In this document: piece by piece, positions 1-63,269 of the stretch | Layout: the number at the start of each line of letters is the position of its first letter | Numbering within the stretch: position 1 is the first letter of the stretch | Assembly: GCA_012798265.1 (NCBI GenBank) | Contig: JAAZNM010000003.1 | Span: 1-63,269, forward strand | Origin: Candidatus Roizmanbacteria bacterium | Lineage (GTDB): Bacteria; Patescibacteriota; Microgenomatia; UBA1406; GWC2-37-13 | Length of the DNA: 63,269 bases | Reading direction: 5' to 3' | Notes under the pieces: model-generated | Told to the model about the DNA's origin: nothing | Database searches by the model: none | The model's input: the letters and a program-made list of their open reading frames with translations, nothing else | Position numbers and translations under genes: made by a program

Positions 1-120
1 GGCCAGGATGATGACCAGGAAAGCGATGATGACCGAGGCGATTATCAGGGGCTTTCTGCTCTGGTTGTTGTTAATGTTGTTGGTGGGGTTGTTTAACCCA
101 TTGGATGACAGGTTGTCCAT
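1..120 (-). CDS. Membrane-anchored protein, N-terminal part only
   Basis: The ATG is at 118-120 on the minus strand and the frame stays open to the window edge, so 40 residues are visible and the C terminus is missing. The first ~23 residues are polar and Asn-rich (NNPTNNINNNQ), followed by a hydrophobic stretch (PLIIASVIIAFLVIILA) that reads as a single membrane anchor. A TATAAT box (126-131, minus) ends 5 nt before the ATG, so the mRNA would be leaderless. The function cannot be read from this fragment. Confidence 0.75.
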   Translation of the reverse strand, partial: MDNLSSNGLNNPTNNINNNQSRKPLIIASVIIAFLVIILA

Positions 121-172
121 ATAGAATTATAGTAGGAGAAAGAAAAACACATGTCAAGACTTAATTGAGTTT

Positions 173-215
173 AAACCCCCTTTTTTTACGACGATCGTTG
201 CAAATTTGGGGAATT
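173..215. repeat. Degenerate palindromic element
   Basis: CCCCC-T-tract, a central GACGATCGT and a GGGG tract give an imperfect palindrome. Its layout and centre resemble the perfect 40-bp palindrome at 19522-19561: the right half matches at about 20 of 25 positions by eye. It lies between the divergent start of the edge gene and the ABC exporter operon. It is probably a decayed copy of the same element; this relation is inference. Confidence 0.45.
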
Positions 216-327
216 ACAAAAATATAATCGACTCATGTAATTTTTTGCGACTTGGGGGAGCCTGTGGGGTCCCACGGAGCATAAATAATTGCAGGATGAG
301 ATTATAATTAGGGTAAAATATAAACAG

Positions 328-1113
328 ATGTTTAAAAAATACCAACTTGTTTTTTCCACGACCGTGAAAGAATATTTCGCCTATCGGCTCAACTTCGTTT
401 TATGGAGATTGAGGATGTTTATTTATCTTGCCTCAACCTATTTTTTCTGGCAGGCCGTCTTTGAAAAAAACATTACTTTCGGACACTATGACAAAAGCGC
501 GATTCTCTCATATATTTTGTACGTCAGCCTTATTTCCAACTTCGTCTTCGGGACAAGAACAAGCGATATTGCCGCCGAGATTAACGACGGATCGATAATA
601 AACTGGCTTCTTAAACCCATTTCCTTTTTCCGGCTCTACATGGCCAAAGACCTTGTCGACAAGATTATGAATATCGCGTTCAGCCTGTTTGAGGTTTGGC
701 TGATCGTATATTTTTTCAAGGCTCCCTTGATCGCTCCGAAAAACATCCTTCTTGCCTCGCTTTTTTTCATAAACGGTCTGGCAATCTCTTTTTATGTCAA
801 TATGATGTTGTCGTTTATCGGTTTTTGGACTACCGAAGTCTGGGCCCCCCGTTTTGTCTTTATGATCATGGTTCTTTTTGCCGCCGGCACCTACTTCCCC
901 CTCGATATCCTACCGCCTCTCTTATACAAAATTATGATAATGACCCCATTTCCCTATCTTTTTTTTATGACCACCAGGACTTTGGTCGGCCGGACTGACG
1001 GTTTTGTTTTATTTGAAGTTCTCATATCTTTCTTTTGGGTAATCGCCTGTTTTTTTCTCGCCAAACGCATATGGAAAAAAGGCAACAAAAGTTTTTCTTT
1101 TTGGGGAAGATGA
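328..1113 (+). CDS. ABC-2 exporter permease (DUF990-type), subunit 1
   Basis: Integral membrane subunit of an ABC-2 type exporter, about 261 residues with around six hydrophobic segments. The segment after GTRTSDIAAEINDGSIINWL, with 'LLKP', is typical of the ABC2_membrane_6/DUF990 permeases, which work as a heterodimer with one ATPase. I chose ATG 328 (MFKKYQLVF) over an upstream TTG at 289 because family members begin close to this point. It is followed after 31 nt by the second permease and then the ATPase, giving a complete three-gene exporter. The substrate cannot be told from sequence; related systems export hydrophobic compounds or envelope material. Confidence 0.85.
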   Translation: MFKKYQLVFSTTVKEYFAYRLNFVLWRLRMFIYLASTYFFWQAVFEKNITFGHYDKSAILSYILYVSLISNFVFGTRTSDIAAEINDGSIINWLLKPISFFRLYMAKDLVDKIMNIAFSLFEVWLIVYFFKAPLIAPKNILLASLFFINGLAISFYVNMMLSFIGFWTTEVWAPRFVFMIMVLFAAGTYFPLDILPPLLYKIMIMTPFPYLFFMTTRTLVGRTDGFVLFEVLISFFWVIACFFLAKRIWKKGNKSFSFWGR

Positions 1114-1142
1114 CAAAAAACACAAATCACAAATTAAAACCG
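1112..1142 (+). repeat. AT-rich dispersed repeat (AAATCACAAATT type)
   Basis: The short spacer between the two permease genes is made of the CACAAATCACAAATTAAAA motif that recurs in many other spacers of this window. No coding potential. Confidence 0.6.
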
Positions 1143-1144
1143 TT

Positions 1145-1927
1145 ATGTCCAGATATTTGAGAATTTTTTTAATTTTTTCCCGGTTTTCCTTGAAAACGAC
1201 CTTCCAGGGCCGGCTGGGGATAATTCTTTTTATCATCGGAAAAATAATCAGGTTTTTTTTTCTTTTTATGTTCGTTTTTGTTATCTTTTCCCACAGCCGG
1301 GGTATTAAGGGTTACAACTTGAATCAGGCTCTTATCGTCTATATGACGTTTAACCTTATCGACACTGTCTCCCAGATACTTTTTCGCGAAGTTTACCGTT
1401 TTCGGCCTCTGGTTGTATCCGGACGATTTGACCTGGTTCTGGTAAAACCTTACCATCCATTTATCCAAATCCTCCTCGGCGGGGTTGATTTTCTTGATGT
1501 GATCATGCTGTTCCCTTATCTCGGGTTGACCCTGTACCTGATCGCAATAGGTGGGTATCTTTATCCCGGCAAGCTTGTCCTGTATCTTTTTTTTATTTTC
1601 AATGGACTGATCTTTGCCACCGCTTTTCATATCTTGGTATTGGCCATCGGCATCATCACCACGACCGTCGATCACACCATTATGATCTACCGCGATCTCA
1701 CCTCTGTCGGACGTTTTCCGATTGAGATCTATCGCGAGCCTGTAAGATTCATCTTTACCTTTGTTTTTCCGATCGCCCTGATGACCAATGTTCCCGCCCA
1801 TATCTTAATGGGTAAAAATCAAGGTAACCTGTTTGCGTATGGACTTGTATTTTCCTTTGGCTTATTATTAATATCGGTTTATCTTTGGCAGTTGGCTCTT
1901 AAAAAATATCAAAGTTACGGAGGATAG
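1145..1927 (+). CDS. ABC-2 exporter permease (DUF990-type), subunit 2
   Basis: 260 residues, multiple membrane segments, DUF990/ABC2_membrane_6 signature around FREVYRFRPLVVSGRFDLVL and KPYHPFIQILLGGVD. It pairs with the permease at 328-1113. Subunits of this class share a short cytoplasmic segment containing '(L/V)xKP' that contacts the ATPase, and both proteins have it (LLKPISF; VKPYHPF). It lies downstream of the first permease and 40 nt upstream of the ATPase, all on the plus strand, so the three are very likely co-transcribed. Confidence 0.85.
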   Translation: MSRYLRIFLIFSRFSLKTTFQGRLGIILFIIGKIIRFFFLFMFVFVIFSHSRGIKGYNLNQALIVYMTFNLIDTVSQILFREVYRFRPLVVSGRFDLVLVKPYHPFIQILLGGVDFLDVIMLFPYLGLTLYLIAIGGYLYPGKLVLYLFFIFNGLIFATAFHILVLAIGIITTTVDHTIMIYRDLTSVGRFPIEIYREPVRFIFTFVFPIALMTNVPAHILMGKNQGNLFAYGLVFSFGLLLISVYLWQLALKKYQSYGG

Positions 1928-1928
1928 A

Positions 1929-1967
1929 TTAAAAATCACAATTTGTGATTCGAATAATTTGAATAAT
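1929..1967 (+). repeat. AT-rich dispersed repeat with small inverted repeat
   Basis: The spacer before the ABC ATPase contains AATCACAA-TTTGTGATT, a near-perfect inverted repeat built from the same dispersed motif seen elsewhere, followed by two AATAATTTGAATAAT-like units. It separates the second permease from the ATPase start at 1968. Confidence 0.55.
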
Positions 1968-2918
1968 ATGATCTCTGTCAACAATCTCAGTAAAGTCTAT
2001 AAAGTCCACCAAAGGCGGAGCAACCTTTTGGCCGACATATTTTTCCGTAAATACAAAGAGATTGTCGCTCTTGATAAGGTGTCTTTCTCTATCGGAGAAA
2101 ACGAACTGGTCGGTTTTATCGGACCTAATGGCGCCGGCAAAACGACTACTCTGAAAATTCTTTCGGGGGTGCTCTATCCCTCCTCGGGGAACGTAAACAT
2201 TTGGGGTTTTTACCCCTTTGACAAAAAACCAGATTTTCTCAAACAGATCGCTTTTATCATGGGCCAAAGAAATCAGCTTGTCTGGGATCTGCCGGCAATC
2301 GATACCTTCAAACTAAACCAGGCCGTTTACGAAGTCCCTGAAAACGAATTCAAAAAAACAGTGGGCGAGTTAAGCGAACTGCTTGATTGCCGGGATCTCG
2401 TCTATAAACCGGTCAAAACCCTATCGATGGGCGAAAGAATGAAGATGGAACTTATCGCCGCCTTAATTCATCAGCCAAAAATAATCTTTCTCGACGAACC
2501 GACCATCGGTCTGGATATTTTTTCCCAGGAAGCGGTCCGCAACTTCATAAAGAGGTATCAGCAGGAGTTTAAAAAAACCATTATCCTGACCAGCCACTAT
2601 CTGGAAGACGTAAAAAGGCTTGCCAAAAGGCTGATAGTCATTGATAAGGGAAAGATACTCCATGACGGTAACCTAAAAGACATCCTGGCCAAATTTTCCA
2701 ACGAAAAATTTGTCTCCATCATCCTTGAAAAAGAAATCGACGAGACGGAGCTGTCCGATATAGGTCAACTTGTCTCCTATAAATTTCCCAAGGCCGTCTT
2801 CAAGGTTAAAAAAAACCAGCTGGCGGAAAAAATCTCCGTTATCAGCAAAAAAATCCCTTTCGCCGATCTGAACATCGAGGAAGAAAGAATCGAAGAGGTG
2901 GTCAAAAAGATGTTTTAA
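1968..2918 (+). CDS. ABC exporter ATP-binding protein
   Basis: Nucleotide-binding subunit of the exporter, 316 residues. Walker A is GPNGAGKTT, the signature is LSMGERMKMEL (variant of LSGGQ), Walker B is IIFLDEPTIGLD, and the switch His is in LTSHYLED. A ~90-residue C-terminal extension after the ATPase core is usual in ABC-2 drug/polysaccharide exporters. ATG 1968 (MISVNNLSKVYK) was preferred over TTG 1959 because ATPases of this class start directly at this beta strand. Its stop overlaps by 4 bp the stop of the convergent gene at 2915. Confidence 0.92.
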   Translation: MISVNNLSKVYKVHQRRSNLLADIFFRKYKEIVALDKVSFSIGENELVGFIGPNGAGKTTTLKILSGVLYPSSGNVNIWGFYPFDKKPDFLKQIAFIMGQRNQLVWDLPAIDTFKLNQAVYEVPENEFKKTVGELSELLDCRDLVYKPVKTLSMGERMKMELIAALIHQPKIIFLDEPTIGLDIFSQEAVRNFIKRYQQEFKKTIILTSHYLEDVKRLAKRLIVIDKGKILHDGNLKDILAKFSNEKFVSIILEKEIDETELSDIGQLVSYKFPKAVFKVKKNQLAEKISVISKKIPFADLNIEEERIEEVVKKMF

Positions 2919-3472
2919 GTCAGCCATTGGCGCTTCATGTTGATGATGTCATCGCCGATCGAAATCTGGGCGATATGTACCCACCACTCCTGAAACATTT
3001 TCAGGATAAAAACGACCGCCAAACTGTAAACCGTATGGTCGCCACTGATCAAAAAACCCAAAGACGGGACTTTATTTCCCAACAAAAAAATAAAATAAGC
3101 ATTTTCGAACAGGTTCGGGAAGTAAAAAAATGTTTTGCGGTTTCTGTTGAAATAGAAGATTACTTCACCTAACAATCTTAGGGTAAAAAGAGGAATAAGC
3201 AGATAATTGTATTGGGGCATGGATACGAAAGAATACACCATGGCAAAAACATACCACCAAAAATCCATTGCCTTGTCCAGATACTGGTACTGCGATTTTG
3301 TCAATACCCGCCTTGAGGCAAATTCAACGTCAATCACGTCCAATAAAAACGCGAGAAGCGAGATCGTCACCGGCTGGAAAAAAATAAAAAATGGGGTAAA
3401 CACCCTTAAAACAACGACCGTTCCGTAAAAGAAAGTAAATACTAGACTTCTTTTGTGTTTGGTTTTAACCAT
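2915..3472 (-). CDS. CDP-alcohol phosphatidyltransferase-like membrane protein (divergent)
   Basis: 185 residues with several membrane segments. The segment DVIDVEFASR...YLDKAMD keeps the four Asp spacing of the CDP-alcohol phosphotransferase motif (DxxDGxxAR...GxxxDxxxD), but the conserved Gly residues are replaced. Known members move a phospho-alcohol from CDP-linked donors in phospholipid synthesis. Here catalysis may be altered or lost. Family membership is inferred from this motif and the membrane topology only; it could be an unrelated membrane protein. Single gene, convergent with the ABC operon. Confidence 0.5.
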   Translation of the reverse strand: MVKTKHKRSLVFTFFYGTVVVLRVFTPFFIFFQPVTISLLAFLLDVIDVEFASRRVLTKSQYQYLDKAMDFWWYVFAMVYSFVSMPQYNYLLIPLFTLRLLGEVIFYFNRNRKTFFYFPNLFENAYFIFLLGNKVPSLGFLISGDHTVYSLAVVFILKMFQEWWVHIAQISIGDDIINMKRQWLT

Positions 3473-3511
3473 AACCGATTAATGATACAATTAAATATAA
3501 ATTTTAAAAAT

Positions 3512-3790
3512 ATGTCAAATAAAAAAGGGCCATCCATCTTTATCATAGCTTTGTTCGTTGTCTTGTTTTTTGTCGTTGGGGTCAGATATGGCCAAAACGT
3601 AGAAAAAACCAATAAAAAAATTGAGTGTGTTTTATCAATAACCCCTACCAAACAACCACCTACTCCGGAGCCGATCAAATACCAAGAATACCGAAGCAAA
3701 AAATGGGGGTTGAGATTCACCTTGCCGACCAATCTTGAAATTAAAGAATCAGCTACCCTGCCGGCAATTTTGTTTGAACCGAAAAAATAG
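3512..3790 (+). CDS. Small membrane-anchored protein
   Basis: 92 residues: short basic N terminus (SNKKG), one hydrophobic anchor (FIIALFVVLFFVVGV), a Pro/Thr-rich linker (TPTKQPPTPEP) and a ~35-residue C-terminal piece with YRSKKWGLRFTLP. The last part resembles the beginning of domains found in larger lipoprotein-like proteins of this lineage, so the gene may be a truncated version. ATG 3512 was chosen over upstream starts because it sits just before the anchor. No function is recognised. Confidence 0.55.
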   Translation: MSNKKGPSIFIIALFVVLFFVVGVRYGQNVEKTNKKIECVLSITPTKQPPTPEPIKYQEYRSKKWGLRFTLPTNLEIKESATLPAILFEPKK

Positions 3791-3802
3791 GGTAAATAAA
3801 TA

Positions 3803-3874
3803 TGAAGTCAGCGGTTTTTTTATGACTTGGCGGATGCGCAGCAAAGCGAGCACTGCCACGGAAATAAAAAAAGC
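3803..3874. other. Imperfect long inverted repeat upstream of fmt
   Basis: GTCAGCGGTTTTTTTAT near 3807-3823 faces ATAAAAAAAGCTGAC near 3861-3875. The two arms can pair over about 14 bases with small bulges and enclose ~40 nt. It lies in the 110-nt gap between two plus-strand genes and could be a terminator or attenuator-like structure for fmt. Confidence 0.35.
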
Positions 3875-3901
3875 TGACTGATAAAAAACCTCACATCATT
3901 T

Positions 3902-4792
3902 ATGGACAAACTGAAAATTGCATATTTTGGTTCTCCAAATTTTTCTGCTGATTTTTTAGAAAAAATATTAGCTGATAAATCTCTACCGGTTGAGGTCGAG
4001 TTTGTCGTCACCCAACCCGACCGACCCGCCGGCAGAAAACGGATCCTAACCCCCTGTCCGGTAAAAAAATTGGCCGGGCAAAAAAACCTTGAAGTCCTAT
4101 TAATTGAAGATTTAAAATCAAATAAAGATTTGGGGATCAAAGATTTAGACTTTGTTTTGCTCTACGCTTTCGGGAAAATAATACCCAAAGAACTTCTCAA
4201 TCTACCCAAGTATGGTTTTTTGAACGTCCATCCTTCGCTTCTACCAAAATACCGCGGTCCATCACCGATCGCCACGCCGCTTGTCAACGGCGACAAGACA
4301 ACCGGAGTGACCCTGATAAGGATGGATGAACGAATAGACCACGGCCCAATCATAGCTCAGGAAAAGATCGATATTCTGCCCGACGACAGACGCCCGGATC
4401 TTGAAAAAAAACTTACCGACCTGGCTTACCGGGTGTTTGGGAAGGTTATTATATCCTTGATCCATCAACCCGCAACCGCGTTAAACACAAGCGAACAGGA
4501 CGACAAAAAAGCCACTTACACCAAACTGTTAAACAAAACCGACGGATTCATCGAATTTATGAATTTAAAATTAAAAATTTTAAATTCGCCGAAAGAGTTA
4601 TTTGATCTTTTTCGGGGACTTTATCCTTGGCCGGGCCTATGGACTTTAGTTAAAATAAAAGGTTTTGAGAAACGCCTGAAAATCGTTGACATGGGATTTA
4701 AAGACGGAAAATTGACAATAAAAAAGGTTCAGCTTGAAGGAAAAAAAGAGGTAGATTGGAAAACCTTCAAAAAAGGGTATGATATAATTTAG
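3902..4792 (+). CDS. fmt: Methionyl-tRNA formyltransferase
   Basis: Transfers a formyl group from 10-formyl-THF to initiator Met-tRNA. 296 residues, close to the usual ~310. N-terminal formyltransferase domain starts KIAYFGSPNFSADFLEKIL; catalytic Asn108, His110 and the SLLP loop (NVHPSLLPKYRGPSP) and Asp146 (IDHGPI) are present. The shorter C-terminal tRNA-binding barrel is recognisable from ~residue 195. Around residues 218-229 the stretch NLKLKILNS is encoded by an AT-rich repeat-like segment (4555-4590), apparently an in-frame insertion. Ends 3 nt before the next gene, whose -10 box lies inside the fmt 3' end. Confidence 0.95.
   Translation: MDKLKIAYFGSPNFSADFLEKILADKSLPVEVEFVVTQPDRPAGRKRILTPCPVKKLAGQKNLEVLLIEDLKSNKDLGIKDLDFVLLYAFGKIIPKELLNLPKYGFLNVHPSLLPKYRGPSPIATPLVNGDKTTGVTLIRMDERIDHGPIIAQEKIDILPDDRRPDLEKKLTDLAYRVFGKVIISLIHQPATALNTSEQDDKKATYTKLLNKTDGFIEFMNLKLKILNSPKELFDLFRGLYPWPGLWTLVKIKGFEKRLKIVDMGFKDGKLTIKKVQLEGKKEVDWKTFKKGYDII
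4555..4590 (+). repeat. AT-rich repeat-like segment inside fmt
   Basis: GAATTTATGAATTTAAAATTAAAAATTTTAAATTC is a low-complexity stretch unlike the surrounding codon use. It translates in frame and lies between conserved parts of the C-terminal domain, as the repeat segments in tgt, queA and a glycosyltransferase do. Confidence 0.45.
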
Positions 4793-4795
4793 TCT

Positions 4796-5581
4796 ATGTC
4801 ATCACCGCAAGAAGCCCCCAACCCACCGATCCGGGAAACATATTCAAGGGAAAAAGTTTTCACCCATATACAAAAAAACCTCATAAGAAAAACTCCGGAA
4901 ACCCTTGTCGGACGTAAATGCGGAGACGGCCGCGACGATCAAAATTTTATGGAAGCGCTTTTCGGGTCTGATCTGGGATATGTTTTTGCCTGTCAAGCCG
5001 GTTTAAGAGATATGGAAGCGCTAAAAGACAAACAACCGTTAACATCTATAACAAGTATCTTGGATCTTGTTTCGGGAAACGGAGATATTTACATTCACAC
5101 CGATGACCACGACAATAACGAACAGAGTTTCATTGGCGGTTGCGGCGCCAACAAAGTTGCCAGGAAACACGCCGAAGAGTTTGGAATAACCGATGACGAC
5201 TTTCGCGCTCTCGACGGATTTCTAAGCGAAAACAGCAACCGGATAAAAAAAGCCGTTTACCGGGGAGGGCATAAAGAAGGAGCGGTGCTCATCGTTTCCG
5301 GTAAAGATTATGGAGTAAGAGGTAACGATACGGAAAACGGAACCAGCGTCTTTGTCGTCCAGTCAGATATGGTTTATGACCGCCTCAGACAACTTACCCA
5401 ATCTCTAAGCCGGGAGTACGGACTTGACGAAAAGGAGTTGTATACAAAAATTGAAGAACGCTTCAAGAAACAAATGGGAATAATCGGTGATGAACTGGCT
5501 AAACTACCCGACGGAACACCGTTACCCAGTTACTCGATAACGTTTGAAGCTGACGGGACACCGATCGTGATCGGAGCCTAA
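4796..5581 (+). CDS. Putative cadmium-carbonic-anhydrase-like protein, paralogue A
   Basis: 261 residues, soluble, no signal peptide. It is a paralogue of the protein at 13093-13869. Shared features are a CxDGR motif (CGDGRDD here), a His-containing segment (IYIHTDDHDNN) followed ~11 residues later by GGCG, and a (H)KEGAVL segment. The Cys, Asp-Arg, His, Cys layout with ~10 residues between His and the second Cys matches the metal site of cadmium/zeta carbonic anhydrases (Cys, His, Cys ligands plus Asp-Arg dyad). That assignment is inference from motif spacing, not overall similarity. A TATAAT box (4783-4788) ends 7 nt before the ATG. Confidence 0.5.
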   Translation: MSSPQEAPNPPIRETYSREKVFTHIQKNLIRKTPETLVGRKCGDGRDDQNFMEALFGSDLGYVFACQAGLRDMEALKDKQPLTSITSILDLVSGNGDIYIHTDDHDNNEQSFIGGCGANKVARKHAEEFGITDDDFRALDGFLSENSNRIKKAVYRGGHKEGAVLIVSGKDYGVRGNDTENGTSVFVVQSDMVYDRLRQLTQSLSREYGLDEKELYTKIEERFKKQMGIIGDELAKLPDGTPLPSYSITFEADGTPIVIGA

Positions 5582-6789
5582 ATCAAATCCTTCCCTATCA
5601 TCTCCCTTATATGTCCCATAAATTTTTCCATGACGGAAAGATTGTGATAGGTTGCCAAAGTATAACCAAGAATCTCTTTTTGTTTAAAAAGATGGTGTAA
5701 ATAAGCTTTAGTGAATGTTTGACAGACCCAACAACCGCAACTCTTGTCCACCACCTCAAGATTATTTTTGTAAATACCTTTATTTATGTCGATTTTATTT
5801 GAATCTGAAAAAGATAATAATATTCCCATACGAGCCAATCGCGTCGGTTCAACACAGTCAAAAGTATCTATTCCACATTTAACCAAATCAATAATGTCAT
5901 CGAACTGCCCGACTCCAAGCAGATGTACCGGCCTATCATCGGGCAAAAGTCCGGCAACCGCCCCAACCTGCTTCCGCATCTCCTTTTTCGTCTCACCGAC
6001 CGATACGCCTCCTATGGCAACCCCGTCAACCGGCTGGGAAGCCACAAACTCAGCTGATTTTTTCCGAAGATCGGTATAGGTTCCTCCCTGGATTATCCCG
6101 TATAAATACTGTTTGTTAAAAAACGAATATCCCTGTTTTTTACCGATCGCCTGGGCCCTTTTATAATTAACACATCTGACTAACCAATTATGAGTTCTCT
6201 CCATCGCTTTTTCCGTATACTCATAAGTAGCCGGATAATAAGTGCATTCGTCAAAAGCCATATTCAGATCAGCTCCAATCTTCATCTGGTATTCCATTGA
6301 TTTTTCCGGAGTAAACTCTATTAACCGACCGTCATATAAAGATCTAAATTTAACTCCGTCCTCAGATATTTTTTTCACCAAAGGCGATTCCTCTCCTCTG
6401 ATATCGGCCCGTCTTTGATTATCTTGATTTTTGTTATTTAGATTTTTTTTGATATTTGTTATTTGCGATTTGAAGTTTTGCCTTGCTAATGAAAATACTT
6501 GAAATCCTCCTGAGTCAGACATTAAAGGCCAGTTAAAATCTGCCATTTTATGAATTCCACCGGCTTTCTCAATAACATCGACTCCTGGTGAGACGACAAG
6601 ATGATAAGTATTGACAAAAGACAGCTGGACGCCGATCTCTTTTATCTGTTTTGGAGTCAGGGTTTTTAAAGTTCCTTTGGTGGCCACAGGGACAAAAGCA
6701 GGGGTTTTTACCTGTCCATGAGCGGTATTTATCTCCCCCAGCCGTGCCCGGGATTTTTTTGATTGGTATTTTTTTTTGAAAAAGGCCAT
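5578..6789 (-). CDS. tgt: tRNA-guanine transglycosylase
   Basis: Swaps guanine 34 for preQ1 in queuosine tRNAs; queA, the next enzyme, is at 9335-10435. 403 residues from ATG 6789. The nucleophile region has SDSGGFQVFSLA (Asp92), FDECTYYP and GGVSVGE; the zinc site is CGCWVC plus a downstream His (TYHNL). Between residues ~103 and 137 there is an insertion of about 35 residues rich in Asn, Lys and Gln, absent from usual Tgt, and partly encoded by the dispersed repeat (6421-6480). An upstream TTG at 6801 is less likely than ATG 6789, which has TATAAT (6801-6806, minus) 11 nt before it. Confidence 0.94.
   Translation of the reverse strand: MAFFKKKYQSKKSRARLGEINTAHGQVKTPAFVPVATKGTLKTLTPKQIKEIGVQLSFVNTYHLVVSPGVDVIEKAGGIHKMADFNWPLMSDSGGFQVFSLARQNFKSQITNIKKNLNNKNQDNQRRADIRGEESPLVKKISEDGVKFRSLYDGRLIEFTPEKSMEYQMKIGADLNMAFDECTYYPATYEYTEKAMERTHNWLVRCVNYKRAQAIGKKQGYSFFNKQYLYGIIQGGTYTDLRKKSAEFVASQPVDGVAIGGVSVGETKKEMRKQVGAVAGLLPDDRPVHLLGVGQFDDIIDLVKCGIDTFDCVEPTRLARMGILLSFSDSNKIDINKGIYKNNLEVVDKSCGCWVCQTFTKAYLHHLFKQKEILGYTLATYHNLSVMEKFMGHIREMIGKDLI
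6421..6480 (-). repeat. Dispersed repeat inside tgt
   Basis: On the plus strand the run GATATTTGTTATTTGCGATT and its flanks are the same type as the spacers at 15763-15904 and 44064-44125. It is translated in frame as part of an Asn/Lys-rich insertion in Tgt, between the SDSGGFQVFSLA active-site loop and the EDGVKFRS segment. Confidence 0.7.
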
Positions 6790-6842
6790 ATCGACAAACA
6801 ATTATACAAAAATACCGGCCGGTCTATGTATAATGGTTTTAA

Positions 6843-8081
6843 ATGGCTTCTTTCAACCACTTAATTTTCCATTTTAAAAAATACGGGTCTACTCATAAAA
6901 AACTTTATTTGCTTTCCCTTATTTTATTCTTCTGGGCCCTGTTTGACGGGATACTTTCTTATACTACTCCCCTTGTTTTTGTCAGCAAGGGGCTAAACAA
7001 CACGATGATGGGATTTGTCATGGCCAGTTCCTCTGTCGCCGGAGCCCTGTTTGATTTTGCTCTTAGCCGGCTCATGAAAAATACCCATTTTCGCCGCCTT
7101 TACCTTATCATGTTCTCCCTTTGCTTCGTCTATCCTTTGCTTCTGTGGAAAGCTCAGGCGTTTTGGTTGTTTCTGGTTATTATGGCAGTCTGGGGGCTTT
7201 ATTATGACCTGGAAAACTTCGGTCTTTTCGATTTCGTCAGCCGCCATACCCAAAAAGAGGAACATTCGTCCAGTTTTGGCGTCGTCAGCGTATTTAAATC
7301 TTTAGGTTATCTTATTGCCCCAATATTCGCCGGTTTCTTGATCGGCCAAGTGATTGATTGGCAACCGTTTTTTCTAGCTTGGTTTTTCCTTGTCGTCTCT
7401 TTTGTGTTTTTTTTGATCCTTTATCTCAAAATCAAAAAAAACGACCACCATAACCATGACGAGAACGTCCGGTTCAAACCCGTTAAGGTCGTTGCCGAAA
7501 TCAAACTTTGGAAGAGGGTGGCCGTTTTCATCTGGCCGGTTTTGTCATTTACGATCTTGTTAAATATTGCCGACGCTTTTTTCTGGACAATCGGGCCGAT
7601 TTTCTCGGAAAAACTGGCCAACCTTCATCCGCTTGGGGGTCTTTTTCTGTCACTCTACATGTTGCCGTCTCTGATCGTCGGCTGGTTTGTCGGTCCGATC
7701 ACCCGTAAGTTCGGCAAGAAAAAAACCGCATTCGTCTCTTTTTTCGGCGGCAGCTTATTCTTAATATTTTTAGGAATGTGCAGACATCCGGCATTAATCT
7801 TGATGCTGACCCTTTTGTTTTCATTTTTATATTCCTTAGCCTGGCCGTCCATAAAAGGCAGCTATGCCGATTATATCTCCGAAACCCCGCCGCTTGAAAA
7901 AGAAGTCGAGGCCCTGGAGGATTTTTCCACCAATATCGGCTATGTGATCGGCCCGATTACCGCCGGAATTTTAGCTGATCGATTCAATAGCGGCCTGGCA
8001 TTCTCAATCTTGGGTTTAGTCGGTATTATTTGGGTAATTTTCTTGCTTAAGATAACTCCAAAAGAAATAAACTTAAAATGA
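6843..8081 (+). CDS. MFS transporter
   Basis: 412 residues, about 12 membrane segments in two halves separated by a charged His/Lys loop (KIKKNDHHNHDENVRF, ~residues 195-210). Major facilitator features include RLMKNTHFRRLY between helices 2 and 3 and GPITRKFGKKKT in the second half. Substrate unknown; members of this type include sugar and drug carriers. Divergent from tgt with a 53-nt spacer; TATAAT at 6829-6834 ends 8 nt before the ATG. Confidence 0.82.
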   Translation: MASFNHLIFHFKKYGSTHKKLYLLSLILFFWALFDGILSYTTPLVFVSKGLNNTMMGFVMASSSVAGALFDFALSRLMKNTHFRRLYLIMFSLCFVYPLLLWKAQAFWLFLVIMAVWGLYYDLENFGLFDFVSRHTQKEEHSSSFGVVSVFKSLGYLIAPIFAGFLIGQVIDWQPFFLAWFFLVVSFVFFLILYLKIKKNDHHNHDENVRFKPVKVVAEIKLWKRVAVFIWPVLSFTILLNIADAFFWTIGPIFSEKLANLHPLGGLFLSLYMLPSLIVGWFVGPITRKFGKKKTAFVSFFGGSLFLIFLGMCRHPALILMLTLLFSFLYSLAWPSIKGSYADYISETPPLEKEVEALEDFSTNIGYVIGPITAGILADRFNSGLAFSILGLVGIIWVIFLLKITPKEINLK

Positions 8082-8118
8082 AACTGAAATAATCTTGTCA
8101 ATATGCTATAATCTGTAA

Positions 8119-9342
8119 ATGACTGAGGTAAAAGGTCAAAAAATGCATATTGATCAGCATAGTCTGTACGGATACCGCTCCCTTATGAACCGTCTTGAAA
8201 ATAATAAAATCCCCCCGCCCAAACCTAAGTTAAACGAACTGCTTACCCAAATATCTTTACTTAAACCCGCGGAAAACCCCAGAGGAATGAGTATGCAACT
8301 TAGGGATGCGACCGTTGACGAAAACAATCGGGAAGAGATTGAAGTAATATCTCAAACTGCCGGTTTGGTTATGAAAAAATTTGCCGAACAGATCTCATCC
8401 GGTCAATCCGGCCAAGACGATTCCGCCTGTCCTGACTGCTATGTAAGATACGCCGCCTCAGATACGTTGGAGGCTTTATCAAGGTTAAATTATCCCCAGA
8501 TCCAAAAGATCATCGTCGATGCGTTTTTTAATCCCGTTTTTGAAACAGATGCCAGAAGGATCGTTTTTAACACTACCTGGCTGATAAAACCGGAAACTAT
8601 AAGTTATCTGATAGAGAAAGGGCGGTCGGATATGGCTTTGGCCATTTTGACCAACAATCCTTCCGCCGGAGTGGAAAACAACCAGATCAGTCCCCGGACG
8701 CAAAACGATCTCATTCGGCTCATGGAAGATAAACAGACGCCGATTGCCAAGGAAACGGCCGTAACCGTTTCTCTCTTAAAACAAAAAGCGGGGATGACTT
8801 CTCCTAAGCTTGAAAAAACCGCCAGATCGGTTCTAACCGACCGTTTCAAAAAACTGCAAAGATCGCTTGCAAAAAGCATTGACAGACTGGTTGACCAGTT
8901 GTCGAGCCACAACTTAAATCAGGCCCTTAATTCAAAAACCGTCAACTTTGAGATGGATTATCCGGAAAGTTTTCCGGGAGCTGACGAATGGTATGCTTGG
9001 TTAAGATTGGTCGGACAATCTTATCGCGATTTTGACTTTGATCTGGCAAACAGACTAAAAAATCCGGATCAAACAACCATTACCGCCGTCGACCGGTATC
9101 GGCTGTTGACTTTAACCATCCAAAAAAAAGCGGTTGAGAACCTGCACCTGGCTATTGACCGATCAGAGAAAGCTAGATTGGATACGGAAAAAAGAGTCCA
9201 GGAGTTAAAACGCCTTGAAGACGAAAAAAAAGCCAAGAAAGAGGCTGAAAAGAAGGATCAGGAAAACCAAAGGCGACAGGAAGCGGAAAGATTAAGAGAT
9301 GTCCAGGACTTTTTAGTTACGGCGACCCCTCAGATTAAATGA
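8119..9342 (+). CDS. Hypothetical soluble protein with C-terminal coiled coil
   Basis: 407 residues, no signal or membrane segment. Residues ~95-230 look alpha-helical and repeat-like, with a DCYVRYAASDTLEALSRL segment and a lone CPDC pair that could bind metal. The last ~60 residues are a highly charged Lys/Glu coiled coil (KARLDTEKRVQELKRLEDEK). I recognise no family. An extended -10 (TGCTATAAT, ending 8112) is 6 nt from the ATG. The 3' end overlaps the queA stop by 8 bp. Confidence 0.7.
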   Translation: MTEVKGQKMHIDQHSLYGYRSLMNRLENNKIPPPKPKLNELLTQISLLKPAENPRGMSMQLRDATVDENNREEIEVISQTAGLVMKKFAEQISSGQSGQDDSACPDCYVRYAASDTLEALSRLNYPQIQKIIVDAFFNPVFETDARRIVFNTTWLIKPETISYLIEKGRSDMALAILTNNPSAGVENNQISPRTQNDLIRLMEDKQTPIAKETAVTVSLLKQKAGMTSPKLEKTARSVLTDRFKKLQRSLAKSIDRLVDQLSSHNLNQALNSKTVNFEMDYPESFPGADEWYAWLRLVGQSYRDFDFDLANRLKNPDQTTITAVDRYRLLTLTIQKKAVENLHLAIDRSEKARLDTEKRVQELKRLEDEKKAKKEAEKKDQENQRRQEAERLRDVQDFLVTATPQIK

Positions 9343-10435
9343 TCAGCATTGCATCTCCGAAAGAATAAAAACGAAATTTGTTTTTTATGGCAAATCCATA
9401 CAGATCTACCAAATGTTTTTTCGCACTTTTATGTTGCAAAAAGGCCTCGACCAGCATCATCAAAGATGACCCGGGCAAGTGGAAATTGGTAATCAAACAG
9501 TCAACCATCTCAAAATCATAGGGCGGGAAAATAAATAAATCAGTTTTTCCCATAATCGTTTGGCTGTTTGGATCTGTGATTTTTTTGTAACTTGCGGCTT
9601 GGGACTTGGAACTTAAGGACTCCAACGTTCTCGTTACCGTGGTCCCCACCGCCACCAACTTCCATCCTTGGGATTTCAATGTTTTAAAACATTGTAATGA
9701 TCCGCTTTTTATCTCGAAGTACTCTTCGTGGAGTTTTTTAGTAAGTAAATTATTTTTTTCAATCGGGGCGAACGTCCCCATTCCTACATGAAGTGTAACT
9801 TCGTATCTCCTAATTCCTTTTTGCTCGATTTTATGGAAAACCCTGTCGGTAAAGTGAAGAGAAGCGGTCGGGGCGGCTACCGAACCTTGAGTATGAGCGA
9901 AGATCGTCTGGTATTTTTTTCTCAGTTCAGCTTCACTCAACTTTGTTTTTCTCAGATAAAGAGGTATGGGCATATGACCCAAAACCTGCAAGCACTTAAA
10001 CAGGTCTTTATGGGAAGAATTATATTTCAAAAGAAAAACGTTATTTTTCTGGTCGCAAACTAAAAAAAAACGTTTTTCATCAAGATAAAGTTTTGTCCCC
10101 AGGTTGACCTTTCGATCAACCATGGCTTTTATAAGACCATCTCCGGTTTTCTCGTTGACCAAAAGCATGACCACAACCTTACCGCCGGTTTCTTTTTTTA
10201 AGATAACCCTGGATGGAACAACCTTTGTATCGTTAAGAACTAAAAATGATTTTTCCGGAAGATATTGACTAAGATTGTAAAAACGGTCGGTATATACTTT
10301 GTCTGAAGCGGTATCGTAAACCAACAGTTTAGAAAAATCCCTTGGGCTTTTTGGAGCAAGAGCTATCAAGCTCTTCGGTAGGGAATAGTCATAACTCCCT
10401 AAAAAATCGCCAGTCGTTTCTATTTTGGTGAACAC
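9335..10435 (-). CDS. queA: tRNA preQ1 ribosyltransferase-isomerase
   Basis: Makes epoxyqueuosine from preQ1-tRNA using S-adenosylmethionine, acting after Tgt. 366 residues, family length ~345. Typical features: YDYSLPKSLIA at the N terminus, APTASLHFT, LHVGMGTFAP, GTTVTRTLESL, and NFHLPGSSLMMLVEAF near the end. The start is GTG at 10435. Between TRTLESL and GKTDLFIFPPYDF a Ser/Gln/Lys-rich stretch is longer than usual and is encoded by the dispersed-repeat-like segment 9571-9620. Confidence 0.94.
   Translation of the reverse strand: MFTKIETTGDFLGSYDYSLPKSLIALAPKSPRDFSKLLVYDTASDKVYTDRFYNLSQYLPEKSFLVLNDTKVVPSRVILKKETGGKVVVMLLVNEKTGDGLIKAMVDRKVNLGTKLYLDEKRFFLVCDQKNNVFLLKYNSSHKDLFKCLQVLGHMPIPLYLRKTKLSEAELRKKYQTIFAHTQGSVAAPTASLHFTDRVFHKIEQKGIRRYEVTLHVGMGTFAPIEKNNLLTKKLHEEYFEIKSGSLQCFKTLKSQGWKLVAVGTTVTRTLESLSSKSQAASYKKITDPNSQTIMGKTDLFIFPPYDFEMVDCLITNFHLPGSSLMMLVEAFLQHKSAKKHLVDLYGFAIKNKFRFYSFGDAMLII
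9571..9620 (-). repeat. Dispersed repeat inside queA
   Basis: Plus-strand GATCTGTGATTTTTTTGTAA followed by CTTGCGGCTTGGGACTTGGA is the mix of the two repeat types seen in spacers (GTGATTTGTAATTTG and AACTTGAAACTT). It is translated in frame in a non-conserved loop of QueA. Confidence 0.55.
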
Positions 10436-10436
10436 T

Positions 10437-10479
10437 TAACGAACTTTATAAACTTGAAGAACTTGATAAACTTTATAAC
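10437..10479. repeat. AACTT-type direct repeat spacer
   Basis: The 44-nt spacer between queA and the next gene is made of AACTTTATAAACTTGAAGAA and ACTTGATAAACTTTATAACTT, i.e. tandem degenerate ACTTTATAA / ACTTGATAA units. The same kind of unit is found inside the glycosyltransferase gene near 14400. Confidence 0.6.
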
Positions 10480-10965
10480 TTATTTGTAATACTCTCTTAC
10501 CTGGAAAAGCAGATATAAAGAGAGTACGTTACCTATCACCAATCCTGGAAGATTGAAATCGATGATGTTGGAAATAACGCTTATCAAACTGGCATAATAC
10601 ATAAGGTACCAGGCTTTTTTTGCCCGGGAAAAAAGTCCCGGAATGGCCAAGGCCTCCAAAATAACATTAATTACCAAAAAAACCGTGGCCACAATATAGT
10701 TTATTCCGACAAACGGTCGACCGGCCACCACTCCTCCTATCGTACCCAAAGGGACAACGGCTGTCCCAAAACTCAACAGAGCCAAGACCGCCGGAATCCC
10801 GAACACCACTCCGATTATTGCCAGCCATGGCGCAAACTTGACGATAATCTCTTTCCAGTTATCAGGCAGACTGGGAGCCTTTTTACCAAGATACTCCGAC
10901 AACGTTCCCTCAAGCTGGGAAAAGACAGACTTTAAATCGGTTGGTTGAGATTTTGTATTTTTCAT
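10480..10965 (-). CDS. Hypothetical membrane protein (about 4 TM)
   Basis: 161 residues: ~40 polar residues with TLSEYLGKKAPSLP, then four hydrophobic segments (FAPWLAIIGVVFGIP; YIVATVFLVINVILEALAIP; YLMYYASLISVISNIIDF; LVIGNVLSLYLLF). I do not recognise a named family. It stands alone upstream of queA on the same strand. Confidence 0.7.
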   Translation of the reverse strand: MKNTKSQPTDLKSVFSQLEGTLSEYLGKKAPSLPDNWKEIIVKFAPWLAIIGVVFGIPAVLALLSFGTAVVPLGTIGGVVAGRPFVGINYIVATVFLVINVILEALAIPGLFSRAKKAWYLMYYASLISVISNIIDFNLPGLVIGNVLSLYLLFQVREYYK

Positions 10966-11022
10966 ATGATAATAGAGTAAAGGAGATCATAATAATTGTC
11001 AAGAGCGTTCAGATATAGGCAG

Positions 11023-11532
11023 TTATTTTTCTAACTCCAAAAAAGTATATTTATATCCCTCCGACTCGCCTTTCTGTTCACGGATAGTCTTATTAAAAGA
11101 GGAGTAGTCGGGAAAATATGTATCCGCCTGACACTCGGTCTCAACCAAAGTCAGGTAAAGCCGGTCGGCTAGGGGAAGGGCTTGTCTGTATACCTCTCCC
11201 CCGCCGATTACGAACACCTCTCCCCCGCCTGCCGATAATTTATTTTTTGCATAATTAATCGCTTCAGGCAAAGAAGAAAATATCTGAAAATTATCGGATA
11301 TAAACTCCTGATAGGTTTTAACAAAAACGTCTTTATTCCTGGTTATCACTATATTAAGCCTGTTGGGTAACGGCCCTTCTAGAGATTCAAATGTTTTCCT
11401 ACCCATAATTACCGCATTGCCCTGCGTTAATTTTTTGAATCTTTTCAGATCGTCCGATATATGCCAAAGAAGTCGATTGTTCTTCCCCAGTTCGCGGTTC
11501 TTACCGATAGCGGCAATTATGTTTATTTTCAT
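11023..11532 (-). CDS. folA: Dihydrofolate reductase
   Basis: Regenerates tetrahydrofolate after the thymidylate synthase reaction. 169 residues. Substrate-site residues: LLWHISDDLKRF (Trp23, Asp28 at the proton donor position), NADPH segments VIMGRKTFESL, and the VIGGGEVYRQALPLADRLYL glycine motif with TLVE. It lies just downstream of thyA and a dcd-like gene on the same strand, so the three form a thymidylate operon. Confidence 0.94.
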   Translation of the reverse strand: MKINIIAAIGKNRELGKNNRLLWHISDDLKRFKKLTQGNAVIMGRKTFESLEGPLPNRLNIVITRNKDVFVKTYQEFISDNFQIFSSLPEAINYAKNKLSAGGGEVFVIGGGEVYRQALPLADRLYLTLVETECQADTYFPDYSSFNKTIREQKGESEGYKYTFLELEK

Positions 11533-11547
11533 AGATGTTAACCTTTA

Positions 11548-11564
11548 GCGACCTCGTAGGTCGC
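11548..11564. repeat. 17-nt hairpin repeat, copy 1
   Basis: GCGACCT-CGT-AGGTCGC is a perfect 7-bp stem with a 3-nt loop, followed by CCCAAC. A second copy is at 26269-26285 with loop CGC and followed by CCCAGC. Both copies follow a TTAACCT/TAACCT word. This copy separates thyA from folA. Confidence 0.75.
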
Positions 11565-11570
11565 CCAACT

Positions 11571-12527
11571 TTAAGACTTTTGGAAAAAACCTCCAGCCAC
11601 TGTCAACTGGGCTTTTATCGGCGGATAAGGATTATAGTCCTCAAGAACTACCTGTTCCGGTTTAAAATCATCAAGATTCTTTATTATTCCTGTTATCTTG
11701 ACCGTCGGAAAAGGCCGCGGTACTCTTTTTAACTGCTCTTTGACCTGCTCTACATGATTTTCATAGATATGGACATCGCCGTAAGTATGGATAAACTCAC
11801 CCGGTTCATAACCGGTAATCTTGGCAATTACTATCGCAAGCAATGCATAACTGGCTATATTAAAAGGCACTCCCAAAAAAATATCGCAGCTGCGTTGATA
11901 CAGCTGTAGAGACAACCTGCCGTTTATGACGTTTAACTGATACAAGTTATGGCAGATCGGAAAATAAGAGGTATCTTTTTTGTCGGCCATGGTATAAAGG
12001 TATTCCGGATTCCATGAAGTGACCAAGGCATTATGGCAGTTCGGATCCTCGACTACCTCGTTTATCGCCCATTTTAACTGGTCTATGGTTTTTTTTGTCC
12101 TGGTTGGCCAACGTCTCCACAACTCGCCGTAAATTTTCGGCAGTTTGCCCCACTTTTTGGCAAAGTCCTTATCGGTAAGTATTTTGTTTATGAACTCTTC
12201 TTTTGAACGAAGTTGCGACTTTTTATTTTTTAAAAGATATATCTTATATGGATAATCATCCCATATATGGACATTGTTTTTTACAAGGTACTCTATATTG
12301 GTTTGACCCGACATAAACCAATAAAGCTCATATAATACCCCTTTCCAGTAAACTTTTTTTGTCGTCAAAAGCGGAAAACTCTCCGAAAGGTCAAAACGGA
12401 TCTGCCGTCCAAATACGCTGTATGAGGCAATCCCTGTCCCCCGGTCGACCTTCTTTACCCCATGGTTAAGGATATCCTGAAGAAGATCCAAATACTGGTA
12501 CTCGGGATGTTTTTTTTTACTAAACAT
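11571..12527 (-). CDS. thyA: Thymidylate synthase
   Basis: Methylates dUMP to dTMP with methylene-THF. 318 residues. Catalytic Cys192 lies in YFPICHNLYQ; the phosphate-binding and folate segments QRSCDIFLGVPFNIASYALL and GDVHIYENHVEQV are intact. Two insertions relative to short ThyA are visible around residues 95-135. It shares the operon with the dcd-like gene upstream and folA downstream. Confidence 0.95.
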   Translation of the reverse strand: MFSKKKHPEYQYLDLLQDILNHGVKKVDRGTGIASYSVFGRQIRFDLSESFPLLTTKKVYWKGVLYELYWFMSGQTNIEYLVKNNVHIWDDYPYKIYLLKNKKSQLRSKEEFINKILTDKDFAKKWGKLPKIYGELWRRWPTRTKKTIDQLKWAINEVVEDPNCHNALVTSWNPEYLYTMADKKDTSYFPICHNLYQLNVINGRLSLQLYQRSCDIFLGVPFNIASYALLAIVIAKITGYEPGEFIHTYGDVHIYENHVEQVKEQLKRVPRPFPTVKITGIIKNLDDFKPEQVVLEDYNPYPPIKAQLTVAGGFFQKS

Positions 12528-12544
12528 AAATATAAATTACAAAT

Positions 12545-13084
12545 TTATATCTGCCTTTCCATTTTTTGTGTCGTTACTCTTCCGCCCTGCCATTGGCCCT
12601 TATACCGGGTTCCCCCTCCGTCAACCCACTCGAACTGGGCGTGGACAATCCGACAACCCAACTCCAATGTCACCGGTACCGGTCCCTCGTTCTTCATGGC
12701 AAAGGTCAGCTTGCCGCAATAACCGGGAGCAACATTGCCCGTCCTTAATATCAGTCCACTGCGAAAGGTGGTTGTCCTTGGCTTAAAATTTATGGTTATA
12801 TCAAGCGGAGTGTTCACCTCCTCGATTGTCGAAGCCAGATAAAACTCGCCCGGCTTGACCGTAAAACTGGTTTTTTCGTTTTCTTTATATCTGGCCACCA
12901 ACTTTATCTTAGGCGTTTCCCTCTCGGTTATACCCAAAAAAGCCCGACCGGAGATTGTATACACCTCGCCCAACCTGAGATCGAAACCGGCGCCTTCGGG
13001 ATTTTTCAGTTCTCTTTTCGCCAACCGCTCGACCAGTTTCTTTTCTTTGACAAGTTTCAATAATAAATTTGGTCCCAAGATCAT
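12545..13084 (-). CDS. dCTP deaminase / dUTPase superfamily protein
   Basis: 179 residues with the family landmarks GAGFDLRLGEVY and LRTGNVAPGYCGKLTF. Enzymes of the family deaminate dCTP or hydrolyse dUTP to supply dUMP for ThyA, which fits its place upstream of thyA and folA. However, in dCTP deaminase the segment after PGWSG carries the catalytic Glu (E138 in E. coli); here the aligned position in GKLTFAMKNEG appears to be Ala. The Arg of RTTTFRSG is kept. It may have lost deaminase activity, or the alignment may slip. TATAAT (13092-13097, minus) is 7 nt before the ATG. Confidence 0.75.
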   Translation of the reverse strand: MILGPNLLLKLVKEKKLVERLAKRELKNPEGAGFDLRLGEVYTISGRAFLGITERETPKIKLVARYKENEKTSFTVKPGEFYLASTIEEVNTPLDITINFKPRTTTFRSGLILRTGNVAPGYCGKLTFAMKNEGPVPVTLELGCRIVHAQFEWVDGGGTRYKGQWQGGRVTTQKMERQI

Positions 13085-13092
13085 AATATTGA

Positions 13093-13869
13093 TTATAAAT
13101 TAATAATTTTAAAATCCCCTTTGTTGTCAAACGCGATCCGAAAAACCGGCAGATTTTTAGCCAATCTGCCGATAGTCTCCAAAAGATGATTATCAGTTAT
13201 GTCTGACAAGGCTTGATAAAGATAATCTTCGCCGCAGCCCTCAAAAAGCCTGACGGCTTTGTCTTCCAGAAGATTTCTTGCTAAAAGTCTGTGTCTTTCG
13301 TCGGTTAAGGTCCTTTGATAGACAAACACCGCCGTCTCGACTTTCCCCTCATCCGTTTCGATGATAAACCTCGGCTTGATTCCGTAATCCCCGGTCAGCT
13401 GTAAAACTGCTCCTTCCATATGCTCACCCTTAAGAAGATTCTCTTTTATCCCATTTTTCTTCATGGTGTTTAGATTATGGTTGATAAAATCAATCTGGTC
13501 TTTTTTTAACCGGTAGGCTTCGGGCGACATGTTTATTTGCTTCCAATGACCGCATCCGGATGCCGGATAAGTCTGTCCATGATGAAGATCGGAGTGGTAT
13601 CTAAAATGTTCTACCCCGCCGATCGTCTTTAAAAAGCTTAAAAATGCCTTGTCTATGTCTATCGTAAAACCATAATCGTTGGCAGTCGCCATTACCACGG
13701 CGAAATCGCCGACATCGGCGCCGGGAAAAGCTAGGGCCGGCAGGTCGTCCGCATTTTCATACCGACCGTCGATGCATCGGCTCAAGAACCTGTGTTCCGA
13801 AGAGACACGATAACGATTGCTCCTTACCAAGGATTCCACCTCAATACCGTTAAGAATATGCCTGAACAT
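13093..13869 (-). CDS. Putative cadmium-carbonic-anhydrase-like protein, paralogue B
   Basis: 258 residues, paralogue of 4796-5581. Shared motifs in order: SRCIDGRYEN (CxDGR), YHSDLHHGQ, then SGCGHW about 10 residues after the His pair, then GEHMEGAVLQL and AVFVYQR. The Cys, Asp/Arg, His, Cys layout suggests a metal site like that of cadmium carbonic anhydrase; the assignment is inferred from motif spacing only. It is 8 nt upstream of the dcd-like gene and may belong to the same transcript. TATAAT (13881-13886, minus) is 11 nt from the ATG. Confidence 0.5.
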   Translation of the reverse strand: MFRHILNGIEVESLVRSNRYRVSSEHRFLSRCIDGRYENADDLPALAFPGADVGDFAVVMATANDYGFTIDIDKAFLSFLKTIGGVEHFRYHSDLHHGQTYPASGCGHWKQINMSPEAYRLKKDQIDFINHNLNTMKKNGIKENLLKGEHMEGAVLQLTGDYGIKPRFIIETDEGKVETAVFVYQRTLTDERHRLLARNLLEDKAVRLFEGCGEDYLYQALSDITDNHLLETIGRLAKNLPVFRIAFDNKGDFKIINL

Positions 13870-13922
13870 TTCGATTGATTATTATACATAAAAACAACCG
13901 CCTGTTTGTTACAATAATCAAT

Positions 13923-14957
13923 ATGTCTTCAAATGTCTATGTTTACGATCCGACTGTCTCGGACAAACAAAGCCGAGTGCGAGGCGTCGGCCGTTACCTT
14001 CAAATAATCAAGGAGTCTTTTTATAATAAGTTTGTTTTTACCGACAATCTTGATACAGTTCCCTTTGATTCCATCTTTATCAATCCTTTCTTTAACCTGA
14101 CCCAACCTCCCCTGACAAAAAGAAGGCTGGCAAAAAAACAGATAGCGGTCATCCACGACCTGATCCCTCTTAAGTATAAGAAGCATTTCCCGTCAGGGTT
14201 AAAGGGGAAAATAAATATTTTTTTCAATAAGTTATCCCTAAAAAACTATGATTCAATTATTACCGACTCTAACGCAAGTAAAAAAGATATCGAATATATC
14301 TTAAAGATCAAACCGGAAAAAATAAACGTAGTTTACCCTTGTTTGCCAAAAATATTTTTTGCAAAACCTAAAGATATCAATAATAAACCTCTTTCAATTT
14401 GTAACTTGAAACTTGAAACTTTTAGTCTTTACGTCGGCGATGCCAGTTGGAATAAAAATATCGTCAACCTGGCAAAGGCAATAAAATTAGCCGATATCCC
14501 TTGCGTATTTGTCGGAAAGGTATTTGAAAACAAAAATCAAACCGTCAAGCTTTCGCATCCATGGCAAAAATCCTTAAAGGAGTTTTTTTCGTTGGTAAAA
14601 GACGACCGACGGTTCATTTTTCCTGGTTTTATTACCGATGATGAATTGATAAAATTATATAAACAAGCTGCAGTAAATATATTGCCATCATACGATGAAG
14701 GATTTGGTTTTTCTTTTGTCGAAGCCGCCAGCCAAAGTTGTCCGTCTGTCCTGTCGAATATTGCCGTTTTGAAAGAAACAGCTGATGATAAAGCTCTTTT
14801 TGTAAATCCCCATCAACCCGAAAGCATTATTAAGGCTGTACAGAAGCTCCATAACGATATTAATTTCAGGAGAGAAATAGGCTTTGAGGCTCAACAAAGA
14901 TCTAAATATTTTAATTCTTTCCGATTTGAAAAAGATCTTGAGCGTTGTCTGTCGTAA
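13923..14957 (+). CDS. Glycosyltransferase, GT4-like
   Basis: 344 residues from ATG 13923 (MSSNVYVYDPTVS). GT-B retaining glycosyltransferase: RVRGVGRYLQII near the N terminus, AVIHDLIPLKY, the nucleotide-sugar part with NILPSYDEGFGFSFVEAASQ (the E-x7-E motif) and LFVNPHQPESI. The donor and acceptor are unknown. Around residues 158-168 NLKLETFS is encoded by an AACTTGAAACTT repeat (14396-14422). TACAAT (13910-13915) is 7 nt before the ATG. Its last 47 bp overlap the end of the convergent tatD gene. Confidence 0.85.
   Translation: MSSNVYVYDPTVSDKQSRVRGVGRYLQIIKESFYNKFVFTDNLDTVPFDSIFINPFFNLTQPPLTKRRLAKKQIAVIHDLIPLKYKKHFPSGLKGKINIFFNKLSLKNYDSIITDSNASKKDIEYILKIKPEKINVVYPCLPKIFFAKPKDINNKPLSICNLKLETFSLYVGDASWNKNIVNLAKAIKLADIPCVFVGKVFENKNQTVKLSHPWQKSLKEFFSLVKDDRRFIFPGFITDDELIKLYKQAAVNILPSYDEGFGFSFVEAASQSCPSVLSNIAVLKETADDKALFVNPHQPESIIKAVQKLHNDINFRREIGFEAQQRSKYFNSFRFEKDLERCLS
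14396..14422 (+). repeat. Dispersed repeat inside a glycosyltransferase gene
   Basis: AATTTGTAACTTGAAACTTG and the following AAACTT are in-frame copies of the dispersed unit. They encode CNLKLET, in the loop between the two Rossmann-like domains. Confidence 0.6.
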
Positions 14958-15762
14958 TTTTCTCAATTTCTTCTTGTTTTTTTCCGAGTATCTTGGCTAT
15001 AAAACCTGCTATTATCGGCAGATTGGCCGGTTGGTTATACCGATCCGTGTTTTTTTTCAGGGGATGCGGCAAAAGAAACGGCGAATCAGTTTCCAAAACC
15101 AAAAGATCCAAGGGGATCTTTTTTATAAAAATCTGCTTTTTCGGCTGATAGGTAACATCACCGTCAACCCCCATATATACTTTTTTCCTTATGGCGAATT
15201 CAAGCAAACGATCATCTGGTTCGCAGCAATGGAAAACCGCTCTTCCGGACAGATTGTCGTCCCAAACTTCATCGAGTAGCGACAAAAATTCTTGAATCGC
15301 CTCCCGGTTATGGAGTATCAAACTTTTTTTGCCGCTTATAGCCAACGTCACCTGTTTTCTGAGAAAATACCTTTGCCAGTTCATGAATTCTTTTTCGACC
15401 TGATAACCGGCATATTTTGTTTTGGTATACAGATGACGATCCAACCCTACCTCTCCGACCGCCACTACTTTTTCATGTTTTAATAAAGCTTCTATTTTGT
15501 CCAGAAAACCAATAAAATTTTGGCGAAAGTTAATGTCTGAGGAAGAGGTGTTAAATATTTCAAAAAGATGATGGGGATGGATTCCTACCGCCGCAAAAAT
15601 TCCCGCATTTTTTTCGGCAATCGAGACTGCTTCTCTAGAGTTTTCAAGATTTGTCCCTGGTGTAACCATCAACCCCACCCCGGCTTTTTTGGCCAGCGCA
15701 ATCGTCGGCTCAAGTTTATCGTCAAAGGTTTCGAAATTAAGATGACAGTGGGTATCAAACAT
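14911..15762 (-). CDS. tatD: TatD-family metal-dependent hydrolase
   Basis: 283 residues from ATG 15762. TIM-barrel hydrolase: metal ligands in MFDTHCHLNF (HxH), GEVGLDRHLY (Glu), HCCE region (His) and LETDSPFL (Asp). Family members are deoxyribonucleases or act on RNA ends and D-aminoacyl products. An upstream in-frame start would read through repeat sequence and is not credible. TATAAT (15770-15775, minus) is 7 nt before this ATG. Its 3' end overlaps the GT4 gene by 47 bp tail to tail. Confidence 0.9.
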   Translation of the reverse strand: MFDTHCHLNFETFDDKLEPTIALAKKAGVGLMVTPGTNLENSREAVSIAEKNAGIFAAVGIHPHHLFEIFNTSSSDINFRQNFIGFLDKIEALLKHEKVVAVGEVGLDRHLYTKTKYAGYQVEKEFMNWQRYFLRKQVTLAISGKKSLILHNREAIQEFLSLLDEVWDDNLSGRAVFHCCEPDDRLLEFAIRKKVYMGVDGDVTYQPKKQIFIKKIPLDLLVLETDSPFLLPHPLKKNTDRYNQPANLPIIAGFIAKILGKKQEEIEKITTDNAQDLFQIGKN

Positions 15763-15904
15763 AATTACTATTATAAAATTCAAATCACAAATGACAAACA
15801 TCAATTCAACAACAAATACTAATAATAAAACTGTTTTGAATTTTGTAATTTGAACTTTTCTTGTGTTTTGTGATTTGTAATTTGTAATTTGTTATTATAA
15901 TAAT
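15763..15904. repeat. Dispersed AT-rich repeat filling a divergent spacer
   Basis: The spacer between tatD and rpiB is nearly all repeat: CAAATCACAAATGACAAACA on one side, and GTGATTTGTAATTTGTAATT on the other in inverted orientation. It also carries the -10 boxes of both genes (15770-15775 minus; 15896-15901 plus). Confidence 0.75.
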
Positions 15905-16342
15905 ATGCCTATCTTCATTGCCGCTGACCATCGCGGGTTTGACCTAAAAAACAAACTGATCGAATATCTTCAGGAAAAAAATATTCGGATCGAAGACTTT
16001 GGTAACTACCAATACGAGCCCGAGGATGACTATCCTGACTTTGCCAAAAAGGTCAGCCAGGCGGTTTCCCAGAATCCGCAGGAGTCGTTGGGGATAGTCA
16101 TCTGTGGCTCTGGCATAGGAGTCAGTATCGCTGCCAACCGAAACAAAGGCATAAGCTGCGGCCTTGGCTTTGACGAAAACCAAATAAAACATGGACGAGA
16201 AAATGATCATATAAATATCCTGGCTCTCCCATCGGATTATATAGACTTTGAAAAAGCCAAAAAAATAATCGATGCTTTTCTTGACGGCAAACCAAAAATG
16301 GAAAAAAAGTATCTCCGACGAATGGAAAAGCTCAACAGTTGA
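15905..16342 (+). CDS. rpiB: Ribose-5-phosphate isomerase B
   Basis: Interconverts ribose-5-P and ribulose-5-P; together with rpe at 25595 it forms part of a non-oxidative pentose phosphate route. 145 residues. Landmarks: AADHRGFDLKNKL, catalytic Cys in GIVICGSGIGVSIAANR, and ENDHINILALPS with the conserved His/Asn pair. Slightly shorter C terminus than E. coli RpiB but typical for the LacAB/RpiB family. Confidence 0.93.
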   Translation: MPIFIAADHRGFDLKNKLIEYLQEKNIRIEDFGNYQYEPEDDYPDFAKKVSQAVSQNPQESLGIVICGSGIGVSIAANRNKGISCGLGFDENQIKHGRENDHINILALPSDYIDFEKAKKIIDAFLDGKPKMEKKYLRRMEKLNS

Positions 16343-16344
16343 TC

Positions 16345-17436
16345 TCAGATAAGTTGATAATATCCTTCGCTGTTTTTTTCCAACAGCCCTTTCAGTTCAA
16401 GGGAGGAAACAGTCTTTAAAACATTTTCTATCGGTAGATTTAAAAACAGGCTGATCTCATTTGCCCTTGATACCCCTTTTCCCAAGACCTCCACAAGCTT
16501 GGCTTCTTCCTTGGAAAGTGATCTTTTGACATTATTTTGTACTTTGCCGACTGCGGCGGCAATGTTATATTCGATCAAAATGTCGTCGACGGACGTAACC
16601 ATCTTTGCCCCTTCCTTGATAAGGAAGTTCGGGGCAAAAGACATTTCGCAATCAAGCGGCGCCGGCGGCGCAAAAACAGACCGGCCCTGTTCGGCGGCGT
16701 AACGGGCCGTGATCAAAGCCCCCGACCTCTCCCCTCCTTCAACCACAAACACTCCTTTTGCCAATCCCGAGATCAGCCTGTTTCTGGCGATAAATAACCC
16801 GGGTTTCACCGTCATTCCCGGAGGAAATTCGGATATGACCAAACCGCCTTTATATACTATCTGTTCGTACAGACTACGATTTGATAAAGGATAGATTATA
16901 TCGACCCCGCTCCCTAAAAAAGCGACTGTCCGGCCATCTTCAGCCAAAGCCGATCGGTGGGCGACCGTGTCTATCCCCAGAGCCATACCTGACACGATTA
17001 TTACTCCTCTCTCGGCCAAGGCGGAGGCAAACTTTTTAGCTATTTTTATGCCGTAACTTGTCGGTTTTCGCGTTCCGACAACCGCTATACACAGCTGGTT
17101 ATCAAAACTATAACTCCGCCAGTCTCCTTTTATATAAAGGCAGATTGGAGGATCGTTCATGTTTTTGAGCGAACTCGGATAATCGTTATCCGCCTGGCAA
17201 ACAACCCGGATTTTTTTGTCGGTTAATTCGCTTAGTTTTTTGTTCAAGTCGAAACGGCTTCGGAAAGAGACAAATTCTTCTGCTAATTTTTCGCCCAAAA
17301 TTTTTTTCAGTTGGGCAACAGTGGCCAAATAGGCGTTTTTGGCCGTTTTGAACTCTGACAGCAAAAGTTTAATCCTGACCGGGCCAATTCCCAAAAAATG
17401 GGAAAACCCAAGATAGTAGATTGAGTCGTCTGACAC
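16345..17436 (-). CDS. dprA: DNA processing protein DprA
   Basis: Binds incoming single-stranded DNA and loads RecA during natural transformation. 363 residues: helix-hairpin region at the N terminus, Rossmann core with VAVVGTRKPTSYG, IIVSGMALGIDTVAHRSAL and FIARNRLISGLAKGVFVVE, and a C-terminal winged helix (from LSKEEAKLVEVLGKG). The start is GTG 17436 with TACAAT (17443-17448, minus) 6 nt before it. It neighbours T4SS pilin-like genes and comM, which fits a DNA-uptake region. Confidence 0.94.
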   Translation of the reverse strand: MSDDSIYYLGFSHFLGIGPVRIKLLLSEFKTAKNAYLATVAQLKKILGEKLAEEFVSFRSRFDLNKKLSELTDKKIRVVCQADNDYPSSLKNMNDPPICLYIKGDWRSYSFDNQLCIAVVGTRKPTSYGIKIAKKFASALAERGVIIVSGMALGIDTVAHRSALAEDGRTVAFLGSGVDIIYPLSNRSLYEQIVYKGGLVISEFPPGMTVKPGLFIARNRLISGLAKGVFVVEGGERSGALITARYAAEQGRSVFAPPAPLDCEMSFAPNFLIKEGAKMVTSVDDILIEYNIAAAVGKVQNNVKRSLSKEEAKLVEVLGKGVSRANEISLFLNLPIENVLKTVSSLELKGLLEKNSEGYYQLI

Positions 17437-17516
17437 AATAAAATTGTAGCACTAAACCGACTCAAGTGTTTACCTCTTGACAAACCCGAATAACTTTGTT
17501 TAAATGATAAAATCAT

Positions 17517-17840
17517 ATGCAAGGATCAAATAAAATAGATTTAGGATGGCAAATACCTACTCTTGCTACTCTTCTCGGATATATCATCAAACTTTTTTTC
17601 ATTATCTCGGGACTTGCGGCTCTGTTGTTTTTAGTCTTAGGGGCTCTTTCCTGGATTACCTCCGGAGGGAGTAAGGAATCTGTCCAAAAAGCCCAGGAAA
17701 AAATCCAAGCGGCGGTAATCGGTCTTATCATCCTTGTCGCCGTCATTGCCATAATTGCCACTATAGAACAGGTTATCTTCAACGGAAAAGTCTGTCTGGG
17801 ATTAACCTGCGACCTGCAATTTGATCGGATCCTTAAATAA
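17517..17840 (+). CDS. Type IV secretion pilin-like protein 1
   Basis: 107 residues, two hydrophobic segments (FIISGLAALLFLVLGALSW and AAVIGLIILVAVIAIIATIE) joined by ITSGGSKESVQKAQEKIQ. This two-helix pattern with '(S)GG(D/S)K' hairpin is the VirB2/TrbC-type pilin seen in many Patescibacteria. No classical signal peptide; ends with two Cys (KVCLGLTC). Five nt from the next, paralogous gene, so they form an operon. Confidence 0.8.
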   Translation: MQGSNKIDLGWQIPTLATLLGYIIKLFFIISGLAALLFLVLGALSWITSGGSKESVQKAQEKIQAAVIGLIILVAVIAIIATIEQVIFNGKVCLGLTCDLQFDRILK

Positions 17841-17845
17841 AAAAC

Positions 17846-18193
17846 ATGCTTTTCAATACTCAAGTTATGGCGGCCGGCATTCAAGAATGGGGCGATTGCG
17901 TAGTTGATGGGGTCCCTACTTTAAAATGCCTTGAGGTTGTCTCCGGAAATATCGTTTTTATCGCCTCAAGTTTTATTATCTTTGCTCTTTTTATTATGTT
18001 TGTTGTCGGTGCTTTCAACTATCTAACCGCTTTCGGCAATCCGGAAAAAGTCAAAAAAGCCCAAGGGACCTTGAAATGGGCAGTTGTCGGCTTTGTAATC
18101 TTCATGTTCTCGTACTTAATTTTGACCATTATCGGTATATTGTTTTTAGGAGGACCAGATAAACTCTTTCATTTCAGTATTGACGGAACTTAA
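17846..18193 (+). CDS. Type IV secretion pilin-like protein 2
   Basis: 115 residues, paralogue of the preceding gene: hydrophobic hairpin IFALFIMFVVGAFNYLTAFG, NPEKVKKAQGTLKWAVVG, second helix VIFMFSYLILTIIG. The N-terminal part has two Cys (GDCVVDGVPTLKC), as the C-terminal part of the first pilin has. Probably a subunit of the same envelope-spanning fibre. Export mode unknown. Confidence 0.8.
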   Translation: MLFNTQVMAAGIQEWGDCVVDGVPTLKCLEVVSGNIVFIASSFIIFALFIMFVVGAFNYLTAFGNPEKVKKAQGTLKWAVVGFVIFMFSYLILTIIGILFLGGPDKLFHFSIDGT

Positions 18194-18199
18194 TGATCT

Positions 18200-18349
18200 T
18201 CACTTTGTCGGTGATACAAAGATGACCTTGACCCCCTCCTCTATGGGAACCGGCGTCTTCAGGTTGTTTTTTTCTCTGACGAAGTTATAGACTACGAAGA
18301 TAAGGAGAGCTGTCCCCAAAGCCAAAAAAAACAGGCCGAGATTTTTCAT
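18200..18349 (-). CDS. Small single-TM protein, 49 residues
   Basis: This short gene begins with an ATG that overlaps the stop of the GT2 gene (ATGA at 18346-18349), typical of translational coupling here. The product has a hydrophobic helix (LGLFFLALGTALLIFVVYNF), then a short polar tail (EGVKVIFVSPTK). It ends 7 nt past the end of the convergent pilin operon. Function unknown; it may assist the membrane glycosyltransferase encoded upstream. Confidence 0.65.
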   Translation of the reverse strand: MKNLGLFFLALGTALLIFVVYNFVREKNNLKTPVPIEEGVKVIFVSPTK

Positions 18350-19275
18350 AGGTTTATTTTTTCCTTGATCAAAAATGGCGGTCTTTTTTGAACCTCTTTA
18401 TATATTTTACCCAAATACTCGCCGATAATGCCGATTGTCAAAAGTTGAATACCTCCGATAAACATAATACCGACAAAAAGAGCTGACCAGCCGGTCACCC
18501 AATAACGGGGTAAAAATACCTTGCCGATAACCGCGTATATGATCCCCAAAAAACCTATAAAAGAAGACAAAAAACCCAGATAGCTGGCGATCCTTAAAGG
18601 TTTTACGGAAAAAGACATGATTCCTTCAAGCGCTAAGTTAAGCATTTTTGACAAGGGATAATGAGTTTCGCCGGTCAGTCTTTTTTCCCTACTAAAAGAT
18701 ACATACTCTGCCGGAAAACCGCTCCAAGCAACCAAACCACGCAAAAATCGTGACTGTTCGTTCAGGCTATTGATAAAATCGACCACTTCCCGGTCAAGTA
18801 ACCGGAAATCGCCGACGTCTTCGGGTATGGGCGTATCCGATAAAAAATTTATCAGTTTGTAAAAACAACGGGCCGTATGCTTTTTAAAAAAACTGTCGAC
18901 ATCCCTTTTCTCTCTTTTGGCATAGACGATCTTTACTCCCTTTTGCCATTTATCCACCATTTGGTTTATTATTTCCGGAGGATCCTGAAGATCGGCATCA
19001 AGTGATATCACACAATCGCCCTTGGACAGACGGTAACCGGCGCTCAAAGCCTGCTGATGGCCAAAATTGCGGACAAAAGAGACCATTTTTATGTTTTTGT
19101 TCGTTTTGGACCTTTCTTTGACAAAAAAAGCGGTCTTGTCCCTGGAACCGTCATTTATAAAAATGATCTCGTAACGGTAATTTTTAAGAACCGGCAAGAG
19201 ACGTTTCAACAACGGATCGACATTGCTCTCTTCGTTAAAGACGGGAATGATAATGGAAAGAAGAAAGTTAGGCAT
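18346..19275 (-). CDS. Polyprenyl-phosphate glycosyltransferase, GT2 (DPM/GtrB type)
   Basis: 309 residues. GT-A domain: SIIIPVFNEESNVDPLL, IIFINDGSRDKT, the metal motif ISLDADLQDPPE, and GDFRLLDREVV; two C-terminal membrane helices (YLGFLSSFIGFLGIIYAV; WSALFVGIMFIGGIQLLTI). Family members move a sugar from a nucleotide donor to undecaprenyl phosphate. The ATG (19273-19275) lies 1 nt behind the CCA end of a tRNA gene, so the mRNA could be released as a leaderless message by tRNA 3' processing. Confidence 0.9.
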   Translation of the reverse strand: MPNFLLSIIIPVFNEESNVDPLLKRLLPVLKNYRYEIIFINDGSRDKTAFFVKERSKTNKNIKMVSFVRNFGHQQALSAGYRLSKGDCVISLDADLQDPPEIINQMVDKWQKGVKIVYAKREKRDVDSFFKKHTARCFYKLINFLSDTPIPEDVGDFRLLDREVVDFINSLNEQSRFLRGLVAWSGFPAEYVSFSREKRLTGETHYPLSKMLNLALEGIMSFSVKPLRIASYLGFLSSFIGFLGIIYAVIGKVFLPRYWVTGWSALFVGIMFIGGIQLLTIGIIGEYLGKIYKEVQKRPPFLIKEKINL

Positions 19276-19276
19276 T

Positions 19277-19349
19277 TGGTTACGGGGCCAGGAGTTGAAC
19301 CTGGTCTAGGAGATTATGAGCCTCCTGTGCAACCGTACACTACCCCGTA
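19277..19349 (-). tRNA. tRNA-Met (CAT anticodon)
   Basis: Cloverleaf on the minus strand: acceptor TACGGGG/CCCCGTA, D-arm GTGT...GCAC with a short loop, anticodon stem GGAGG/TCTCC with loop CTCATAA, T-arm CCAGG-TTCAACT-CCTGG, discriminator A and an encoded CCA. The T1-A72 pair and lack of the GGG/CCC anticodon stem argue against the initiator. It could instead be the lysidine-modified tRNA-Ile(CAT). The GT2 start codon follows after one nucleotide. Confidence 0.92.
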
Positions 19350-19364
19350 AAAATAAGTGTTTAT

Positions 19365-19393
19365 ATTATAGTAGAACTCAACCGTTCCTGCAA
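19365..19393 (-). promoter_or_regulatory. Promoter of tRNA-Met
   Basis: Read on the minus strand: TTGCAG (19388-19393), 17-nt spacer, TATAAT (19365-19370). The -10 ends 15 nt before the 5' end of the tRNA, a good position for a sigma70-type start. It is probably also the promoter of the GT2 gene and the small 49-residue gene behind it. Confidence 0.65.
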
Positions 19394-19399
19394 ACCCTT

Positions 19400-20176
19400 C
19401 TAAAAAACTTTCAGTTCTTTTATCAATTTTTTGACCCGATCTCCATACCAGTTGTCAGGAAGGTATTTTTTCGGGAGATAACTTTCTTTTAAATAAAGAC
19501 CAAGAAAATCGTTTTTCAGTTGTTCCCCAAAAACGCGACGATCGTCGCGTTTTTGGGGAACGGCCGAACGGTTTTTAGCCTCATCCAAAACCTCAAATAT
19601 TTTTTTATAACCGTTATTTATCTCATCTACCGGCCATAACCTGTGAATCAATGAATTCATATTTTTAACGAACAGTTTTTTCGTTTCAATTATGATTATC
19701 TCCTTATCCATACTTTCATCCATCAGATAGCTCCTTAACTCCGGAGATAGATCGGTCTGACTTATCCAGACTGATTTCTGTATAGGTAAAAAACCTGACA
19801 GTTTCAGTGTTTTTCTCAATGTGTCTCTGACCACTCTATGCTTCTCGCTTATATCAAAAATAACCAACCGCCATCGCCCATCCCATTTTTTGTTTTTTAG
19901 ATACAAAGACGGATATCTGTTTTGTATTTTTTTCAGGCCTTTTCCGGTAATAATAAATTTACAATTTTTTTCTTTTTTAATATATTTTTTATTTATGTTT
20001 TTCCAAACCATTTTCAAATAATGGCTTTTTGTAAAACGTCCCGGGACAAACCCATAAGCCCTCCGGTAATAATTTTCCATTAAACGAAAGGGGTCATTAA
20101 CCTCTTCGACAAAATCAAGAAAACCGGCCAAACCCAGAAGAAACCAATCGGTAGCTCTTATTTTGATCTTTTTCAT
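19400..20176 (-). CDS. PaaX-like transcriptional regulator
   Basis: 258 residues. N-terminal helical/winged-helix region, then the central domain RWRLVIFDISEKHRVVRDTL ... SGFLPIQKSVWIS, which is the PaaX middle domain with a Cas2-like ferredoxin fold. Such proteins in Patescibacteria are often single regulators of unknown target. The stretch VPQKRDDRRVFGEQ near residue 210 is encoded by a perfect 40-bp palindrome (19522-19561) and is probably an inserted element. Lies 6 nt downstream of comM. Confidence 0.75.
   Translation of the reverse strand: MKKIKIRATDWFLLGLAGFLDFVEEVNDPFRLMENYYRRAYGFVPGRFTKSHYLKMVWKNINKKYIKKEKNCKFIITGKGLKKIQNRYPSLYLKNKKWDGRWRLVIFDISEKHRVVRDTLRKTLKLSGFLPIQKSVWISQTDLSPELRSYLMDESMDKEIIIIETKKLFVKNMNSLIHRLWPVDEINNGYKKIFEVLDEAKNRSAVPQKRDDRRVFGEQLKNDFLGLYLKESYLPKKYLPDNWYGDRVKKLIKELKVF
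19522..19561. repeat. Perfect 40-bp palindrome inside a PaaX-like gene
   Basis: Each 20-bp arm is the exact reverse complement of the other: left arm GTTCCCCAAAAACGCGACGA. There is no spacer; the centre is GATC. It is translated in frame without a stop. A degenerate relative lies at 173-215. Such a sequence would form a 20-bp hairpin in the mRNA. Confidence 0.9.
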
Positions 20177-20182
20177 ATTCGA

Positions 20183-21703
20183 TTAATCGTCTTTAACCCG
20201 GTATTGAAGTGCTTCGGCGACATAAGTCGCGTCTATTATCTCTTTACCGCAAAGGTCGGCGATCGTCTGAGCGATCTTGATAGTTTTGAAATATGATCTG
20301 GCCGATAAAGAAAGTCTCGAGATCGCTTTTTTCAGAATTTCGATTGCCGAATCACTTAACCGACAAAGATTCTTAACATCGGAAGAGTTCATCTCTCCGT
20401 TGTAATGTATTTTTAATCCGGAAAAACGTCGCCGCTGCCGTTCTTTGGCCAACTCCACCCTATTCCTTATTTTTTCGCTTGACTCGCCTTTTTCAAAACT
20501 GATCAGCTTGTCTTCGTCAACCGGCAAAACATCTATATGGAGATCTATCCTGTCTAAAAGCGGTCCGGACAGACGCCTCTTATATCTAAATATGGCCCCC
20601 GGCAAACAATGGCAAGGTTTTTTTGGATGACCGAGATATCCACAGGGACAAGGGTTTGAAGCGGCCAAAAGTAAAAACCGGCAAGGAAAAACCACGTTAC
20701 CGATCGCTCTTGAAATCAATATTTTTCCGTCTTCCAACGGCTGTCTTAATGACTCGACCACCGATCGCGGAAACTCCGACAACTCATCCAGAAATAAGAC
20801 TCCCCGATGGGACAAAGAAATCTCTCCAGGCGTTATATTACTTCCCCCACCGATAAGACCGACTTTGGAAATCGTATGATGCGGTGACCGAAAAGGTCTG
20901 TTGGTAATAAAAGAATTGTTACTCAGCAAACCGGCCACCGAATAAATTTTTGACACCTCAAGAACTTCTTTTTTTTCGAGCGAGGGCATTATCGAAGGAA
21001 AAGCTCGGCAAAGAACGGTTTTGCCCGCTCCCGGCACTCCTTTGAGATGGACGTTGTGGAAACCGGCCGCCGCTATTTCCAAAGCCCTCTTAGCTTCTTG
21101 TTGACCGTTTATGTCGGCAAAATCAAACTCATAATCTCGGGTAGTTATGTTTTTAAACAAATCTACGGTCGGAAAGACAGATATTAATCGCTGTCCGTTC
21201 AGGTGGAAAATCAGATCGATAAGGTTAAAGACCGGATAGACGTTTAAATCTTCGACCAAAGCCGCTTCATAAGCGTTCTCTCCCGGCAAAAAAACATTCT
21301 TTATCCTTAGTTTTTTTGCCTGCAAGGCTATTGAAATAACTCCGGGGACTTTACGCACCCTTCCTTCCAAAGACAGCTCACCGATGAAAAGGCTGTCTTT
21401 CAGCGATTCCCGACTGACCATACCGCTTGACGCCAAAATCCCGACAGCCATCGGCAGGTCAAAACTCGCTCCGGATTTGGGAATATCGGCCGGAGCCAAA
21501 TTTACGGTAATACGCGAATCAGGCATTTCGTAAGACAGGTTGTTTATGGCAGTCCTCACTCTGTCTTTGGCTTCGTCGACGGCTTTATTCGGCAACCCGA
21601 CTATCGTAAAAGTCGGAAATCCCTTGCCGGCAACATCGACTTCAACATCTATCGCTACTCCTTCAAGACCGATGGTCGAGGCGGAAAATACCCGGGACAA
21701 CAT
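20183..21703 (-). CDS. comM: ComM/YifB-family Mg-chelatase-like AAA+ ATPase
   Basis: 506 residues. N-terminal ChlI-like/Lon-like domain (VEVDVAGKGFPTFTIVGLPN), AAA+ core with Walker A GVPGAGKTVLCRAF, Walker B GVLFLDELSEFPR, sensor and Cys cluster CPCGYLGHPKKPCHC, and the C-terminal Mg_chelatase_C domain. ComM is a branch-migration helicase that extends recombination intermediates in natural transformation. With dprA and pilin-like genes nearby this supports a DNA-uptake and integration function. Confidence 0.92.
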   Translation of the reverse strand: MLSRVFSASTIGLEGVAIDVEVDVAGKGFPTFTIVGLPNKAVDEAKDRVRTAINNLSYEMPDSRITVNLAPADIPKSGASFDLPMAVGILASSGMVSRESLKDSLFIGELSLEGRVRKVPGVISIALQAKKLRIKNVFLPGENAYEAALVEDLNVYPVFNLIDLIFHLNGQRLISVFPTVDLFKNITTRDYEFDFADINGQQEAKRALEIAAAGFHNVHLKGVPGAGKTVLCRAFPSIMPSLEKKEVLEVSKIYSVAGLLSNNSFITNRPFRSPHHTISKVGLIGGGSNITPGEISLSHRGVLFLDELSEFPRSVVESLRQPLEDGKILISRAIGNVVFPCRFLLLAASNPCPCGYLGHPKKPCHCLPGAIFRYKRRLSGPLLDRIDLHIDVLPVDEDKLISFEKGESSEKIRNRVELAKERQRRRFSGLKIHYNGEMNSSDVKNLCRLSDSAIEILKKAISRLSLSARSYFKTIKIAQTIADLCGKEIIDATYVAEALQYRVKDD

Positions 21704-21857
21704 ATCCTTTTTATATTAAGTAACGCCCAAACGGGTAGCGATGGACTATAGACTACAAAAATACGTGTTTGTCGCCTCAAAATACTTATTATTGTTTAAT
21801 ATATATAAATATTAAGACGCTATTGTCATCTGTTATTTTTTTTATTATCATCAAACT

Positions 21858-22502
21858 ATGACGGCGAGAAAAAGTCTGATTTCCTATTTGATTTCAGCGG
21901 TTATTTTTTTGGTTTCGGCCTGTCCTACCTTGGCGATAACTTATTCTTTATCGGCTTCGGGTACCTATACCAAGGGACAGCAGGCTGAAATAACCATCAA
22001 TATCGATACCGAAGGGGCCAAGGTCTTTCAATCATACATAGGACTGTCATGCGATACGCAAAAAAGCGAATATGTGAGCAGCGTTCCGGGAGATGCCATG
22101 ACCAGCATAAAGGACACCAATACCTTGGGGGCCGGCAAGATAGTCATTGATGGATATAACACTAACGGTTTTAAGGGGACGGGCGTTTATGCCAAATCGA
22201 CCTTGAAGGTCACCGCCGACTCGGCTTCGGCAAGCGAACTCTGTAATTTATGGGCGCCGACCTGTACTCCTGAAGGAGGAACTGCCACCCCTACTCCGAC
22301 AGGAACACTGACTCCTTCCCCCACCTCGCCACCTCAAGTGACCAAACTCCCGACCAGCGGCTCGACCGTCGGCACGGTCTTTAGCGGCGGTTTGGCGGTT
22401 ATTTTTTTCATCGGGGCCTTAAATCTGTATCTTATTTCCAAGAAAACCGTCTTTGAAACTCACAGGACAAAGAAAAATTGGCATAAAAAAAAGCTGTCAT
22501 GA
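21858..22502 (+). CDS. Secreted cohesin-like surface protein with LPxSG-like anchor
   Basis: 214 residues. Signal peptide (LISYLISAVIFLVSACPTLA), then a ~115-residue beta domain with cohesin-like pattern (QQAEITINIDTEGAKV, LSCDTQKSEYVSSVPG, KGTGVYAKSTLKVTAD), a Thr/Pro linker (TPTPTGTLTPSPTSPP), KLPTSGS, a hydrophobic helix and a basic tail. LPTSG plus helix plus basic tail looks like a sortase signal, but no sortase is in the window; the helix may simply act as an anchor. Its stop overlaps the next start (ATGA). Confidence 0.7.
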   Translation: MTARKSLISYLISAVIFLVSACPTLAITYSLSASGTYTKGQQAEITINIDTEGAKVFQSYIGLSCDTQKSEYVSSVPGDAMTSIKDTNTLGAGKIVIDGYNTNGFKGTGVYAKSTLKVTADSASASELCNLWAPTCTPEGGTATPTPTGTLTPSPTSPPQVTKLPTSGSTVGTVFSGGLAVIFFIGALNLYLISKKTVFETHRTKKNWHKKKLS

Positions 22503-25039
22503 AAAAAATCCTTTTGGCGTTTTTCTCTTTAGCCTTTCTTTTTTTTACCTTGGTTTTTTTATTGGGAAAAAGCGAGGTCCACGCCTACGACTATTACAAA
22601 AACATGGATCCCCGGCCATGTAGTAAAGGCGGAGGTACCTGTCCAACCGGACTTGAATCTATCTACTCGGAAAGGCGGGAACAATGTGTTGATACCTATG
22701 ACACTTTCAAGCAGAATCCCGTCACCAACCATTTCTGGGTAGACGACCCCGATATCTATGCTCAAGGCATGGCCGATGAACGGGCGCGCGAGTTCCTTGA
22801 CTGGGTCTTGAATCACGGAGCGGTCGACAATCACCCGTCGCTTGCCTTCATGTGGAAGGTCACCCGTAATCTGGCGTTTTTTGGCCTGATGATTATCGCC
22901 GCCGTTATGGGTTTGGGTTTTTTTATCAGTAAAAGAGCCAGTTTCGAAACCAACTTAAAGATATGGCCGTCTATCAGCAAACTTGGCGTTTCCCTCCTTT
23001 ATATATTCTTTTCCTTTGCCGTCATTTCCGTCCTTATCCAGTTTTCCGAGATACTGATGAAGTTTTTTCTGGAAACCCTGGGGGGAAAAGATCTTTTCAA
23101 CATATATTTTTCCGGAATAAGCGAGGAAAAAAACTACATAGGATGGATAGGCTGCCGCGATCTCAATTTTAAAGTCCAGGAAGCCGTTCAAGCCGAACTG
23201 TTCCTGTTAAAATTAACCAACGTAACTTACTACGTGTTGGGATCAATGCTTATTTTAAGAAAGGTGCTTCTCTGGTTTCTGCTTTTCGTTTCCCCTTTTT
23301 TGGCGATTATCATGCCTTTTGTTTTTATCCGCAATATCGGTTGGATCTGGATCGGTGTTTTTTTCCAATGGCTTTTTTACGGCCCACTCGTCGCCATCTT
23401 TCTTGGAGCCCTACGCCAGATATGGCATGCCGGCATTCCTTTTATCTTTGATTTTTCCCGTGTCGCCACCAAGTTGGGTTATGTCTATCCTACCGGCGTC
23501 AACATAATCTACGGCGGACCGGCCCAGATCCTAAATAATGACCCTTTAAGAAACGGCAATTACGTCGACACTTTTGTCGAATATGTCATTACCTTGATTA
23601 TGTTGTGGGCGGTGATCGCTTTTCCCTGGTGGTTGCTTAGGATCTTTAGGGATTATTGTTGCGACGGGATAAACGCCGCCAAAAACATCCTTATGTCCAT
23701 GTATGATCAGATGCGCGGCGGGCCAAATCCCCAGCATCCTGCCCCGGGTCCGACTCCCGCCAATATCGGCGTCAGCCTAAAACTGCCGAAAGATCTTGAA
23801 ACTCCGATTAAGCTTAAATTGGAGACTGTCGAGGAAGTCAAAAGAACGACAACGGAGAATATCACCAAATCGCTTAATCTGTCGACCAATAAACTTACCG
23901 ACGTCGCCAGCTTCGAAACGAACAAACAGGTAAAAGAGACCGTCAGTAAAAATATTGAGTACCTTTCCAATCCGACTAAAGCGGAAACCCCGTCCGAAAG
24001 ACAAAAATACATGAATATCAGAACCGAGTTATTCAATCGGGCGATTAAAAATGACCAAGGAGCCAAGCAGATCTTGTCTTCCATCTCTTCCTCAAGACTC
24101 GAACAGAGACAGCGCCGCGATACGCTCCTTAAATCCATGCCTCAGGTGGCTTTGGCTACCCAGTTGGTATCGTATAAGGTAAAGATACCCCAAGAAAAAG
24201 TCACATCCGTCACTACCTCGATTATCAATAACTTCTCTCTTAAGGAGAGCATTATCGATACCATAGCCAAAGAGGTTAAGCTGCAACCACAACAAGTCAG
24301 AACCATATTCAACTCGCTTCTCCAGAATATTTCCCAACCGATTACCGGCATTGTCGACAAAATAAGCGAAGAAACCGGACTGGACAAAGAAAAGATTTCT
24401 TCGGTTATAAAAACAATCGCCCGCTTTATTCTGAATGATAAAGAAACCATAAACTCCATTGCTCAGAAAGAAAACATCAAACCGGAGGAAGTGGAAAAAC
24501 TCATTACCACCCAGATACCGGTTATCGCCGAACCGGAAAAACATATTGAAGAGGCGGTCGCCATCCCTCCGACCGTTCCGTTGGAAGAATATGAAAACGT
24601 CAAAAAAATGTGGCAAAAACAATACGAGCTTGGCGAGATTCCGGTATCGGAGAATATCAAATCACGAAAACAATGGGTCGAGCAAGATATTGTTTTTATA
24701 ACCAATACCCTTAACAAACTACTGTCTGCCAATAATGAACTACGCAATCAGGGTCTTGATGACCTTGGATATATCCTGCCGATTTTTCTTCTTAATAACC
24801 TTAAAGGTGAAGAACTCCTTGTTTACCTAAAAGCCAAACTTGAAGCCGCCAAGGCTACCGACGAGATCATAAACAGAGAAAAAGCGATTGAGGAAAAACT
24901 GAAAGAGAAGATGGACGAAGAAAAGGTTGAGGTGGCCGCTCCCAAGAAAAAGGAGGAGGAAAAAACTATGGAAATGGCCCAAGGACTGGAAACAGATATC
25001 CCCTCGGAAGACAAAAACAAACCTCCGCCCCAGGTATGA
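22499..25039 (+). CDS. TrbL/VirB6-like type IV secretion membrane protein
   Basis: 846 residues. Signal peptide (residues 1-29), a short Cys-containing external segment (PRPCSKGGGTCP), six or more membrane helices over residues ~110-395, and a ~440-residue hydrophilic, mostly helical C-terminal part with repeats of (K)ETISKEV-like helices. The arrangement matches the polytopic inner membrane channel component of T4SS as found in Patescibacteria. Translationally coupled to the cohesin-like gene; the pilin-like genes are 4.3 kb upstream. Confidence 0.7.
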   Translation: MKKILLAFFSLAFLFFTLVFLLGKSEVHAYDYYKNMDPRPCSKGGGTCPTGLESIYSERREQCVDTYDTFKQNPVTNHFWVDDPDIYAQGMADERAREFLDWVLNHGAVDNHPSLAFMWKVTRNLAFFGLMIIAAVMGLGFFISKRASFETNLKIWPSISKLGVSLLYIFFSFAVISVLIQFSEILMKFFLETLGGKDLFNIYFSGISEEKNYIGWIGCRDLNFKVQEAVQAELFLLKLTNVTYYVLGSMLILRKVLLWFLLFVSPFLAIIMPFVFIRNIGWIWIGVFFQWLFYGPLVAIFLGALRQIWHAGIPFIFDFSRVATKLGYVYPTGVNIIYGGPAQILNNDPLRNGNYVDTFVEYVITLIMLWAVIAFPWWLLRIFRDYCCDGINAAKNILMSMYDQMRGGPNPQHPAPGPTPANIGVSLKLPKDLETPIKLKLETVEEVKRTTTENITKSLNLSTNKLTDVASFETNKQVKETVSKNIEYLSNPTKAETPSERQKYMNIRTELFNRAIKNDQGAKQILSSISSSRLEQRQRRDTLLKSMPQVALATQLVSYKVKIPQEKVTSVTTSIINNFSLKESIIDTIAKEVKLQPQQVRTIFNSLLQNISQPITGIVDKISEETGLDKEKISSVIKTIARFILNDKETINSIAQKENIKPEEVEKLITTQIPVIAEPEKHIEEAVAIPPTVPLEEYENVKKMWQKQYELGEIPVSENIKSRKQWVEQDIVFITNTLNKLLSANNELRNQGLDDLGYILPIFLLNNLKGEELLVYLKAKLEAAKATDEIINREKAIEEKLKEKMDEEKVEVAAPKKKEEEKTMEMAQGLETDIPSEDKNKPPPQV

Positions 25040-25043
25040 TAAA

Positions 25044-25598
25044 ATGATAAAAATCAATATGGATCAAGCCGATTATTACAAAGACAGTCTTTTTTTGGAA
25101 CGGGTTGATAAGACTGATAAAAACCTGGGGCAAGTGGAACGTTGGTTCGCTCATAAGGAAGGGGTTCTCCATCGCGGTTTTACCGTTGTTATCAGATACC
25201 TGAACTTCTTTGTCGTCCAACACCGGAAACATCTTGTTTTCGATAAAGTTTTTGACCTGTCGTTCTCTTCCCACCCCGTTTATGACAAAGACCGCCTTCA
25301 GAACAATGAAGAGGCTATCAGAGTTGCCCTAGACAGAGAATGGGATATCAAAAACTTCAGCGGTGACATCAAAAAAATCGGCCAGCTATACTACAAGGCC
25401 AAGGACGATGACAGTCAATACATGGAACATGAAATCGACCATATTTATTTGATTGACCTTGAATCGCCACCGGCCGCCAATCTTGACTTTGCCTATGATT
25501 TTGCCTTTATCGACAAACAAACATTAAAAGAAAACCTATGTTCCAATAAGATCAAATTTGCTCCTTGGACAAAGGAGATTATCGACAGAATGATATGA
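25044..25598 (+). CDS. Nudix-fold protein, IPP isomerase-like, divergent
   Basis: 184 residues from ATG 25044. LHRGFTVVIRYLNFFVVQHR, FDLSFSSHPVYD and the helix NNEEAIRVALDREW follow the type 1 isopentenyl-diphosphate isomerase layout. However, the catalytic Cys before the SHP motif (usually C-x-HP or CCSHP) is Ser here, and later Glu residues cannot be matched with certainty. So either a Nudix hydrolase with new specificity or an inactive relative. Its stop overlaps the start of rpe (ATGA). Confidence 0.6.
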   Translation: MIKINMDQADYYKDSLFLERVDKTDKNLGQVERWFAHKEGVLHRGFTVVIRYLNFFVVQHRKHLVFDKVFDLSFSSHPVYDKDRLQNNEEAIRVALDREWDIKNFSGDIKKIGQLYYKAKDDDSQYMEHEIDHIYLIDLESPPAANLDFAYDFAFIDKQTLKENLCSNKIKFAPWTKEIIDRMI

Positions 25599-26263
25599 CT
25601 ATAGTCCCAACTATTTTGGAAAAAACCCGGGACAGTTTTATATATCAGCTCACCCGCCTCAGTGACTATTATGGTTATTTTCAGATCGATATCGCAGACG
25701 GCCTGTTTGTCCAAAATAAAACTCTTTCCATCGAGGAGGCGTTTGAAAGTATCAATCGATGCGGCAGCCGGATACGCAATCAGTGCCAGTTTGATCTTCA
25801 TCTTATGGTCAACGACTATCTTTCGGCTCTTAACAAGATCGACCTCCTGTCAAAAAATTTAAAACTCAATTTTGTTTTTATCCATCATCTGCCATCCCTG
25901 CCGTCAGATTTTTATTCCCTGCCTTCTGCCCGCTATATCCCGGGTCTCGTAATCAATCCTAAAGAACAGACAGAGGAAATTGTCAAAAAATATGATCTGA
26001 AAAAACTCTTGGCTATCCAAATTATGACAGTTGACCCCGGATTCCAGGGAAGTCCCTTTATTGAACAATCGCTTAATAAAATAGAACAGCTGCGCCTTAA
26101 TGACTATAGGAATAAAATATTTATTGACGGATCCGTCAACGACAAAACCTTACCGGTCATTATGTCGAAAGAATACAAACCGGACGTCATGTGCGTCGGC
26201 AGCTTTCTGACCCATGCAGAAAATCTGAAAGGAAGAGTCGATTATTTGAAAAACTTCATCTAA
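25595..26263 (+). CDS. rpe: Ribulose-phosphate 3-epimerase
   Basis: 222 residues from ATG 25595 (MTIVPTILEKT). TIM barrel: IDIADGLFV (metal Asp), FDLHLMV (His/metal), IMTVDPGFQGSPF (catalytic Asp region) and IDGSVNDKT. Interconverts ribulose-5-P and xylulose-5-P. Some active-site loops are longer or altered (the usual 'MSVNPGF' is MTVDPGF), so activity is likely but not certain. Overlaps the preceding stop by 4 bp. Confidence 0.85.
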   Translation: MTIVPTILEKTRDSFIYQLTRLSDYYGYFQIDIADGLFVQNKTLSIEEAFESINRCGSRIRNQCQFDLHLMVNDYLSALNKIDLLSKNLKLNFVFIHHLPSLPSDFYSLPSARYIPGLVINPKEQTEEIVKKYDLKKLLAIQIMTVDPGFQGSPFIEQSLNKIEQLRLNDYRNKIFIDGSVNDKTLPVIMSKEYKPDVMCVGSFLTHAENLKGRVDYLKNFI

Positions 26264-26268
26264 CCTCC

Positions 26269-26285
26269 GCGACCTCGCAGGTCGC
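26269..26285. repeat. 17-nt hairpin repeat, copy 2
   Basis: GCGACCT-CGC-AGGTCGC followed by CCCAGC, in the 31-nt space between the convergent ends of rpe and a glycosidase-like gene. Copy 1 is at 11548-11564. Here it could act as a bidirectional stop. Confidence 0.75.
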
Positions 26286-26294
26286 CCAGCCTCA

Positions 26295-27998
26295 CTATGG
26301 CAACCAAAACTTCAACAAACCGATATTCCTAAATAAGGTCTTGATATCTTGCAGGTCAAACTTTCCGTTCTGGTCAAAATCAACCGCTATCATACCCTTA
26401 AAAGACAGTTCGTTACCCTGTTTTTTAAAGACGATGTGGGTTTGACGAGGCAGATAATAAGGCTTCAACACCACCACCCGGTATCTGTCGCCGGGAATGA
26501 TATTCTGGACTTCGGACAGTTTCCCCTTTCCGTTGACAACCTGAAGGCCTTTTTTCTTGTAAACCAAGACTTCGTTTCGGTTAAAAATCTGTATTTCAAA
26601 ATCACTGCCATTGCTCTTAAGCTTTGGCAACAGATCGACTTTGAAGTTGAGGCTTGGCAACGGAAGAACCTCAAACTTCCAAGTTTTACCTTCGATGATC
26701 GGTTTGCCGTTTTTTAATAATGTCAATTTGGCCTCGCTGCGTCCGAAGTTGCCATTCGTTTTTATAAAAAACGAAAGGTCGTTTTCCTGTCCGGGCTTAA
26801 GATCTTTGATATCACCGATGAAATGCTCAAATTTTTTATCGCCCTGTAAAGCTAAAGATATTCTGTAACCGCCGCTTTTATCCCAGTAACCCTGTCCGGT
26901 ATTTTTAAGATGGATATTGAATTCAAAATTGGAATGGGCGACCATTTTTGCCGGCAGATCAACCGCCATTTCTCCTTTTTCTATTTGATCAGGTTCTCCG
27001 GCGGTTTTTGGCAACGACTGCACCGTATAATACTGGGGATAGAATGTCTTTTCCGATGTCGCGACAGATGCCGGCAGCTTCCAGGAAAACCCCAAAAACG
27101 GATCACCTTGATAGTCAAAAACAAACGGAGTAACCGCCCTCACCCGACTGTCGGGCAACCAAACGCCGTCATAAGCTTCTTTAAAATATCGGGCGACGGT
27201 CTCGGATGACAGTTTTTGGCTATTCCAACCCGTCTCCGTAACGAAAACCGGCAGATCTTTTTTTACACCCAGCTCTTTTAACACCGCAAGCTCCCAAACA
27301 TAGGTTTTTACCGTCCCCCGACCGCTCTGCCATGGCATACCGATGAAACCGGGGTTAGGATAAGAATGCGAAGCCCAACCGTCAATATAGTCAAATATCT
27401 CCGACTTGGCACTAACGATTTTTTTCAAAAAAACTTCTTCATCCTCCATGCCCGGAGGCCATGAAGGAGCGGAAGCGTCAAAACCCGCAAGCATCACAAA
27501 AAAATCCTTATTTTTTTCCTTTAGCTTTTTGGCAAACTCAAAAGAGACTTCGCCATAATCTTTAGCGCCTATCTCCCCTCCCCACTCCGACCCATGATTG
27601 GGTTCGTTAAATAAAACTATATACCGTTCTTTGACTACCCAGTTTAGCGAATCCAAAAAACTTACCCAGTCGCCGGCGTCTTTTTTTTCCGGACGACGCC
27701 AGTTTTCTCCTTCAGCCCGGGTGGCCAGACGGATAATCGGAATCAGGTGATACTCACGAAGAAGGTCAAAAATTGCCTGCCATTTACCGTTATTTCGATC
27801 GTTTTCCTGAATGACAAGGGTAATATACCCCCAGTCGCCGCCGCTACCGTTGACAAGCTCGGCGGTTTTTTTTATGTCTTCCAAATGCGGCTGAGCCAAG
27901 TGGATACCGAATTTGTTATTCGGCAGCTCGTTTGCCAAAAGATCTTTGGCTGACAGCAAAAAAACCGACAGGCAGATTAAAAAAATTATTCTACGCAT
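26295..27998 (-). CDS. Secreted clan-A glycosidase-like protein with dockerin-like tail
   Basis: 567 residues from ATG 27998, with signal peptide (IIFLICLSVFLLSA). Residues ~30-320 form a TIM-barrel glycosidase-like domain with FNEPNHGSEW (acid/base Glu after Asn) and VFVTETGWN (nucleophile Glu). Then beta domains of Ig type, and at the end AVDFDQNGKFDLQDIKTLF, which matches half of a dockerin or EF-hand calcium loop (DxDxNGxxxxxD). Probably cleaves or binds polysaccharide outside the cell. Overlaps the upstream PIG-L gene end by 8 bp. Confidence 0.75.
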   Translation of the reverse strand: MRRIIFLICLSVFLLSAKDLLANELPNNKFGIHLAQPHLEDIKKTAELVNGSGGDWGYITLVIQENDRNNGKWQAIFDLLREYHLIPIIRLATRAEGENWRRPEKKDAGDWVSFLDSLNWVVKERYIVLFNEPNHGSEWGGEIGAKDYGEVSFEFAKKLKEKNKDFFVMLAGFDASAPSWPPGMEDEEVFLKKIVSAKSEIFDYIDGWASHSYPNPGFIGMPWQSGRGTVKTYVWELAVLKELGVKKDLPVFVTETGWNSQKLSSETVARYFKEAYDGVWLPDSRVRAVTPFVFDYQGDPFLGFSWKLPASVATSEKTFYPQYYTVQSLPKTAGEPDQIEKGEMAVDLPAKMVAHSNFEFNIHLKNTGQGYWDKSGGYRISLALQGDKKFEHFIGDIKDLKPGQENDLSFFIKTNGNFGRSEAKLTLLKNGKPIIEGKTWKFEVLPLPSLNFKVDLLPKLKSNGSDFEIQIFNRNEVLVYKKKGLQVVNGKGKLSEVQNIIPGDRYRVVVLKPYYLPRQTHIVFKKQGNELSFKGMIAVDFDQNGKFDLQDIKTLFRNIGLLKFWLP

Positions 27999-28737
27999 GA
28001 TAATAATATTCCTCAGGAACAATTTTTATTGGATGATCTTTGAACAAAAGTCTTTTTTGGGTTTCATACCCATTGATCAAAGCTTCTTTATTTTCCAACG
28101 ACTTTGTCCAAACGGATTTCTTCAGGTTATTCCTTATTATAAATTTTTTGTCAGGATTCTTCATTAGATTGTATGGGTAATCAGACCAGTAAACAACAGA
28201 GCTGAAGTTTTCTTGGCAGATATTCCTGACTATCAGATGATCCACGTGTCCACCGATCGCCAAAGGACAGAATACAACCGCGTCTTTTTTTATGATTTTT
28301 TTTAAGGCAGTGGTTATTCCCGGCATTAGAATCTCATCCTCTTTATCGACTGTCCCGCTAAGATAATGAAACTTTGTCGGATAAAGATGGTTTATCTCCG
28401 GTATGAAATTGGTCAGGCGGTTCTGTCTGAATGTCTTTTTCTTCCGCCAGGCGGCATCGACAAAATCGAGGTTTATCGGTTTTACTCCGATTCCCGCCAG
28501 CACAGCCTTGTCTTCTTTTTTCCGTTGTTTGAAATACGAGTCAGAGTCGTCAAATCCTGCTCTTAACAAGCTCCTTTTGTTAAAAAAAATCTCGGGAGGC
28601 TCCGAACCTTTCGTAAAAACGTTCACTACCTTAATATTCTTCTTTTTTTTAAAAAAAAACATTAATCCGCCCGACGAAAGAACGACATCGTCAAGATGGG
28701 GGGAAACAAAGACCATATCCGTCCCAAGGGTGATCAT
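27991..28737 (-). CDS. PIG-L family deacetylase (LmbE-like)
   Basis: 248 residues. Zinc motif SPHLDDVVLSSGG (HxDD) near the start and the second site GGHVDHLIV. The family removes acetyl groups from GlcNAc-containing substrates. Start codon overlaps the dCMP deaminase stop (ATGA 28734-28737). It is cotranscribed with a secreted glycosidase-like gene, which suggests a role in polysaccharide change. Confidence 0.85.
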   Translation of the reverse strand: MITLGTDMVFVSPHLDDVVLSSGGLMFFFKKKKNIKVVNVFTKGSEPPEIFFNKRSLLRAGFDDSDSYFKQRKKEDKAVLAGIGVKPINLDFVDAAWRKKKTFRQNRLTNFIPEINHLYPTKFHYLSGTVDKEDEILMPGITTALKKIIKKDAVVFCPLAIGGHVDHLIVRNICQENFSSVVYWSDYPYNLMKNPDKKFIIRNNLKKSVWTKSLENKEALINGYETQKRLLFKDHPIKIVPEEYYYHA

Positions 28738-29201
28738 TTATGCCAATCAACTTTAACACCGGCCCTGTTGAGAAGATCGACCGCCAAATCGTCATGATGC
28801 CTGTCTTTGCAGACGACTCTGATAATCCCGGCATTGATGATCATCTTGGCACATGAAGAACAGGGAGAACAGGTAGTATAGAGAGTACTAAAGTTGGTCG
28901 ATGTCCCTAAATAAGCTGCCTGGATAATGGCGTTTTGCTCCGCATGGATACAGATGCAGCTTTCTTCATACTCATACCATTGGATCTTGCCTTCGTCCCT
29001 TTTTTGACAACGGCGGCAACCGCCTTCGGAACAGTTTTTGATCCCGTGAGGGGTACCGTTATAACCCGTCGAGATTATCCTGAAATCTTTGACGATAACC
29101 GCCCCCACCTGACGGCGGGTGCAGTCGGCCCGGCTTTTGACGACCTCGGCCAGGTTAATGAAATAACTGTCCCAATCGGGTTTTTTTGATTTAAGGTTCA
29201 T
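28734..29201 (-). CDS. dCMP deaminase family protein
   Basis: 155 residues. Zinc-dependent deaminase with CIHAEQNAI (HAE) and TTCSPCSSCAKMI (PCxxC). Also CTRRQVGAVIV and TGYNGTPHGIKNC, typical of dCMP deaminase/ComEB. It makes dUMP for ThyA, so it could replace the suspect dcd-like enzyme. TATAAT (29216-29221, minus) lies 14 nt before the ATG. Confidence 0.92.
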   Translation of the reverse strand: MNLKSKKPDWDSYFINLAEVVKSRADCTRRQVGAVIVKDFRIISTGYNGTPHGIKNCSEGGCRRCQKRDEGKIQWYEYEESCICIHAEQNAIIQAAYLGTSTNFSTLYTTCSPCSSCAKMIINAGIIRVVCKDRHHDDLAVDLLNRAGVKVDWHK

Positions 29202-29235
29202 GAGTTTATGTTGATATTATATTACTTTATTTTGA

Positions 29236-29817
29236 CTATCTTCGGGCAAAGTCCGAAGCCAACTCCTCTTTTGCTATCCTGTCCAAAAGATATCGCTTTT
29301 TACCGTTCCTTTGCCTGGTTACCTCAAACATGAATATACCGGCGGTTACCGAAAGATTAAGGCTTTGGACCATGCCGAACATCGGTATGGTAATCTTTCG
29401 GTCAAGTAAGTCTGTCGCTTGGGCTGACAGTCCTTGATGTTCGTTCCCGAAAACTAACGCTATCTTCGGATGATCTATTTTAGATTTGAACATTGTCTCG
29501 GCTTTATCATCAATGACCGTACCGATGATTTCGTAACCGTCTTTTTTTAGATCCAAAAAACATTTTTTGGTTGAGCGGTAGATCTTATAGTCTAACCATT
29601 TATTAGCCGATGAAGATGAAGATTTCCCGATTTTTTTGGGATTAAAAGGTGTTTCTTTGCCGAAGATCAAATAAACTTTCTGAAAGCCAAAAACCTCGGC
29701 AGTCCGGAAAACGGCGGCGGCGTTATGGGGATCGTGAACATCCTCAAGGACGATTACCCCTTGCTGGCGAAAGGCTACTACCCGATTTATCTTTCCCTGT
29801 CTTTTTTCGGTTAGCAT
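29236..29817 (-). CDS. SpoU/TrmH-family RNA 2'-O-methyltransferase
   Basis: 193 residues. SPOUT knot motifs: motif 1 HDPHNAAAVFRTAEVFGF (Asn/Arg), motif 2 LVFGNEHQGLS, motif 3 IPMFGMVQSLNLSVTAGIFMFEV. Likely methylates ribose in tRNA or rRNA; TrmH acts on Gm18 of tRNA. The ATG 29817 follows the tRNA-Pro gene after 3 nt, so tRNA and methyltransferase are probably one transcript. Longer reading frames through the tRNA were rejected. Confidence 0.88.
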   Translation of the reverse strand: MLTEKRQGKINRVVAFRQQGVIVLEDVHDPHNAAAVFRTAEVFGFQKVYLIFGKETPFNPKKIGKSSSSSANKWLDYKIYRSTKKCFLDLKKDGYEIIGTVIDDKAETMFKSKIDHPKIALVFGNEHQGLSAQATDLLDRKITIPMFGMVQSLNLSVTAGIFMFEVTRQRNGKKRYLLDRIAKEELASDFARR

Positions 29818-29820
29818 CTG

Positions 29821-29894
29821 TCGGAGTGGCCGGACTTGAACCGGCGACCTTACGCACCCCATGCGTACGTTCTGGCCATCTGAACTACACTCCG
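29821..29894 (-). tRNA. tRNA-Pro (GGG anticodon)
   Basis: Minus strand cloverleaf: acceptor CGGAGTG/CACTCCG, D-arm GTTC...GAAC, anticodon stem TACGC/GCGTA with loop ATGGGGT (anticodon GGG), T-arm GCCGG-TTCAAGT-CCGGC, discriminator A. CCA is not encoded (the next bases are CAG). C1-G72 is typical of tRNA-Pro. A methyltransferase start codon follows after 3 nt. Confidence 0.92.
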
Positions 29895-29896
29895 TT

Positions 29897-30065
29897 AAAA
29901 ATCACAAATTACAAAGCGCAAAACACAAAAAAACTTAAAAGTCAAAACCAAGTCAAACTTGGTAATAAACTTTTTAATTTTGAATTGTATTTTTGAATTT
30001 TGAGTTTTAACTTTTGAATTTCAATTGTGAATTTGATGTTTGTGATTTAAGTTTCTTAAATAAAC
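29897..30065. repeat. Dispersed AT-rich repeat spacer
   Basis: The 200-nt gap between tRNA-Pro and the IMPDH-like gene is made of AAATCACAAATTACAAAG, AAAACACAAAAAAACTTAAA, a small stem CCAAG-TCAAA-CTTGG near 29949-29963, TTTTGAATTTTGAATT runs and TTTGTGATTTAAG in the opposite sense. I see no gene in it. Confidence 0.7.
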
Positions 30066-30094
30066 CTATCAACTACTGTATTTTATCAAAATAT

Positions 30095-31612
30095 CTATCT
30101 TTTATGATGGACCGATCCGTTTTCCGAAGCGCCAGAGCTTTTCCGCCAGAGTTCCACCGTTCTCTCATGCTGCAGCTCCTCCAAAGTTTTGTGGCGAAAG
30201 ACCAGGGCAGTCGCCAGACTTTCGCTTAATCTCAGAATATAGCTGGCAATACTGGGAAGATCTTTGTTGAAGATCACATACTCATCGGCACCTTCCGGAA
30301 AAAGAGGCCGGCCAAGCCGGTCGAGTTTCCCGCCAAGATACTTGGTTCTTGGTGCGGCTTCGCCGCTATAAAGACTGGCTAACCCTTCTTCAGTCTGTAA
30401 CCAGTACATAAAAGGCGGTTTTTCTATTCCCCGGCCGATTGCCTGGGACTTCATCACTCCGGCGGCACCGACGCCTATCGCAATCGGTGTTTGGCGGCCG
30501 ACGCCGGCATCAAAAATTACCGGGATACCGACACCCGACCGGATGATCTGATATCCGTCAAGCATATTTTTGACCGCCAGTCCGGCCTCGCCCGGAGTCT
30601 CGCAGATTCCTCCCTCACCGATACCGACGATCAAACCGTTGGCTCCGGCTTCTTTTAACCGATAGGCCTGTTCCGGATCAATCACCTGGCCGGAAAAAAC
30701 CACACCGTCATTACCGATAATGTCTCTGACCGCTTTAACCGTATCGGTCATCCTCCCTAAAGATCTCGGATCATAGACGCGAAAGAGCCTGACTCCGTGG
30801 TCATAAAGTGTTTTTGCCCTTTTTTTCGCATCTTCGGGATTGGCTTTTAAAGTCGCTCCGATAAGCCTTTTGGACCGACGCGATAAGTACTCCTTGTCAG
30901 GATGATTAAAAAGAACCGGCTCATTTTCGAGTAATTGGAAAGCTCTCTCGGCCATAAGCACCTGATTATCGGGTTTGTTCCAGATACTGTCGACCGGAAT
31001 AAAGCCGAATCCCTGTATAAGCGCCATTGTCTCAAGCGCCTCTGCCGAAACCACATCCGGAGTCGACGATAATACATAAGGGATCGTCGGCATCCGGTCG
31101 CTCGTCCATGACCAAAGACCTCGAGCCAGCAGTACATTGGCGCTGTCTTCAACTCCTTTACCTTCTTTTTGCAGTTCGCTGCTGAAACCGAAGTCGGAAA
31201 AAATCACCGCCTCACGCTCTTCCAAACATCTGTCCAAAACCGGTATGTCTTTATCGGTCACTGGCACAAATCCCTTCTCTTCGGTATTTTTTAGTGATTT
31301 GATTCTCTCCGGGTGAAGAAGTGTTTCGGCATCGCAATGTCTGACAGTCAACGTTTCGGCTACCTGATCGGTGGGCAACAGCTTGGGATCATCCGGCAAA
31401 GCGTCATAAGGCGTCTTCAACGGATACTCACCGGTTGCCTGAAAATACTTTGTCTCTTTTTCAGACAAGGAAGACATTGCTTCTTGTCTACTCCTGACTA
31501 TCTCTTTATAATAGTTGAGTCTGTTTTTTATAAGATCCGGAGATATTGGTTTGGATAAAAACTCTTTGAAAGAAGCTGGAGGATAGACCGATCTGTCTCG
31601 TGCTTCTGTCAT
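30095..31612 (-). CDS. IMP dehydrogenase/GMP reductase-like protein (divergent)
   Basis: 505 residues. The C-terminal TIM barrel has GANGLIVGIGEGGICETP, equivalent to the IMPDH loop GxGSICxT with the catalytic Cys, and PVIFDAGVGRQTPIAIGVGA, where IMPDH has (A)DGGIRxSGDxxKAxAxGA. The IMP-phosphate and NAD determinants are thus changed, and CBS domains are not recognisable. An N-terminal ~170 residues are unfamiliar. Possibly a nucleotide-binding protein with a different reaction. TATAAT (31637-31642, minus) is 24 nt from the ATG. Confidence 0.65.
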   Translation of the reverse strand: MTEARDRSVYPPASFKEFLSKPISPDLIKNRLNYYKEIVRSRQEAMSSLSEKETKYFQATGEYPLKTPYDALPDDPKLLPTDQVAETLTVRHCDAETLLHPERIKSLKNTEEKGFVPVTDKDIPVLDRCLEEREAVIFSDFGFSSELQKEGKGVEDSANVLLARGLWSWTSDRMPTIPYVLSSTPDVVSAEALETMALIQGFGFIPVDSIWNKPDNQVLMAERAFQLLENEPVLFNHPDKEYLSRRSKRLIGATLKANPEDAKKRAKTLYDHGVRLFRVYDPRSLGRMTDTVKAVRDIIGNDGVVFSGQVIDPEQAYRLKEAGANGLIVGIGEGGICETPGEAGLAVKNMLDGYQIIRSGVGIPVIFDAGVGRQTPIAIGVGAAGVMKSQAIGRGIEKPPFMYWLQTEEGLASLYSGEAAPRTKYLGGKLDRLGRPLFPEGADEYVIFNKDLPSIASYILRLSESLATALVFRHKTLEELQHERTVELWRKSSGASENGSVHHKR

Positions 31613-31674
31613 CTTTTATTTTTATTTTAAAACAAGATTATATCATTTTTTTCGAATGATAAAATATATTAAGT

Positions 31675-32823
31675 ATGGTTTTAGCCCTTTTGGGATTTTT
31701 TGTCTGGAAGACCGTTGATATTATAGTCGGCTTATCTTTCCCAATATTTATTCCCTATCTTGGTTTTTTTCCCTACAAGGAAACGCTTTCGACCGTCTTT
31801 CATCTGCCGCCGTGGATCTATAGTTGGGCTAACTTTGACGGGATTCATTATATTTTAATAGCCTTGAACGGCTACTCTCAATACGAACAGGCTTTTTTTC
31901 CCTTATATCCTTTGATGATCCGTTTTTTCAATCCCTTATTAGGCAATAACCTTTTATTAACTGGGCTTTTCATATCGAATCTTTCTTTTTTCTTAGGACT
32001 TTATCTTATCGTACGGTCTCTTCCGGAGACACCGTTAAAAAAGAGATGGTTCTTGGTTTTTTTGCTTGCCTTTCCCACTTCTTTTTTCTTCGGGGCGGTC
32101 TATACCGAAGGGCTTTTTTTTCTCCTTTTTGGCCTGTTCCTTTTTCTGGTCAAAAAAAAATATTATTTGTTGGCTTCGCTAACGGCCCTTATCGTCTCGT
32201 TGACCCGTCTTGTCGGAATCTTTATCCCGATAATTTTATTTTTTGAACTTTTCCGACAGACGGTTGTCTCGTTTCGTAAAAAAGATTGGCTACAACTCGC
32301 CTGCTATGCGCTTTACGTAACGATCCCTTTTTTCGGCCTTCTGGTTTACTGTTTTTTTCTTTGGCAAACCACCTCGGATCCGTTTTTTTTCTTTAGCTCG
32401 CAACCTATATTCGGGGCTCACCGATCGACTCATTTGATACTGCTTCCTCAGGTATATTTCCGGTATTTTAAAATATTCATTACCGCCCGTCCCAACTTCC
32501 AGTACTTTATCTCCCTGATTGAGTTTTTCTTTTTTACCTTTGTTTTTTTGGTCCTCCTCTTTGACCTGTACAAAATAACAAGGAACAGGAAAATAAACCC
32601 CGGTCGATTGAGCCTGAATATTTTTTCGCTTATCAACCTTTGCCTGCCAACGCTCACCGGCACTTTTTCCTCTATCCCCCGCTATGCCCTTTTTTCGTTA
32701 TCGTTCTTCATTTTTCTCGCCGGAATAAAAAACAATACGGTAAAATTAATCATTGCCGGCATTTTTTTTTGGCTTCATATTATGATGCTCGGCTTTTTTA
32801 TCCAAGGTTATTTTGTCAGTTGA
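31675..32823 (+). CDS. PIG-V-like polytopic mannosyltransferase
   Basis: 382 residues, about ten membrane segments. The first external loop has WANFDGIHYILIALNGYSQY followed by FFPLYPLMIRFF, the hallmark of the PIG-V/Mannosyl_trans2 family (GT-C fold, Asp in a W-x-x-(F/W)D-x-x-H/WY loop). Such enzymes use polyprenyl-phosphate sugars; the GT2 enzyme at 18346-19275 could supply such a donor. Four nt before the PBP2 gene. Confidence 0.8.
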   Translation: MVLALLGFFVWKTVDIIVGLSFPIFIPYLGFFPYKETLSTVFHLPPWIYSWANFDGIHYILIALNGYSQYEQAFFPLYPLMIRFFNPLLGNNLLLTGLFISNLSFFLGLYLIVRSLPETPLKKRWFLVFLLAFPTSFFFGAVYTEGLFFLLFGLFLFLVKKKYYLLASLTALIVSLTRLVGIFIPIILFFELFRQTVVSFRKKDWLQLACYALYVTIPFFGLLVYCFFLWQTTSDPFFFFSSQPIFGAHRSTHLILLPQVYFRYFKIFITARPNFQYFISLIEFFFFTFVFLVLLFDLYKITRNRKINPGRLSLNIFSLINLCLPTLTGTFSSIPRYALFSLSFFIFLAGIKNNTVKLIIAGIFFWLHIMMLGFFIQGYFVS

Positions 32824-32826
32824 TTT

Positions 32827-34521
32827 ATGAACAGATTGCCCTTTTTCCAGCGCGGTCATCGAGGCGGCATAAAGTTTGACCAGGGCCTGGAAAACTCCCA
32901 TCTTTTTTTACTGTCAGGATTCTTGTTTTTCGTACTGCTCTCATTTCTGGGTCTGTCCCTACGGCTTTTCCAACTTACGATAGTAAAAGGGGCCTATTAT
33001 CGCCAACTGTCCGAACAAAACCGGATTCGCGAACTCATCCTCGAGGCAAAAAGGGGGACGATTATCGACCGGAAAGGATTTATCATCGCGGAAAATATCG
33101 CTCCCGACAATAAAAAAAACGATGAGAGAATGGCTTCAAGGAGGATCTATCATCTTCCTGAGGCTATCGCCCATATTATCGGATACCGCCAAACGGCTGA
33201 CGCCAACGATTTAAAAAACGACCCTTGTCTAAATAAACTTGATCTGGGCGATAAAACCGGTAAAAAAGGTGTTGAAAAATTATTCGATTGTCAACTCCGC
33301 GGCTACCATGGCAAAAAACTGATCGAGGTAGATGCTAAGGGAAAATATCTTAAAACGCTGTCGATAGTTATGCCGCAGGAAGGCGATAAAATTCAACTGG
33401 CTCTCGATCTTGATCTGCAGAACAAAACCTACGAGATGATAAAAGACAAGAAAGCGGCGGTTGTCGCCGTCAAACCTCAAACAGGCGAAATCCTCGTATT
33501 TGCATCGTCGCCATCATTTAATCCGCAAGATTTTGAAGATAATAATTCACAAAAGATAGATCAGTACCTGACCGATAAAAACAAACCATTGTTCGATCGT
33601 ATCAGCGAAGCCGCTTATCCGCCCGGGTCGATATTTAAGATCGCTTTGGCCGCCGGCGCCCTTGAAGAAAAAAAAATTGACGACAAGACTGTTTTTGAGG
33701 ATACGGGCGTAATCACGGCCGGACCGGCCAAGTTCGGCAACTGGTACTTCCTCCAGTACGGAAAAACTGAGGGGATGGTCGACATAACCAAGGCTATCCA
33801 AAGATCAAACGACATATTTTTTTATCGGGTCGGCCAACTGCTTGGACCGGACAGAATCAAAAGTTGGGCCGAAGAGTTCGGATACGGCCAACCGACCGGG
33901 TTTGGTTTGAACGAGACCGAAGGACTTTTGCCTTCGACCTTCTGGAAAGAGGAGACTCTAAAAGAATCCTGGTATCTTGGAGACACTTACAACTACGCCA
34001 TCGGTCAGGGATATACCTTGGTCACCCCTTTGCAGACGGTCGCGGCTACGGCTTCTGTCGCCAACAACGGTTATCTGTGCCAACCTCAGTTTCTGAAAAA
34101 CCCAAAAAGCAAGTGTCGCAAACTTCCTCTTTCCCAAAACACTTTAAATCTTATTCATAAAGGTATGGTTGAGGCCTGCGCTCCCGGCGGTACCGGATGG
34201 CCTTTTTTCCAATTCGGGATCATGAAAAAACAACCGTCTTTAAAAACCGCGACTCAATCGGCTGTTATAACCGGACTTGCCGACTCTGGCGATGCCACCG
34301 CCTCCGGATTGTTCCAACCGATTTCGGTTGCCTGCAAAACCGGTACGGCCGAATCCCACGTACCGTCTGGGATATCTCATGCCTGGTTTACCGTCTATGC
34401 CCCCTCGGAAAATCCGGAGATCGCTTTGTCCATCATAATAGAAGAGGGAGGACAAGGGTCTGATGTGGCCGGCCCAATCGCCCGCGATATATTAAAGGAA
34501 TATTTTGGGCGGTCGGAATAA
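32827..34521 (+). CDS. mrdA: Penicillin-binding protein 2 (peptidoglycan transpeptidase)
   Basis: 564 residues: membrane anchor (FLLSGFLFFVLLSFLGLSL), dimerisation domain with KRGTIIDRKGFIIAEN, and transpeptidase domain with the SxxK motif PPGSIFKI (Ser268), RSNDIFFYRVG (SxN-like) and KTGTAESH (Lys504). Crosslinks peptidoglycan during side-wall growth. A slightly short dimerisation domain is the only change. Ends 16 nt before the convergent YcaO gene. Confidence 0.93.
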   Translation: MNRLPFFQRGHRGGIKFDQGLENSHLFLLSGFLFFVLLSFLGLSLRLFQLTIVKGAYYRQLSEQNRIRELILEAKRGTIIDRKGFIIAENIAPDNKKNDERMASRRIYHLPEAIAHIIGYRQTADANDLKNDPCLNKLDLGDKTGKKGVEKLFDCQLRGYHGKKLIEVDAKGKYLKTLSIVMPQEGDKIQLALDLDLQNKTYEMIKDKKAAVVAVKPQTGEILVFASSPSFNPQDFEDNNSQKIDQYLTDKNKPLFDRISEAAYPPGSIFKIALAAGALEEKKIDDKTVFEDTGVITAGPAKFGNWYFLQYGKTEGMVDITKAIQRSNDIFFYRVGQLLGPDRIKSWAEEFGYGQPTGFGLNETEGLLPSTFWKEETLKESWYLGDTYNYAIGQGYTLVTPLQTVAATASVANNGYLCQPQFLKNPKSKCRKLPLSQNTLNLIHKGMVEACAPGGTGWPFFQFGIMKKQPSLKTATQSAVITGLADSGDATASGLFQPISVACKTGTAESHVPSGISHAWFTVYAPSENPEIALSIIIEEGGQGSDVAGPIARDILKEYFGRSE

Positions 34522-34537
34522 ACATACGTTTAAGAAG

Positions 34538-36652
34538 CTAACGAGCAGCAAAACCTGCATAATCGCCGAAGTTAAGATGTCCTATTTTTTTTGGCGAAAA
34601 ACCAAGGATCTTTGGGACTGTAAAAACCCTCTCCGTAATATAAGGTTTTTCTTTTTGCCAAACGGGCTGAAGCCCGGAGATGAGTACCCTTACGACAACA
34701 AAATCGATATTCGGTAAAGAAAAATTAACCGCAAAAATATCCATATTCTGTTTCTTCAGCAATGAAATACATTTGTTTATGTTGGCTTTTATGTCGGAGT
34801 TTCTGTAATCTTTAATCTCATCAAACCTGACTACCTTTCCCGGCTTAACATAATGTTCCGTATTTTTGTTGAGCCATCTTTTCCCGGCGGCAAATTTTGG
34901 AAAAATCTGGATCGCTTCTGTAACCGTCCTCGATAAGGCGATATCTTTATCCAAATGGGAAGAGACCGAATAGGAATATCCGTTACGATCACCTACCCTT
35001 CCTTTGATAAACATCCCAAAAGTCGGGATATCGTTCGTATTCAGGATATACTTAATCCGATAAAACAGATTCGACCGGTCAAGATCGTCAAGCAAACGTG
35101 TCAATTTTTGGTCTTTTACGCTTGCCAAATCAATATCGGGCATAACTATTTCGTTAAGGTCAGCGATCATATAGATATCCCTTTCCACCAGTTCCAATAT
35201 ACCGTGCAAGACTGCCTCTTCCATACAGTTGCCCGAAGCAAGACCGTTGCTGCCGACATCGGCATAAGACACGAAATCCAAAGGCAGTAGACAGTTAGTG
35301 TTCTGCGTCAACGACCAGGCCTTGATCCACTTAATTTTTTTCAAATCAGAGTAGCCTTCTGTCGGAATACGGAATTTTTCCGGAGGAACGGCAATGCTTT
35401 TTAGCTCTTTATAAGATCCGATAATTATTTTTTTGAAAGGGTCACTTGCGGCATAACTGGCGCAATATCTCTCAATTGCCTCCATGACGGCGCTGTTTCT
35501 GTTTTGGTATAGGCTAAGACCCTTGCCGGCAGTGACCAAATATTGGCCATATCTTGAGGGATCGTTTGAAAAGGCCTTAAAATTATATTGATTGCGAATA
35601 GTGTTTTTATAACGTATTGTTTTTGATATTACGCCGACATGGCTGATATATTTTTTCGCCCTTAACCAAGTGTCTTTTGCATGGACGACCCTTAATCCGT
35701 TTTCAAAAAACAACGCTTTACGATGTTTCAGTTTTATTTTCTCAGACGTAAAATAACACCCAGGACAACATGTCGGATCTTTTATAATATCAATTTTCCT
35801 TATTTTTCCCCTTGCCAGATCAATACTGACTATCTTGTTTTTCAGGGAATTGTCACCGGATAAGAATATGGCTATGACGTTGGCCATATTGACCGCAAAT
35901 AACTTGTATTCTATCTCTGTTGGTTTGGGATCAGGCAGCCTGAAGATGTAATCTTTTTTTTCAATAAAACTGTTTTCTTTTAATCTTTTTCTGTAACAAT
36001 TCAGGCAGGAAGATTTGCCGTCGAACACAAAAGGTCCGATATCGATACGTCTGTTGCCAAAATCAAGATTGTAAAATATCCATTTGGTCTTTGGAAAAAG
36101 ACGGCGGCATCTGTTAAACAAAGCCAATAATTTTGTGCTGATGAAAGGGCTTATTACCAGGTCCGATCTTTTTATGGTCTTTATGGTTTTGCCTATCGAC
36201 GAAGAAGCATCAATCGGAGTTAAATTCTTGTATCCGTGTCCCGTCAGTAAACCGGATATGATTCTGTCTCTTTCCTTCTCCCATAAAAAGGCAATCGACG
36301 GATTCTCTTCGATAGGACATCCTTTGCCTACTCTCTTCCTTAAGACAGGCATTTTGCGTTCCGGATTGGTTCTCTGGTTCAAGAAGCCTTCTTTGTCAAG
36401 CAAATAAGTTATCTCCAATATGTCTTTATCCGAAACCAGAGTCGCTCTGGATATCTTTTTGACGGTATGTTTGCCATCCATTAACCGGACTATGTCACAA
36501 ACCGGTAGATCTTTATTTATGGTAACTGTTTTACCTGTCGGCAGTTGAGTCAATTCCTCTGTTATCTTCGAATACGCCAGACTGAAATTACGGCTTACCG
36601 CTGGCTTAAGGAACAAAAACAAATCGTCTCTTGGCATAAAGTTTTTTTTCAT
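34538..36652 (-). CDS. Fused E1-like/YcaO cyclodehydratase (RiPP azoline synthase)
   Basis: 704 residues. Residues ~45-92 look like a winged-helix leader-binding (RRE) domain. Residues ~110-300 are the E1/ThiF-like partner domain with a zinc site formed by C216/C219 (SCLNC) and C296/C299 (CPGC). Residues ~330-704 are the YcaO domain with ATP motifs NSAVMEAIER (~387-396), EEAVLHGILELVERD (~478-492) and RTVTEAIQ (~575-582). Fused C-D enzymes of this type turn Cys or Ser/Thr of a leader-bearing peptide into azolines. The C terminus (FGDYAGFAAR) lacks the PxPxP end of many such enzymes. It diverges from a radical SAM gene, 31 nt away. Confidence 0.9.
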   Translation of the reverse strand: MKKNFMPRDDLFLFLKPAVSRNFSLAYSKITEELTQLPTGKTVTINKDLPVCDIVRLMDGKHTVKKISRATLVSDKDILEITYLLDKEGFLNQRTNPERKMPVLRKRVGKGCPIEENPSIAFLWEKERDRIISGLLTGHGYKNLTPIDASSSIGKTIKTIKRSDLVISPFISTKLLALFNRCRRLFPKTKWIFYNLDFGNRRIDIGPFVFDGKSSCLNCYRKRLKENSFIEKKDYIFRLPDPKPTEIEYKLFAVNMANVIAIFLSGDNSLKNKIVSIDLARGKIRKIDIIKDPTCCPGCYFTSEKIKLKHRKALFFENGLRVVHAKDTWLRAKKYISHVGVISKTIRYKNTIRNQYNFKAFSNDPSRYGQYLVTAGKGLSLYQNRNSAVMEAIERYCASYAASDPFKKIIIGSYKELKSIAVPPEKFRIPTEGYSDLKKIKWIKAWSLTQNTNCLLPLDFVSYADVGSNGLASGNCMEEAVLHGILELVERDIYMIADLNEIVMPDIDLASVKDQKLTRLLDDLDRSNLFYRIKYILNTNDIPTFGMFIKGRVGDRNGYSYSVSSHLDKDIALSRTVTEAIQIFPKFAAGKRWLNKNTEHYVKPGKVVRFDEIKDYRNSDIKANINKCISLLKKQNMDIFAVNFSLPNIDFVVVRVLISGLQPVWQKEKPYITERVFTVPKILGFSPKKIGHLNFGDYAGFAAR

Positions 36653-36670
36653 ACCGATAGATCCATCTGA

Positions 36671-36676
36671 TATAAT
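36671..36676 (+). promoter_or_regulatory. -10 box of the first SPASM radical SAM gene
   Basis: TATAAT in the 31-nt divergent spacer between the YcaO and radical SAM genes, 7 nt before the ATG at 36684. Transcription from it would start at or next to the start codon. Confidence 0.6.
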
Positions 36677-36683
36677 TTTTACG

Positions 36684-38063
36684 ATGTCTTTGTTACGGAA
36701 TAGTCAGAAAATTGGTCTTTTCGATCATCTTTATTATACAAAGATTAAAAAATTCCAGGTTATCTATAACCCCTATTCTTATAAGAAACCGGCCGTCGTA
36801 GAGATCGGTTTTTTTAACTGGATCAAAAACTTCCTCAAAGGAGAACTTACCGTTAATCAGATAACGGCCAAAAACCAAATTTTCGACAAGAAGCAGATGC
36901 TTGGCTGGTTGGATTACCTTTTCGAACATGATTTATTGAGCGTCGGCGGAGAAAAAAATCACCTGTTTATAAACCCTTTGTCCAATCCGGAAAAAGCTTC
37001 TTTCTGGGTAGATGTCACCAACCAATGCAACTTCCGTTGCTCATACTGCTATATCGACAGAAAAAAGGAGACGATAGACCCGAATAAGTTTAAAGATTTG
37101 TTTGAAAAACTGATCGCTTCGAAGAAGGAATATCCATTTAACGAAATCGTTTTTGTTTTAGCCGGAGGGGAACCACTTCTTTTTTTCGATACCCTTAAGA
37201 ATCTAATCGGGACAATCGAAGCACTACAAAAAAAATATCTGAAAATATTGAAAATACAGACTCTCATTATTACCAACGGCAGTTTGCTAACGGAAGAAAA
37301 GGCAAAATTTTTCCGAAAAAACAAAATAAGGATAGCCATATCCCTTGATGGAATAGAAGAATATAACGACCAAACAAGAAAATTTATCGACGGAAAAGGC
37401 ACTTATAAATACATTTTAAGGGGAATCGATATCGCCAAAAAGTACCGGATACTAAGCAACGTTATCGTAACCGTATCCTCGAAAAATATACTCCACCTTC
37501 CCCGTTTTGTGTCTTTTCTGCTAGCTCAAAAAATTGGTTTTCAACTCCAGTTTTATAAAAAAACCACCCGATTCTGCCTTGATATGCCAATCGTCTTTGA
37601 CAAAAAAACAATCGGCGCTTATTTAAAAGCCATTAAGGTCGTCTACGACTATTATCTGTTAAACCAAAAAACCTACAATCTCCCGATATTCCTTGACAGC
37701 GGCAAAGCTCTTCTGTTTACCAGTGAATATGGATGTGCCGCAGGATACAATTATTTTACCATCACTCAAAACTGCGAACTGAAGGTCTGTCCTGCTTCAG
37801 ATATTAAAGTCGATTTTACAAAAGTACCTGATTTTATTTCTTCCCTTAGGAAAAAAAATAAGGCATTCATTCAATATTCCGTGGACACCCATCCGATCTG
37901 CAAAAAATGTTTATGGAAATATGCCTGTAAAGGCGGATGCAAAATGGAGAACCTTGTAAATGGCTATACTAAAAAAGCGCCCAATATCTGCGCTTTTTAC
38001 AAAAAAATGCTTCCCTATATGATAAAACTTGAGGCAAAAAGCTTGATAGAAAGCCATAAGTAA
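36684..38063 (+). CDS. SPASM radical SAM peptide-modifying enzyme 1
   Basis: 459 residues. Residues ~40-95 form a small winged-helix-like (RRE-like) domain; the radical SAM core begins at CNFRCSYC (C115, C119, C122), with AGGEPL as the SAM-binding GGE motif. The C-terminal SPASM domain has CAAG (C351), VCPAS, HPICKKCLWKYACKGGC and NICAFY, enough Cys for two auxiliary clusters. SPASM enzymes make thioether or C-C bonds in peptides. Paralogue of 39566-40981, with the same N terminus (IGLFDHLYYTK / IGLFDHLYTAS). Confidence 0.92.
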   Translation: MSLLRNSQKIGLFDHLYYTKIKKFQVIYNPYSYKKPAVVEIGFFNWIKNFLKGELTVNQITAKNQIFDKKQMLGWLDYLFEHDLLSVGGEKNHLFINPLSNPEKASFWVDVTNQCNFRCSYCYIDRKKETIDPNKFKDLFEKLIASKKEYPFNEIVFVLAGGEPLLFFDTLKNLIGTIEALQKKYLKILKIQTLIITNGSLLTEEKAKFFRKNKIRIAISLDGIEEYNDQTRKFIDGKGTYKYILRGIDIAKKYRILSNVIVTVSSKNILHLPRFVSFLLAQKIGFQLQFYKKTTRFCLDMPIVFDKKTIGAYLKAIKVVYDYYLLNQKTYNLPIFLDSGKALLFTSEYGCAAGYNYFTITQNCELKVCPASDIKVDFTKVPDFISSLRKKNKAFIQYSVDTHPICKKCLWKYACKGGCKMENLVNGYTKKAPNICAFYKKMLPYMIKLEAKSLIESHK

Positions 38064-38067
38064 TCTA

Positions 38068-38096
38068 TTGACATCGCGCGAGACCTTTCTTAAACT
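38068..38096 (+). promoter_or_regulatory. Promoter of the 163-residue anchored protein
   Basis: TTGACA (38068-38073), 17-nt spacer, TAAACT (38091-38096), then 6 nt to the ATG at 38103. It starts 4 nt after the radical SAM stop codon, so this gene has its own leaderless transcript. Confidence 0.6.
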
Positions 38097-38102
38097 AAGA
38101 AT

Positions 38103-38594
38103 ATGAGACTTATCAACAAAGTCCTTGTTGGGAGTTTTATCCTACTTCTGGCGGTGATCGCTTATGAATTCAAATTATATTATTTGACTCCCGGCGCAAA
38201 AACAAAAGATGCCCGGCTTTATTCATTGAATACGGTCAAAGAACAGTCAAAATTTTTTGATTGGTTATATAACAACAACCTGATCACCAGATCTAAATTT
38301 GAAGTGGACAAAGACGGGCTTCCTCTCATCACCAACGATACCGAAGGATCTATAAAATCTTTAAGCCTCAACAAGAAACAAGAAGGAAACGATGAGGTTC
38401 TTTTAGCGCTTCAAACCAAAAGTGGTCTGGTCAACTTCGTTTTTCCCGCCAATATGCTTGAGTTCTACACCAAAGAAAGAAAGCTTGTCCATATGGATTC
38501 GATGGCAAAAGAAGAAAACGTCATCGTACACGAAGTATTCGGGCTAAATAAAAATACGATCGTTCCTCTTAATATCAAGATCGTGAAAAACTAG
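38103..38594 (+). CDS. Membrane-anchored protein of unknown function in the RiPP locus
   Basis: 163 residues: N-terminal helix (VLVGSFILLLAVIAYEFKLY) as uncleaved anchor, remainder outside the membrane with no Cys. No known domain recognised. It sits between the first radical SAM gene and the precursor gene, convergent to the latter with 5 nt between the stop codons. By position it could help export, immunity or display of the product; that is inference. Confidence 0.75.
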   Translation: MRLINKVLVGSFILLLAVIAYEFKLYYLTPGAKTKDARLYSLNTVKEQSKFFDWLYNNNLITRSKFEVDKDGLPLITNDTEGSIKSLSLNKKQEGNDEVLLALQTKSGLVNFVFPANMLEFYTKERKLVHMDSMAKEENVIVHEVFGLNKNTIVPLNIKIVKN

Positions 38595-38599
38595 CCAAT

Positions 38600-38740
38600 T
38601 CAGGGCCAACAATTTCCGCAGCCGCACGCGTCTTTGCAAGTAGCGTAAACGTTCATAAACTCCATAAAGTCATACCTTTTTTTCAACAAAAAAATTTTTA
38701 TTTTTTTCTGGGTGATCCTGGGAGATTGATACTTTTTCAT
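38600..38740 (-). CDS. Cys-rich RiPP precursor peptide, 46 residues
   Basis: ATG at 38738-38740, TGA at 38600-38602. The leader begins MKKYQSPRIT: Y4-x-x-P7-x-I9 is the YxxPx(L/I) motif known in leaders bound by PqqD-like domains of lasso-peptide and radical SAM systems. A basic, hydrophobic middle (KKIKIFLLKKRYDF) follows, then the C-terminal core TCKDACGCGNCWP with Cys35, 39, 41 and 44. All four Cys are in the last 12 residues. It lies downstream of the HprK-like and second radical SAM genes on the same strand. The precursor role is inferred from motif and context. Confidence 0.85.
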   Translation of the reverse strand: MKKYQSPRITQKKIKIFLLKKRYDFMEFMNVYATCKDACGCGNCWP

Positions 38741-38753
38741 TATTATATTAAAA

Positions 38754-38783
38754 AGGATAGCAGATTTAAAAAATATTTGTCAA
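38754..38783 (-). promoter_or_regulatory. Candidate promoter of the precursor peptide gene
   Basis: Minus strand: TTGACA (38778-38783), 18-nt spacer, TATCCT (38754-38759), then 13 nt to the ATG. A strong -35 here would let the precursor be made in excess over the enzymes encoded upstream. The -10 is weak, so this is a moderate call. Confidence 0.45.
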
Positions 38784-38801
38784 TAATAAACATGGCGTTT
38801 T

Positions 38802-39569
38802 TTATATTTTTTCTTTGGAAAAATACGACTTGATACTTTCGGTACTTTTTTTGGAAAATGACAATCGGAAAAATCTTTTGTTAAGTTTCGCAATAAGCTT
38901 TATTATTTCTTTTTTGTTGTTGTCGAAAGATATCTGGCGATTAAGAATATCGAAATAACGGTCTGCCTCCGTCATATATATTTTTTGTACCGAAAACGAC
39001 ACCGCTTTTTTAAGTAAAAACAGTCCGGCGACAGGATATGGTTTATTGGTTTTTTCATAAAGGTTTTTTTCTGGATAAGGAACCTGATACAGGTAAAATC
39101 TGCCTTTATGAATTTTGATTATAGCCATATCGTCACATAACGGAACAAAATCCTTTTTCAGCATCTTGACTATGGTGGATTTCCCGGCGCCGTTATCGCC
39201 GATAAATATTTGGGCTTTGCCTTTGACAAGGAAAGCCGATGAATGCAAAAATACCAGTTTTTTCCCGTACAGAAAGTTGAAAATAACTGTCTTCAGGAAA
39301 AAGTGGGATTGTAACCTGCCCATGTTGACGGAAGTTATTATTTTATTGGGAGGCAGTTTATGATAAAGACTTATATAAGTATGGTTTTTTATCCTGGTGG
39401 CGCGGAATATATATTGTTTTCTCGCCTCGATCAAAAGATCGGGGTGGAGACACTCATCTGTCAAATATGCCTTATACTTGTCAGTCAGCACCCTTTTTAA
39501 CGGACAGTCTCCTCCTTCAATAGTAATTTGGATGGTATAGTCGACTATTCTGAGGAAAAATCTTGTCAT
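38802..39569 (-). CDS. HPr-kinase-like P-loop protein
   Basis: 255 residues from ATG 39569, which overlaps the stop of the radical SAM gene (ATGA). The C-terminal half has FIGDNGAGKSTIVKML (Walker A, ~124-136) and PLCDDMAII (~143-150), the layout of HprK-like kinases that accompany lasso-peptide and other RiPP genes; some of these phosphorylate the peptide. The N-terminal ~90 residues are unfamiliar. The peptide core here has Thr34 but no Ser, so the substrate is open. Confidence 0.75.
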   Translation of the reverse strand: MTRFFLRIVDYTIQITIEGGDCPLKRVLTDKYKAYLTDECLHPDLLIEARKQYIFRATRIKNHTYISLYHKLPPNKIITSVNMGRLQSHFFLKTVIFNFLYGKKLVFLHSSAFLVKGKAQIFIGDNGAGKSTIVKMLKKDFVPLCDDMAIIKIHKGRFYLYQVPYPEKNLYEKTNKPYPVAGLFLLKKAVSFSVQKIYMTEADRYFDILNRQISFDNNKKEIIKLIAKLNKRFFRLSFSKKSTESIKSYFSKEKI

Positions 39570-40981
39570 GTCTTTGCTAACGAAATGATATTGGTATTGA
39601 TTATCCTTTTTGCCTCTAACTTGATAGCCAGAGGAAGCATCTTTTTGAATATATAGCAACGAGGCGGAATGCTCCGTAACTTGTCGTATTTAAGCATCTC
39701 CAACCTGCATCCTCCTTTGCACAAGTATCTCCATAAACATTTTTTGCAGATCGGATGGGTGTCCACGGAATAATCAGTAAACGGGGCATTTATTTTTTTA
39801 ATATCTCTGATAAAGTCTTCGGTTTTGTCGTAAGGGATTTTGACTTCGGAGGCCGGACATACCTTTATCTGGCAGTCGGGAGTTATCGTAAACTCCATGT
39901 TTCCCGCAGCACATCCCTGTTCGCTTATGAACATAGGCTGATATTTGTCGTTTAAAGGATTGGCCGTCTCGTTTTTTTGATCCATTTCTCCGTACATCCT
40001 GTATACCGTTTTGATGGCTCTTAAGTAACTGGCTGATGTTTTTTCATCGATTTTCACTGGTTTTTCATGACAGTGTTGGTTGACTTCCTTATAGAATTGA
40101 AATTGGAATTTGATTTTTTGTTTCAGAAGATAAGAGGCAAAATCCGGGAGATGTTCAATGTTTTTTGCCGTTATCGTTGCGGTAATGTGGCTTAAAATAT
40201 TATGTTTCCTGGCTATCTCTATTCCTCTTTTGATAAGGGGGTACGTTGGTTTTCTCCCATAGATGAATTTACGGGTAAGATCGTTGTATCTGCCTATACC
40301 GTCAAGTGAAATATTCGTATTTATTTTGTTTTGTTTCAAAAATATGGCTATATCGTCTGTCAGTAATGAAGCATTGGTAATTATTTTTTTCTCTATGGCT
40401 ATTTTGTTTTCCGTTTTTTTTTGGAAAATATCTATCTCGGCAGCGATCTTCTTTAGAGTTGAAAAATACATCAAAGGTTCCCCTCCGGAAAAAATAAAGA
40501 CAAGTTTTGTAAAACGATATCTACGTCTCAGTTTGATTAGTCTGGACAATAGTTTCCGAAACGTATCAGGGTCTATTATTTCTTTTTTCCTGTCGACAAA
40601 ACAGTAAGTGCACTTGAAATTGCATTGGTTTGTGATATCAATCCAAAATACCAACTGTTTTTTGCTTACATTTGGATCGTAATGGAAATAATTTTTTTTG
40701 CCTTCTTCGCTGATCAAGTCATACTTGAACAAGTTGTCAAAAATATCTTTAATGTCATTTTTATTTAACTCGGGGAATCTGTCGGCAAACAAAATAATCG
40801 AGCGTCCGTAGGTTAATTTCTTTCCCAGTATGTCCTTCAACGCCAAATATATATTTTTTGCCAGCACCAGCTGACCCTTGTAGGAAAAAGGGTTATAGAT
40901 TACTTGATAATCGCCTAACGAAGCCGTATATAGATGATCAAAAAGACCGATTTTGTTTTTAAGCTTTTTGTTTAAAACCAT
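39566..40981 (-). CDS. SPASM radical SAM peptide-modifying enzyme 2
   Basis: 471 residues. RRE-like N-terminal region (~45-100), radical SAM cluster CNFKCTYC (C120, C124, C127), FSGGEPLMYF, and SPASM domain with CAAGNMEF, KVCPAS, HPICKKCLWRYLCKGGC and a last Cys in PPRCYIF. Clear paralogue of the plus-strand enzyme at 36684-38063, but diverged enough to suggest a different bond or site. First gene of the minus-strand unit radical SAM, HprK-like, precursor. Confidence 0.92.
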   Translation of the reverse strand: MVLNKKLKNKIGLFDHLYTASLGDYQVIYNPFSYKGQLVLAKNIYLALKDILGKKLTYGRSIILFADRFPELNKNDIKDIFDNLFKYDLISEEGKKNYFHYDPNVSKKQLVFWIDITNQCNFKCTYCFVDRKKEIIDPDTFRKLLSRLIKLRRRYRFTKLVFIFSGGEPLMYFSTLKKIAAEIDIFQKKTENKIAIEKKIITNASLLTDDIAIFLKQNKINTNISLDGIGRYNDLTRKFIYGRKPTYPLIKRGIEIARKHNILSHITATITAKNIEHLPDFASYLLKQKIKFQFQFYKEVNQHCHEKPVKIDEKTSASYLRAIKTVYRMYGEMDQKNETANPLNDKYQPMFISEQGCAAGNMEFTITPDCQIKVCPASEVKIPYDKTEDFIRDIKKINAPFTDYSVDTHPICKKCLWRYLCKGGCRLEMLKYDKLRSIPPRCYIFKKMLPLAIKLEAKRIINTNIISLAKT

Positions 40982-41043
40982 CGGTTTTTCATTATAACCA
41001 ATTTTTTATCTTTGTTTTTGTTATCTGAATATAATTTATTATA

Positions 41044-42558
41044 ATGATTCAGTTATTTGGCTTATCTGAACAAATGAAAAAAAGGGCAATCTTGGTTTAT
41101 ATCTCCACTTACGAAAAAGAGTTGCACCCAGCGATTTTTACCTTAAAGGCCTACGCCCTATTCCATTCGAAAGAAGACCTGACTATAAAAACAAGGGTAA
41201 TCAAACCTGGACGGATTAAGATGATGGCAGGAAAACCTTACGAGGACATATCCGGAAAACAATCCGACTTAATCGTCGACAGCATCTTGAAAGAAAAGCC
41301 TTTATTTGTCGGTTTTTCAACTTACGTATGGAACATTCGCTTAACTTTGAAGATTATCAAACTACTGAAAAAAAAGCAGCCTTCGTTACCGGTTATCGTC
41401 GGAGGTGCCGAAGCTACCTATAACGCGAAAAAACTTATTAATGATTATATAGAGATTGATATAGCCGCCCTTGACGAAGGCGAAGAAACATTTGTTGATT
41501 TGATCAAATACTTTTCCCATCGCAAAAACAACCTCGGGCTGATCAAGGGAATCGTCTTCCGGGAAAATAAAAAAATAGTCGAAACGGAAAAAAGACAACC
41601 GTTGGATCTGAAAAGAATACCCTCTCCATATCTTATGGACTTAATAAAAATAAACAAAAAACAAACCATAACCATGGAGACATCCCGAGGCTGTCCTTTT
41701 AAGTGTGCCTATTGTTCTTATAATATGTTCAGTTATGCCCATCTGCGGTTTTTTCCTTTAACAAACGTAAAAAAAGAGTTCGTCTATATTCTTAAACGTA
41801 AACCGAAGAGAATATATGTGATCGACGATAATTTTAACATCTATGAACCAAGGGCAAAAAAAATATTGTCGACAATAACGCGCCACAATCACAAAACCAT
41901 GATTACCCTGTTTATAAGGGCGGATGTTTGGCCTATCAAAAAAACCCTAGCCGCAAAACTGGCCAATCCCCGTTTTTATCTGGCTATCGGAATACAATCG
42001 CTAAATACGAAAACTCTCGCCGGGGCAAAAAGAATGCACAATACCGATGTTTTGAATAAAAATATTCAGCTCCTTATGGAACAGGGGGCCAATTTAATCC
42101 CTCAATTCATCATCGGCCTTCCGGGAGACAAGTATGATGATATCCTTTCAGCGATAGATTGGGCTTTTTCCGTTAGGCCTTACGACATCATGTTGCAAAC
42201 ATTGAGGATCAATCCGGGAACGGTATATGAAAAGGATGCCAAAAAATTCGGCATAACCTACAAAAAAAACCCTCCTTACACTATTTTCCGGACAAACACC
42301 ATGTCGGAAGGAGAACTAAAAAAGTCGGAAAGGACAGCCCAGACGTTTCAATTCCTTTACAGAAGAATCTCCTATCGGAAAAAGATGTTGGCCTTTTGCA
42401 AAAAAACCAATCTACCGATCTCCGTACTGCTAAAAAAACTTTGCGACCTGAACCCCTATAGCGTAATTTTTTTGCCGAAAAACAAAATTTTGAAAATGAT
42501 TGACTACGAAACCAATCAAATCAAAAATAATTATGACCGACTTCATAAAAAAAAATAG
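41044..42558 (+). CDS. B12-binding-type radical SAM protein
   Basis: 504 residues. N-terminal cobalamin-binding-like Rossmann domain (~1-165; FVGFSTYVWNI, VIVGGAEATYNAK), radical SAM core with SRGCPFKCAYCSYN (C217, C221, C224) and IGIQSLN, then a helical C-terminal domain. B12 radical SAM enzymes methylate unactivated carbons or catalyse epimerisation and ring changes; several act on RiPPs. TATAAT boxes at 41030-41035 and 41040-41045 favour either ATG 41044 or ATG 41074 (MKKRAILVY) as start. Divergent from radical SAM 2; overlaps the next gene by 26 bp. Confidence 0.87.
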   Translation: MIQLFGLSEQMKKRAILVYISTYEKELHPAIFTLKAYALFHSKEDLTIKTRVIKPGRIKMMAGKPYEDISGKQSDLIVDSILKEKPLFVGFSTYVWNIRLTLKIIKLLKKKQPSLPVIVGGAEATYNAKKLINDYIEIDIAALDEGEETFVDLIKYFSHRKNNLGLIKGIVFRENKKIVETEKRQPLDLKRIPSPYLMDLIKINKKQTITMETSRGCPFKCAYCSYNMFSYAHLRFFPLTNVKKEFVYILKRKPKRIYVIDDNFNIYEPRAKKILSTITRHNHKTMITLFIRADVWPIKKTLAAKLANPRFYLAIGIQSLNTKTLAGAKRMHNTDVLNKNIQLLMEQGANLIPQFIIGLPGDKYDDILSAIDWAFSVRPYDIMLQTLRINPGTVYEKDAKKFGITYKKNPPYTIFRTNTMSEGELKKSERTAQTFQFLYRRISYRKKMLAFCKKTNLPISVLLKKLCDLNPYSVIFLPKNKILKMIDYETNQIKNNYDRLHKKK

Positions 42559-43804
42559 ACGAAAAAGATTTTTTGTCAAAGCCGAAGGCAACAGTATGCT
42601 TCCCCTTCTCAAATCAGGGGATATCGTTTATTACGAAAAGATAAAATTCGAGCATATTAAGATTGACGATTTGGTCCTGTTTTATAAAAAAGACCAGTAT
42701 TTTACCCATCGGGTTATCTACAAAACGAAGAAATACCTGATCACCAAGGGTGACAATAACCTTATCAGCGACGGAAAAATTTACCCTGACAAAGTTATGG
42801 CCAGGGTTGTTGACATAAAAAGAAACGGGCAGATATTCAACGTTGAAAACCTGTATTTGATCCAATCGAGTTTTTATATGGCCGAACTGTCAGATCTCTG
42901 TGAAAAATTAACCGACAGAGGGATTGAATATGCGATCATAAAAGGTTTGCCGCTGCATCTTTACTATGAAAAACACCACCCGAGAAGGATATATGCCGAC
43001 TGCGATTTTCTGATAAGGAAGTCACAATTTTCTGATTTTGATCGTCTGCTTAAAGATAAAGGCTTCGTTATGGTCGACGGTGGACTTTTGTTGCCTGTTT
43101 TTGAGCGTATAAAACAGGCTAAAGACGATCTCATTTATACAAAAAAACATGGCCGGTTTGACATAGTCTTGGATGTTCATTTCGAACCGGAGTTCACCAA
43201 TACGAGAATCGGCAACATCGAAGCTTTCTATCCGGGAGAACTACTGAAAAGCTTATCTCAAAAATTTTTATCCTCAAAAAAAAAGATAACCATTAACGAT
43301 AATGATTTTTTTATACTTGACGACGATGTATTAATCATATATCTCCTGCTTCATCTGTTTAATCATGGTTTCAAAGGAACATATAGGATCAATTTTATCG
43401 ACAGGGTTATCAGGAAAAACCGTCTGGGAAAAAACGGGTGGCTTAAGGTATTGGCTTTTATAGAAGAATACCGATTGAATAATTTTGTCGGGCCAGGCTT
43501 TGCCTTATTGAAGAAATACTACCAAACTCCCATACCGGATTTTTTCTTAAAAAAATTGTCAACCCCGCCGGGGTTGTTAAAAACAGTGTCAAAAACTAAC
43601 ATATACATAAATTACCGGGCGCCTGATGAGATACTAAAAAACTCCCTGGGCGAGCGCTTTTGGACTCTTTTCCGGTTCTCTCCACAGCCCCTATGGAAAA
43701 AAATTACGGCCTTTTCCGATATTAAGAGTATTTTAGCCGGCATATTTACTGTCGGAGTAAGAGCATGGTATTACCTAAACTACCGAATGACTAAAAAGAA
43801 ATGA
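42533..43804 (+). CDS. S26-like peptidase domain fused to a nucleotidyltransferase
   Basis: 423 residues from ATG 42533. Residues ~12-95 resemble a signal peptidase/LexA-fold domain: GNSMLPLLKSGDIV (Ser21) and ITKGDNN (Lys72) give the Ser-Lys dyad, and FTHRV fits the strand between them; there is no membrane helix. Residues ~118-423 match the NTP_transf_5 type of nucleotidyltransferase (IKGLPLHLYY, YADCDFLI with Asp156/Asp158, DIVLDVHFEP), which occurs with PqqD and HprK-like proteins in RiPP loci. A leader protease joined to a nucleotidylating enzyme is unusual. Overlaps PqqD by 14 bp tail to tail. Confidence 0.78.
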   Translation: MTDFIKKNRRKRFFVKAEGNSMLPLLKSGDIVYYEKIKFEHIKIDDLVLFYKKDQYFTHRVIYKTKKYLITKGDNNLISDGKIYPDKVMARVVDIKRNGQIFNVENLYLIQSSFYMAELSDLCEKLTDRGIEYAIIKGLPLHLYYEKHHPRRIYADCDFLIRKSQFSDFDRLLKDKGFVMVDGGLLLPVFERIKQAKDDLIYTKKHGRFDIVLDVHFEPEFTNTRIGNIEAFYPGELLKSLSQKFLSSKKKITINDNDFFILDDDVLIIYLLLHLFNHGFKGTYRINFIDRVIRKNRLGKNGWLKVLAFIEEYRLNNFVGPGFALLKKYYQTPIPDFFLKKLSTPPGLLKTVSKTNIYINYRAPDEILKNSLGERFWTLFRFSPQPLWKKITAFSDIKSILAGIFTVGVRAWYYLNYRMTKKK

Positions 43805-44051
43805 GGATTTTTTTTTTGAGCATATCTGCCAAAAGGAGACCATAATCTTTTTTTGCCTTTGTTTCTTTAATCCCATACTCTTTTACCATGGCTTTGATTA
43901 TTTTATCGTCTTCCCATTTGGCCTTGATTTTGTTGAATATGAAAGAGGCGGTTTCGTTAAACGTATAAAGTATAGACTTTTCCCCGTCGAAGATAACCGT
44001 TTTGTCATCAAGTTTCTGGGTAATCAAACCCTTATTGACGCGGTATTTCAT
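43791..44051 (-). CDS. PqqD-like RiPP leader-recognition protein
   Basis: 86 residues from ATG 44051. PqqD fold pattern: beta strands (VIFDGEKSILYTFNETA), helix FIFNKIKAKW, and winged-helix end (IIKAMVKEYGIKETKAKKDYGL). Free-standing PqqD domains hold the leader peptide for radical SAM or lasso enzymes and bind YxxPx(L/I) leaders in lasso systems, as in the precursor at 38600-38740. TATAAT (44058-44063, minus) ends 6 nt before the ATG. Confidence 0.85.
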   Translation of the reverse strand: MKYRVNKGLITQKLDDKTVIFDGEKSILYTFNETASFIFNKIKAKWEDDKIIKAMVKEYGIKETKAKKDYGLLLADMLKKKILISF

Positions 44052-44063
44052 AGCAAAATTATA

Positions 44064-44105
44064 AATCACAAATCACAAATCCACAATTGAAAATCAAGAT
44101 GTTTG
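44064..44105. repeat. Dispersed AT-rich repeat spacer
   Basis: AATCACAAATCACAAATCCA, then ACAATTGAAAATCAAGATG and TTTGTTATTTGGTATTTGTA running into the end of the sugar transferase gene. Nearly the same words recur at 44697-44815, on the other side of that gene, so the sugar transferase is bracketed by similar repeats. Confidence 0.65.
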
Positions 44106-44696
44106 TTATTTGGTATTTGTAATTTTATCTAAAGTCAGTCGAACTATTAACCCTACCGTCATCAAAACTATTTTAAGATCATAAAAAAACGATTTTTTTT
44201 CGACGTACTCCAAATCAAGAGCCATCCATTTGGCAAACGATAAGCTATGGGCTCCGCTGACGATCCAGGATGACGTCATGCCGGGCAGGACGGAAAACCT
44301 TTTATCATATTTTTTTGGGACTTTAGCGGCTTCGTCAATCGGAAGCGGCCGCGGCCCGACAAAGGCCATCTCCCCTTTTATGATGTTGACCAATTGAGGA
44401 ATCTCGTCAATGGCCATATGGGATAAAAATTTACCCACCTTCGTATAACGGGGATCGTGGCGGATCTTAAAAACAGGCCCGTCGGCCTCATTCTGATTTT
44501 TGATTTTGTGCTTTAGGTTTTCGGCATCTTCTACCATCGTCCTTATCTTGTAGATGATAAAGCTTTTCTTGTCTTTGCCGGCCCTTTTTTGCCTGAAGAT
44601 AAACGGACCTTTGGAAGTAAGTTTGACAGCGGCATATAAAACCAATAATAAGGGCAAAAAAAATATGAATATGACTAGGGCAAATAATCTTTCCAT
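44106..44696 (-). CDS. Undecaprenyl-phosphate sugar-1-phosphate transferase
   Basis: 196 residues: one N-terminal membrane helix, then the bacterial sugar transferase domain (GPFIFRQKRAGKDKKSFIIY, KIRTMV, VGKFLSHMAIDEIPQLVNII, GEMAFVGPRPLP). It starts exopolysaccharide repeat units by loading a sugar phosphate on undecaprenyl phosphate. Short form without the usual four-helix N-terminal domain, like PglC. Bracketed by similar dispersed repeats, which might have helped it move. Confidence 0.9.
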   Translation of the reverse strand: MERLFALVIFIFFLPLLLVLYAAVKLTSKGPFIFRQKRAGKDKKSFIIYKIRTMVEDAENLKHKIKNQNEADGPVFKIRHDPRYTKVGKFLSHMAIDEIPQLVNIIKGEMAFVGPRPLPIDEAAKVPKKYDKRFSVLPGMTSSWIVSGAHSLSFAKWMALDLEYVEKKSFFYDLKIVLMTVGLIVRLTLDKITNTK

Positions 44697-44815
44697 AAAA
44701 ATTTTAAATCACAAATCCACAATTGAAAATCAAATAGCAAAACTCAAAACGTTTTGAATTTGGAATTTTATCATTCAATTGATGTTTGTTATTTGGTATT
44801 TGTAATTTGGAGATT
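44697..44815. repeat. Dispersed AT-rich repeat spacer with inverted repeat
   Basis: AAATCACAAATCCACAATTG at 44706-44725 repeats words at 44070-44090. CAAAACGTTTTG at 44748-44759 is a perfect 12-bp palindrome, and TTTGTTATTTGGTATTTGTA closes the spacer. The rest of the gap to 44840 holds the TATAAT box 44828-44833. No gene is seen. Confidence 0.65.
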
Positions 44816-44839
44816 ATACTATTATAGTATAATGCGCTT

Positions 44840-45679
44840 ATGAAGCTTGGCAAAACCTCCAAAAAAGCTTGGAAGTTCCTTATTAAAAACTACTTTATTG
44901 TAATCTTTATCGCCTGTATCGCTTTTGTCGGAGTCGTCTCTGCCTATAAGATGTTTTTTTCAAAACCAAGTTACGTTTATGTCAAAGTGAAGGTCGGTCA
45001 AGGTCTTTGGTGGGCCAGTACCCAAAAACCGAACATCTGGTTTGTCAACGCCTTAAAAGATATCAAAGAAGAAAAGGATCTGTCAGGCAAACCGACTGTC
45101 AAAGTCCTGAAAATAGAGTACTATCCTTCTATCTACCAAAGCGGGTACTTGGGACAATACGACGTTTATATTACCGCCATGCTCAAAGTGTCCCAGTTGG
45201 GCAAATCGGGCAAATACAATTTCAACCGCTCAACCATCGGCATCGGAGCACCGATTGATTTTGAGTTTTCCAAGGTCCAGTTCAGCGGTACGATCACCGA
45301 ACTAAGCGAGCGGCCCCTTAACGAAAACTATATCGAAAAAACCGTCTATTTGACCAAAAAATACGCTTCCCAGCTTGAGTATCAGGATATTAAAGTTGGA
45401 GACGAGTACTCTAACGGACAAGAGGTGATTTTCAAAATACTTGAAAAATCAGCCGGAGACATAAACGAATTAAATATCATTGACAGAAGCGACTCAGAAA
45501 CCGTCGATCTTTTGTCTGAAAAAAGATTAACTATCTTTGTCAAGGCAACGATAAAAGTCAAAAAAACTGACGGCAAACTTATTTTTGCCGAAGAGCAAAT
45601 GGTCGTTCCCCAAAATAGATTTATCATCTCTACGGAAAACTTCGTTTTTAAAGATTTTTTTGTCTCAAAAATCGAGTAA
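44840..45679 (+). CDS. Single-TM anchored protein (DUF4330-like), paralogue A
   Basis: 279 residues: basic start, one membrane helix (NYFIVIFIACIAFVGVVSAY), then a beta-rich outer domain. It is a paralogue of the protein at 58012-58803: both have YYPS followed by YD(V/F), a segment with VGxxxxxxFxK, and end in KIE. The layout suggests the DUF4330 type, but I am not certain. TATAAT (44828-44833) is 6 nt before the ATG. Eleven nt before the SecA-like gene. Confidence 0.6.
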   Translation: MKLGKTSKKAWKFLIKNYFIVIFIACIAFVGVVSAYKMFFSKPSYVYVKVKVGQGLWWASTQKPNIWFVNALKDIKEEKDLSGKPTVKVLKIEYYPSIYQSGYLGQYDVYITAMLKVSQLGKSGKYNFNRSTIGIGAPIDFEFSKVQFSGTITELSERPLNENYIEKTVYLTKKYASQLEYQDIKVGDEYSNGQEVIFKILEKSAGDINELNIIDRSDSETVDLLSEKRLTIFVKATIKVKKTDGKLIFAEEQMVVPQNRFIISTENFVFKDFFVSKIE

Positions 45680-45690
45680 AATAATGGATA

Positions 45691-48600
45691 ATGGAAGCAT
45701 TATCGGAACCGGCAAACAAGGTTGAGACAACCGCCTTCAGGTCACGACAAACGAAAATTGGAACCTATCTGAATGGCCTGCAAAACGAAAAATCCGGTAC
45801 TCAATCTTTTTCTCTTTCCTTCAAAAACGCTACTGAAAAATACAAGGACCATACGGACACAAAAACCAAAGAGTCCCTTCAGGATCATCTGGTAGCCATC
45901 CTCATCAACGAAAAAAGAGGTATTTTCCAAAAAGAGGGAAAATCGGGTTATGACTTCGAAAAGGAGAGACGGCAGATTGACGCAATCATCTCCATACTTG
46001 AGGGCCAACACGTTCATATGGGCACCGGCGAAGGCAAAAGTACCGTCGTCCTTCCGATTGCAGCTATCGTTGAGGCTTTGACATCCGACAAAAAAGCTGT
46101 CATCCTCTCTAGCGCCAATATGACCTTGGTTGACGAATTAAGGCAAAACACTGCTACCCTTCTCCGGTCTCTGGCTGACAAAACCGGCGTTTTCGGATTT
46201 GATTTGACGATCCCGGAGATACCGGCGGAAAAACGGCCCAAGATAGACGAACTGACCAACCGACCCATATTCAAAACCATGATTAAAGAGGCTTTGACCG
46301 AAGGGACATACTCCGAACAAACTAATCAGGATTTTCAGGTGGATTTTTTCAACAATGCCGAGCCCGGAAAACGCACCAATATTTTTGAAGGCAATGATGG
46401 TTCTGTTCCGAGAATTGCGTTTGTCAGCCACCGCCAGTTGATCTTTGATGCCTCCGAAGACAAAAAGGTTTTCCACGAAAACTCGCCAAGGATTTTTTTT
46501 GACGAAGCCCATTCGCCTTACGATACCCGCGGCAAACCATACGAAAAAGTCGAGGGCTGCCAGTATGCGACCGCCGAAGAAATCAGAGCCTCGACCTTAT
46601 TATGGTTTACCGACTTCTTGACCGCCAAACAACTGACGGACAAGGATTTTTATTTCGAATCGGGACGGCGGTATGTCAGAGAAGAGGCGGTCGCAAGAAT
46701 AAAAGATGGACTGCTACACCCGGAAGCAAAATATTTTAACGAGGCGGTCGACGCCATAAGCCGTCATATCGGCGGTCTCACCCCGGATGAAAGAAAAAAA
46801 GTGATGGCGACCCTTTCTGGTTTTATGGAATCGGGCTACCTGCCGGTTGGCAAGAAAAAAGGATACGAAGGCCTTAAACATTATATCCTAAACGTCGGCA
46901 ATAATATAGGCGAGATCAATTATTATCGCAATAAAAGTTACGTCATTGACAAGGAAGGCCGACCGATAATCAGGGACAGCTATATCGACGAACTTTTGGA
47001 AAGTCACCAATATTCGCCTTTTTACCAGCTCGACATCTATGCCGCCAACAACAGATTTCATTATGTCCCCATAAACCAGTCTATTTTTTCATCGATCAAG
47101 TTCCCGACCTTCGTCCAACTGGCTGCCGATAACCTGGTCTGCCTGTCTGGGACTCTCCTTTATCCCGATCCGAAAACCGGGAAGATAAGAAAAAGTTCAT
47201 TTGCCAAACTTCTTGAAGATATTACCCAAAGAAAGGTCAATCTGATTACCCATTATGACAGGAAAACGACTCCCAGGCCGGATTTTTTCGAGAATGAGGA
47301 CGAGGTTAACTCAAAAACCGCCGACCTGATAAGGCAAGACGATAAGCCTACCTTGGTAATCAACTATGAGGGAGTCGAACAAGCCTACGCTACTTACAAA
47401 AGTATTACCGACGGCCTGAACGATGAAGAAAAAAATAAAATCGTGTATCTTCCCCCTAAACCGTCGTTGCCCGACGAACTGGCCGAATATAACAGATTGC
47501 TTCAACTATATACCGTCGATCTGGCCGAAAACAGGATAAAGGCGATCGTCTCCTCCGGAGTCGTCGGTACCGGCATCAATATCGTCAAAAAAAATGGCCA
47601 ATATCCGGACCTTAAGGTAATTACCCTTAATATGCCGGAAAGCGAAATCCAGATAATCCAGGCTATCGGCCGCCGCCGGCTGACTGGCGACGATTTTCAT
47701 TGGCTGATCAGTAAAAATTCTATGGAAAGATATCTCTCTTTATATGACCAGGAGCTTTCTTCCAAACTCATGGTACTGCTTGGCAAAATAGACCGCACGC
47801 TTATCCAAAACATGGTTGATGGCGCCGACACTCCGGATAAAAGGCTTAATGTCGTCCTTGAACTGCTGGCTGAACAACGCCGTAAAAATGCCGAAAACGA
47901 CAATCATATTATCCAGTATGACGTTGTCTTCGAGAGAATAGGCAAAGAGTTCAAAAACAGGCTGACCAGACAGATTTTGGCCGATGCGCTTCACCTGCCG
48001 AAAAATCTGCCCCGTGAGCAGATCGCCGAACGACTGATGAAAACTCCGGAGGCCTCAGATATCGATTTCGTCGATAAAGTCCTGGTTAGGGCAGCCGGTA
48101 AAGAGTTCAAAAACACGGAGGAATGGTACGATTTTGTCTCCGGCGACCTGTCTCCCCTTTTCGGACTGCCCAGCACCCTGTCGGAGGAGATATTTGACCG
48201 GCTTTCCACCGCTCCAAAACCGTCTTCGTACGACTTCATCAGCCAGATGATGATCGATGTGGTTTTTAAGGAAGACCGCGCCACCGGCGAAGACTGGCTG
48301 ACCACTGTCGCCCGCAACTGGTACAACGCCAATAAACAAAGAGTAATCGAGTTCATGAAACTCAAATATTTCGGCGGCCAAATAGATAGCGGGCTCAAAA
48401 TCAATCTTGTTCCTGTTCCTGACGGAATAACGGTTAAGGCTGAACCTGTAGGTGACAAACTGCCGCTTCCCGACCGGCAGAGAATCGGGCAACCGGTCAT
48501 CCTGCAGTATGACTCAAAGGGCCAAAACCTCAATCTTTGCGGATTATCGTTTAACAACCTATACTATTTGTGTGGAACCGGAGATAAAATCCATCCTTTG

Positions 48601-48705
48601 ATATCTACGGATACCGTAGGCTTTTTTGATTTTTTGCCTGTTCAAAACGATAAAACAAGTGCTATACTGGTTTTTAAAGGCAATCAGGACACGGACCGTG
48701 GTTGA
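45691..48705 (+). CDS. SecA-like superfamily 2 motor protein, not SecA itself
   Basis: 1004 residues. HVHMGTGEGKSTVV (~108-120) is the SecA-type Walker A (SecA: MxTGEGKT); FFDEAHSPYDT (D271-H274) is the DEAD/DEAH box; VSSGVVGTGINI and QAIGRRRLTGDDFHW are motifs V and VI. The preprotein-crosslinking region and C-terminal zinc end of SecA are not recognisable; instead there is a ~320-residue unfamiliar C terminus. It may be a translocase- or helicase-like motor for an unknown substrate. It lies in an apparent operon with two envelope proteins (44840, 48746). Confidence 0.75.
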   Translation: MEALSEPANKVETTAFRSRQTKIGTYLNGLQNEKSGTQSFSLSFKNATEKYKDHTDTKTKESLQDHLVAILINEKRGIFQKEGKSGYDFEKERRQIDAIISILEGQHVHMGTGEGKSTVVLPIAAIVEALTSDKKAVILSSANMTLVDELRQNTATLLRSLADKTGVFGFDLTIPEIPAEKRPKIDELTNRPIFKTMIKEALTEGTYSEQTNQDFQVDFFNNAEPGKRTNIFEGNDGSVPRIAFVSHRQLIFDASEDKKVFHENSPRIFFDEAHSPYDTRGKPYEKVEGCQYATAEEIRASTLLWFTDFLTAKQLTDKDFYFESGRRYVREEAVARIKDGLLHPEAKYFNEAVDAISRHIGGLTPDERKKVMATLSGFMESGYLPVGKKKGYEGLKHYILNVGNNIGEINYYRNKSYVIDKEGRPIIRDSYIDELLESHQYSPFYQLDIYAANNRFHYVPINQSIFSSIKFPTFVQLAADNLVCLSGTLLYPDPKTGKIRKSSFAKLLEDITQRKVNLITHYDRKTTPRPDFFENEDEVNSKTADLIRQDDKPTLVINYEGVEQAYATYKSITDGLNDEEKNKIVYLPPKPSLPDELAEYNRLLQLYTVDLAENRIKAIVSSGVVGTGINIVKKNGQYPDLKVITLNMPESEIQIIQAIGRRRLTGDDFHWLISKNSMERYLSLYDQELSSKLMVLLGKIDRTLIQNMVDGADTPDKRLNVVLELLAEQRRKNAENDNHIIQYDVVFERIGKEFKNRLTRQILADALHLPKNLPREQIAERLMKTPEASDIDFVDKVLVRAAGKEFKNTEEWYDFVSGDLSPLFGLPSTLSEEIFDRLSTAPKPSSYDFISQMMIDVVFKEDRATGEDWLTTVARNWYNANKQRVIEFMKLKYFGGQIDSGLKINLVPVPDGITVKAEPVGDKLPLPDRQRIGQPVILQYDSKGQNLNLCGLSFNNLYYLCGTGDKIHPLISTDTVGFFDFLPVQNDKTSAILVFKGNQDTDRG

Positions 48706-48745
48706 TAAATTACCATGTATATAGTAAAATACTATATAATCATTT

Positions 48746-50851
48746 ATGTCCAGCGATCGCGGTAGAGAAATTGTTGGCTCTTCGGATCGGGCAGTAATCA
48801 CTGCCAAAGATTTAAGTAGACTGGCTCTCCCCACCATAGGGGCAATGACCGAACTTTTAGCTGCCTGCAATTCGGTTAACGCCGCCACTCCCGCAGAAAA
48901 CCGTCCACAAAATAACCAGGAAAATCCGGCCACACAACCGGGCCAGAATCAGAATCCGTCTCAACCGGAAACCCAGATTACGGTACCACCAACGCCTGCT
49001 CCCGAAGAATCACCGACGCCTTTTGCTATGGACAGTTCGGCTCAAAGCGAAATAGGCGGCTTGTATTTCGGATCGTATACCAATCCTGATGGTAATAAAA
49101 CCATTATTGAGGCGGTCGACGGTGGCATATTTGAAATCAATAACCCCGGTTATCAGATGGCGGTTCTGGCAAGCGGCGCCAAAGAGACTCCGTACAACGA
49201 CCTATATAGACAGGAAAATCCTCAGCTGCCTGCAGGTTTTAAGGTCGACGGCAGCTATTTTGATGCCCAAAGCACCAAAGGCGGCACCGTCGGTAAAACT
49301 CCCCAAGGGATCGAGGTTAAACTTATAGATAATCTGTGGGTTGATCCTGAAGGAAAGGTATTCAACCCATATGTAGTCAATAAAGAAGGCTCCCTTTTCG
49401 GTTTTCCGGCTCTTTTTGTCGACTCAAAAGACAAAAAACAGCCGCCGACCCTGCTTTTCGGTCTGGTCGACAACGACGGCAAGCTTATCTCCAAACCAAG
49501 ACCGGCCTTTTTGACCCCCACCGAAGAAGCCAAATTACACGGCTTTAGCGGAGAAGCAAGCAAAATAGGGATAACCAAGGAAGGAATCGTCAAGGTCACG
49601 GAGAAAGACACCAATACAATCAAATTCCTTTCTTTCTTCCGAGAACCGGCCAATACCGAACTGGCCGCTCCGGATGTCGCTTTGGTTGAACAGGCGGTCA
49701 ATCCTTTTGCCAATGCCTTTGGGTTAGACGAAGCTAAAAAAACCCAAGTTATGGCTGAGATAATAAAACCTGAGAATATACGCACTTTAACCGGTGCCGA
49801 CGGCCAGACCTTCAAAGTCGCCGTCACCAACGACGGATATCCGCTTATGATAGCTACGCAAAATCAAGAAACGGGGATGTGGAGCGGGTGGAAGAAAGTT
49901 ACATTAAAAAAACTATTTGAAGAAAATAAAATAAATAATGGAACTGAATTTACAGGTTGGTGGCTTGATAATACTAAATGGCAACAAATAGTTAGTGAAC
50001 AATTTAATTTAGCCACCATAGATTATGGGATTTATTGGAAAGAAATTGAACCAGAACAAGGCCAATTTAATTATTCGATAGCTGAAGAACAAATAAAATT
50101 AGCTAAAAAGAATAATATGGATATAAGAGGAATGGGGTTAGTCTGTCAAACTTTATATCCAGATTGGTTAAAAAACCATAATGGATCACCTGATGATTTT
50201 AAAGAAATATTAAAAAATCATGTTTATAGCATAGTATCTCATTTTAAAGGCAATGTTAACGAATGGACTGTTGTAACAGAACCATATATAAACCCCTATA
50301 GAACTAATGACGTACTGTATAAAAAACTTGGATACGATTATATTGAAATTGCATTTCAAGCTGCTAGAACCGCAGATCCTGATGCTCTACTTATTTATGA
50401 AGATACATTCAATCACACATCAAATGGAATAACTACTTCTTTAACTCATAAAATTGTCGATAATTTAAAGACTAAAGGATTAATTGATAGAGTTGGTTTA
50501 GAAATGCATATCGACGCTTCTCAACCTTTAAATAGTGAAGATATCATAAAAACAATGAAAAGCTATGGCGTTCCTGTTTCTATTACCTCTGTGGATGTTG
50601 ATATGAGTAAAGTAGGAGGGAACCAACAAGAAAAATTAGTTCGTCAAGCAAAAATTTACCAAGAGTTAGTCAAAATTTGTCTGGACTCAGATGTCTGCGT
50701 TGATTTTTCAGTCTGGGGAATAGGTGACAAATATCACTGGTTAGACCAACAAAATCCCAATGCCAATCCTACACTTTTTGATGACAATCTAGAACCAAAA
50801 CCCGCACTATGGGGTATGATGAAAACATTAATAGACAATCTTAACTCCTAA
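48746..50851 (+). CDS. Chimeric lipoprotein-like protein with C-terminal GH10-like domain
   Basis: 701 residues. LLAACN near residue 40 could be a lipobox; a Pro/Gln/Asn linker follows (~50-90), then an unfamiliar domain to ~375. From ~385 a GH10-like TIM barrel: WTVVTEPY (Glu512 at acid/base), LEMHIDAS, WGIGDKYHW. The nucleophile motif, normally ITELD, reads ITSVD (Ser615), so hydrolysis is doubtful. Base composition changes from the window's norm to very AT-rich near 49870-49930, inside the gene, so the two parts have different histories. TATAAT (48735-48740) is 5 nt before the ATG. Confidence 0.75.
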   Translation: MSSDRGREIVGSSDRAVITAKDLSRLALPTIGAMTELLAACNSVNAATPAENRPQNNQENPATQPGQNQNPSQPETQITVPPTPAPEESPTPFAMDSSAQSEIGGLYFGSYTNPDGNKTIIEAVDGGIFEINNPGYQMAVLASGAKETPYNDLYRQENPQLPAGFKVDGSYFDAQSTKGGTVGKTPQGIEVKLIDNLWVDPEGKVFNPYVVNKEGSLFGFPALFVDSKDKKQPPTLLFGLVDNDGKLISKPRPAFLTPTEEAKLHGFSGEASKIGITKEGIVKVTEKDTNTIKFLSFFREPANTELAAPDVALVEQAVNPFANAFGLDEAKKTQVMAEIIKPENIRTLTGADGQTFKVAVTNDGYPLMIATQNQETGMWSGWKKVTLKKLFEENKINNGTEFTGWWLDNTKWQQIVSEQFNLATIDYGIYWKEIEPEQGQFNYSIAEEQIKLAKKNNMDIRGMGLVCQTLYPDWLKNHNGSPDDFKEILKNHVYSIVSHFKGNVNEWTVVTEPYINPYRTNDVLYKKLGYDYIEIAFQAARTADPDALLIYEDTFNHTSNGITTSLTHKIVDNLKTKGLIDRVGLEMHIDASQPLNSEDIIKTMKSYGVPVSITSVDVDMSKVGGNQQEKLVRQAKIYQELVKICLDSDVCVDFSVWGIGDKYHWLDQQNPNANPTLFDDNLEPKPALWGMMKTLIDNLNS

Positions 50852-50885
50852 TTTTTCTCTCTCTGTTTTATGATATTTTTATATT

Positions 50886-51875
50886 ATGAATATAAATAGA
50901 TGGTTAATTGGACTAATTATTTTATTAGAGGCAATAATAGTAATTTTTTTAAGCACAACTATCATAAAACAAAATAATATTAAAAAAATAATTTCAATAA
51001 ATACTATTAGTAAAAATGAAGTCAAATATAAAAAAAATAACTTATTAAAATATTTTTATGAATTGGAACCAAACACCATTCAAAAAATACAAGTTGACTG
51101 GCTGAACTATAATCCTATTTATTCAATTAATTCTGATGGTCTAAATGAAAGATATAACTACACTATAGAAAAAAAGCCTAATACCTTTAGAATAATTACT
51201 CTAGGAGATTCATTTGTTTTTGGCCAATATTTAAAAACCGTAAAAGAAAACTGGTCGGAAAAACTTGAAGACAAATTAAATTTTGGAAAATACAAATGCA
51301 ATAATTATTCTAATTATGAAGTAATAAATTTAGGAGTATATGGTTACGATATAAAATACTCTGTAGAAAGATTCAAAAATAAGGGAGTGAAATATAATCC
51401 TGATCTTATAATTTTTTTATTAAAAACAGATGATTTTCAAATGATCAACGATTACATTCTACCTCTTGAAGAAGAAATAACAAAAGAAATGAAAATAGAT
51501 AAAAATTCACCAGAATACTATATGAAAGAAGGAGTTATCTATCCAACTTGGAATAAGGCCACAAATCTATTTATAAAAAAATATGGAAAAAAAGATATAC
51601 TAGCTTATCAAAAAAAAACACTAATAGAATTAATAAATATCTATAAAAATAGAATCATTTTTATGAGTTTCCCCGGATTGGAAAAAGAATATAAACAAAT
51701 ATTATTAGATAGCGCTAAAAAACGTAGTAATATTTTTTTCTATGAAACTTACAATATATACGGAGATAAAAATTTAACTTTCCCCGACTATCATCCCAAT
51801 CAAAAAGGTCATCTAATTATAGCTGAAAATATATTTAATTATTTAAATAAAAATAAAATTATTCCATGTAATTAA
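50886..51875 (+). CDS. Membrane-anchored SGNH/GDSL-type esterase-like protein
   Basis: 329 residues. N-terminal membrane helix (WLIGLIILLEAIIVIFLSTT), then an SGNH hydrolase-like domain: ITLGDSFVFGQ (Ser), VINLGVYGYD (Gly block), FLLKTDD, and FPDYHPNQKGHLIIA (DxxH block). Members of this type add or remove acyl groups on exopolysaccharides (AlgX/DltD-like relatives). AT-rich island gene; 17 bp overlap with the convergent glycosyltransferase. Confidence 0.8.
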   Translation: MNINRWLIGLIILLEAIIVIFLSTTIIKQNNIKKIISINTISKNEVKYKKNNLLKYFYELEPNTIQKIQVDWLNYNPIYSINSDGLNERYNYTIEKKPNTFRIITLGDSFVFGQYLKTVKENWSEKLEDKLNFGKYKCNNYSNYEVINLGVYGYDIKYSVERFKNKGVKYNPDLIIFLLKTDDFQMINDYILPLEEEITKEMKIDKNSPEYYMKEGVIYPTWNKATNLFIKKYGKKDILAYQKKTLIELINIYKNRIIFMSFPGLEKEYKQILLDSAKKRSNIFFYETYNIYGDKNLTFPDYHPNQKGHLIIAENIFNYLNKNKIIPCN

Positions 51876-52638
51876 ACTTGCTTATTCTATTAAAAATAAT
51901 TATTAATAAAAATAATAGACCATAAAAAACATATCTTTTGAACAGCCTTTTTGGTTCAAAAAGAAAACGATACAACCACTCAAACCCTATTTTTTGCATC
52001 CATAATGGTGCTTGTTTTTTATATCCCGATATAAAATCAAATGCAGCTCCAACAGGAATGATAATCAATGGTTTTTTGATTAGTTTTGATAATTCATAAC
52101 CAAATAATTCTTGTTTAGGGCTCCCCAAAGAGATAAAAATAATATCCGACTTTAAAGACTCTATTTTTTTTGCGAGATCTGCTAATTCTTTTTTTGATAA
52201 ATTTCTAAATTTTGATTCCTCTTTTCCTATTATTATTAAATCTTTAAATTTATTTTTTAATTTAGCTTCTAAAGAAGATAAAACTATTGATGTATTCCCA
52301 TATAAAAATACTTTGTATCGTTTTTTACTTGATAAAAGACATATTTTTTGCATTAAAATTGGGCCATAAACTCTATCATTTAGTTTTTTATCTTTTCCGT
52401 ATAAAAAAGAGATTGACCATCTTACCCATTGACTATCAGGAACAAGATAATCAAACTTATTAAGGACATCATTAAGATTATTGTCATAATAAGCTCTAAC
52501 TAATGTATGAGAGGCAATCGGAGAAATCAATAACTTTTTTTTTGTAGTAATAGCTTTTTTTATTTCCCCTACTAAAAAGCTATAGTCGCAAGCAGTAATA
52601 TAGTTATTTATAATTTTATGTTTTCCTTTATACATCAT
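51859..52638 (-). CDS. WecG/TagA/CpsF family glycosyltransferase (GT26)
   Basis: 259 residues from ATG 52638. Family landmarks: DRVYGPILMQKI, FLYGNTSIVLSSLEAKLK, IIFISLGSPKQELF, VGAAFDFISGYKKQAPLWMQ and GFEWLYRFLFEPKRL with a basic, amphipathic C terminus for membrane contact. Adds a ManNAc-type sugar to an undecaprenyl-PP-linked intermediate. Start overlaps the upstream epimerase end by 11 bp. AT-rich island gene. Confidence 0.9.
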   Translation of the reverse strand: MMYKGKHKIINNYITACDYSFLVGEIKKAITTKKKLLISPIASHTLVRAYYDNNLNDVLNKFDYLVPDSQWVRWSISFLYGKDKKLNDRVYGPILMQKICLLSSKKRYKVFLYGNTSIVLSSLEAKLKNKFKDLIIIGKEESKFRNLSKKELADLAKKIESLKSDIIFISLGSPKQELFGYELSKLIKKPLIIIPVGAAFDFISGYKKQAPLWMQKIGFEWLYRFLFEPKRLFKRYVFYGLLFLLIIIFNRISKFNYME

Positions 52639-53680
52639 CTTTGAAGATGTCAAAAATAATATCATCAACTGAATATCTTATATTCCAAGATGGATATAGT
52701 TTTTTAAATTTTGAATAATCTGTGATCCACCATTTGTGGTCTCCTGTTCTCGGCTTATTTTTGTATAATATTTTTGGCTTTGTTTTTGATAATTTGCTGA
52801 TTTTTTGAATTATCTCCAATAACGAATGTGCATTATTCCTACCTCCCCCCATATTAAATACTTCTCCTTTTTTTGGATTTTTATAGAATAAATAAAAAGC
52901 ATAAACAAGATCTTTGGCATGAATAATATCTCGTACTTGTTTACCCTTATAGCCAAAAACGATAAATTCCCCATTTTTTTTAAAGTGATTAATCATGTAG
53001 GAAAGAAAGCCTTGTTCCAAGGCTCCATTTTGCCACTTTCCCGCAACTACCCCCAATCTGAAAACCCCTGTTTTTAAACTAAAATATCTCCCATATTCCT
53101 GGACTAATAGATCACCTGACGCTTTGGACACTCCAAAAAAGCTATGTTTAGACTGGTCTATCGAAAACTTTTCCGTTATTCCTTTATAATTAATGTCTAT
53201 TTTATTTAAATCGTATCTATTTTTTGATTCCTTATAATTTAGATTATTAACTAAATCTCCGTATACTTTATTTGTTGAAGTAAAAATAAAAACAGCAGTT
53301 GGACAATATTGTCTAAAAACCTCAAGTAAATTTAATGTTCCTAACGAATTAATTGAATAATCAGTAAAAGGATCTTGGGCTGACCAATCATGTGAAGTTT
53401 GGGCTGCCGTATGAATAATAAGGTCAATTTTACTATATTTTTTAAATAAATCTGAAATACATTTTTTGTTTCTGATATCAAAATCATGATGGATATATTT
53501 TCCTTTGTGTCGTTTACGTAAATATTCTATTTTTTTTTGGCTATTAGTATTTATACTAAGCATTTTTGATCGTAAGTTGTTATCTATTCCCAATACACGA
53601 AACCCTTTATCAAGGAAAAAAACTGTAGATTCAAAGCCTATTAAGCCTAAAGAACCAGTTATTAATACGTTTGATTTCAT
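52628..53680 (-). CDS. NAD-dependent sugar epimerase/dehydratase (SDR)
   Basis: 350 residues, extended SDR. NAD motif ITGSLGLIGFESTVFF (GxxGxxG), HTAAQTSHDW, and RLGVVAGKWQNGALEQGF, which resembles CDP-paratose/CDP-tyvelose 2-epimerases. The YxxxK catalytic motif reads FGVSK, so the Tyr is Phe. If the alignment is right, the usual proton transfer is impaired. Substrate: a nucleotide sugar for the island's polysaccharide. AT-rich. Confidence 0.8.
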   Translation of the reverse strand: MKSNVLITGSLGLIGFESTVFFLDKGFRVLGIDNNLRSKMLSINTNSQKKIEYLRKRHKGKYIHHDFDIRNKKCISDLFKKYSKIDLIIHTAAQTSHDWSAQDPFTDYSINSLGTLNLLEVFRQYCPTAVFIFTSTNKVYGDLVNNLNYKESKNRYDLNKIDINYKGITEKFSIDQSKHSFFGVSKASGDLLVQEYGRYFSLKTGVFRLGVVAGKWQNGALEQGFLSYMINHFKKNGEFIVFGYKGKQVRDIIHAKDLVYAFYLFYKNPKKGEVFNMGGGRNNAHSLLEIIQKISKLSKTKPKILYKNKPRTGDHKWWITDYSKFKKLYPSWNIRYSVDDIIFDIFKDDV

Positions 53681-53682
53681 TT

Positions 53683-54933
53683 TTATATTAATAAACCCCT
53701 TATCCCCCAGAACATCACTTGAAATGAGGCGGGAGAGATAGGATTAAATACTCCATAGATAAAAATTGACCAAAAAGCAACAACATAAGCTTTTTTAAAA
53801 ATTAGATTTGACTTCAAAAGTTTAATATCATTAATAATGAAAAAAAATAAAATAAAAATAAAAATAAATAGACTGATATATCCAGATTCAACAAGAATTG
53901 ATCCAAAAATATTGTGAATGTACTCATCTGTACTTTTTTGAAGCAATATTTGGTTATTGTCAAAAATAACATTATTATTTTTAGATTCTAAATTATCATA
54001 ATAATTTCCTAATCCTACGCCAAGTAAACTAACCCTACCCATTTCCAAAGAATCTTTTAATTGATCCCATCTAAAATCTAGAGATCTTATATCAGTATTT
54101 TCATTTGTTAGTAAAAGTCTGTCCATAATAGAATAACCAGCGTAATGCCGCATAAATTTGTTCGTTGATATGCTCATTATTATAGCGACTAAAATTATTG
54201 AACTTATTTTTTTAAAACCAATTTTTTTAAAAAGTAAGACAGACCCACCCAAACTAAAAAGCAACATTAACACTCTAGTTCTTATATTAGAAAAAAACGA
54301 AAAAAATAAAATTATTATAGAAATACATGAAAGGTTTAAATAACTAAATTGTTTTTTTTCTTGGAAAAAAACAAATAATAAAGGAAGTATTATCTCATCA
54401 TAAGTGTCTGTATATATTTTATTATCATATAATTTAGCTATAACTAGCTTAACATGTTTTTCATAAACAAAAACACTTAGATATTTTATAAAAAAATCCT
54501 GATAGAAAATTATTATAAATTGGTACAAAAAATTAATAGTAATACTTGCTAATAAAACAATAGCAATTTGACGTAAATTATTTTTATAAAAAATAAAAGT
54601 AAAAAAAGCCAATAAAGAAATAAGCACATCTTTATAGCGATTTAAAAAGGCAGATTGGTTTATTGCAACAGATATAGTTAAAGATTGAAATAAAAATAAT
54701 ATAATGATTAAGCCAATCAATCTGTGATCTTTTTTATTAAACAAATTTTGATTTAATAAAAAATGTTTTACTAATTGAAAACAAAAAACTAAAATTAATA
54801 GAATTCTAGCTAATGCTTGAGTTGTAACAAAGGCGCTTTTAAAAGAAGGAATAATATAGAAATTTGGGATTTTAAATAAAAAAACACTTGATAAAAACAA
54901 ATATAAAAAAAGTTTATTTACATTTTTTGACAT
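53683..54933 (-). CDS. O-antigen ligase/polymerase-like membrane protein (island copy)
   Basis: 416 residues from ATG 54933, about 11 membrane segments. The Wzy_C/O-antigen ligase loop contains LLGVGLGNYYDNL and an external segment with EYIHNIFGSILVESG. Paralogue of 60994-62292, with matching N terminus (FKIPNFYIIPSFKSA versus IKLPPFYMLPPLKST) but with AT-rich codons. Joins lipid-linked glycan to an acceptor or polymerises it. Confidence 0.85.
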   Translation of the reverse strand: MSKNVNKLFLYLFLSSVFLFKIPNFYIIPSFKSAFVTTQALARILLILVFCFQLVKHFLLNQNLFNKKDHRLIGLIIILFLFQSLTISVAINQSAFLNRYKDVLISLLAFFTFIFYKNNLRQIAIVLLASITINFLYQFIIIFYQDFFIKYLSVFVYEKHVKLVIAKLYDNKIYTDTYDEIILPLLFVFFQEKKQFSYLNLSCISIIILFFSFFSNIRTRVLMLLFSLGGSVLLFKKIGFKKISSIILVAIIMSISTNKFMRHYAGYSIMDRLLLTNENTDIRSLDFRWDQLKDSLEMGRVSLLGVGLGNYYDNLESKNNNVIFDNNQILLQKSTDEYIHNIFGSILVESGYISLFIFIFILFFFIINDIKLLKSNLIFKKAYVVAFWSIFIYGVFNPISPASFQVMFWGIRGLLI

Positions 54934-54951
54934 AACTAATTTTAACAGACT

Positions 54952-55971
54952 ATGAACATCTTGCTTGATACTCACATGTTAGAAAAACAAGAAACAGGGA
55001 ATGAAAGATATTGGGCAAATCTATCTAAAACATTAAATAAGTACCAAATAAATTATAATATTGAGAATTACCCTCATAATAATAAGAATGGCTTATACCG
55101 CATTTTATTTGGTTTTAACAACGCAATAAAATTGCGTGATATAGATATCATACATGTGCAAAATTTTACTCCGTTTATAAAAACAGTTCCCATTGTTAAT
55201 ACTGTTCACGATTTGTGTTTCAAATATTACCCTAACTTATTCGGAATTAAAACAAAATTAGCCTTTAATTATCTTTTTAAAAGATCGTTAAATCTATCAG
55301 ATATTATTATTTGTGTTTCTGAAAACACTAAAAAAACTTTAATAAAGTATTACAAAATAGACAAAAAAAAAATTTTTGTTGTTTACGAAGCTGCTGATAA
55401 TTGTTTTAAACATAAAAAAAATAAAAATGAAATAAGAGATTTTTTAAATAAAAAATTTAACATTAAAAGTAATTATTTTCTTATAGTCGGAAATGTCGAA
55501 AATAGAAAATTACCTCATCAAATAATAAAAGCTTTTAACAAAATTGAAAAAGAATTTAAAAATACCAATATCGTGTTTGCCGGTCATAACAAATTAAAAT
55601 TAAAAGAAAAAAATAATATCAGATTCTTAGGTTATGTTTCAGATAAGGAGCTTAATTTGCTCTATAATGGCGCAATTTCTTTAATATATTTATCTCTTTG
55701 TGAAGGTTTTGGATTACCTTTGATTGAAGCTATGACAACAAAAATACCAATTATTTGTAGTGATATTCCTGTTTTCAGAGAAATAACAAGAGATTGTGCC
55801 TTATATGTAAAAAACGTAAAAGAACTATCCTCAACTATGAGGATAGTATTAAAAAATAGAAAAATAAGAGAAAAGTATTCTTTTTTAGGATTTAATCGAT
55901 CAAAGTTTTTTTCTTGGGAAAAAACAGCTTTAGAAACATTAAATTTATATAAAAAAGCATTAAAAAAATAG
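54952..55971 (+). CDS. Glycosyltransferase, GT4-like (island)
   Basis: 339 residues. GT-B fold: MNILLDTHMLEKQETGNERYW at the N-terminal acceptor site, PIVNTVHDLCF, LIVGNVENRKLP, and IYLSLCEGFGLPLIEAMTTKIP (E-x7-E). Divergent from the ligase gene with 18 nt between starts. Last gene of the AT-rich island. Sugar specificity unknown. Confidence 0.88.
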   Translation: MNILLDTHMLEKQETGNERYWANLSKTLNKYQINYNIENYPHNNKNGLYRILFGFNNAIKLRDIDIIHVQNFTPFIKTVPIVNTVHDLCFKYYPNLFGIKTKLAFNYLFKRSLNLSDIIICVSENTKKTLIKYYKIDKKKIFVVYEAADNCFKHKKNKNEIRDFLNKKFNIKSNYFLIVGNVENRKLPHQIIKAFNKIEKEFKNTNIVFAGHNKLKLKEKNNIRFLGYVSDKELNLLYNGAISLIYLSLCEGFGLPLIEAMTTKIPIICSDIPVFREITRDCALYVKNVKELSSTMRIVLKNRKIREKYSFLGFNRSKFFSWEKTALETLNLYKKALKK

Positions 55972-55985
55972 CCTACTTGAGATTT

Positions 55986-56852
55986 TTATCTTAACCCTAT
56001 AGCTTGTTCAAAAATCTTGCGTAAAAATGGAGAATGAATTTGCAGATCGGCATTAATGAAGAATTCATCCAGTTTTATATGGTTTTCCTTTTCGTATACC
56101 AAGGCTTGGATTGCCATCTCAAGCTTGTCAAGCTGCCTAAATATTTTTGCCTCCAGCGTCTTTTTTTCTCTCATTTCGTCAAATATTTTTTTGTATTCGT
56201 CGTTTTTGTCAACTATTCGGAAGATTTTCATAAGTCCTGCCTCTTCCCTTTTTTCCTTAATTATCCGCTTGTCATCATTGACATCCCCTCCCCGTGACCA
56301 AACGGTGTCTCCGGTAACCACCTCGCCTAAATCATGGACAAGGGCCATTTTTATGAGCTTTTCCAGGTCTGTACCGAATAAGTCCGCCATTATAACGGCC
56401 ATCAAATTCAGCTGGAACGAGTGTTCGGCGATGCTTTCGGGATTTTTTATTTTTTCCCTTTTCCAGCCTGACCGGATAACCCTTTTTGATCTGGCTATGG
56501 CAAGAAAAAAATCAAGAGCATTATCCGGGGAGATCTTTTTGGTTGGAGCTTTTGTATGACTACAAAGCTCTGTTGATTCATGTTCGGTAACGCGGCCTTG
56601 ACCGGCTGTCTCTAAAAACGAATTGATATCCTGTATAGAAGTCAATCCTTGTCTTTCCAAAAATATTTTGATTATAGTGAGTAAAAGTTGCCGTCTTTTT
56701 GGTATCCGGGTATTTTTTTGCCAACGGGAGAATAGGCTATCCTCAAAAACATACCCATGCTTGGCCAAAACGTCACCAAAATCATGGAGAGTGAAAAACC
56801 CTGATCTCAAGCGGTATCTTTTGAACAAACTCCCAAAAGTTGGATTATCCAT
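55986..56852 (-). CDS. HTH-HD fusion protein, paralogue 1
   Basis: 288 residues. N-terminal ~90 residues look like an XRE-type helix-turn-helix region (FGSLFKRYRLRSGFFTLHDF ... SLFSRWQKNTRIPKRRQ). Residues ~120-280 are an HD domain of the 5'-deoxynucleotidase/HD_3 type: IAEHSFQ, LVHDLGEVVTGD (HD pair), and a helical end. It might sense or hydrolyse a nucleotide and regulate transcription. Second of two tandem paralogues, 3 nt apart. Confidence 0.78.
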   Translation of the reverse strand: MDNPTFGSLFKRYRLRSGFFTLHDFGDVLAKHGYVFEDSLFSRWQKNTRIPKRRQLLLTIIKIFLERQGLTSIQDINSFLETAGQGRVTEHESTELCSHTKAPTKKISPDNALDFFLAIARSKRVIRSGWKREKIKNPESIAEHSFQLNLMAVIMADLFGTDLEKLIKMALVHDLGEVVTGDTVWSRGGDVNDDKRIIKEKREEAGLMKIFRIVDKNDEYKKIFDEMREKKTLEAKIFRQLDKLEMAIQALVYEKENHIKLDEFFINADLQIHSPFLRKIFEQAIGLR

Positions 56853-56855
56853 TGT

Positions 56856-57749
56856 TCATCGTTTATTTTTAATATTTGGCCTGTTGCGGCGAGCCGCCGC
56901 CAATATCTTTCTCAAAAATGGGTCTTGCAGGTGCAGGTCGGTCGTAACAAAAAACTCTTCCAGATCCTTATTTGATTCCTTTTCGTATACCAGAGCCTGG
57001 ATCGCCATCTCAAGCTTGTCAAGCTGCCAAAAAATCTTAGCTTCTTCTGTCTTCCTTTCCAGCATATCTTCATAGATCGACTTAAACTCATTGGATTTGT
57101 TGATAATTCCAAATATTTTTAATATTCCCTCCATCTCAAGCCGTTCTTTCTGATAACGTTTCTCTATATCGATTATTTTCCCTCTTGAGCAAACAATATC
57201 GCCCGTAATCAGTTCGCCCAAATCATGGATTACCGCCATCTTGACGAGTCTCTCCTTATTGACCCCCAACTGGTCTGCCAAAAAAATCGCCATGATGCTT
57301 AATTGGAACGAGTGTTCGGCGACGCTTTCCGGATCGTTTATTTTCATCTCTGTCCAACCTGTCCTAACCAGTCTCTTTGATCGGTTGACCTCAATTAAAA
57401 ATTGAAGGGTTTTGTCGGCCGAAGCAAGTCGTGTAGAAAATTTTGAGTGACCTGCTACTTGAGTGAATTCTTCATCTGTCAAATACCCTTGGTCAGCCGA
57501 TTCTAGGAAAGCATTGATGTCTTTAAGCGAAGAAATGCCGCCTTCTTCGATAAGCATTTGGATTATTGCTAGAATCAGCTTTCTATTTTTAGGAATACGA
57601 ATATTTTTTTGCCAATGGGAGAAAAGGCTTTTGTCAAAGGCAAACCCTTTTTTGGCCAAACTGTCGGCAAACTCCTTTAATGTCGTCAAACTCGATCTTA
57701 ACCTGTATTTTTTGAACAAAGCGCCGAAATCAGGCTTTTGCTTAACCAT
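56856..57749 (-). CDS. HTH-HD fusion protein, paralogue 2
   Basis: 297 residues, same build as the next gene: FGALFKKYRLRSSLTTLKEF and SLFSHWQKNIRIPKNRK in the HTH part; VAEHSFQ and VIHDLGELITGD in the HD part. The metal His-Asp pair and the EHS His are kept in both, so both could be active nucleotidases. Its promoter (57757-57785) carries a perfect inverted repeat over the -35, a plausible operator for its own HTH. Confidence 0.8.
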   Translation of the reverse strand: MVKQKPDFGALFKKYRLRSSLTTLKEFADSLAKKGFAFDKSLFSHWQKNIRIPKNRKLILAIIQMLIEEGGISSLKDINAFLESADQGYLTDEEFTQVAGHSKFSTRLASADKTLQFLIEVNRSKRLVRTGWTEMKINDPESVAEHSFQLSIMAIFLADQLGVNKERLVKMAVIHDLGELITGDIVCSRGKIIDIEKRYQKERLEMEGILKIFGIINKSNEFKSIYEDMLERKTEEAKIFWQLDKLEMAIQALVYEKESNKDLEEFFVTTDLHLQDPFLRKILAAARRNRPNIKNKR

Positions 57750-57756
57750 CAGGTCG

Positions 57757-57799
57757 ATTGTAGCCTTTCGAGACTATTTTGTCAACTTTTCTGACAAAA
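57757..57799 (-). promoter_or_regulatory. Promoter with overlapping inverted-repeat operator, HTH-HD operon
   Basis: Minus strand: -35 TTGACA (57780-57785), 17-nt spacer, -10 TACAAT (57757-57762), 7 nt to the ATG. The inverted repeat TTTTGTCA-ACTTTTC-TGACAAAA (57777-57799), perfect 8-bp arms, covers the -35. Autoregulation by the HTH part is inference. Confidence 0.7.
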
Positions 57800-58011
57800 C
57801 TGCCATTCACTTATCCGATAAAACCGGTTAATAATATCGATAATGGCTAGCAAACACCGGCCGTGCCAATGCGGATATCGTCATATTTTCAAACCGCCTT
57901 GCCTGTATAGTTACCCTATAGGAAAGGAAAAAACATTATTTGATAAGGTTTCGACTTTCTTCAATTTTTTTACAAAGTCGATGTCTAATTATTAGGTCAG
58001 ATTGTTTAAGA
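57800..58011. other. Spacer without recognised gene
   Basis: 212 nt between the HTH-HD operon promoter and the end of an anchored-protein gene. A stem CGACTTT/AAAGTCG around 57951-57979 encloses a T-rich loop and could end transcription from either side. CCGGCCGTGCCAATGCGG near 57856 is locally GC-rich. I see no open frame of note. Confidence 0.4.
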
Positions 58012-58803
58012 TCATTCTATCTTCCCAACGACAAACCACTCAAAGACCGATCCTTTTGTAATAAATTCAACTATTTTATTACGTTCAACAATGGTATTCT
58101 TACCATAAATTAAGTCCCCATCGTCTTTTAGGAGCTTCATCCTCACTTTAATAACAATATGCTTTAGATTCTCGCTTCTACTATTGTAGTAGTTAATATT
58201 TCCCGCATAGTGTTCTATATCCATCAAGGTTTTGTCTAATATCTCAATCGTCTCATCTTCTCCGTCAAAATAATAGTCTCCGATCCTGATGTTTTCATAA
58301 AGATTGAAATTATTTACCGAGTTACCCTCATACCTAAAAAAGTAAACGATTTTATCCTCGTATTTGTCATCAAAAGGTTCTCCTTTTACGTCAAATATTT
58401 CTCCATAAGTTAGTATTTTTGGGAAGTTAAGACTTAAGGTCGACCCGACCTTAACTTCTGTCTTGTTGAAACTATAACTGAACTGTTTCAGGTTGTCGTT
58501 TTTCAGTTTAAGGATCAATGCGAAATCATAGGTATTGCTTTTGTTTATCGGCTCGCTAGGATAATATCTGGCCGACAAAACCTCAACTACGGTGTTTCCC
58601 ATAAAATCCTTTATCTTGTCTCCTTTTTTTATCAGTTTGACGTATGAGAGATCGGGCTTCTGTCTTTCTTTGTTGACCATTACCAGGGCTTTTGCATAAA
58701 AATATTTTGGCTTGGCGGTTATTTTAAAAATCGAGACCAAGACTACGAAGGAAAAAACTATGATAAAACCGGCCAGGATATATCTTCGAAGATGGCTTTT
58801 CAT
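58012..58803 (-). CDS. Single-TM anchored protein (DUF4330-like), paralogue B
   Basis: 263 residues from ATG 58803: basic start (KSHLRRY), membrane helix (ILAGFIIVFSFVVLVSIF), outer domain with ARYYPSEPINKSNTYDFALI and KTEVKVGSTLSLNFPK, end VVGKIE. Paralogue of 44840-45679. The frame extends further upstream but through a divergent gene's start, so it was cut here. Role unknown; in both places it stands next to surface-polysaccharide or envelope genes. Confidence 0.6.
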   Translation of the reverse strand: MKSHLRRYILAGFIIVFSFVVLVSIFKITAKPKYFYAKALVMVNKERQKPDLSYVKLIKKGDKIKDFMGNTVVEVLSARYYPSEPINKSNTYDFALILKLKNDNLKQFSYSFNKTEVKVGSTLSLNFPKILTYGEIFDVKGEPFDDKYEDKIVYFFRYEGNSVNNFNLYENIRIGDYYFDGEDETIEILDKTLMDIEHYAGNINYYNSRSENLKHIVIKVRMKLLKDDGDLIYGKNTIVERNKIVEFITKGSVFEWFVVGKIE

Positions 58804-58858
58804 TATATTGTTAAAGTATATTATATAATCTAGACAACTTAGCGTGTAGTTATCACAT

Positions 58859-60148
58859 ATGTCCATAAAAAAAATCTCTGTCTTCGGTTTAGGTAAGTTA
58901 GGTTTGCCCATGGCCCTAATGCTCTCAGACAACAAATACGAGGTGACCGGAGTCGACATTAACCCGGATCTGATTACCCGATTGGAAAAAAAAGTTTTTT
59001 TATCCAACGAGCCCGGTGTAAACGGTCTTTTGGCAAAAACCTGGATCAAATTTACCGATGATTATTCCGAGGCTATAAGCAACTCCGATGTCAGTTTTAT
59101 AGTCGTACCGACGCCAAGCCTAAAAAATGGCGCCTTTTCCCTTGATTATGTCCTCTCGACAGTCAACAAGATTGCCGGCGAACTTAAAGACAAAAAAGAT
59201 TGGCATCTGATCGTCATCACCAGTACGATCATGCCGAAAAGTATGATTGCGATAAAATCCCTTTTGGAAAAAAAGACGGGTAAAACCATCGGTAAGGATA
59301 TCGGCCTTTGCTACAGTCCGGAGTTTATTGCCCTGGGCAGCGTGATCGACAATCTGTCCAGGCCCGATTTTATCCTTATCGGCCAGTCTGATGAAAAGTC
59401 AGGAAGGGTTCTTGAAAAAATCAAGCTCGATCTGGTAAAAAATTTGCCACTCGTGAAAAAAACCAACCATATCAATGCCGAAATAGCCAAACTGGCCCTC
59501 AACTCCTATATCACCACCAAAATCAGTTTTGCCAACCTGATCGCCAGAGTCTGCGAGATTATCCCTCAAGCCGACAGCGATACGATCACCTCGACTATCG
59601 GTCTTGACAAAAGGATCAATCCCAGATACCTTAAAGGGGGTTTGGGCTACGGCGGACCCTGTTTCCCCCGCGATAACCTGGCTTTTGCCAATCTCATCAA
59701 GCCTTTAAAAATCAAAACGTCGCTTCCCATAACCATTGACGGTTTTAACAGGCAGCAGATTTTTTTTATCGAAAAAATCGTAAAAAAACATATAACCAAA
59801 AAAAAATCCCTCGGAATATTGGGATTGAGTTATAAACCGGATACCGATGTCGTCGACGAATCACAAGGGATAATGCTGGCCAACCTGTTGGCAAAAAAAA
59901 GCTATCGGGTGGCTGTTTTTGATCCGGCCGCCATGAAAAACGCTATCCCACTCCTTGACCGAAAAGTCGCCTTCGGCAGATCGGCCCAGCAGATCGCAGA
60001 CGACTCCGATGTGGTGATCATCACCACTCCCTGGGCACAGTTTTCCAAACTTAAGTTTGGAAAAGGCAAAACCGTAATCGACTGCTGGCGGGTAATTAAA
60101 AACCGCCAAAACATAAAGTATATTGCTTTGGGAAAACACGTCGACTAG
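58859..60148 (+). CDS. UDP-sugar 6-dehydrogenase family (UDP-Glc/UDP-ManNAc type)
   Basis: 429 residues. NAD site FGLGKLGLPMALML, middle helix LALNSYITTKISFANLI, catalytic Cys268 in GGLGYGGPCFPRDNLAF, C-terminal domain LGLSYKPDTDVVDESQG. Oxidises a UDP-hexose to the uronic acid for polysaccharide synthesis. GC content is of the normal window type, unlike the island 3 kb upstream. Ten nt before the next gene. Confidence 0.92.
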   Translation: MSIKKISVFGLGKLGLPMALMLSDNKYEVTGVDINPDLITRLEKKVFLSNEPGVNGLLAKTWIKFTDDYSEAISNSDVSFIVVPTPSLKNGAFSLDYVLSTVNKIAGELKDKKDWHLIVITSTIMPKSMIAIKSLLEKKTGKTIGKDIGLCYSPEFIALGSVIDNLSRPDFILIGQSDEKSGRVLEKIKLDLVKNLPLVKKTNHINAEIAKLALNSYITTKISFANLIARVCEIIPQADSDTITSTIGLDKRINPRYLKGGLGYGGPCFPRDNLAFANLIKPLKIKTSLPITIDGFNRQQIFFIEKIVKKHITKKKSLGILGLSYKPDTDVVDESQGIMLANLLAKKSYRVAVFDPAAMKNAIPLLDRKVAFGRSAQQIADDSDVVIITTPWAQFSKLKFGKGKTVIDCWRVIKNRQNIKYIALGKHVD

Positions 60149-60158
60149 TTAAAAACAT

Positions 60159-61025
60159 ATGCTGACTATTTTCAGTAATCCCAAACCTTTTACTGGCCTA
60201 TTCAAAATCATTCAGGAAAACGCCATAAGGAGTTGGTTGCTTATCCGGCCAAAACCGGAAATAATCCTTTTGGGAAGCGAAAAAGGAGTTGGCGACATCT
60301 GCCGACGGCTAAAACTTGTCCATATCCGAGACGCAAAAACCAACCGTTATCATACACCCATCGTAAGTGACATCTTCAAAAAAGCCCAAACCAAAGCTTC
60401 TTACAGAATAATGATGTATGTCAACTCTGACGTCATTGTCGTAAACGATATCATAAAACCAATCAAATCAATCAGCTTTTCCTTTGATTCGTTTCTGGCC
60501 TCCGGGCGGCGTTTTGAGCTGCTGATAGACAAACCCATCGATTTTAAAGATAAAGATTGGCGGGAAAAGACGATAAAAACGGTCAGGTCAAAGGGATATC
60601 TTAAGGGACCGGGGTGGATGGATTATTTTGTCTTTACCAAGGGCCTTTTCGGATCTATCCCACCCTTTGCCCTGGGCCGGACTTTTTGGGATAAATATCT
60701 TATTTGGAAAGCAACCGCTTTAAAAAAACCCGTCATCGATATGACCGGCTCATTTTTTGCCGTTCATCAAACCCATCTTAAAAACAAAGACATCAAGCAT
60801 GTCTGGGAAGGAATTGAGGCCAATAATAATGTCCTTCTGGCCGGCGGCTGGTCACACGGATTAAGTTTAAAGCAAGCTCGCTACCGGCTGGATAAAAAAC
60901 GACTGATAAAAAAAAATCCGGACCCGGTCGAACTGATAGGCAACAAGGTAAAAGCGATATTCGATAAAACACCCTTTGTCTGGCCGCTGTTTTTCAGGTT
61001 GCGCCGGCTGAAAAACGGTCTTTAA
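60159..61025 (+). CDS. Glycosyltransferase-like protein (GT-A), uncertain
   Basis: 288 residues, soluble. PKPEIILLGSEKGVGDIC and RIMMYVNSDVIVVNDII resemble the nucleotide-binding strands and a DxD-like 'NSD' of GT-A transferases; GPGWMDYFVFTKGLF and a late ANNNVLLAGGWSHG segment follow. No standard family assigned with confidence. Cotranscribed with the UDP-sugar dehydrogenase; last 32 bp overlap the convergent ligase gene. Confidence 0.6.
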   Translation: MLTIFSNPKPFTGLFKIIQENAIRSWLLIRPKPEIILLGSEKGVGDICRRLKLVHIRDAKTNRYHTPIVSDIFKKAQTKASYRIMMYVNSDVIVVNDIIKPIKSISFSFDSFLASGRRFELLIDKPIDFKDKDWREKTIKTVRSKGYLKGPGWMDYFVFTKGLFGSIPPFALGRTFWDKYLIWKATALKKPVIDMTGSFFAVHQTHLKNKDIKHVWEGIEANNNVLLAGGWSHGLSLKQARYRLDKKRLIKKNPDPVELIGNKVKAIFDKTPFVWPLFFRLRRLKNGL

Positions 61026-62292
61026 CCGACTCCCCTTCGATCAAACCCCTTAAAAACCAAAACCATCCGGTTAAAAACAGGGTATTGAAGGGATTGGCCA
61101 GTCCGTAAAAAAACAGCACCCAAGAAGCAGCTGCATAAACCAATAGTCTGCTTTTGTTTTTTTTGAATAAAATATAATCGCGTCTTATGAATCCTGTCAC
61201 CAAAAATAACAATCCCAGCAATCCGATGACACCGGTCTCGGCGGCGGTTTGGCCAATCAAGCTATGGGCATCTTCCAACGTGTCTTGATAATGGGATTTC
61301 TGTACCGGGTCTTCTATCGTATTACTTACGTCAATATAATAACGGTAATTGCCAAGGCCGACGCCGACCAAGGGTGATTTTTTCAGCAGTTCAAAAGAGG
61401 CAACCAGCGTCTCGATCCGATAGACGGCCGTATCGACCGTAGCTTGGTCGGAGACCATCGCCAAACGCTTGATAAGGCCAAAGTCAGCCCGGAGATATAT
61501 CGTCAGCAACAATATTACGGTTATTAATCCCGATATGAAAAAGTTTTTTTTTGAAAAAATATTTTTTTTTTCAAAAATCTTAAAAAAGACAAACGAGATC
61601 AAAAAAGCGAAAAAAAGTTGGAAGAATCTGGTGCGGAATTTGGAAGCAAAGGTCGTCAGGACAATCAAATCAATAAAAATAAAGTTAACAAAAGCGTGTC
61701 GGTATTTTTTGTTTTTTAAGCCTTCCATAAATGACCAGACAAAAACCGGCACAAACAGTTCGGTGTTTAAAAAAAGATTATGCCTTGTTTCGGAAAGGTT
61801 GGGAAGATAAAGGTCAAGCATCTCCTTTTGCAGAAATCCTTTCATATAGGGTATTAATCTCAAGGAAAATGACATGTAAAACAGATCCACAAGGACGACA
61901 AAAACACCCACAAGATAAATAAATCTGTCGATAAGGGAAAAGTTCTTCCGATCACCGGCCGCAAAATACGAAATAAAAAAGACTGTCAGGCCAAAAACAA
62001 CATTTTGATACTGTTTCCAGAAATAGACGATATTTTTCGCTCCCAAGACCGACAGCGACTGCGTCAAAAAAAAGACGAACAATATCAAAAAGATGTTATT
62101 TAAACCATTAAGTTTTACGCGTTTTTTTATTAGGAAAAATGCGGATAAGACCAGTAACAGAATCTTGGCGAAGCTATGGCTACCCAAGACGGTCGACTTC
62201 AAAGGCGGCAGCATATAAAAAGGCGGCAGTTTTATCAGGATCAAACTTAAAAAAAATAACCCCATGGCGATGCGTTTTTCTTTATTTTTCAT
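60994..62292 (-). CDS. O-antigen ligase/polymerase-like membrane protein (native copy)
   Basis: 432 residues, about 11-12 membrane segments, Wzy_C loop with VGVGLGNYRYYIDV and a conserved His in DAHSLIGQTAAETG. Paralogue of the island protein at 53683-54933 but with the normal composition of the window. Its start overlaps the end of the upstream GT4 gene by 11 bp, so the two are coupled. Confidence 0.87.
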   Translation of the reverse strand: MKNKEKRIAMGLFFLSLILIKLPPFYMLPPLKSTVLGSHSFAKILLLVLSAFFLIKKRVKLNGLNNIFLILFVFFLTQSLSVLGAKNIVYFWKQYQNVVFGLTVFFISYFAAGDRKNFSLIDRFIYLVGVFVVLVDLFYMSFSLRLIPYMKGFLQKEMLDLYLPNLSETRHNLFLNTELFVPVFVWSFMEGLKNKKYRHAFVNFIFIDLIVLTTFASKFRTRFFQLFFAFLISFVFFKIFEKKNIFSKKNFFISGLITVILLLTIYLRADFGLIKRLAMVSDQATVDTAVYRIETLVASFELLKKSPLVGVGLGNYRYYIDVSNTIEDPVQKSHYQDTLEDAHSLIGQTAAETGVIGLLGLLFLVTGFIRRDYILFKKNKSRLLVYAAASWVLFFYGLANPFNTLFLTGWFWFLRGLIEGESVKDRFSAGAT

Positions 62293-63269
62293 TGATGGCG
62301 TTTTTCATCGTCGAGATTAACAGCTTATAATGATCGGTTATACCATATTTTTTGGACTCTTTTATTATGTAAGGAACCATTTTTTTAAGATGTTTCCCGT
62401 TTGCCTTGGTGATAACCGACCTTAGGCTCTCTTTGCTACCGGCTTCATAAAAAAGACCCGTTTTGCCCTCTGTAACCAGATTTTTAAAACCGGCAAAAAA
62501 CGGGACAATGACGGGTCTATGGTGAGCATAGGCTTCGATCAATACGTTCGGGAGAACGTCAAAACCCAATGAAGGGATAATGACCGCTTTTGCTTTTTTC
62601 ATAAGAACAAAGACTTTTTCCCTCGGCATGTTTTCATAATAAGTGATGTTTTTTTGTCTTTTGACAAAGCGTTTGACAAAACCCTTATAGGGCCCGTCGC
62701 CTACCATAACCAGTTTGGCGTCACCGATCTTTTCGAAGGCTTCCAAAAGGAACAGGATACCTTTTTCCTCTGACAGGCGGCCGACAAAAAGGAAGAAGTC
62801 TCCCTGACGGACAACACTCTTATTACTTTTTCCAAAAAAAGGGGTCGAGATATCGGTCAGCTTCGACGACTTTAATAACCGATGCTCCGTATGATAATCT
62901 TTGACAAACTTCGACAAAAACACGTAGTGCTTTACTATTTCGAAAGTACCGATAACCTTATGGAAAAAAATCGCCAGGCTAAAAACCATAGAGGCGACTC
63001 TTGAGTTTTGGTAACAGGCGTGGATGACCGAAGGGTAAGGGAAACGTCTGTTGACGCAGTCCTGACAGACGTGGTTATCCCTAAACAGGGTCATTTTGGG
63101 ACAGAAAAGGCGATAGTTCGAAACCTGCTGGACAACCGGTATTCCATATCTTTTAAACAGGTGGTATACCGAAGGGTTTATCAGGGGATAGATGTTTTGG
63201 CTGTAGACTAGGTCGGGTTTGAACTCCTTGATGACTTTGTCCAGCTCTTTTTCTACCGGAAAGTTCCAA
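62282..63269 (-). CDS. Glycosyltransferase, GT4, 5' end outside window
   Basis: The frame runs open to the right edge of the window, so the N terminus is missing; 328 codons are visible. Segment DLVYSQNIYPLINPSVYHLF, then a Cys-rich loop (RLFCPKM, VCQDC, HACYQN) typical of some GT4 enzymes, FFLFVGRLSEEKG, MVGDGPYKGF and IPSLGFDVLPNVLIEAYAHH. A shorter reading from ATG 63094 would lose conserved sequence and is not the true start. Coupled to the ligase gene by an 11-bp overlap. Confidence 0.85.
   Translation of the reverse strand, partial: WNFPVEKELDKVIKEFKPDLVYSQNIYPLINPSVYHLFKRYGIPVVQQVSNYRLFCPKMTLFRDNHVCQDCVNRRFPYPSVIHACYQNSRVASMVFSLAIFFHKVIGTFEIVKHYVFLSKFVKDYHTEHRLLKSSKLTDISTPFFGKSNKSVVRQGDFFLFVGRLSEEKGILFLLEAFEKIGDAKLVMVGDGPYKGFVKRFVKRQKNITYYENMPREKVFVLMKKAKAVIIPSLGFDVLPNVLIEAYAHHRPVIVPFFAGFKNLVTEGKTGLFYEAGSKESLRSVITKANGKHLKKMVPYIIKESKKYGITDHYKLLISTMKNAINEK

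Follow-up and report, generated by a model that had tools for sequence, protein, structure and literature searches.

Closest described systems

Parts of the locus studied here, which spans positions 34538-44069 of the window (the whole 63,269-nt stretch of Candidatus Roizmanbacteria DNA that was analyzed), have counterparts in several described systems. The LynD/TruD/MusD enzymes of cyanobactin pathways have, like the window enzyme, a YcaO domain with conserved Glu motifs, and they also have a fused E1-like region, which the window enzyme probably shares. However, the window YcaO aligns with these nearest solved structures over residues 265-681 only and lacks a C-terminal PxPxP, and its locus has another leader as well as radical SAM partners. 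The SPASM maturases of ranthipeptides, sactipeptides, and cyclophanes (PapB, DynA, and others) also combine a radical SAM domain and full SPASM Cys with a small, adjoining, Cys-containing precursor, whereas the window enzymes score far under the family cut-offs, occur as two paralogs, and share their locus with a YcaO enzyme. The B12 C-methylases CysS and TokK have the same layout of B12-binding and radical SAM domains as their window relative, but they act on small molecules, whereas the window enzyme probably acts on a peptide.

Lasso peptide clusters of the paeninodin, pseudomycoidin, and BsfA types share with the locus a PqqD-like B1 protein, a YxxPx[LI] leader (YxxPxI in the window, close to the YxxPxL that together with such a B1 protein marks lasso systems), an HprK-like kinase, and NTP_transf_5, and in some of them a protease is fused to the nucleotidyltransferase. 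In contrast, the window locus has no Asn synthetase or B2-type protease, carries an S26-like domain instead, and adds YcaO and radical SAM enzymes. Bacteroidales clusters (e.g., P. gulae BGC8, ItfB type) place YcaO and radical SAM enzymes around one small precursor, but these have a GG leader, a PCAT exporter, and one radical SAM enzyme, with no HprK or NTP_transf_5 described (PMC10352776). The SynChlorMet cassette (ScmA-ScmF) unites HprK-like (ScmC), PqqD-like (ScmD), and radical SAM genes. Identity with it was rejected: the scores are far under the cut-offs (19.1/125 bits for ScmC and 16.2/100 bits for ScmD), and the named cassette has no YcaO. Finally, the RiPP precursors described from Patescibacteria as CPR graspetides are ATP-grasp based (PMC8939145), whereas none of the locus proteins scanned matched the ATP-grasp family. 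Hybrid RiPPs as such are known, and the window locus would be a further version of them. We found no published description of its exact enzyme set, in line with what the first-pass annotation had claimed.

Gene content of the locus

Every gene type named by the first-pass annotation is present, as judged by profile searches and motif reading (Table 1), but its component list lacked the TM-anchored 163-aa protein. Two of its gene starts have also been revised: that of the HprK-like gene, given as 39659, is corrected to 39569, where it overlaps the stop of the second SPASM gene by 4 nt, and that of the S26/nucleotidyltransferase fusion, given as 42500, is most likely 42533.

Table 1. Genes of the locus and its flank, in window coordinates
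Feature	Position	Strand	Basis
E1-like/YcaO fusion, LynD/TruD-like, 704 aa	34538..36652	-	PF02624 E 2e-59; TIGR03882 36.8 bits
SPASM radical SAM enzyme 1, 459 aa	36684..38063	+	PF04055; CNFRCSYC; seven SPASM Cys
TM-anchored 163-aa protein, role unassigned	38103..38594	+	Family alignment A4, conserved Glu22
46-aa candidate RiPP precursor	38600..38740	-	Conservation in G658/G659; leader HMM family
HprK-like P-loop protein, 255 aa	38802..39569	-	LHSS, GDNGAGKS, DD; family alignment A6
SPASM radical SAM enzyme 2, 471 aa	39566..40981	-	PF04055; CNFKCTYC; SPASM Cys
B12-binding radical SAM enzyme, 504 aa	41044..42558	+	PF02310 + PF04055; CPFKCAYC
S26-like protease/NTP_transf_5 nucleotidyltransferase fusion	42533..43804	+	TIGR02228 53.5 bits; PF14907 E 6e-18
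PqqD-like stand-alone RRE, 92 aa	43791..44069	-	PF05402 E 9e-10
Polyprenyl-phosphate sugar transferase, flanking, membership uncertain	44106..44696	-	PF02397
279-aa membrane protein, locus border	44840..45679	+	Conserved beside PqqD + S26/NT gene in relatives

Polysaccharide genes and the sugar transferase adjoin the locus. The 279-aa membrane protein, which has a paralog at 58012-59049, is probably a polysaccharide-locus protein. Scanning for promoters and terminators gave no clear answer (40 promoter-like sites vs. 31.5 expected). The promoter scan did pick out TTGACA-18-TATCCT with a TG directly upstream of the precursor gene.

The candidate precursor and its recurrence in relatives

The set recurs in two Candidatus Roizmanbacteria MAGs from Lac Pavin: G659 has it as L017, while in G658 it is broken up over L018 and L019. 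The precursor, YcaO, both SPASM enzymes, the B12 radical SAM enzyme, HprK, and PqqD are common to all three genomes. It should be noted that these three are the only genomes from which the full hybrid set is known, and that two of them share one lake and one genus. The neighborhood comparison in other Patescibacteria that had been proposed finds, in these two other genomes of the family, precursor and enzymes both conserved and linked, and neither of the results that the first-pass annotation had set against its own reading came up.

The precursor is 72% identical in these relatives, the highest value among the proteins compared (56% and 53% for SPASM enzymes 1 and 2 in G659; 45% for the B12 enzyme and 42% for YcaO in the relatives). 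Between G658 and G659, its dN is 0.037 and its dS 1.5 (dN/dS ~0.02). The region contains 71 small ORFs, of which just the 46-aa ORF and pqqD are free-standing and conserved in the relatives, the remaining conserved matches overlying larger conserved genes. This argues that the 46-aa ORF is not a chance reading frame, and also makes a common substrate for YcaO and the radical SAM enzymes probable. The locus has what marks a RiPP pathway of any class, namely a small, conserved gene for a precursor in one cluster with tailoring enzymes.

The leader is KKYQSPRITQKKIKIFLL and the core approximately MEFMNVYATCKDACGCGNCWP; the precursors of the window and its two relatives align as TCKDACGCGNCWP / TCRDGGGCNVCWP / TCRDLGGYNVCWP. 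The four Cys in 10 residues remarked on earlier hold for the window precursor. However, C35 and C44 are the sole Cys invariant across the three peptides, so the family does not share a chemistry that uses all four. All three end in CWP, which includes C44. None has the C-terminal Ser that is the substrate of lasso kinases, and the conserved Thr34 is a candidate kinase site.

Putative modifying and accessory enzymes

The ATP-site Glu motifs of the YcaO domain (EAIER, ELVER) are intact, and its E1-like region, with two CxxC pairs, scores marginally below the TIGR03882 cut-off of 36.9 bits. A C-terminal PxPxP is a defining motif of azoline-forming YcaO enzymes. It is missing from the window YcaO and both relatives (the sole P.P.P is internal, at residue 240), and azoles are therefore not assured. 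This YcaO subfamily has three known members, all of which lie in this cluster, adjoining SPASM enzyme 1. A housekeeping role (ribosomal or McrA type) was considered and is disfavored. The YcaO of G658 appears split, but a frameshift was rejected as the cause; the break is an N-filled assembly gap. YcaO was likewise dropped as a marker for the class or the phylum, as the search gave weak homologs only (E 4e-21, 8e-16). AlphaFold2 models of YcaO and the 163-aa protein (mean pLDDT 31 and 48) were too poor for use.

Both SPASM proteins retain CX3CX2C and the seven conserved SPASM Cys. Their nearest solved relatives are a sulfatase maturase and 5wgg, and none of the named equivalogs (PapB, DynA, ScfB, CcpM, and others) is matched above cut-off (best 121/340 bits); indeed, no modifying enzyme of the locus passes the curated equivalog cut-offs of named RiPP maturases. 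The B12 enzyme has both a B12-binding and a radical SAM domain, and its nearest PDB relatives are CysS and TokK.

The HprK-like protein has no match to the Pfam HPr kinase family, though it carries the H...GxxGxGKS...DD signature and weakly matches the ScmC and HprK_rel_A models; in G659 it is C-terminally shortened (189 aa). The S26-like domain scores above its cut-off (51.85 bits) and has the Ser-His-Asp motifs (GNSMLP, HRV, GDNN). For the PqqD protein, the best NCBIfam models are lasso PqqD and the best PDB match is lasso TfuB1. With a permissive threshold, 33 of the 49 HprK loci have a homolog of the 163-aa protein nearby.

A wider leader family in Microgenomatia

The leader motif KYxxPKIxxKKIK, which includes the lasso-like YxxPxI, defines a wider family. 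An HMM of this leader finds about 24 candidate precursors in the class, 20 of them at ≤2.5 kb from an HprK gene (247 kb) vs. four in the remaining 543 kb; control loci totaling 349 kb gave none. The cores are variable and often Cys-rich, some candidates bear a C-terminal Hint or Peptidase_S74 domain, and in many loci a member of the 163-aa protein family adjoins the precursor. Loci of this family carry YcaO alone, SPASM alone, the two together (five loci), or neither of them; since YcaO occurs without SPASM and SPASM without YcaO, the two modules can work apart. We found no published description of these peptides, and the family is apparently modular and undescribed. The expectation that such loci would be unusual in reduced genomes did not hold, as HprK-like homologs occur in 43 of the 373 genomes of the class and such loci are therefore not isolated oddities.

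Proposed pathway and alternatives

We consider it likely (probability of about 0.7), from sequence comparison, that the locus encodes a hybrid RiPP pathway in which the 46-aa product is the precursor for the clustered enzymes. The remodeling of this peptide most likely involves both a thiazoline-type enzyme and several radical enzymes. The earlier proposal that several enzymes act on one peptide is thus favored by their joint occurrence with the precursor in two further genomes, although its azole component is weakened by the absent PxPxP. We infer that all of the enzymes act on the 46-aa peptide, and likewise the residues and the order of steps given here. PqqD, a lasso B1-type RRE, would bind the leader, and so would RRE-like regions at the N termini of the YcaO and SPASM enzymes. 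The LynD-like YcaO would then modify the core, most simply at Thr34/Cys35 or Cys44, to give an azoline or other YcaO product. The two SPASM enzymes could form thioether or C-C links, in which Cys35, Cys44, Tyr32, or Trp45 may take part, and the B12 enzyme, to judge from CysS/TokK, may C-methylate. Phosphorylation or glycosylation, as in lasso clusters, is probably the task of the HprK-like protein and the protease-nucleotidyltransferase fusion, and the leader is probably removed via the Ser-His-Asp S26 site of the fusion.

Two independent systems could instead lie side by side, with SPASM, HprK, and PqqD maturing the 46-aa peptide while YcaO (perhaps with the B12 enzyme) modifies a peptide or protein encoded elsewhere. 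Other YcaO enzymes do act on housekeeping proteins, the window YcaO sits at the cluster edge, and the class has some loci with YcaO but no SPASM and others with SPASM but no YcaO. We nevertheless think this unlikely: besides the constant position of the YcaO subfamily beside SPASM enzyme 1, the cluster lacks a second precursor ORF and, with gaps of ≤62 nt between its adjacent genes, has no space for one, and YcaO and SPASM genes also occur together with leader-family precursors in two other genomes (G121, G668). More improbable still is a degenerate or derived lasso locus, its PqqD, kinase, and nucleotidyltransferase left over and its YcaO and radical SAM genes mere decoration. The lasso affinities of PqqD and leader speak for this, as do HprK and NTP_transf_5 in pseudomycoidin-type clusters (PMC8498205, PMC10368454) and the Asn synthetase genes that lie close to HprK in several further Microgenomatia genomes. 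However, the genome's own Asn synthetase (PF00733) matches are on contigs 2 and 5, with none on this contig, and none of the ten proteins scanned has a Pfam match to a B2 transglutaminase-like leader peptidase.

In a further possibility, which we regard as tentative, the product would not be secreted as a natural product; it would be a peptide-derived cofactor, or a modified peptide retained at the cell surface, tied to the polysaccharide genes via the nucleotidyltransferase and sugar transferase. No transporter or exporter was recognized in the locus, the 163-aa protein is membrane-anchored, the sugar transferase and polysaccharide genes lie alongside, and three loci (L116-L118) have HprK-PqqD-S26/NT-sugar transferase sets without a recognized precursor. 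Against this, the variable cores resemble natural-product RiPPs more than a fixed cofactor, and a sugar transferase is close to HprK in just 11 of 49 HprK loci.

Implications for Microgenomatia

Beyond the hybrid RiPP pathway proposed for the window, we see an even chance that Microgenomatia own a modular RiPP platform, in which a common PqqD/HprK/protease-nucleotidyltransferase/membrane-protein set would recognize one lasso-like leader (KYxxPKIxxKKIKxNLF). YcaO, SPASM, B12 radical SAM, nitroreductase, or lasso-type cyclase modules would be swapped in around it; in some genomes, a single site next to a PBP gene and a 279-aa membrane protein would serve for this. The window locus would be among the most enzyme-rich versions, applying YcaO and radical chemistry to one 46-mer, and the Hint or Peptidase_S74 domains of several precursors could self-cut or activate the core C terminus.

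Patescibacteria are usually described as biosynthesis-poor, yet this locus would devote six or more enzymes to a single 46-residue peptide. In a 0.95-Mb genome, so compact a many-enzyme locus points to a function that merits retention, perhaps in host contact or surface chemistry. The shared leader offers a simple handle for finding such peptides across the class, as well as a test of whether YcaO and SPASM enzymes act on one core.

Organization of the gene cluster

The source genome (954,489 bp in eight contigs, 99% complete, the window being contig 3) belongs to the family that also includes two Lac Pavin metagenome-assembled genomes labeled Ca. Roizmanbacteria, here G658 and G659. A PBP gene lies upstream of the cluster (see table), and the genes downstream of it encode a sugar transferase and a membrane protein of 279 aa. 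A low-GC stretch (50886-55971; 23%-27%), in which glycosyltransferase-, epimerase-, and polymerase-like genes were read by eye, is probably a surface polysaccharide island adjoining the cluster. Also in the window (58012-59049), a paralogue of the 279-aa protein (86 bits) adjoins a UDP-glucose dehydrogenase-like gene, which suggests that proteins of this type belong to polysaccharide loci.

Genes of the window cluster and leader-family candidates with C-terminal domains
Feature	Location	Strand
YcaO	34538-36652	-
SPASM1 (SPASM radical SAM enzyme)	36684-38063	+
163-aa membrane-anchored protein (C protein)	38103-38594	+
46-aa gene (candidate precursor)	38600-38740	-
HprK-like	38802-39569	-
SPASM2 (SPASM radical SAM enzyme)	39566-40981	-
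B12 radical SAM	41044-42558	+
S26/NTP_transf_5 (S26/NT)	42533-43804	+
PqqD	43791-44069	-
Leader + Hint/intein (PF14890/PF07591)	L020 1785-2324	
Leader + Hint/intein (PF14890/PF07591)	L091 9567-10124	
Leader + Hint/intein (PF14890/PF07591)	L107 7392-7946	
Leader + Peptidase_S74 (chaperone of endosialidase)	L023 2431-2874	
Leader + Peptidase_S74 (chaperone of endosialidase)	L098 10837-11331	

Recurrence in relatives

The first-pass annotation had proposed that one Cys-rich peptide is linked to this set of YcaO, radical SAM, HprK-like, and PqqD proteins. Neighborhood comparison bears this out beyond the window, as the set and the precursor recur in G659 and G658; the full enzyme set is defined on three genomes. 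In G659, contig 92 (locus L017; JAPLYQ010000083.1) carries the window gene set, sugar transferase excepted, and additionally encodes a second B12 radical SAM gene. In G658 the set is split over two contigs (L018, which is JAPLYR010000037.1, and L019), and neither the S26/NT gene nor the first B12 type was seen in this 84% complete genome. The HprK-like protein of G659 (L017 8781-9350) is ~68 residues shorter at its C terminus than its G658 relative, and the matched part still spans the P-loop and DD.

The region contains 71 small ORFs, and only the precursor and pqqD among them have matches in relatives as free-standing genes. The three precursors, aligned as MKKYQSPRITQKKIKIFLLKKRYDFMEFMNVYATCKDACGCGNCWP / ...TCRDGGGCNVCWP / ...TCRDLGGYNVCWP, share 72% identity over 46 aligned residues, with C35 and C44 the only invariant cysteines. 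Between G658 and G659, the precursor codons show 16 synonymous and three nonsynonymous differences (dN 0.037, dS 1.5). Cys41 of the window and G659 cores is replaced by Tyr in G658, the genome in which the first-type B12 gene was not detectable. Given that only three genomes are compared and that G658 is incomplete, this co-occurrence is only a hint.

Motifs and nearest relatives of the enzymes

Residues 265-681 of the window YcaO align to MusD, LynD, and TruD, and EAIER and ELVER are retained. A C-terminal PxPxP motif, the mark of azoline-forming YcaO proteins, is absent from this protein, in which the sole P-x-P-x-P string is internal (residue 240). It should be noted that the same genome encodes a second, only distantly related YcaO of 558 aa (contig 4; L025 1588-3264). 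SPASM1 and SPASM2 match PapB/DynA-type maturases with scores far under the curated cut-offs, and the closest solved relatives of the B12 radical SAM enzyme are CysS and TokK.

Other components resemble those of lasso peptide pathways. The top curated matches of PqqD are lasso B1 proteins, and its top solved match, a weak one (E = 0.009), is TfuB1. B1 reads a YxxPxL motif in lasso leaders (PMC10368454); the corresponding motif of the window precursor leader is YxxPxI. Some lasso peptides are phosphorylated by HprK-like kinases or glycosylated by NTP_transf_5-type nucleotidyltransferases, the latter sometimes being fused to the B2 protease (PMC8498205), an arrangement that the S26/NT fusion of the window parallels.

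Distribution of the leader family and of hybrid loci

With the precursor profile, weak relatives were detected in further genomes of the window's family. HprK-like homologs occur in 43 of 373 genomes of the class, and in a draw across the phylum all seven matching genomes (7/7) came from this same class. Among 49 HprK-bearing loci read (the first ten loci read having been picked through other matches, and the C-protein and leader thresholds being permissive), nearby genes encode the C protein in 33, PqqD in 27, S26/NT in 26, a leader peptide in 20, YcaO in 11, and SPASM in eight. The leader profile gave ~24 matches, of which 20 lie no more than 2.5 kb from an HprK gene; 349 kb of control loci gave none. 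Cores of the leader-family candidates are mostly Cys-rich. In several other genomes an Asn synthetase gene lies within ~12 kb of an HprK gene; none occurs in the window locus.

Five candidates bear C-terminal domains (see table). The three with Hint/intein domains have a late HN (HNQ in L107) followed by a short tail, and may possibly be self-cleaving RiPP precursors. Peptidase_S74, the domain of the other two, is self-cleaving in phage tail proteins.

YcaO and SPASM occur together in five loci, those of the window, G659, G658, G121 (L021), and G668 (L023); because the genome collection was scanned with two short peptide patterns, hybrids that are more distantly related may have escaped detection. 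The G121 hybrid (L021 1-14299) comprises YcaO, nitroreductase, SPASM, three shorter radical SAM genes, HprK, and PqqD, together with a leader-family peptide ending in LNCTY, and, as in the window, adjoins PBP and 279-aa-protein genes. A second HprK, SPASM, and membrane-protein locus exists in the window's own genome (contig 5; L024 7168-10164), with no recognizable leader-family precursor.

Interpretation

Hybrids of YcaO and radical SAM enzymes are already known from Bacteroidales (PMC10352776), and graspetides have been described from CPR (PMC8939145). The earlier claim that this particular enzyme set lacks a described counterpart agrees with our search of the open-access literature, where we found no description of it, of the leader family, or of the Hint- or S74-tailed precursors. 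For the window cluster, one multi-enzyme RiPP pathway is the interpretation best supported by the presence of a single candidate precursor, the tight packing of the genes, their conserved linkage, and the selection on the precursor. In such a pathway, all of the cluster enzymes would act on the 46-aa precursor, with chemistries like those of their relatives.
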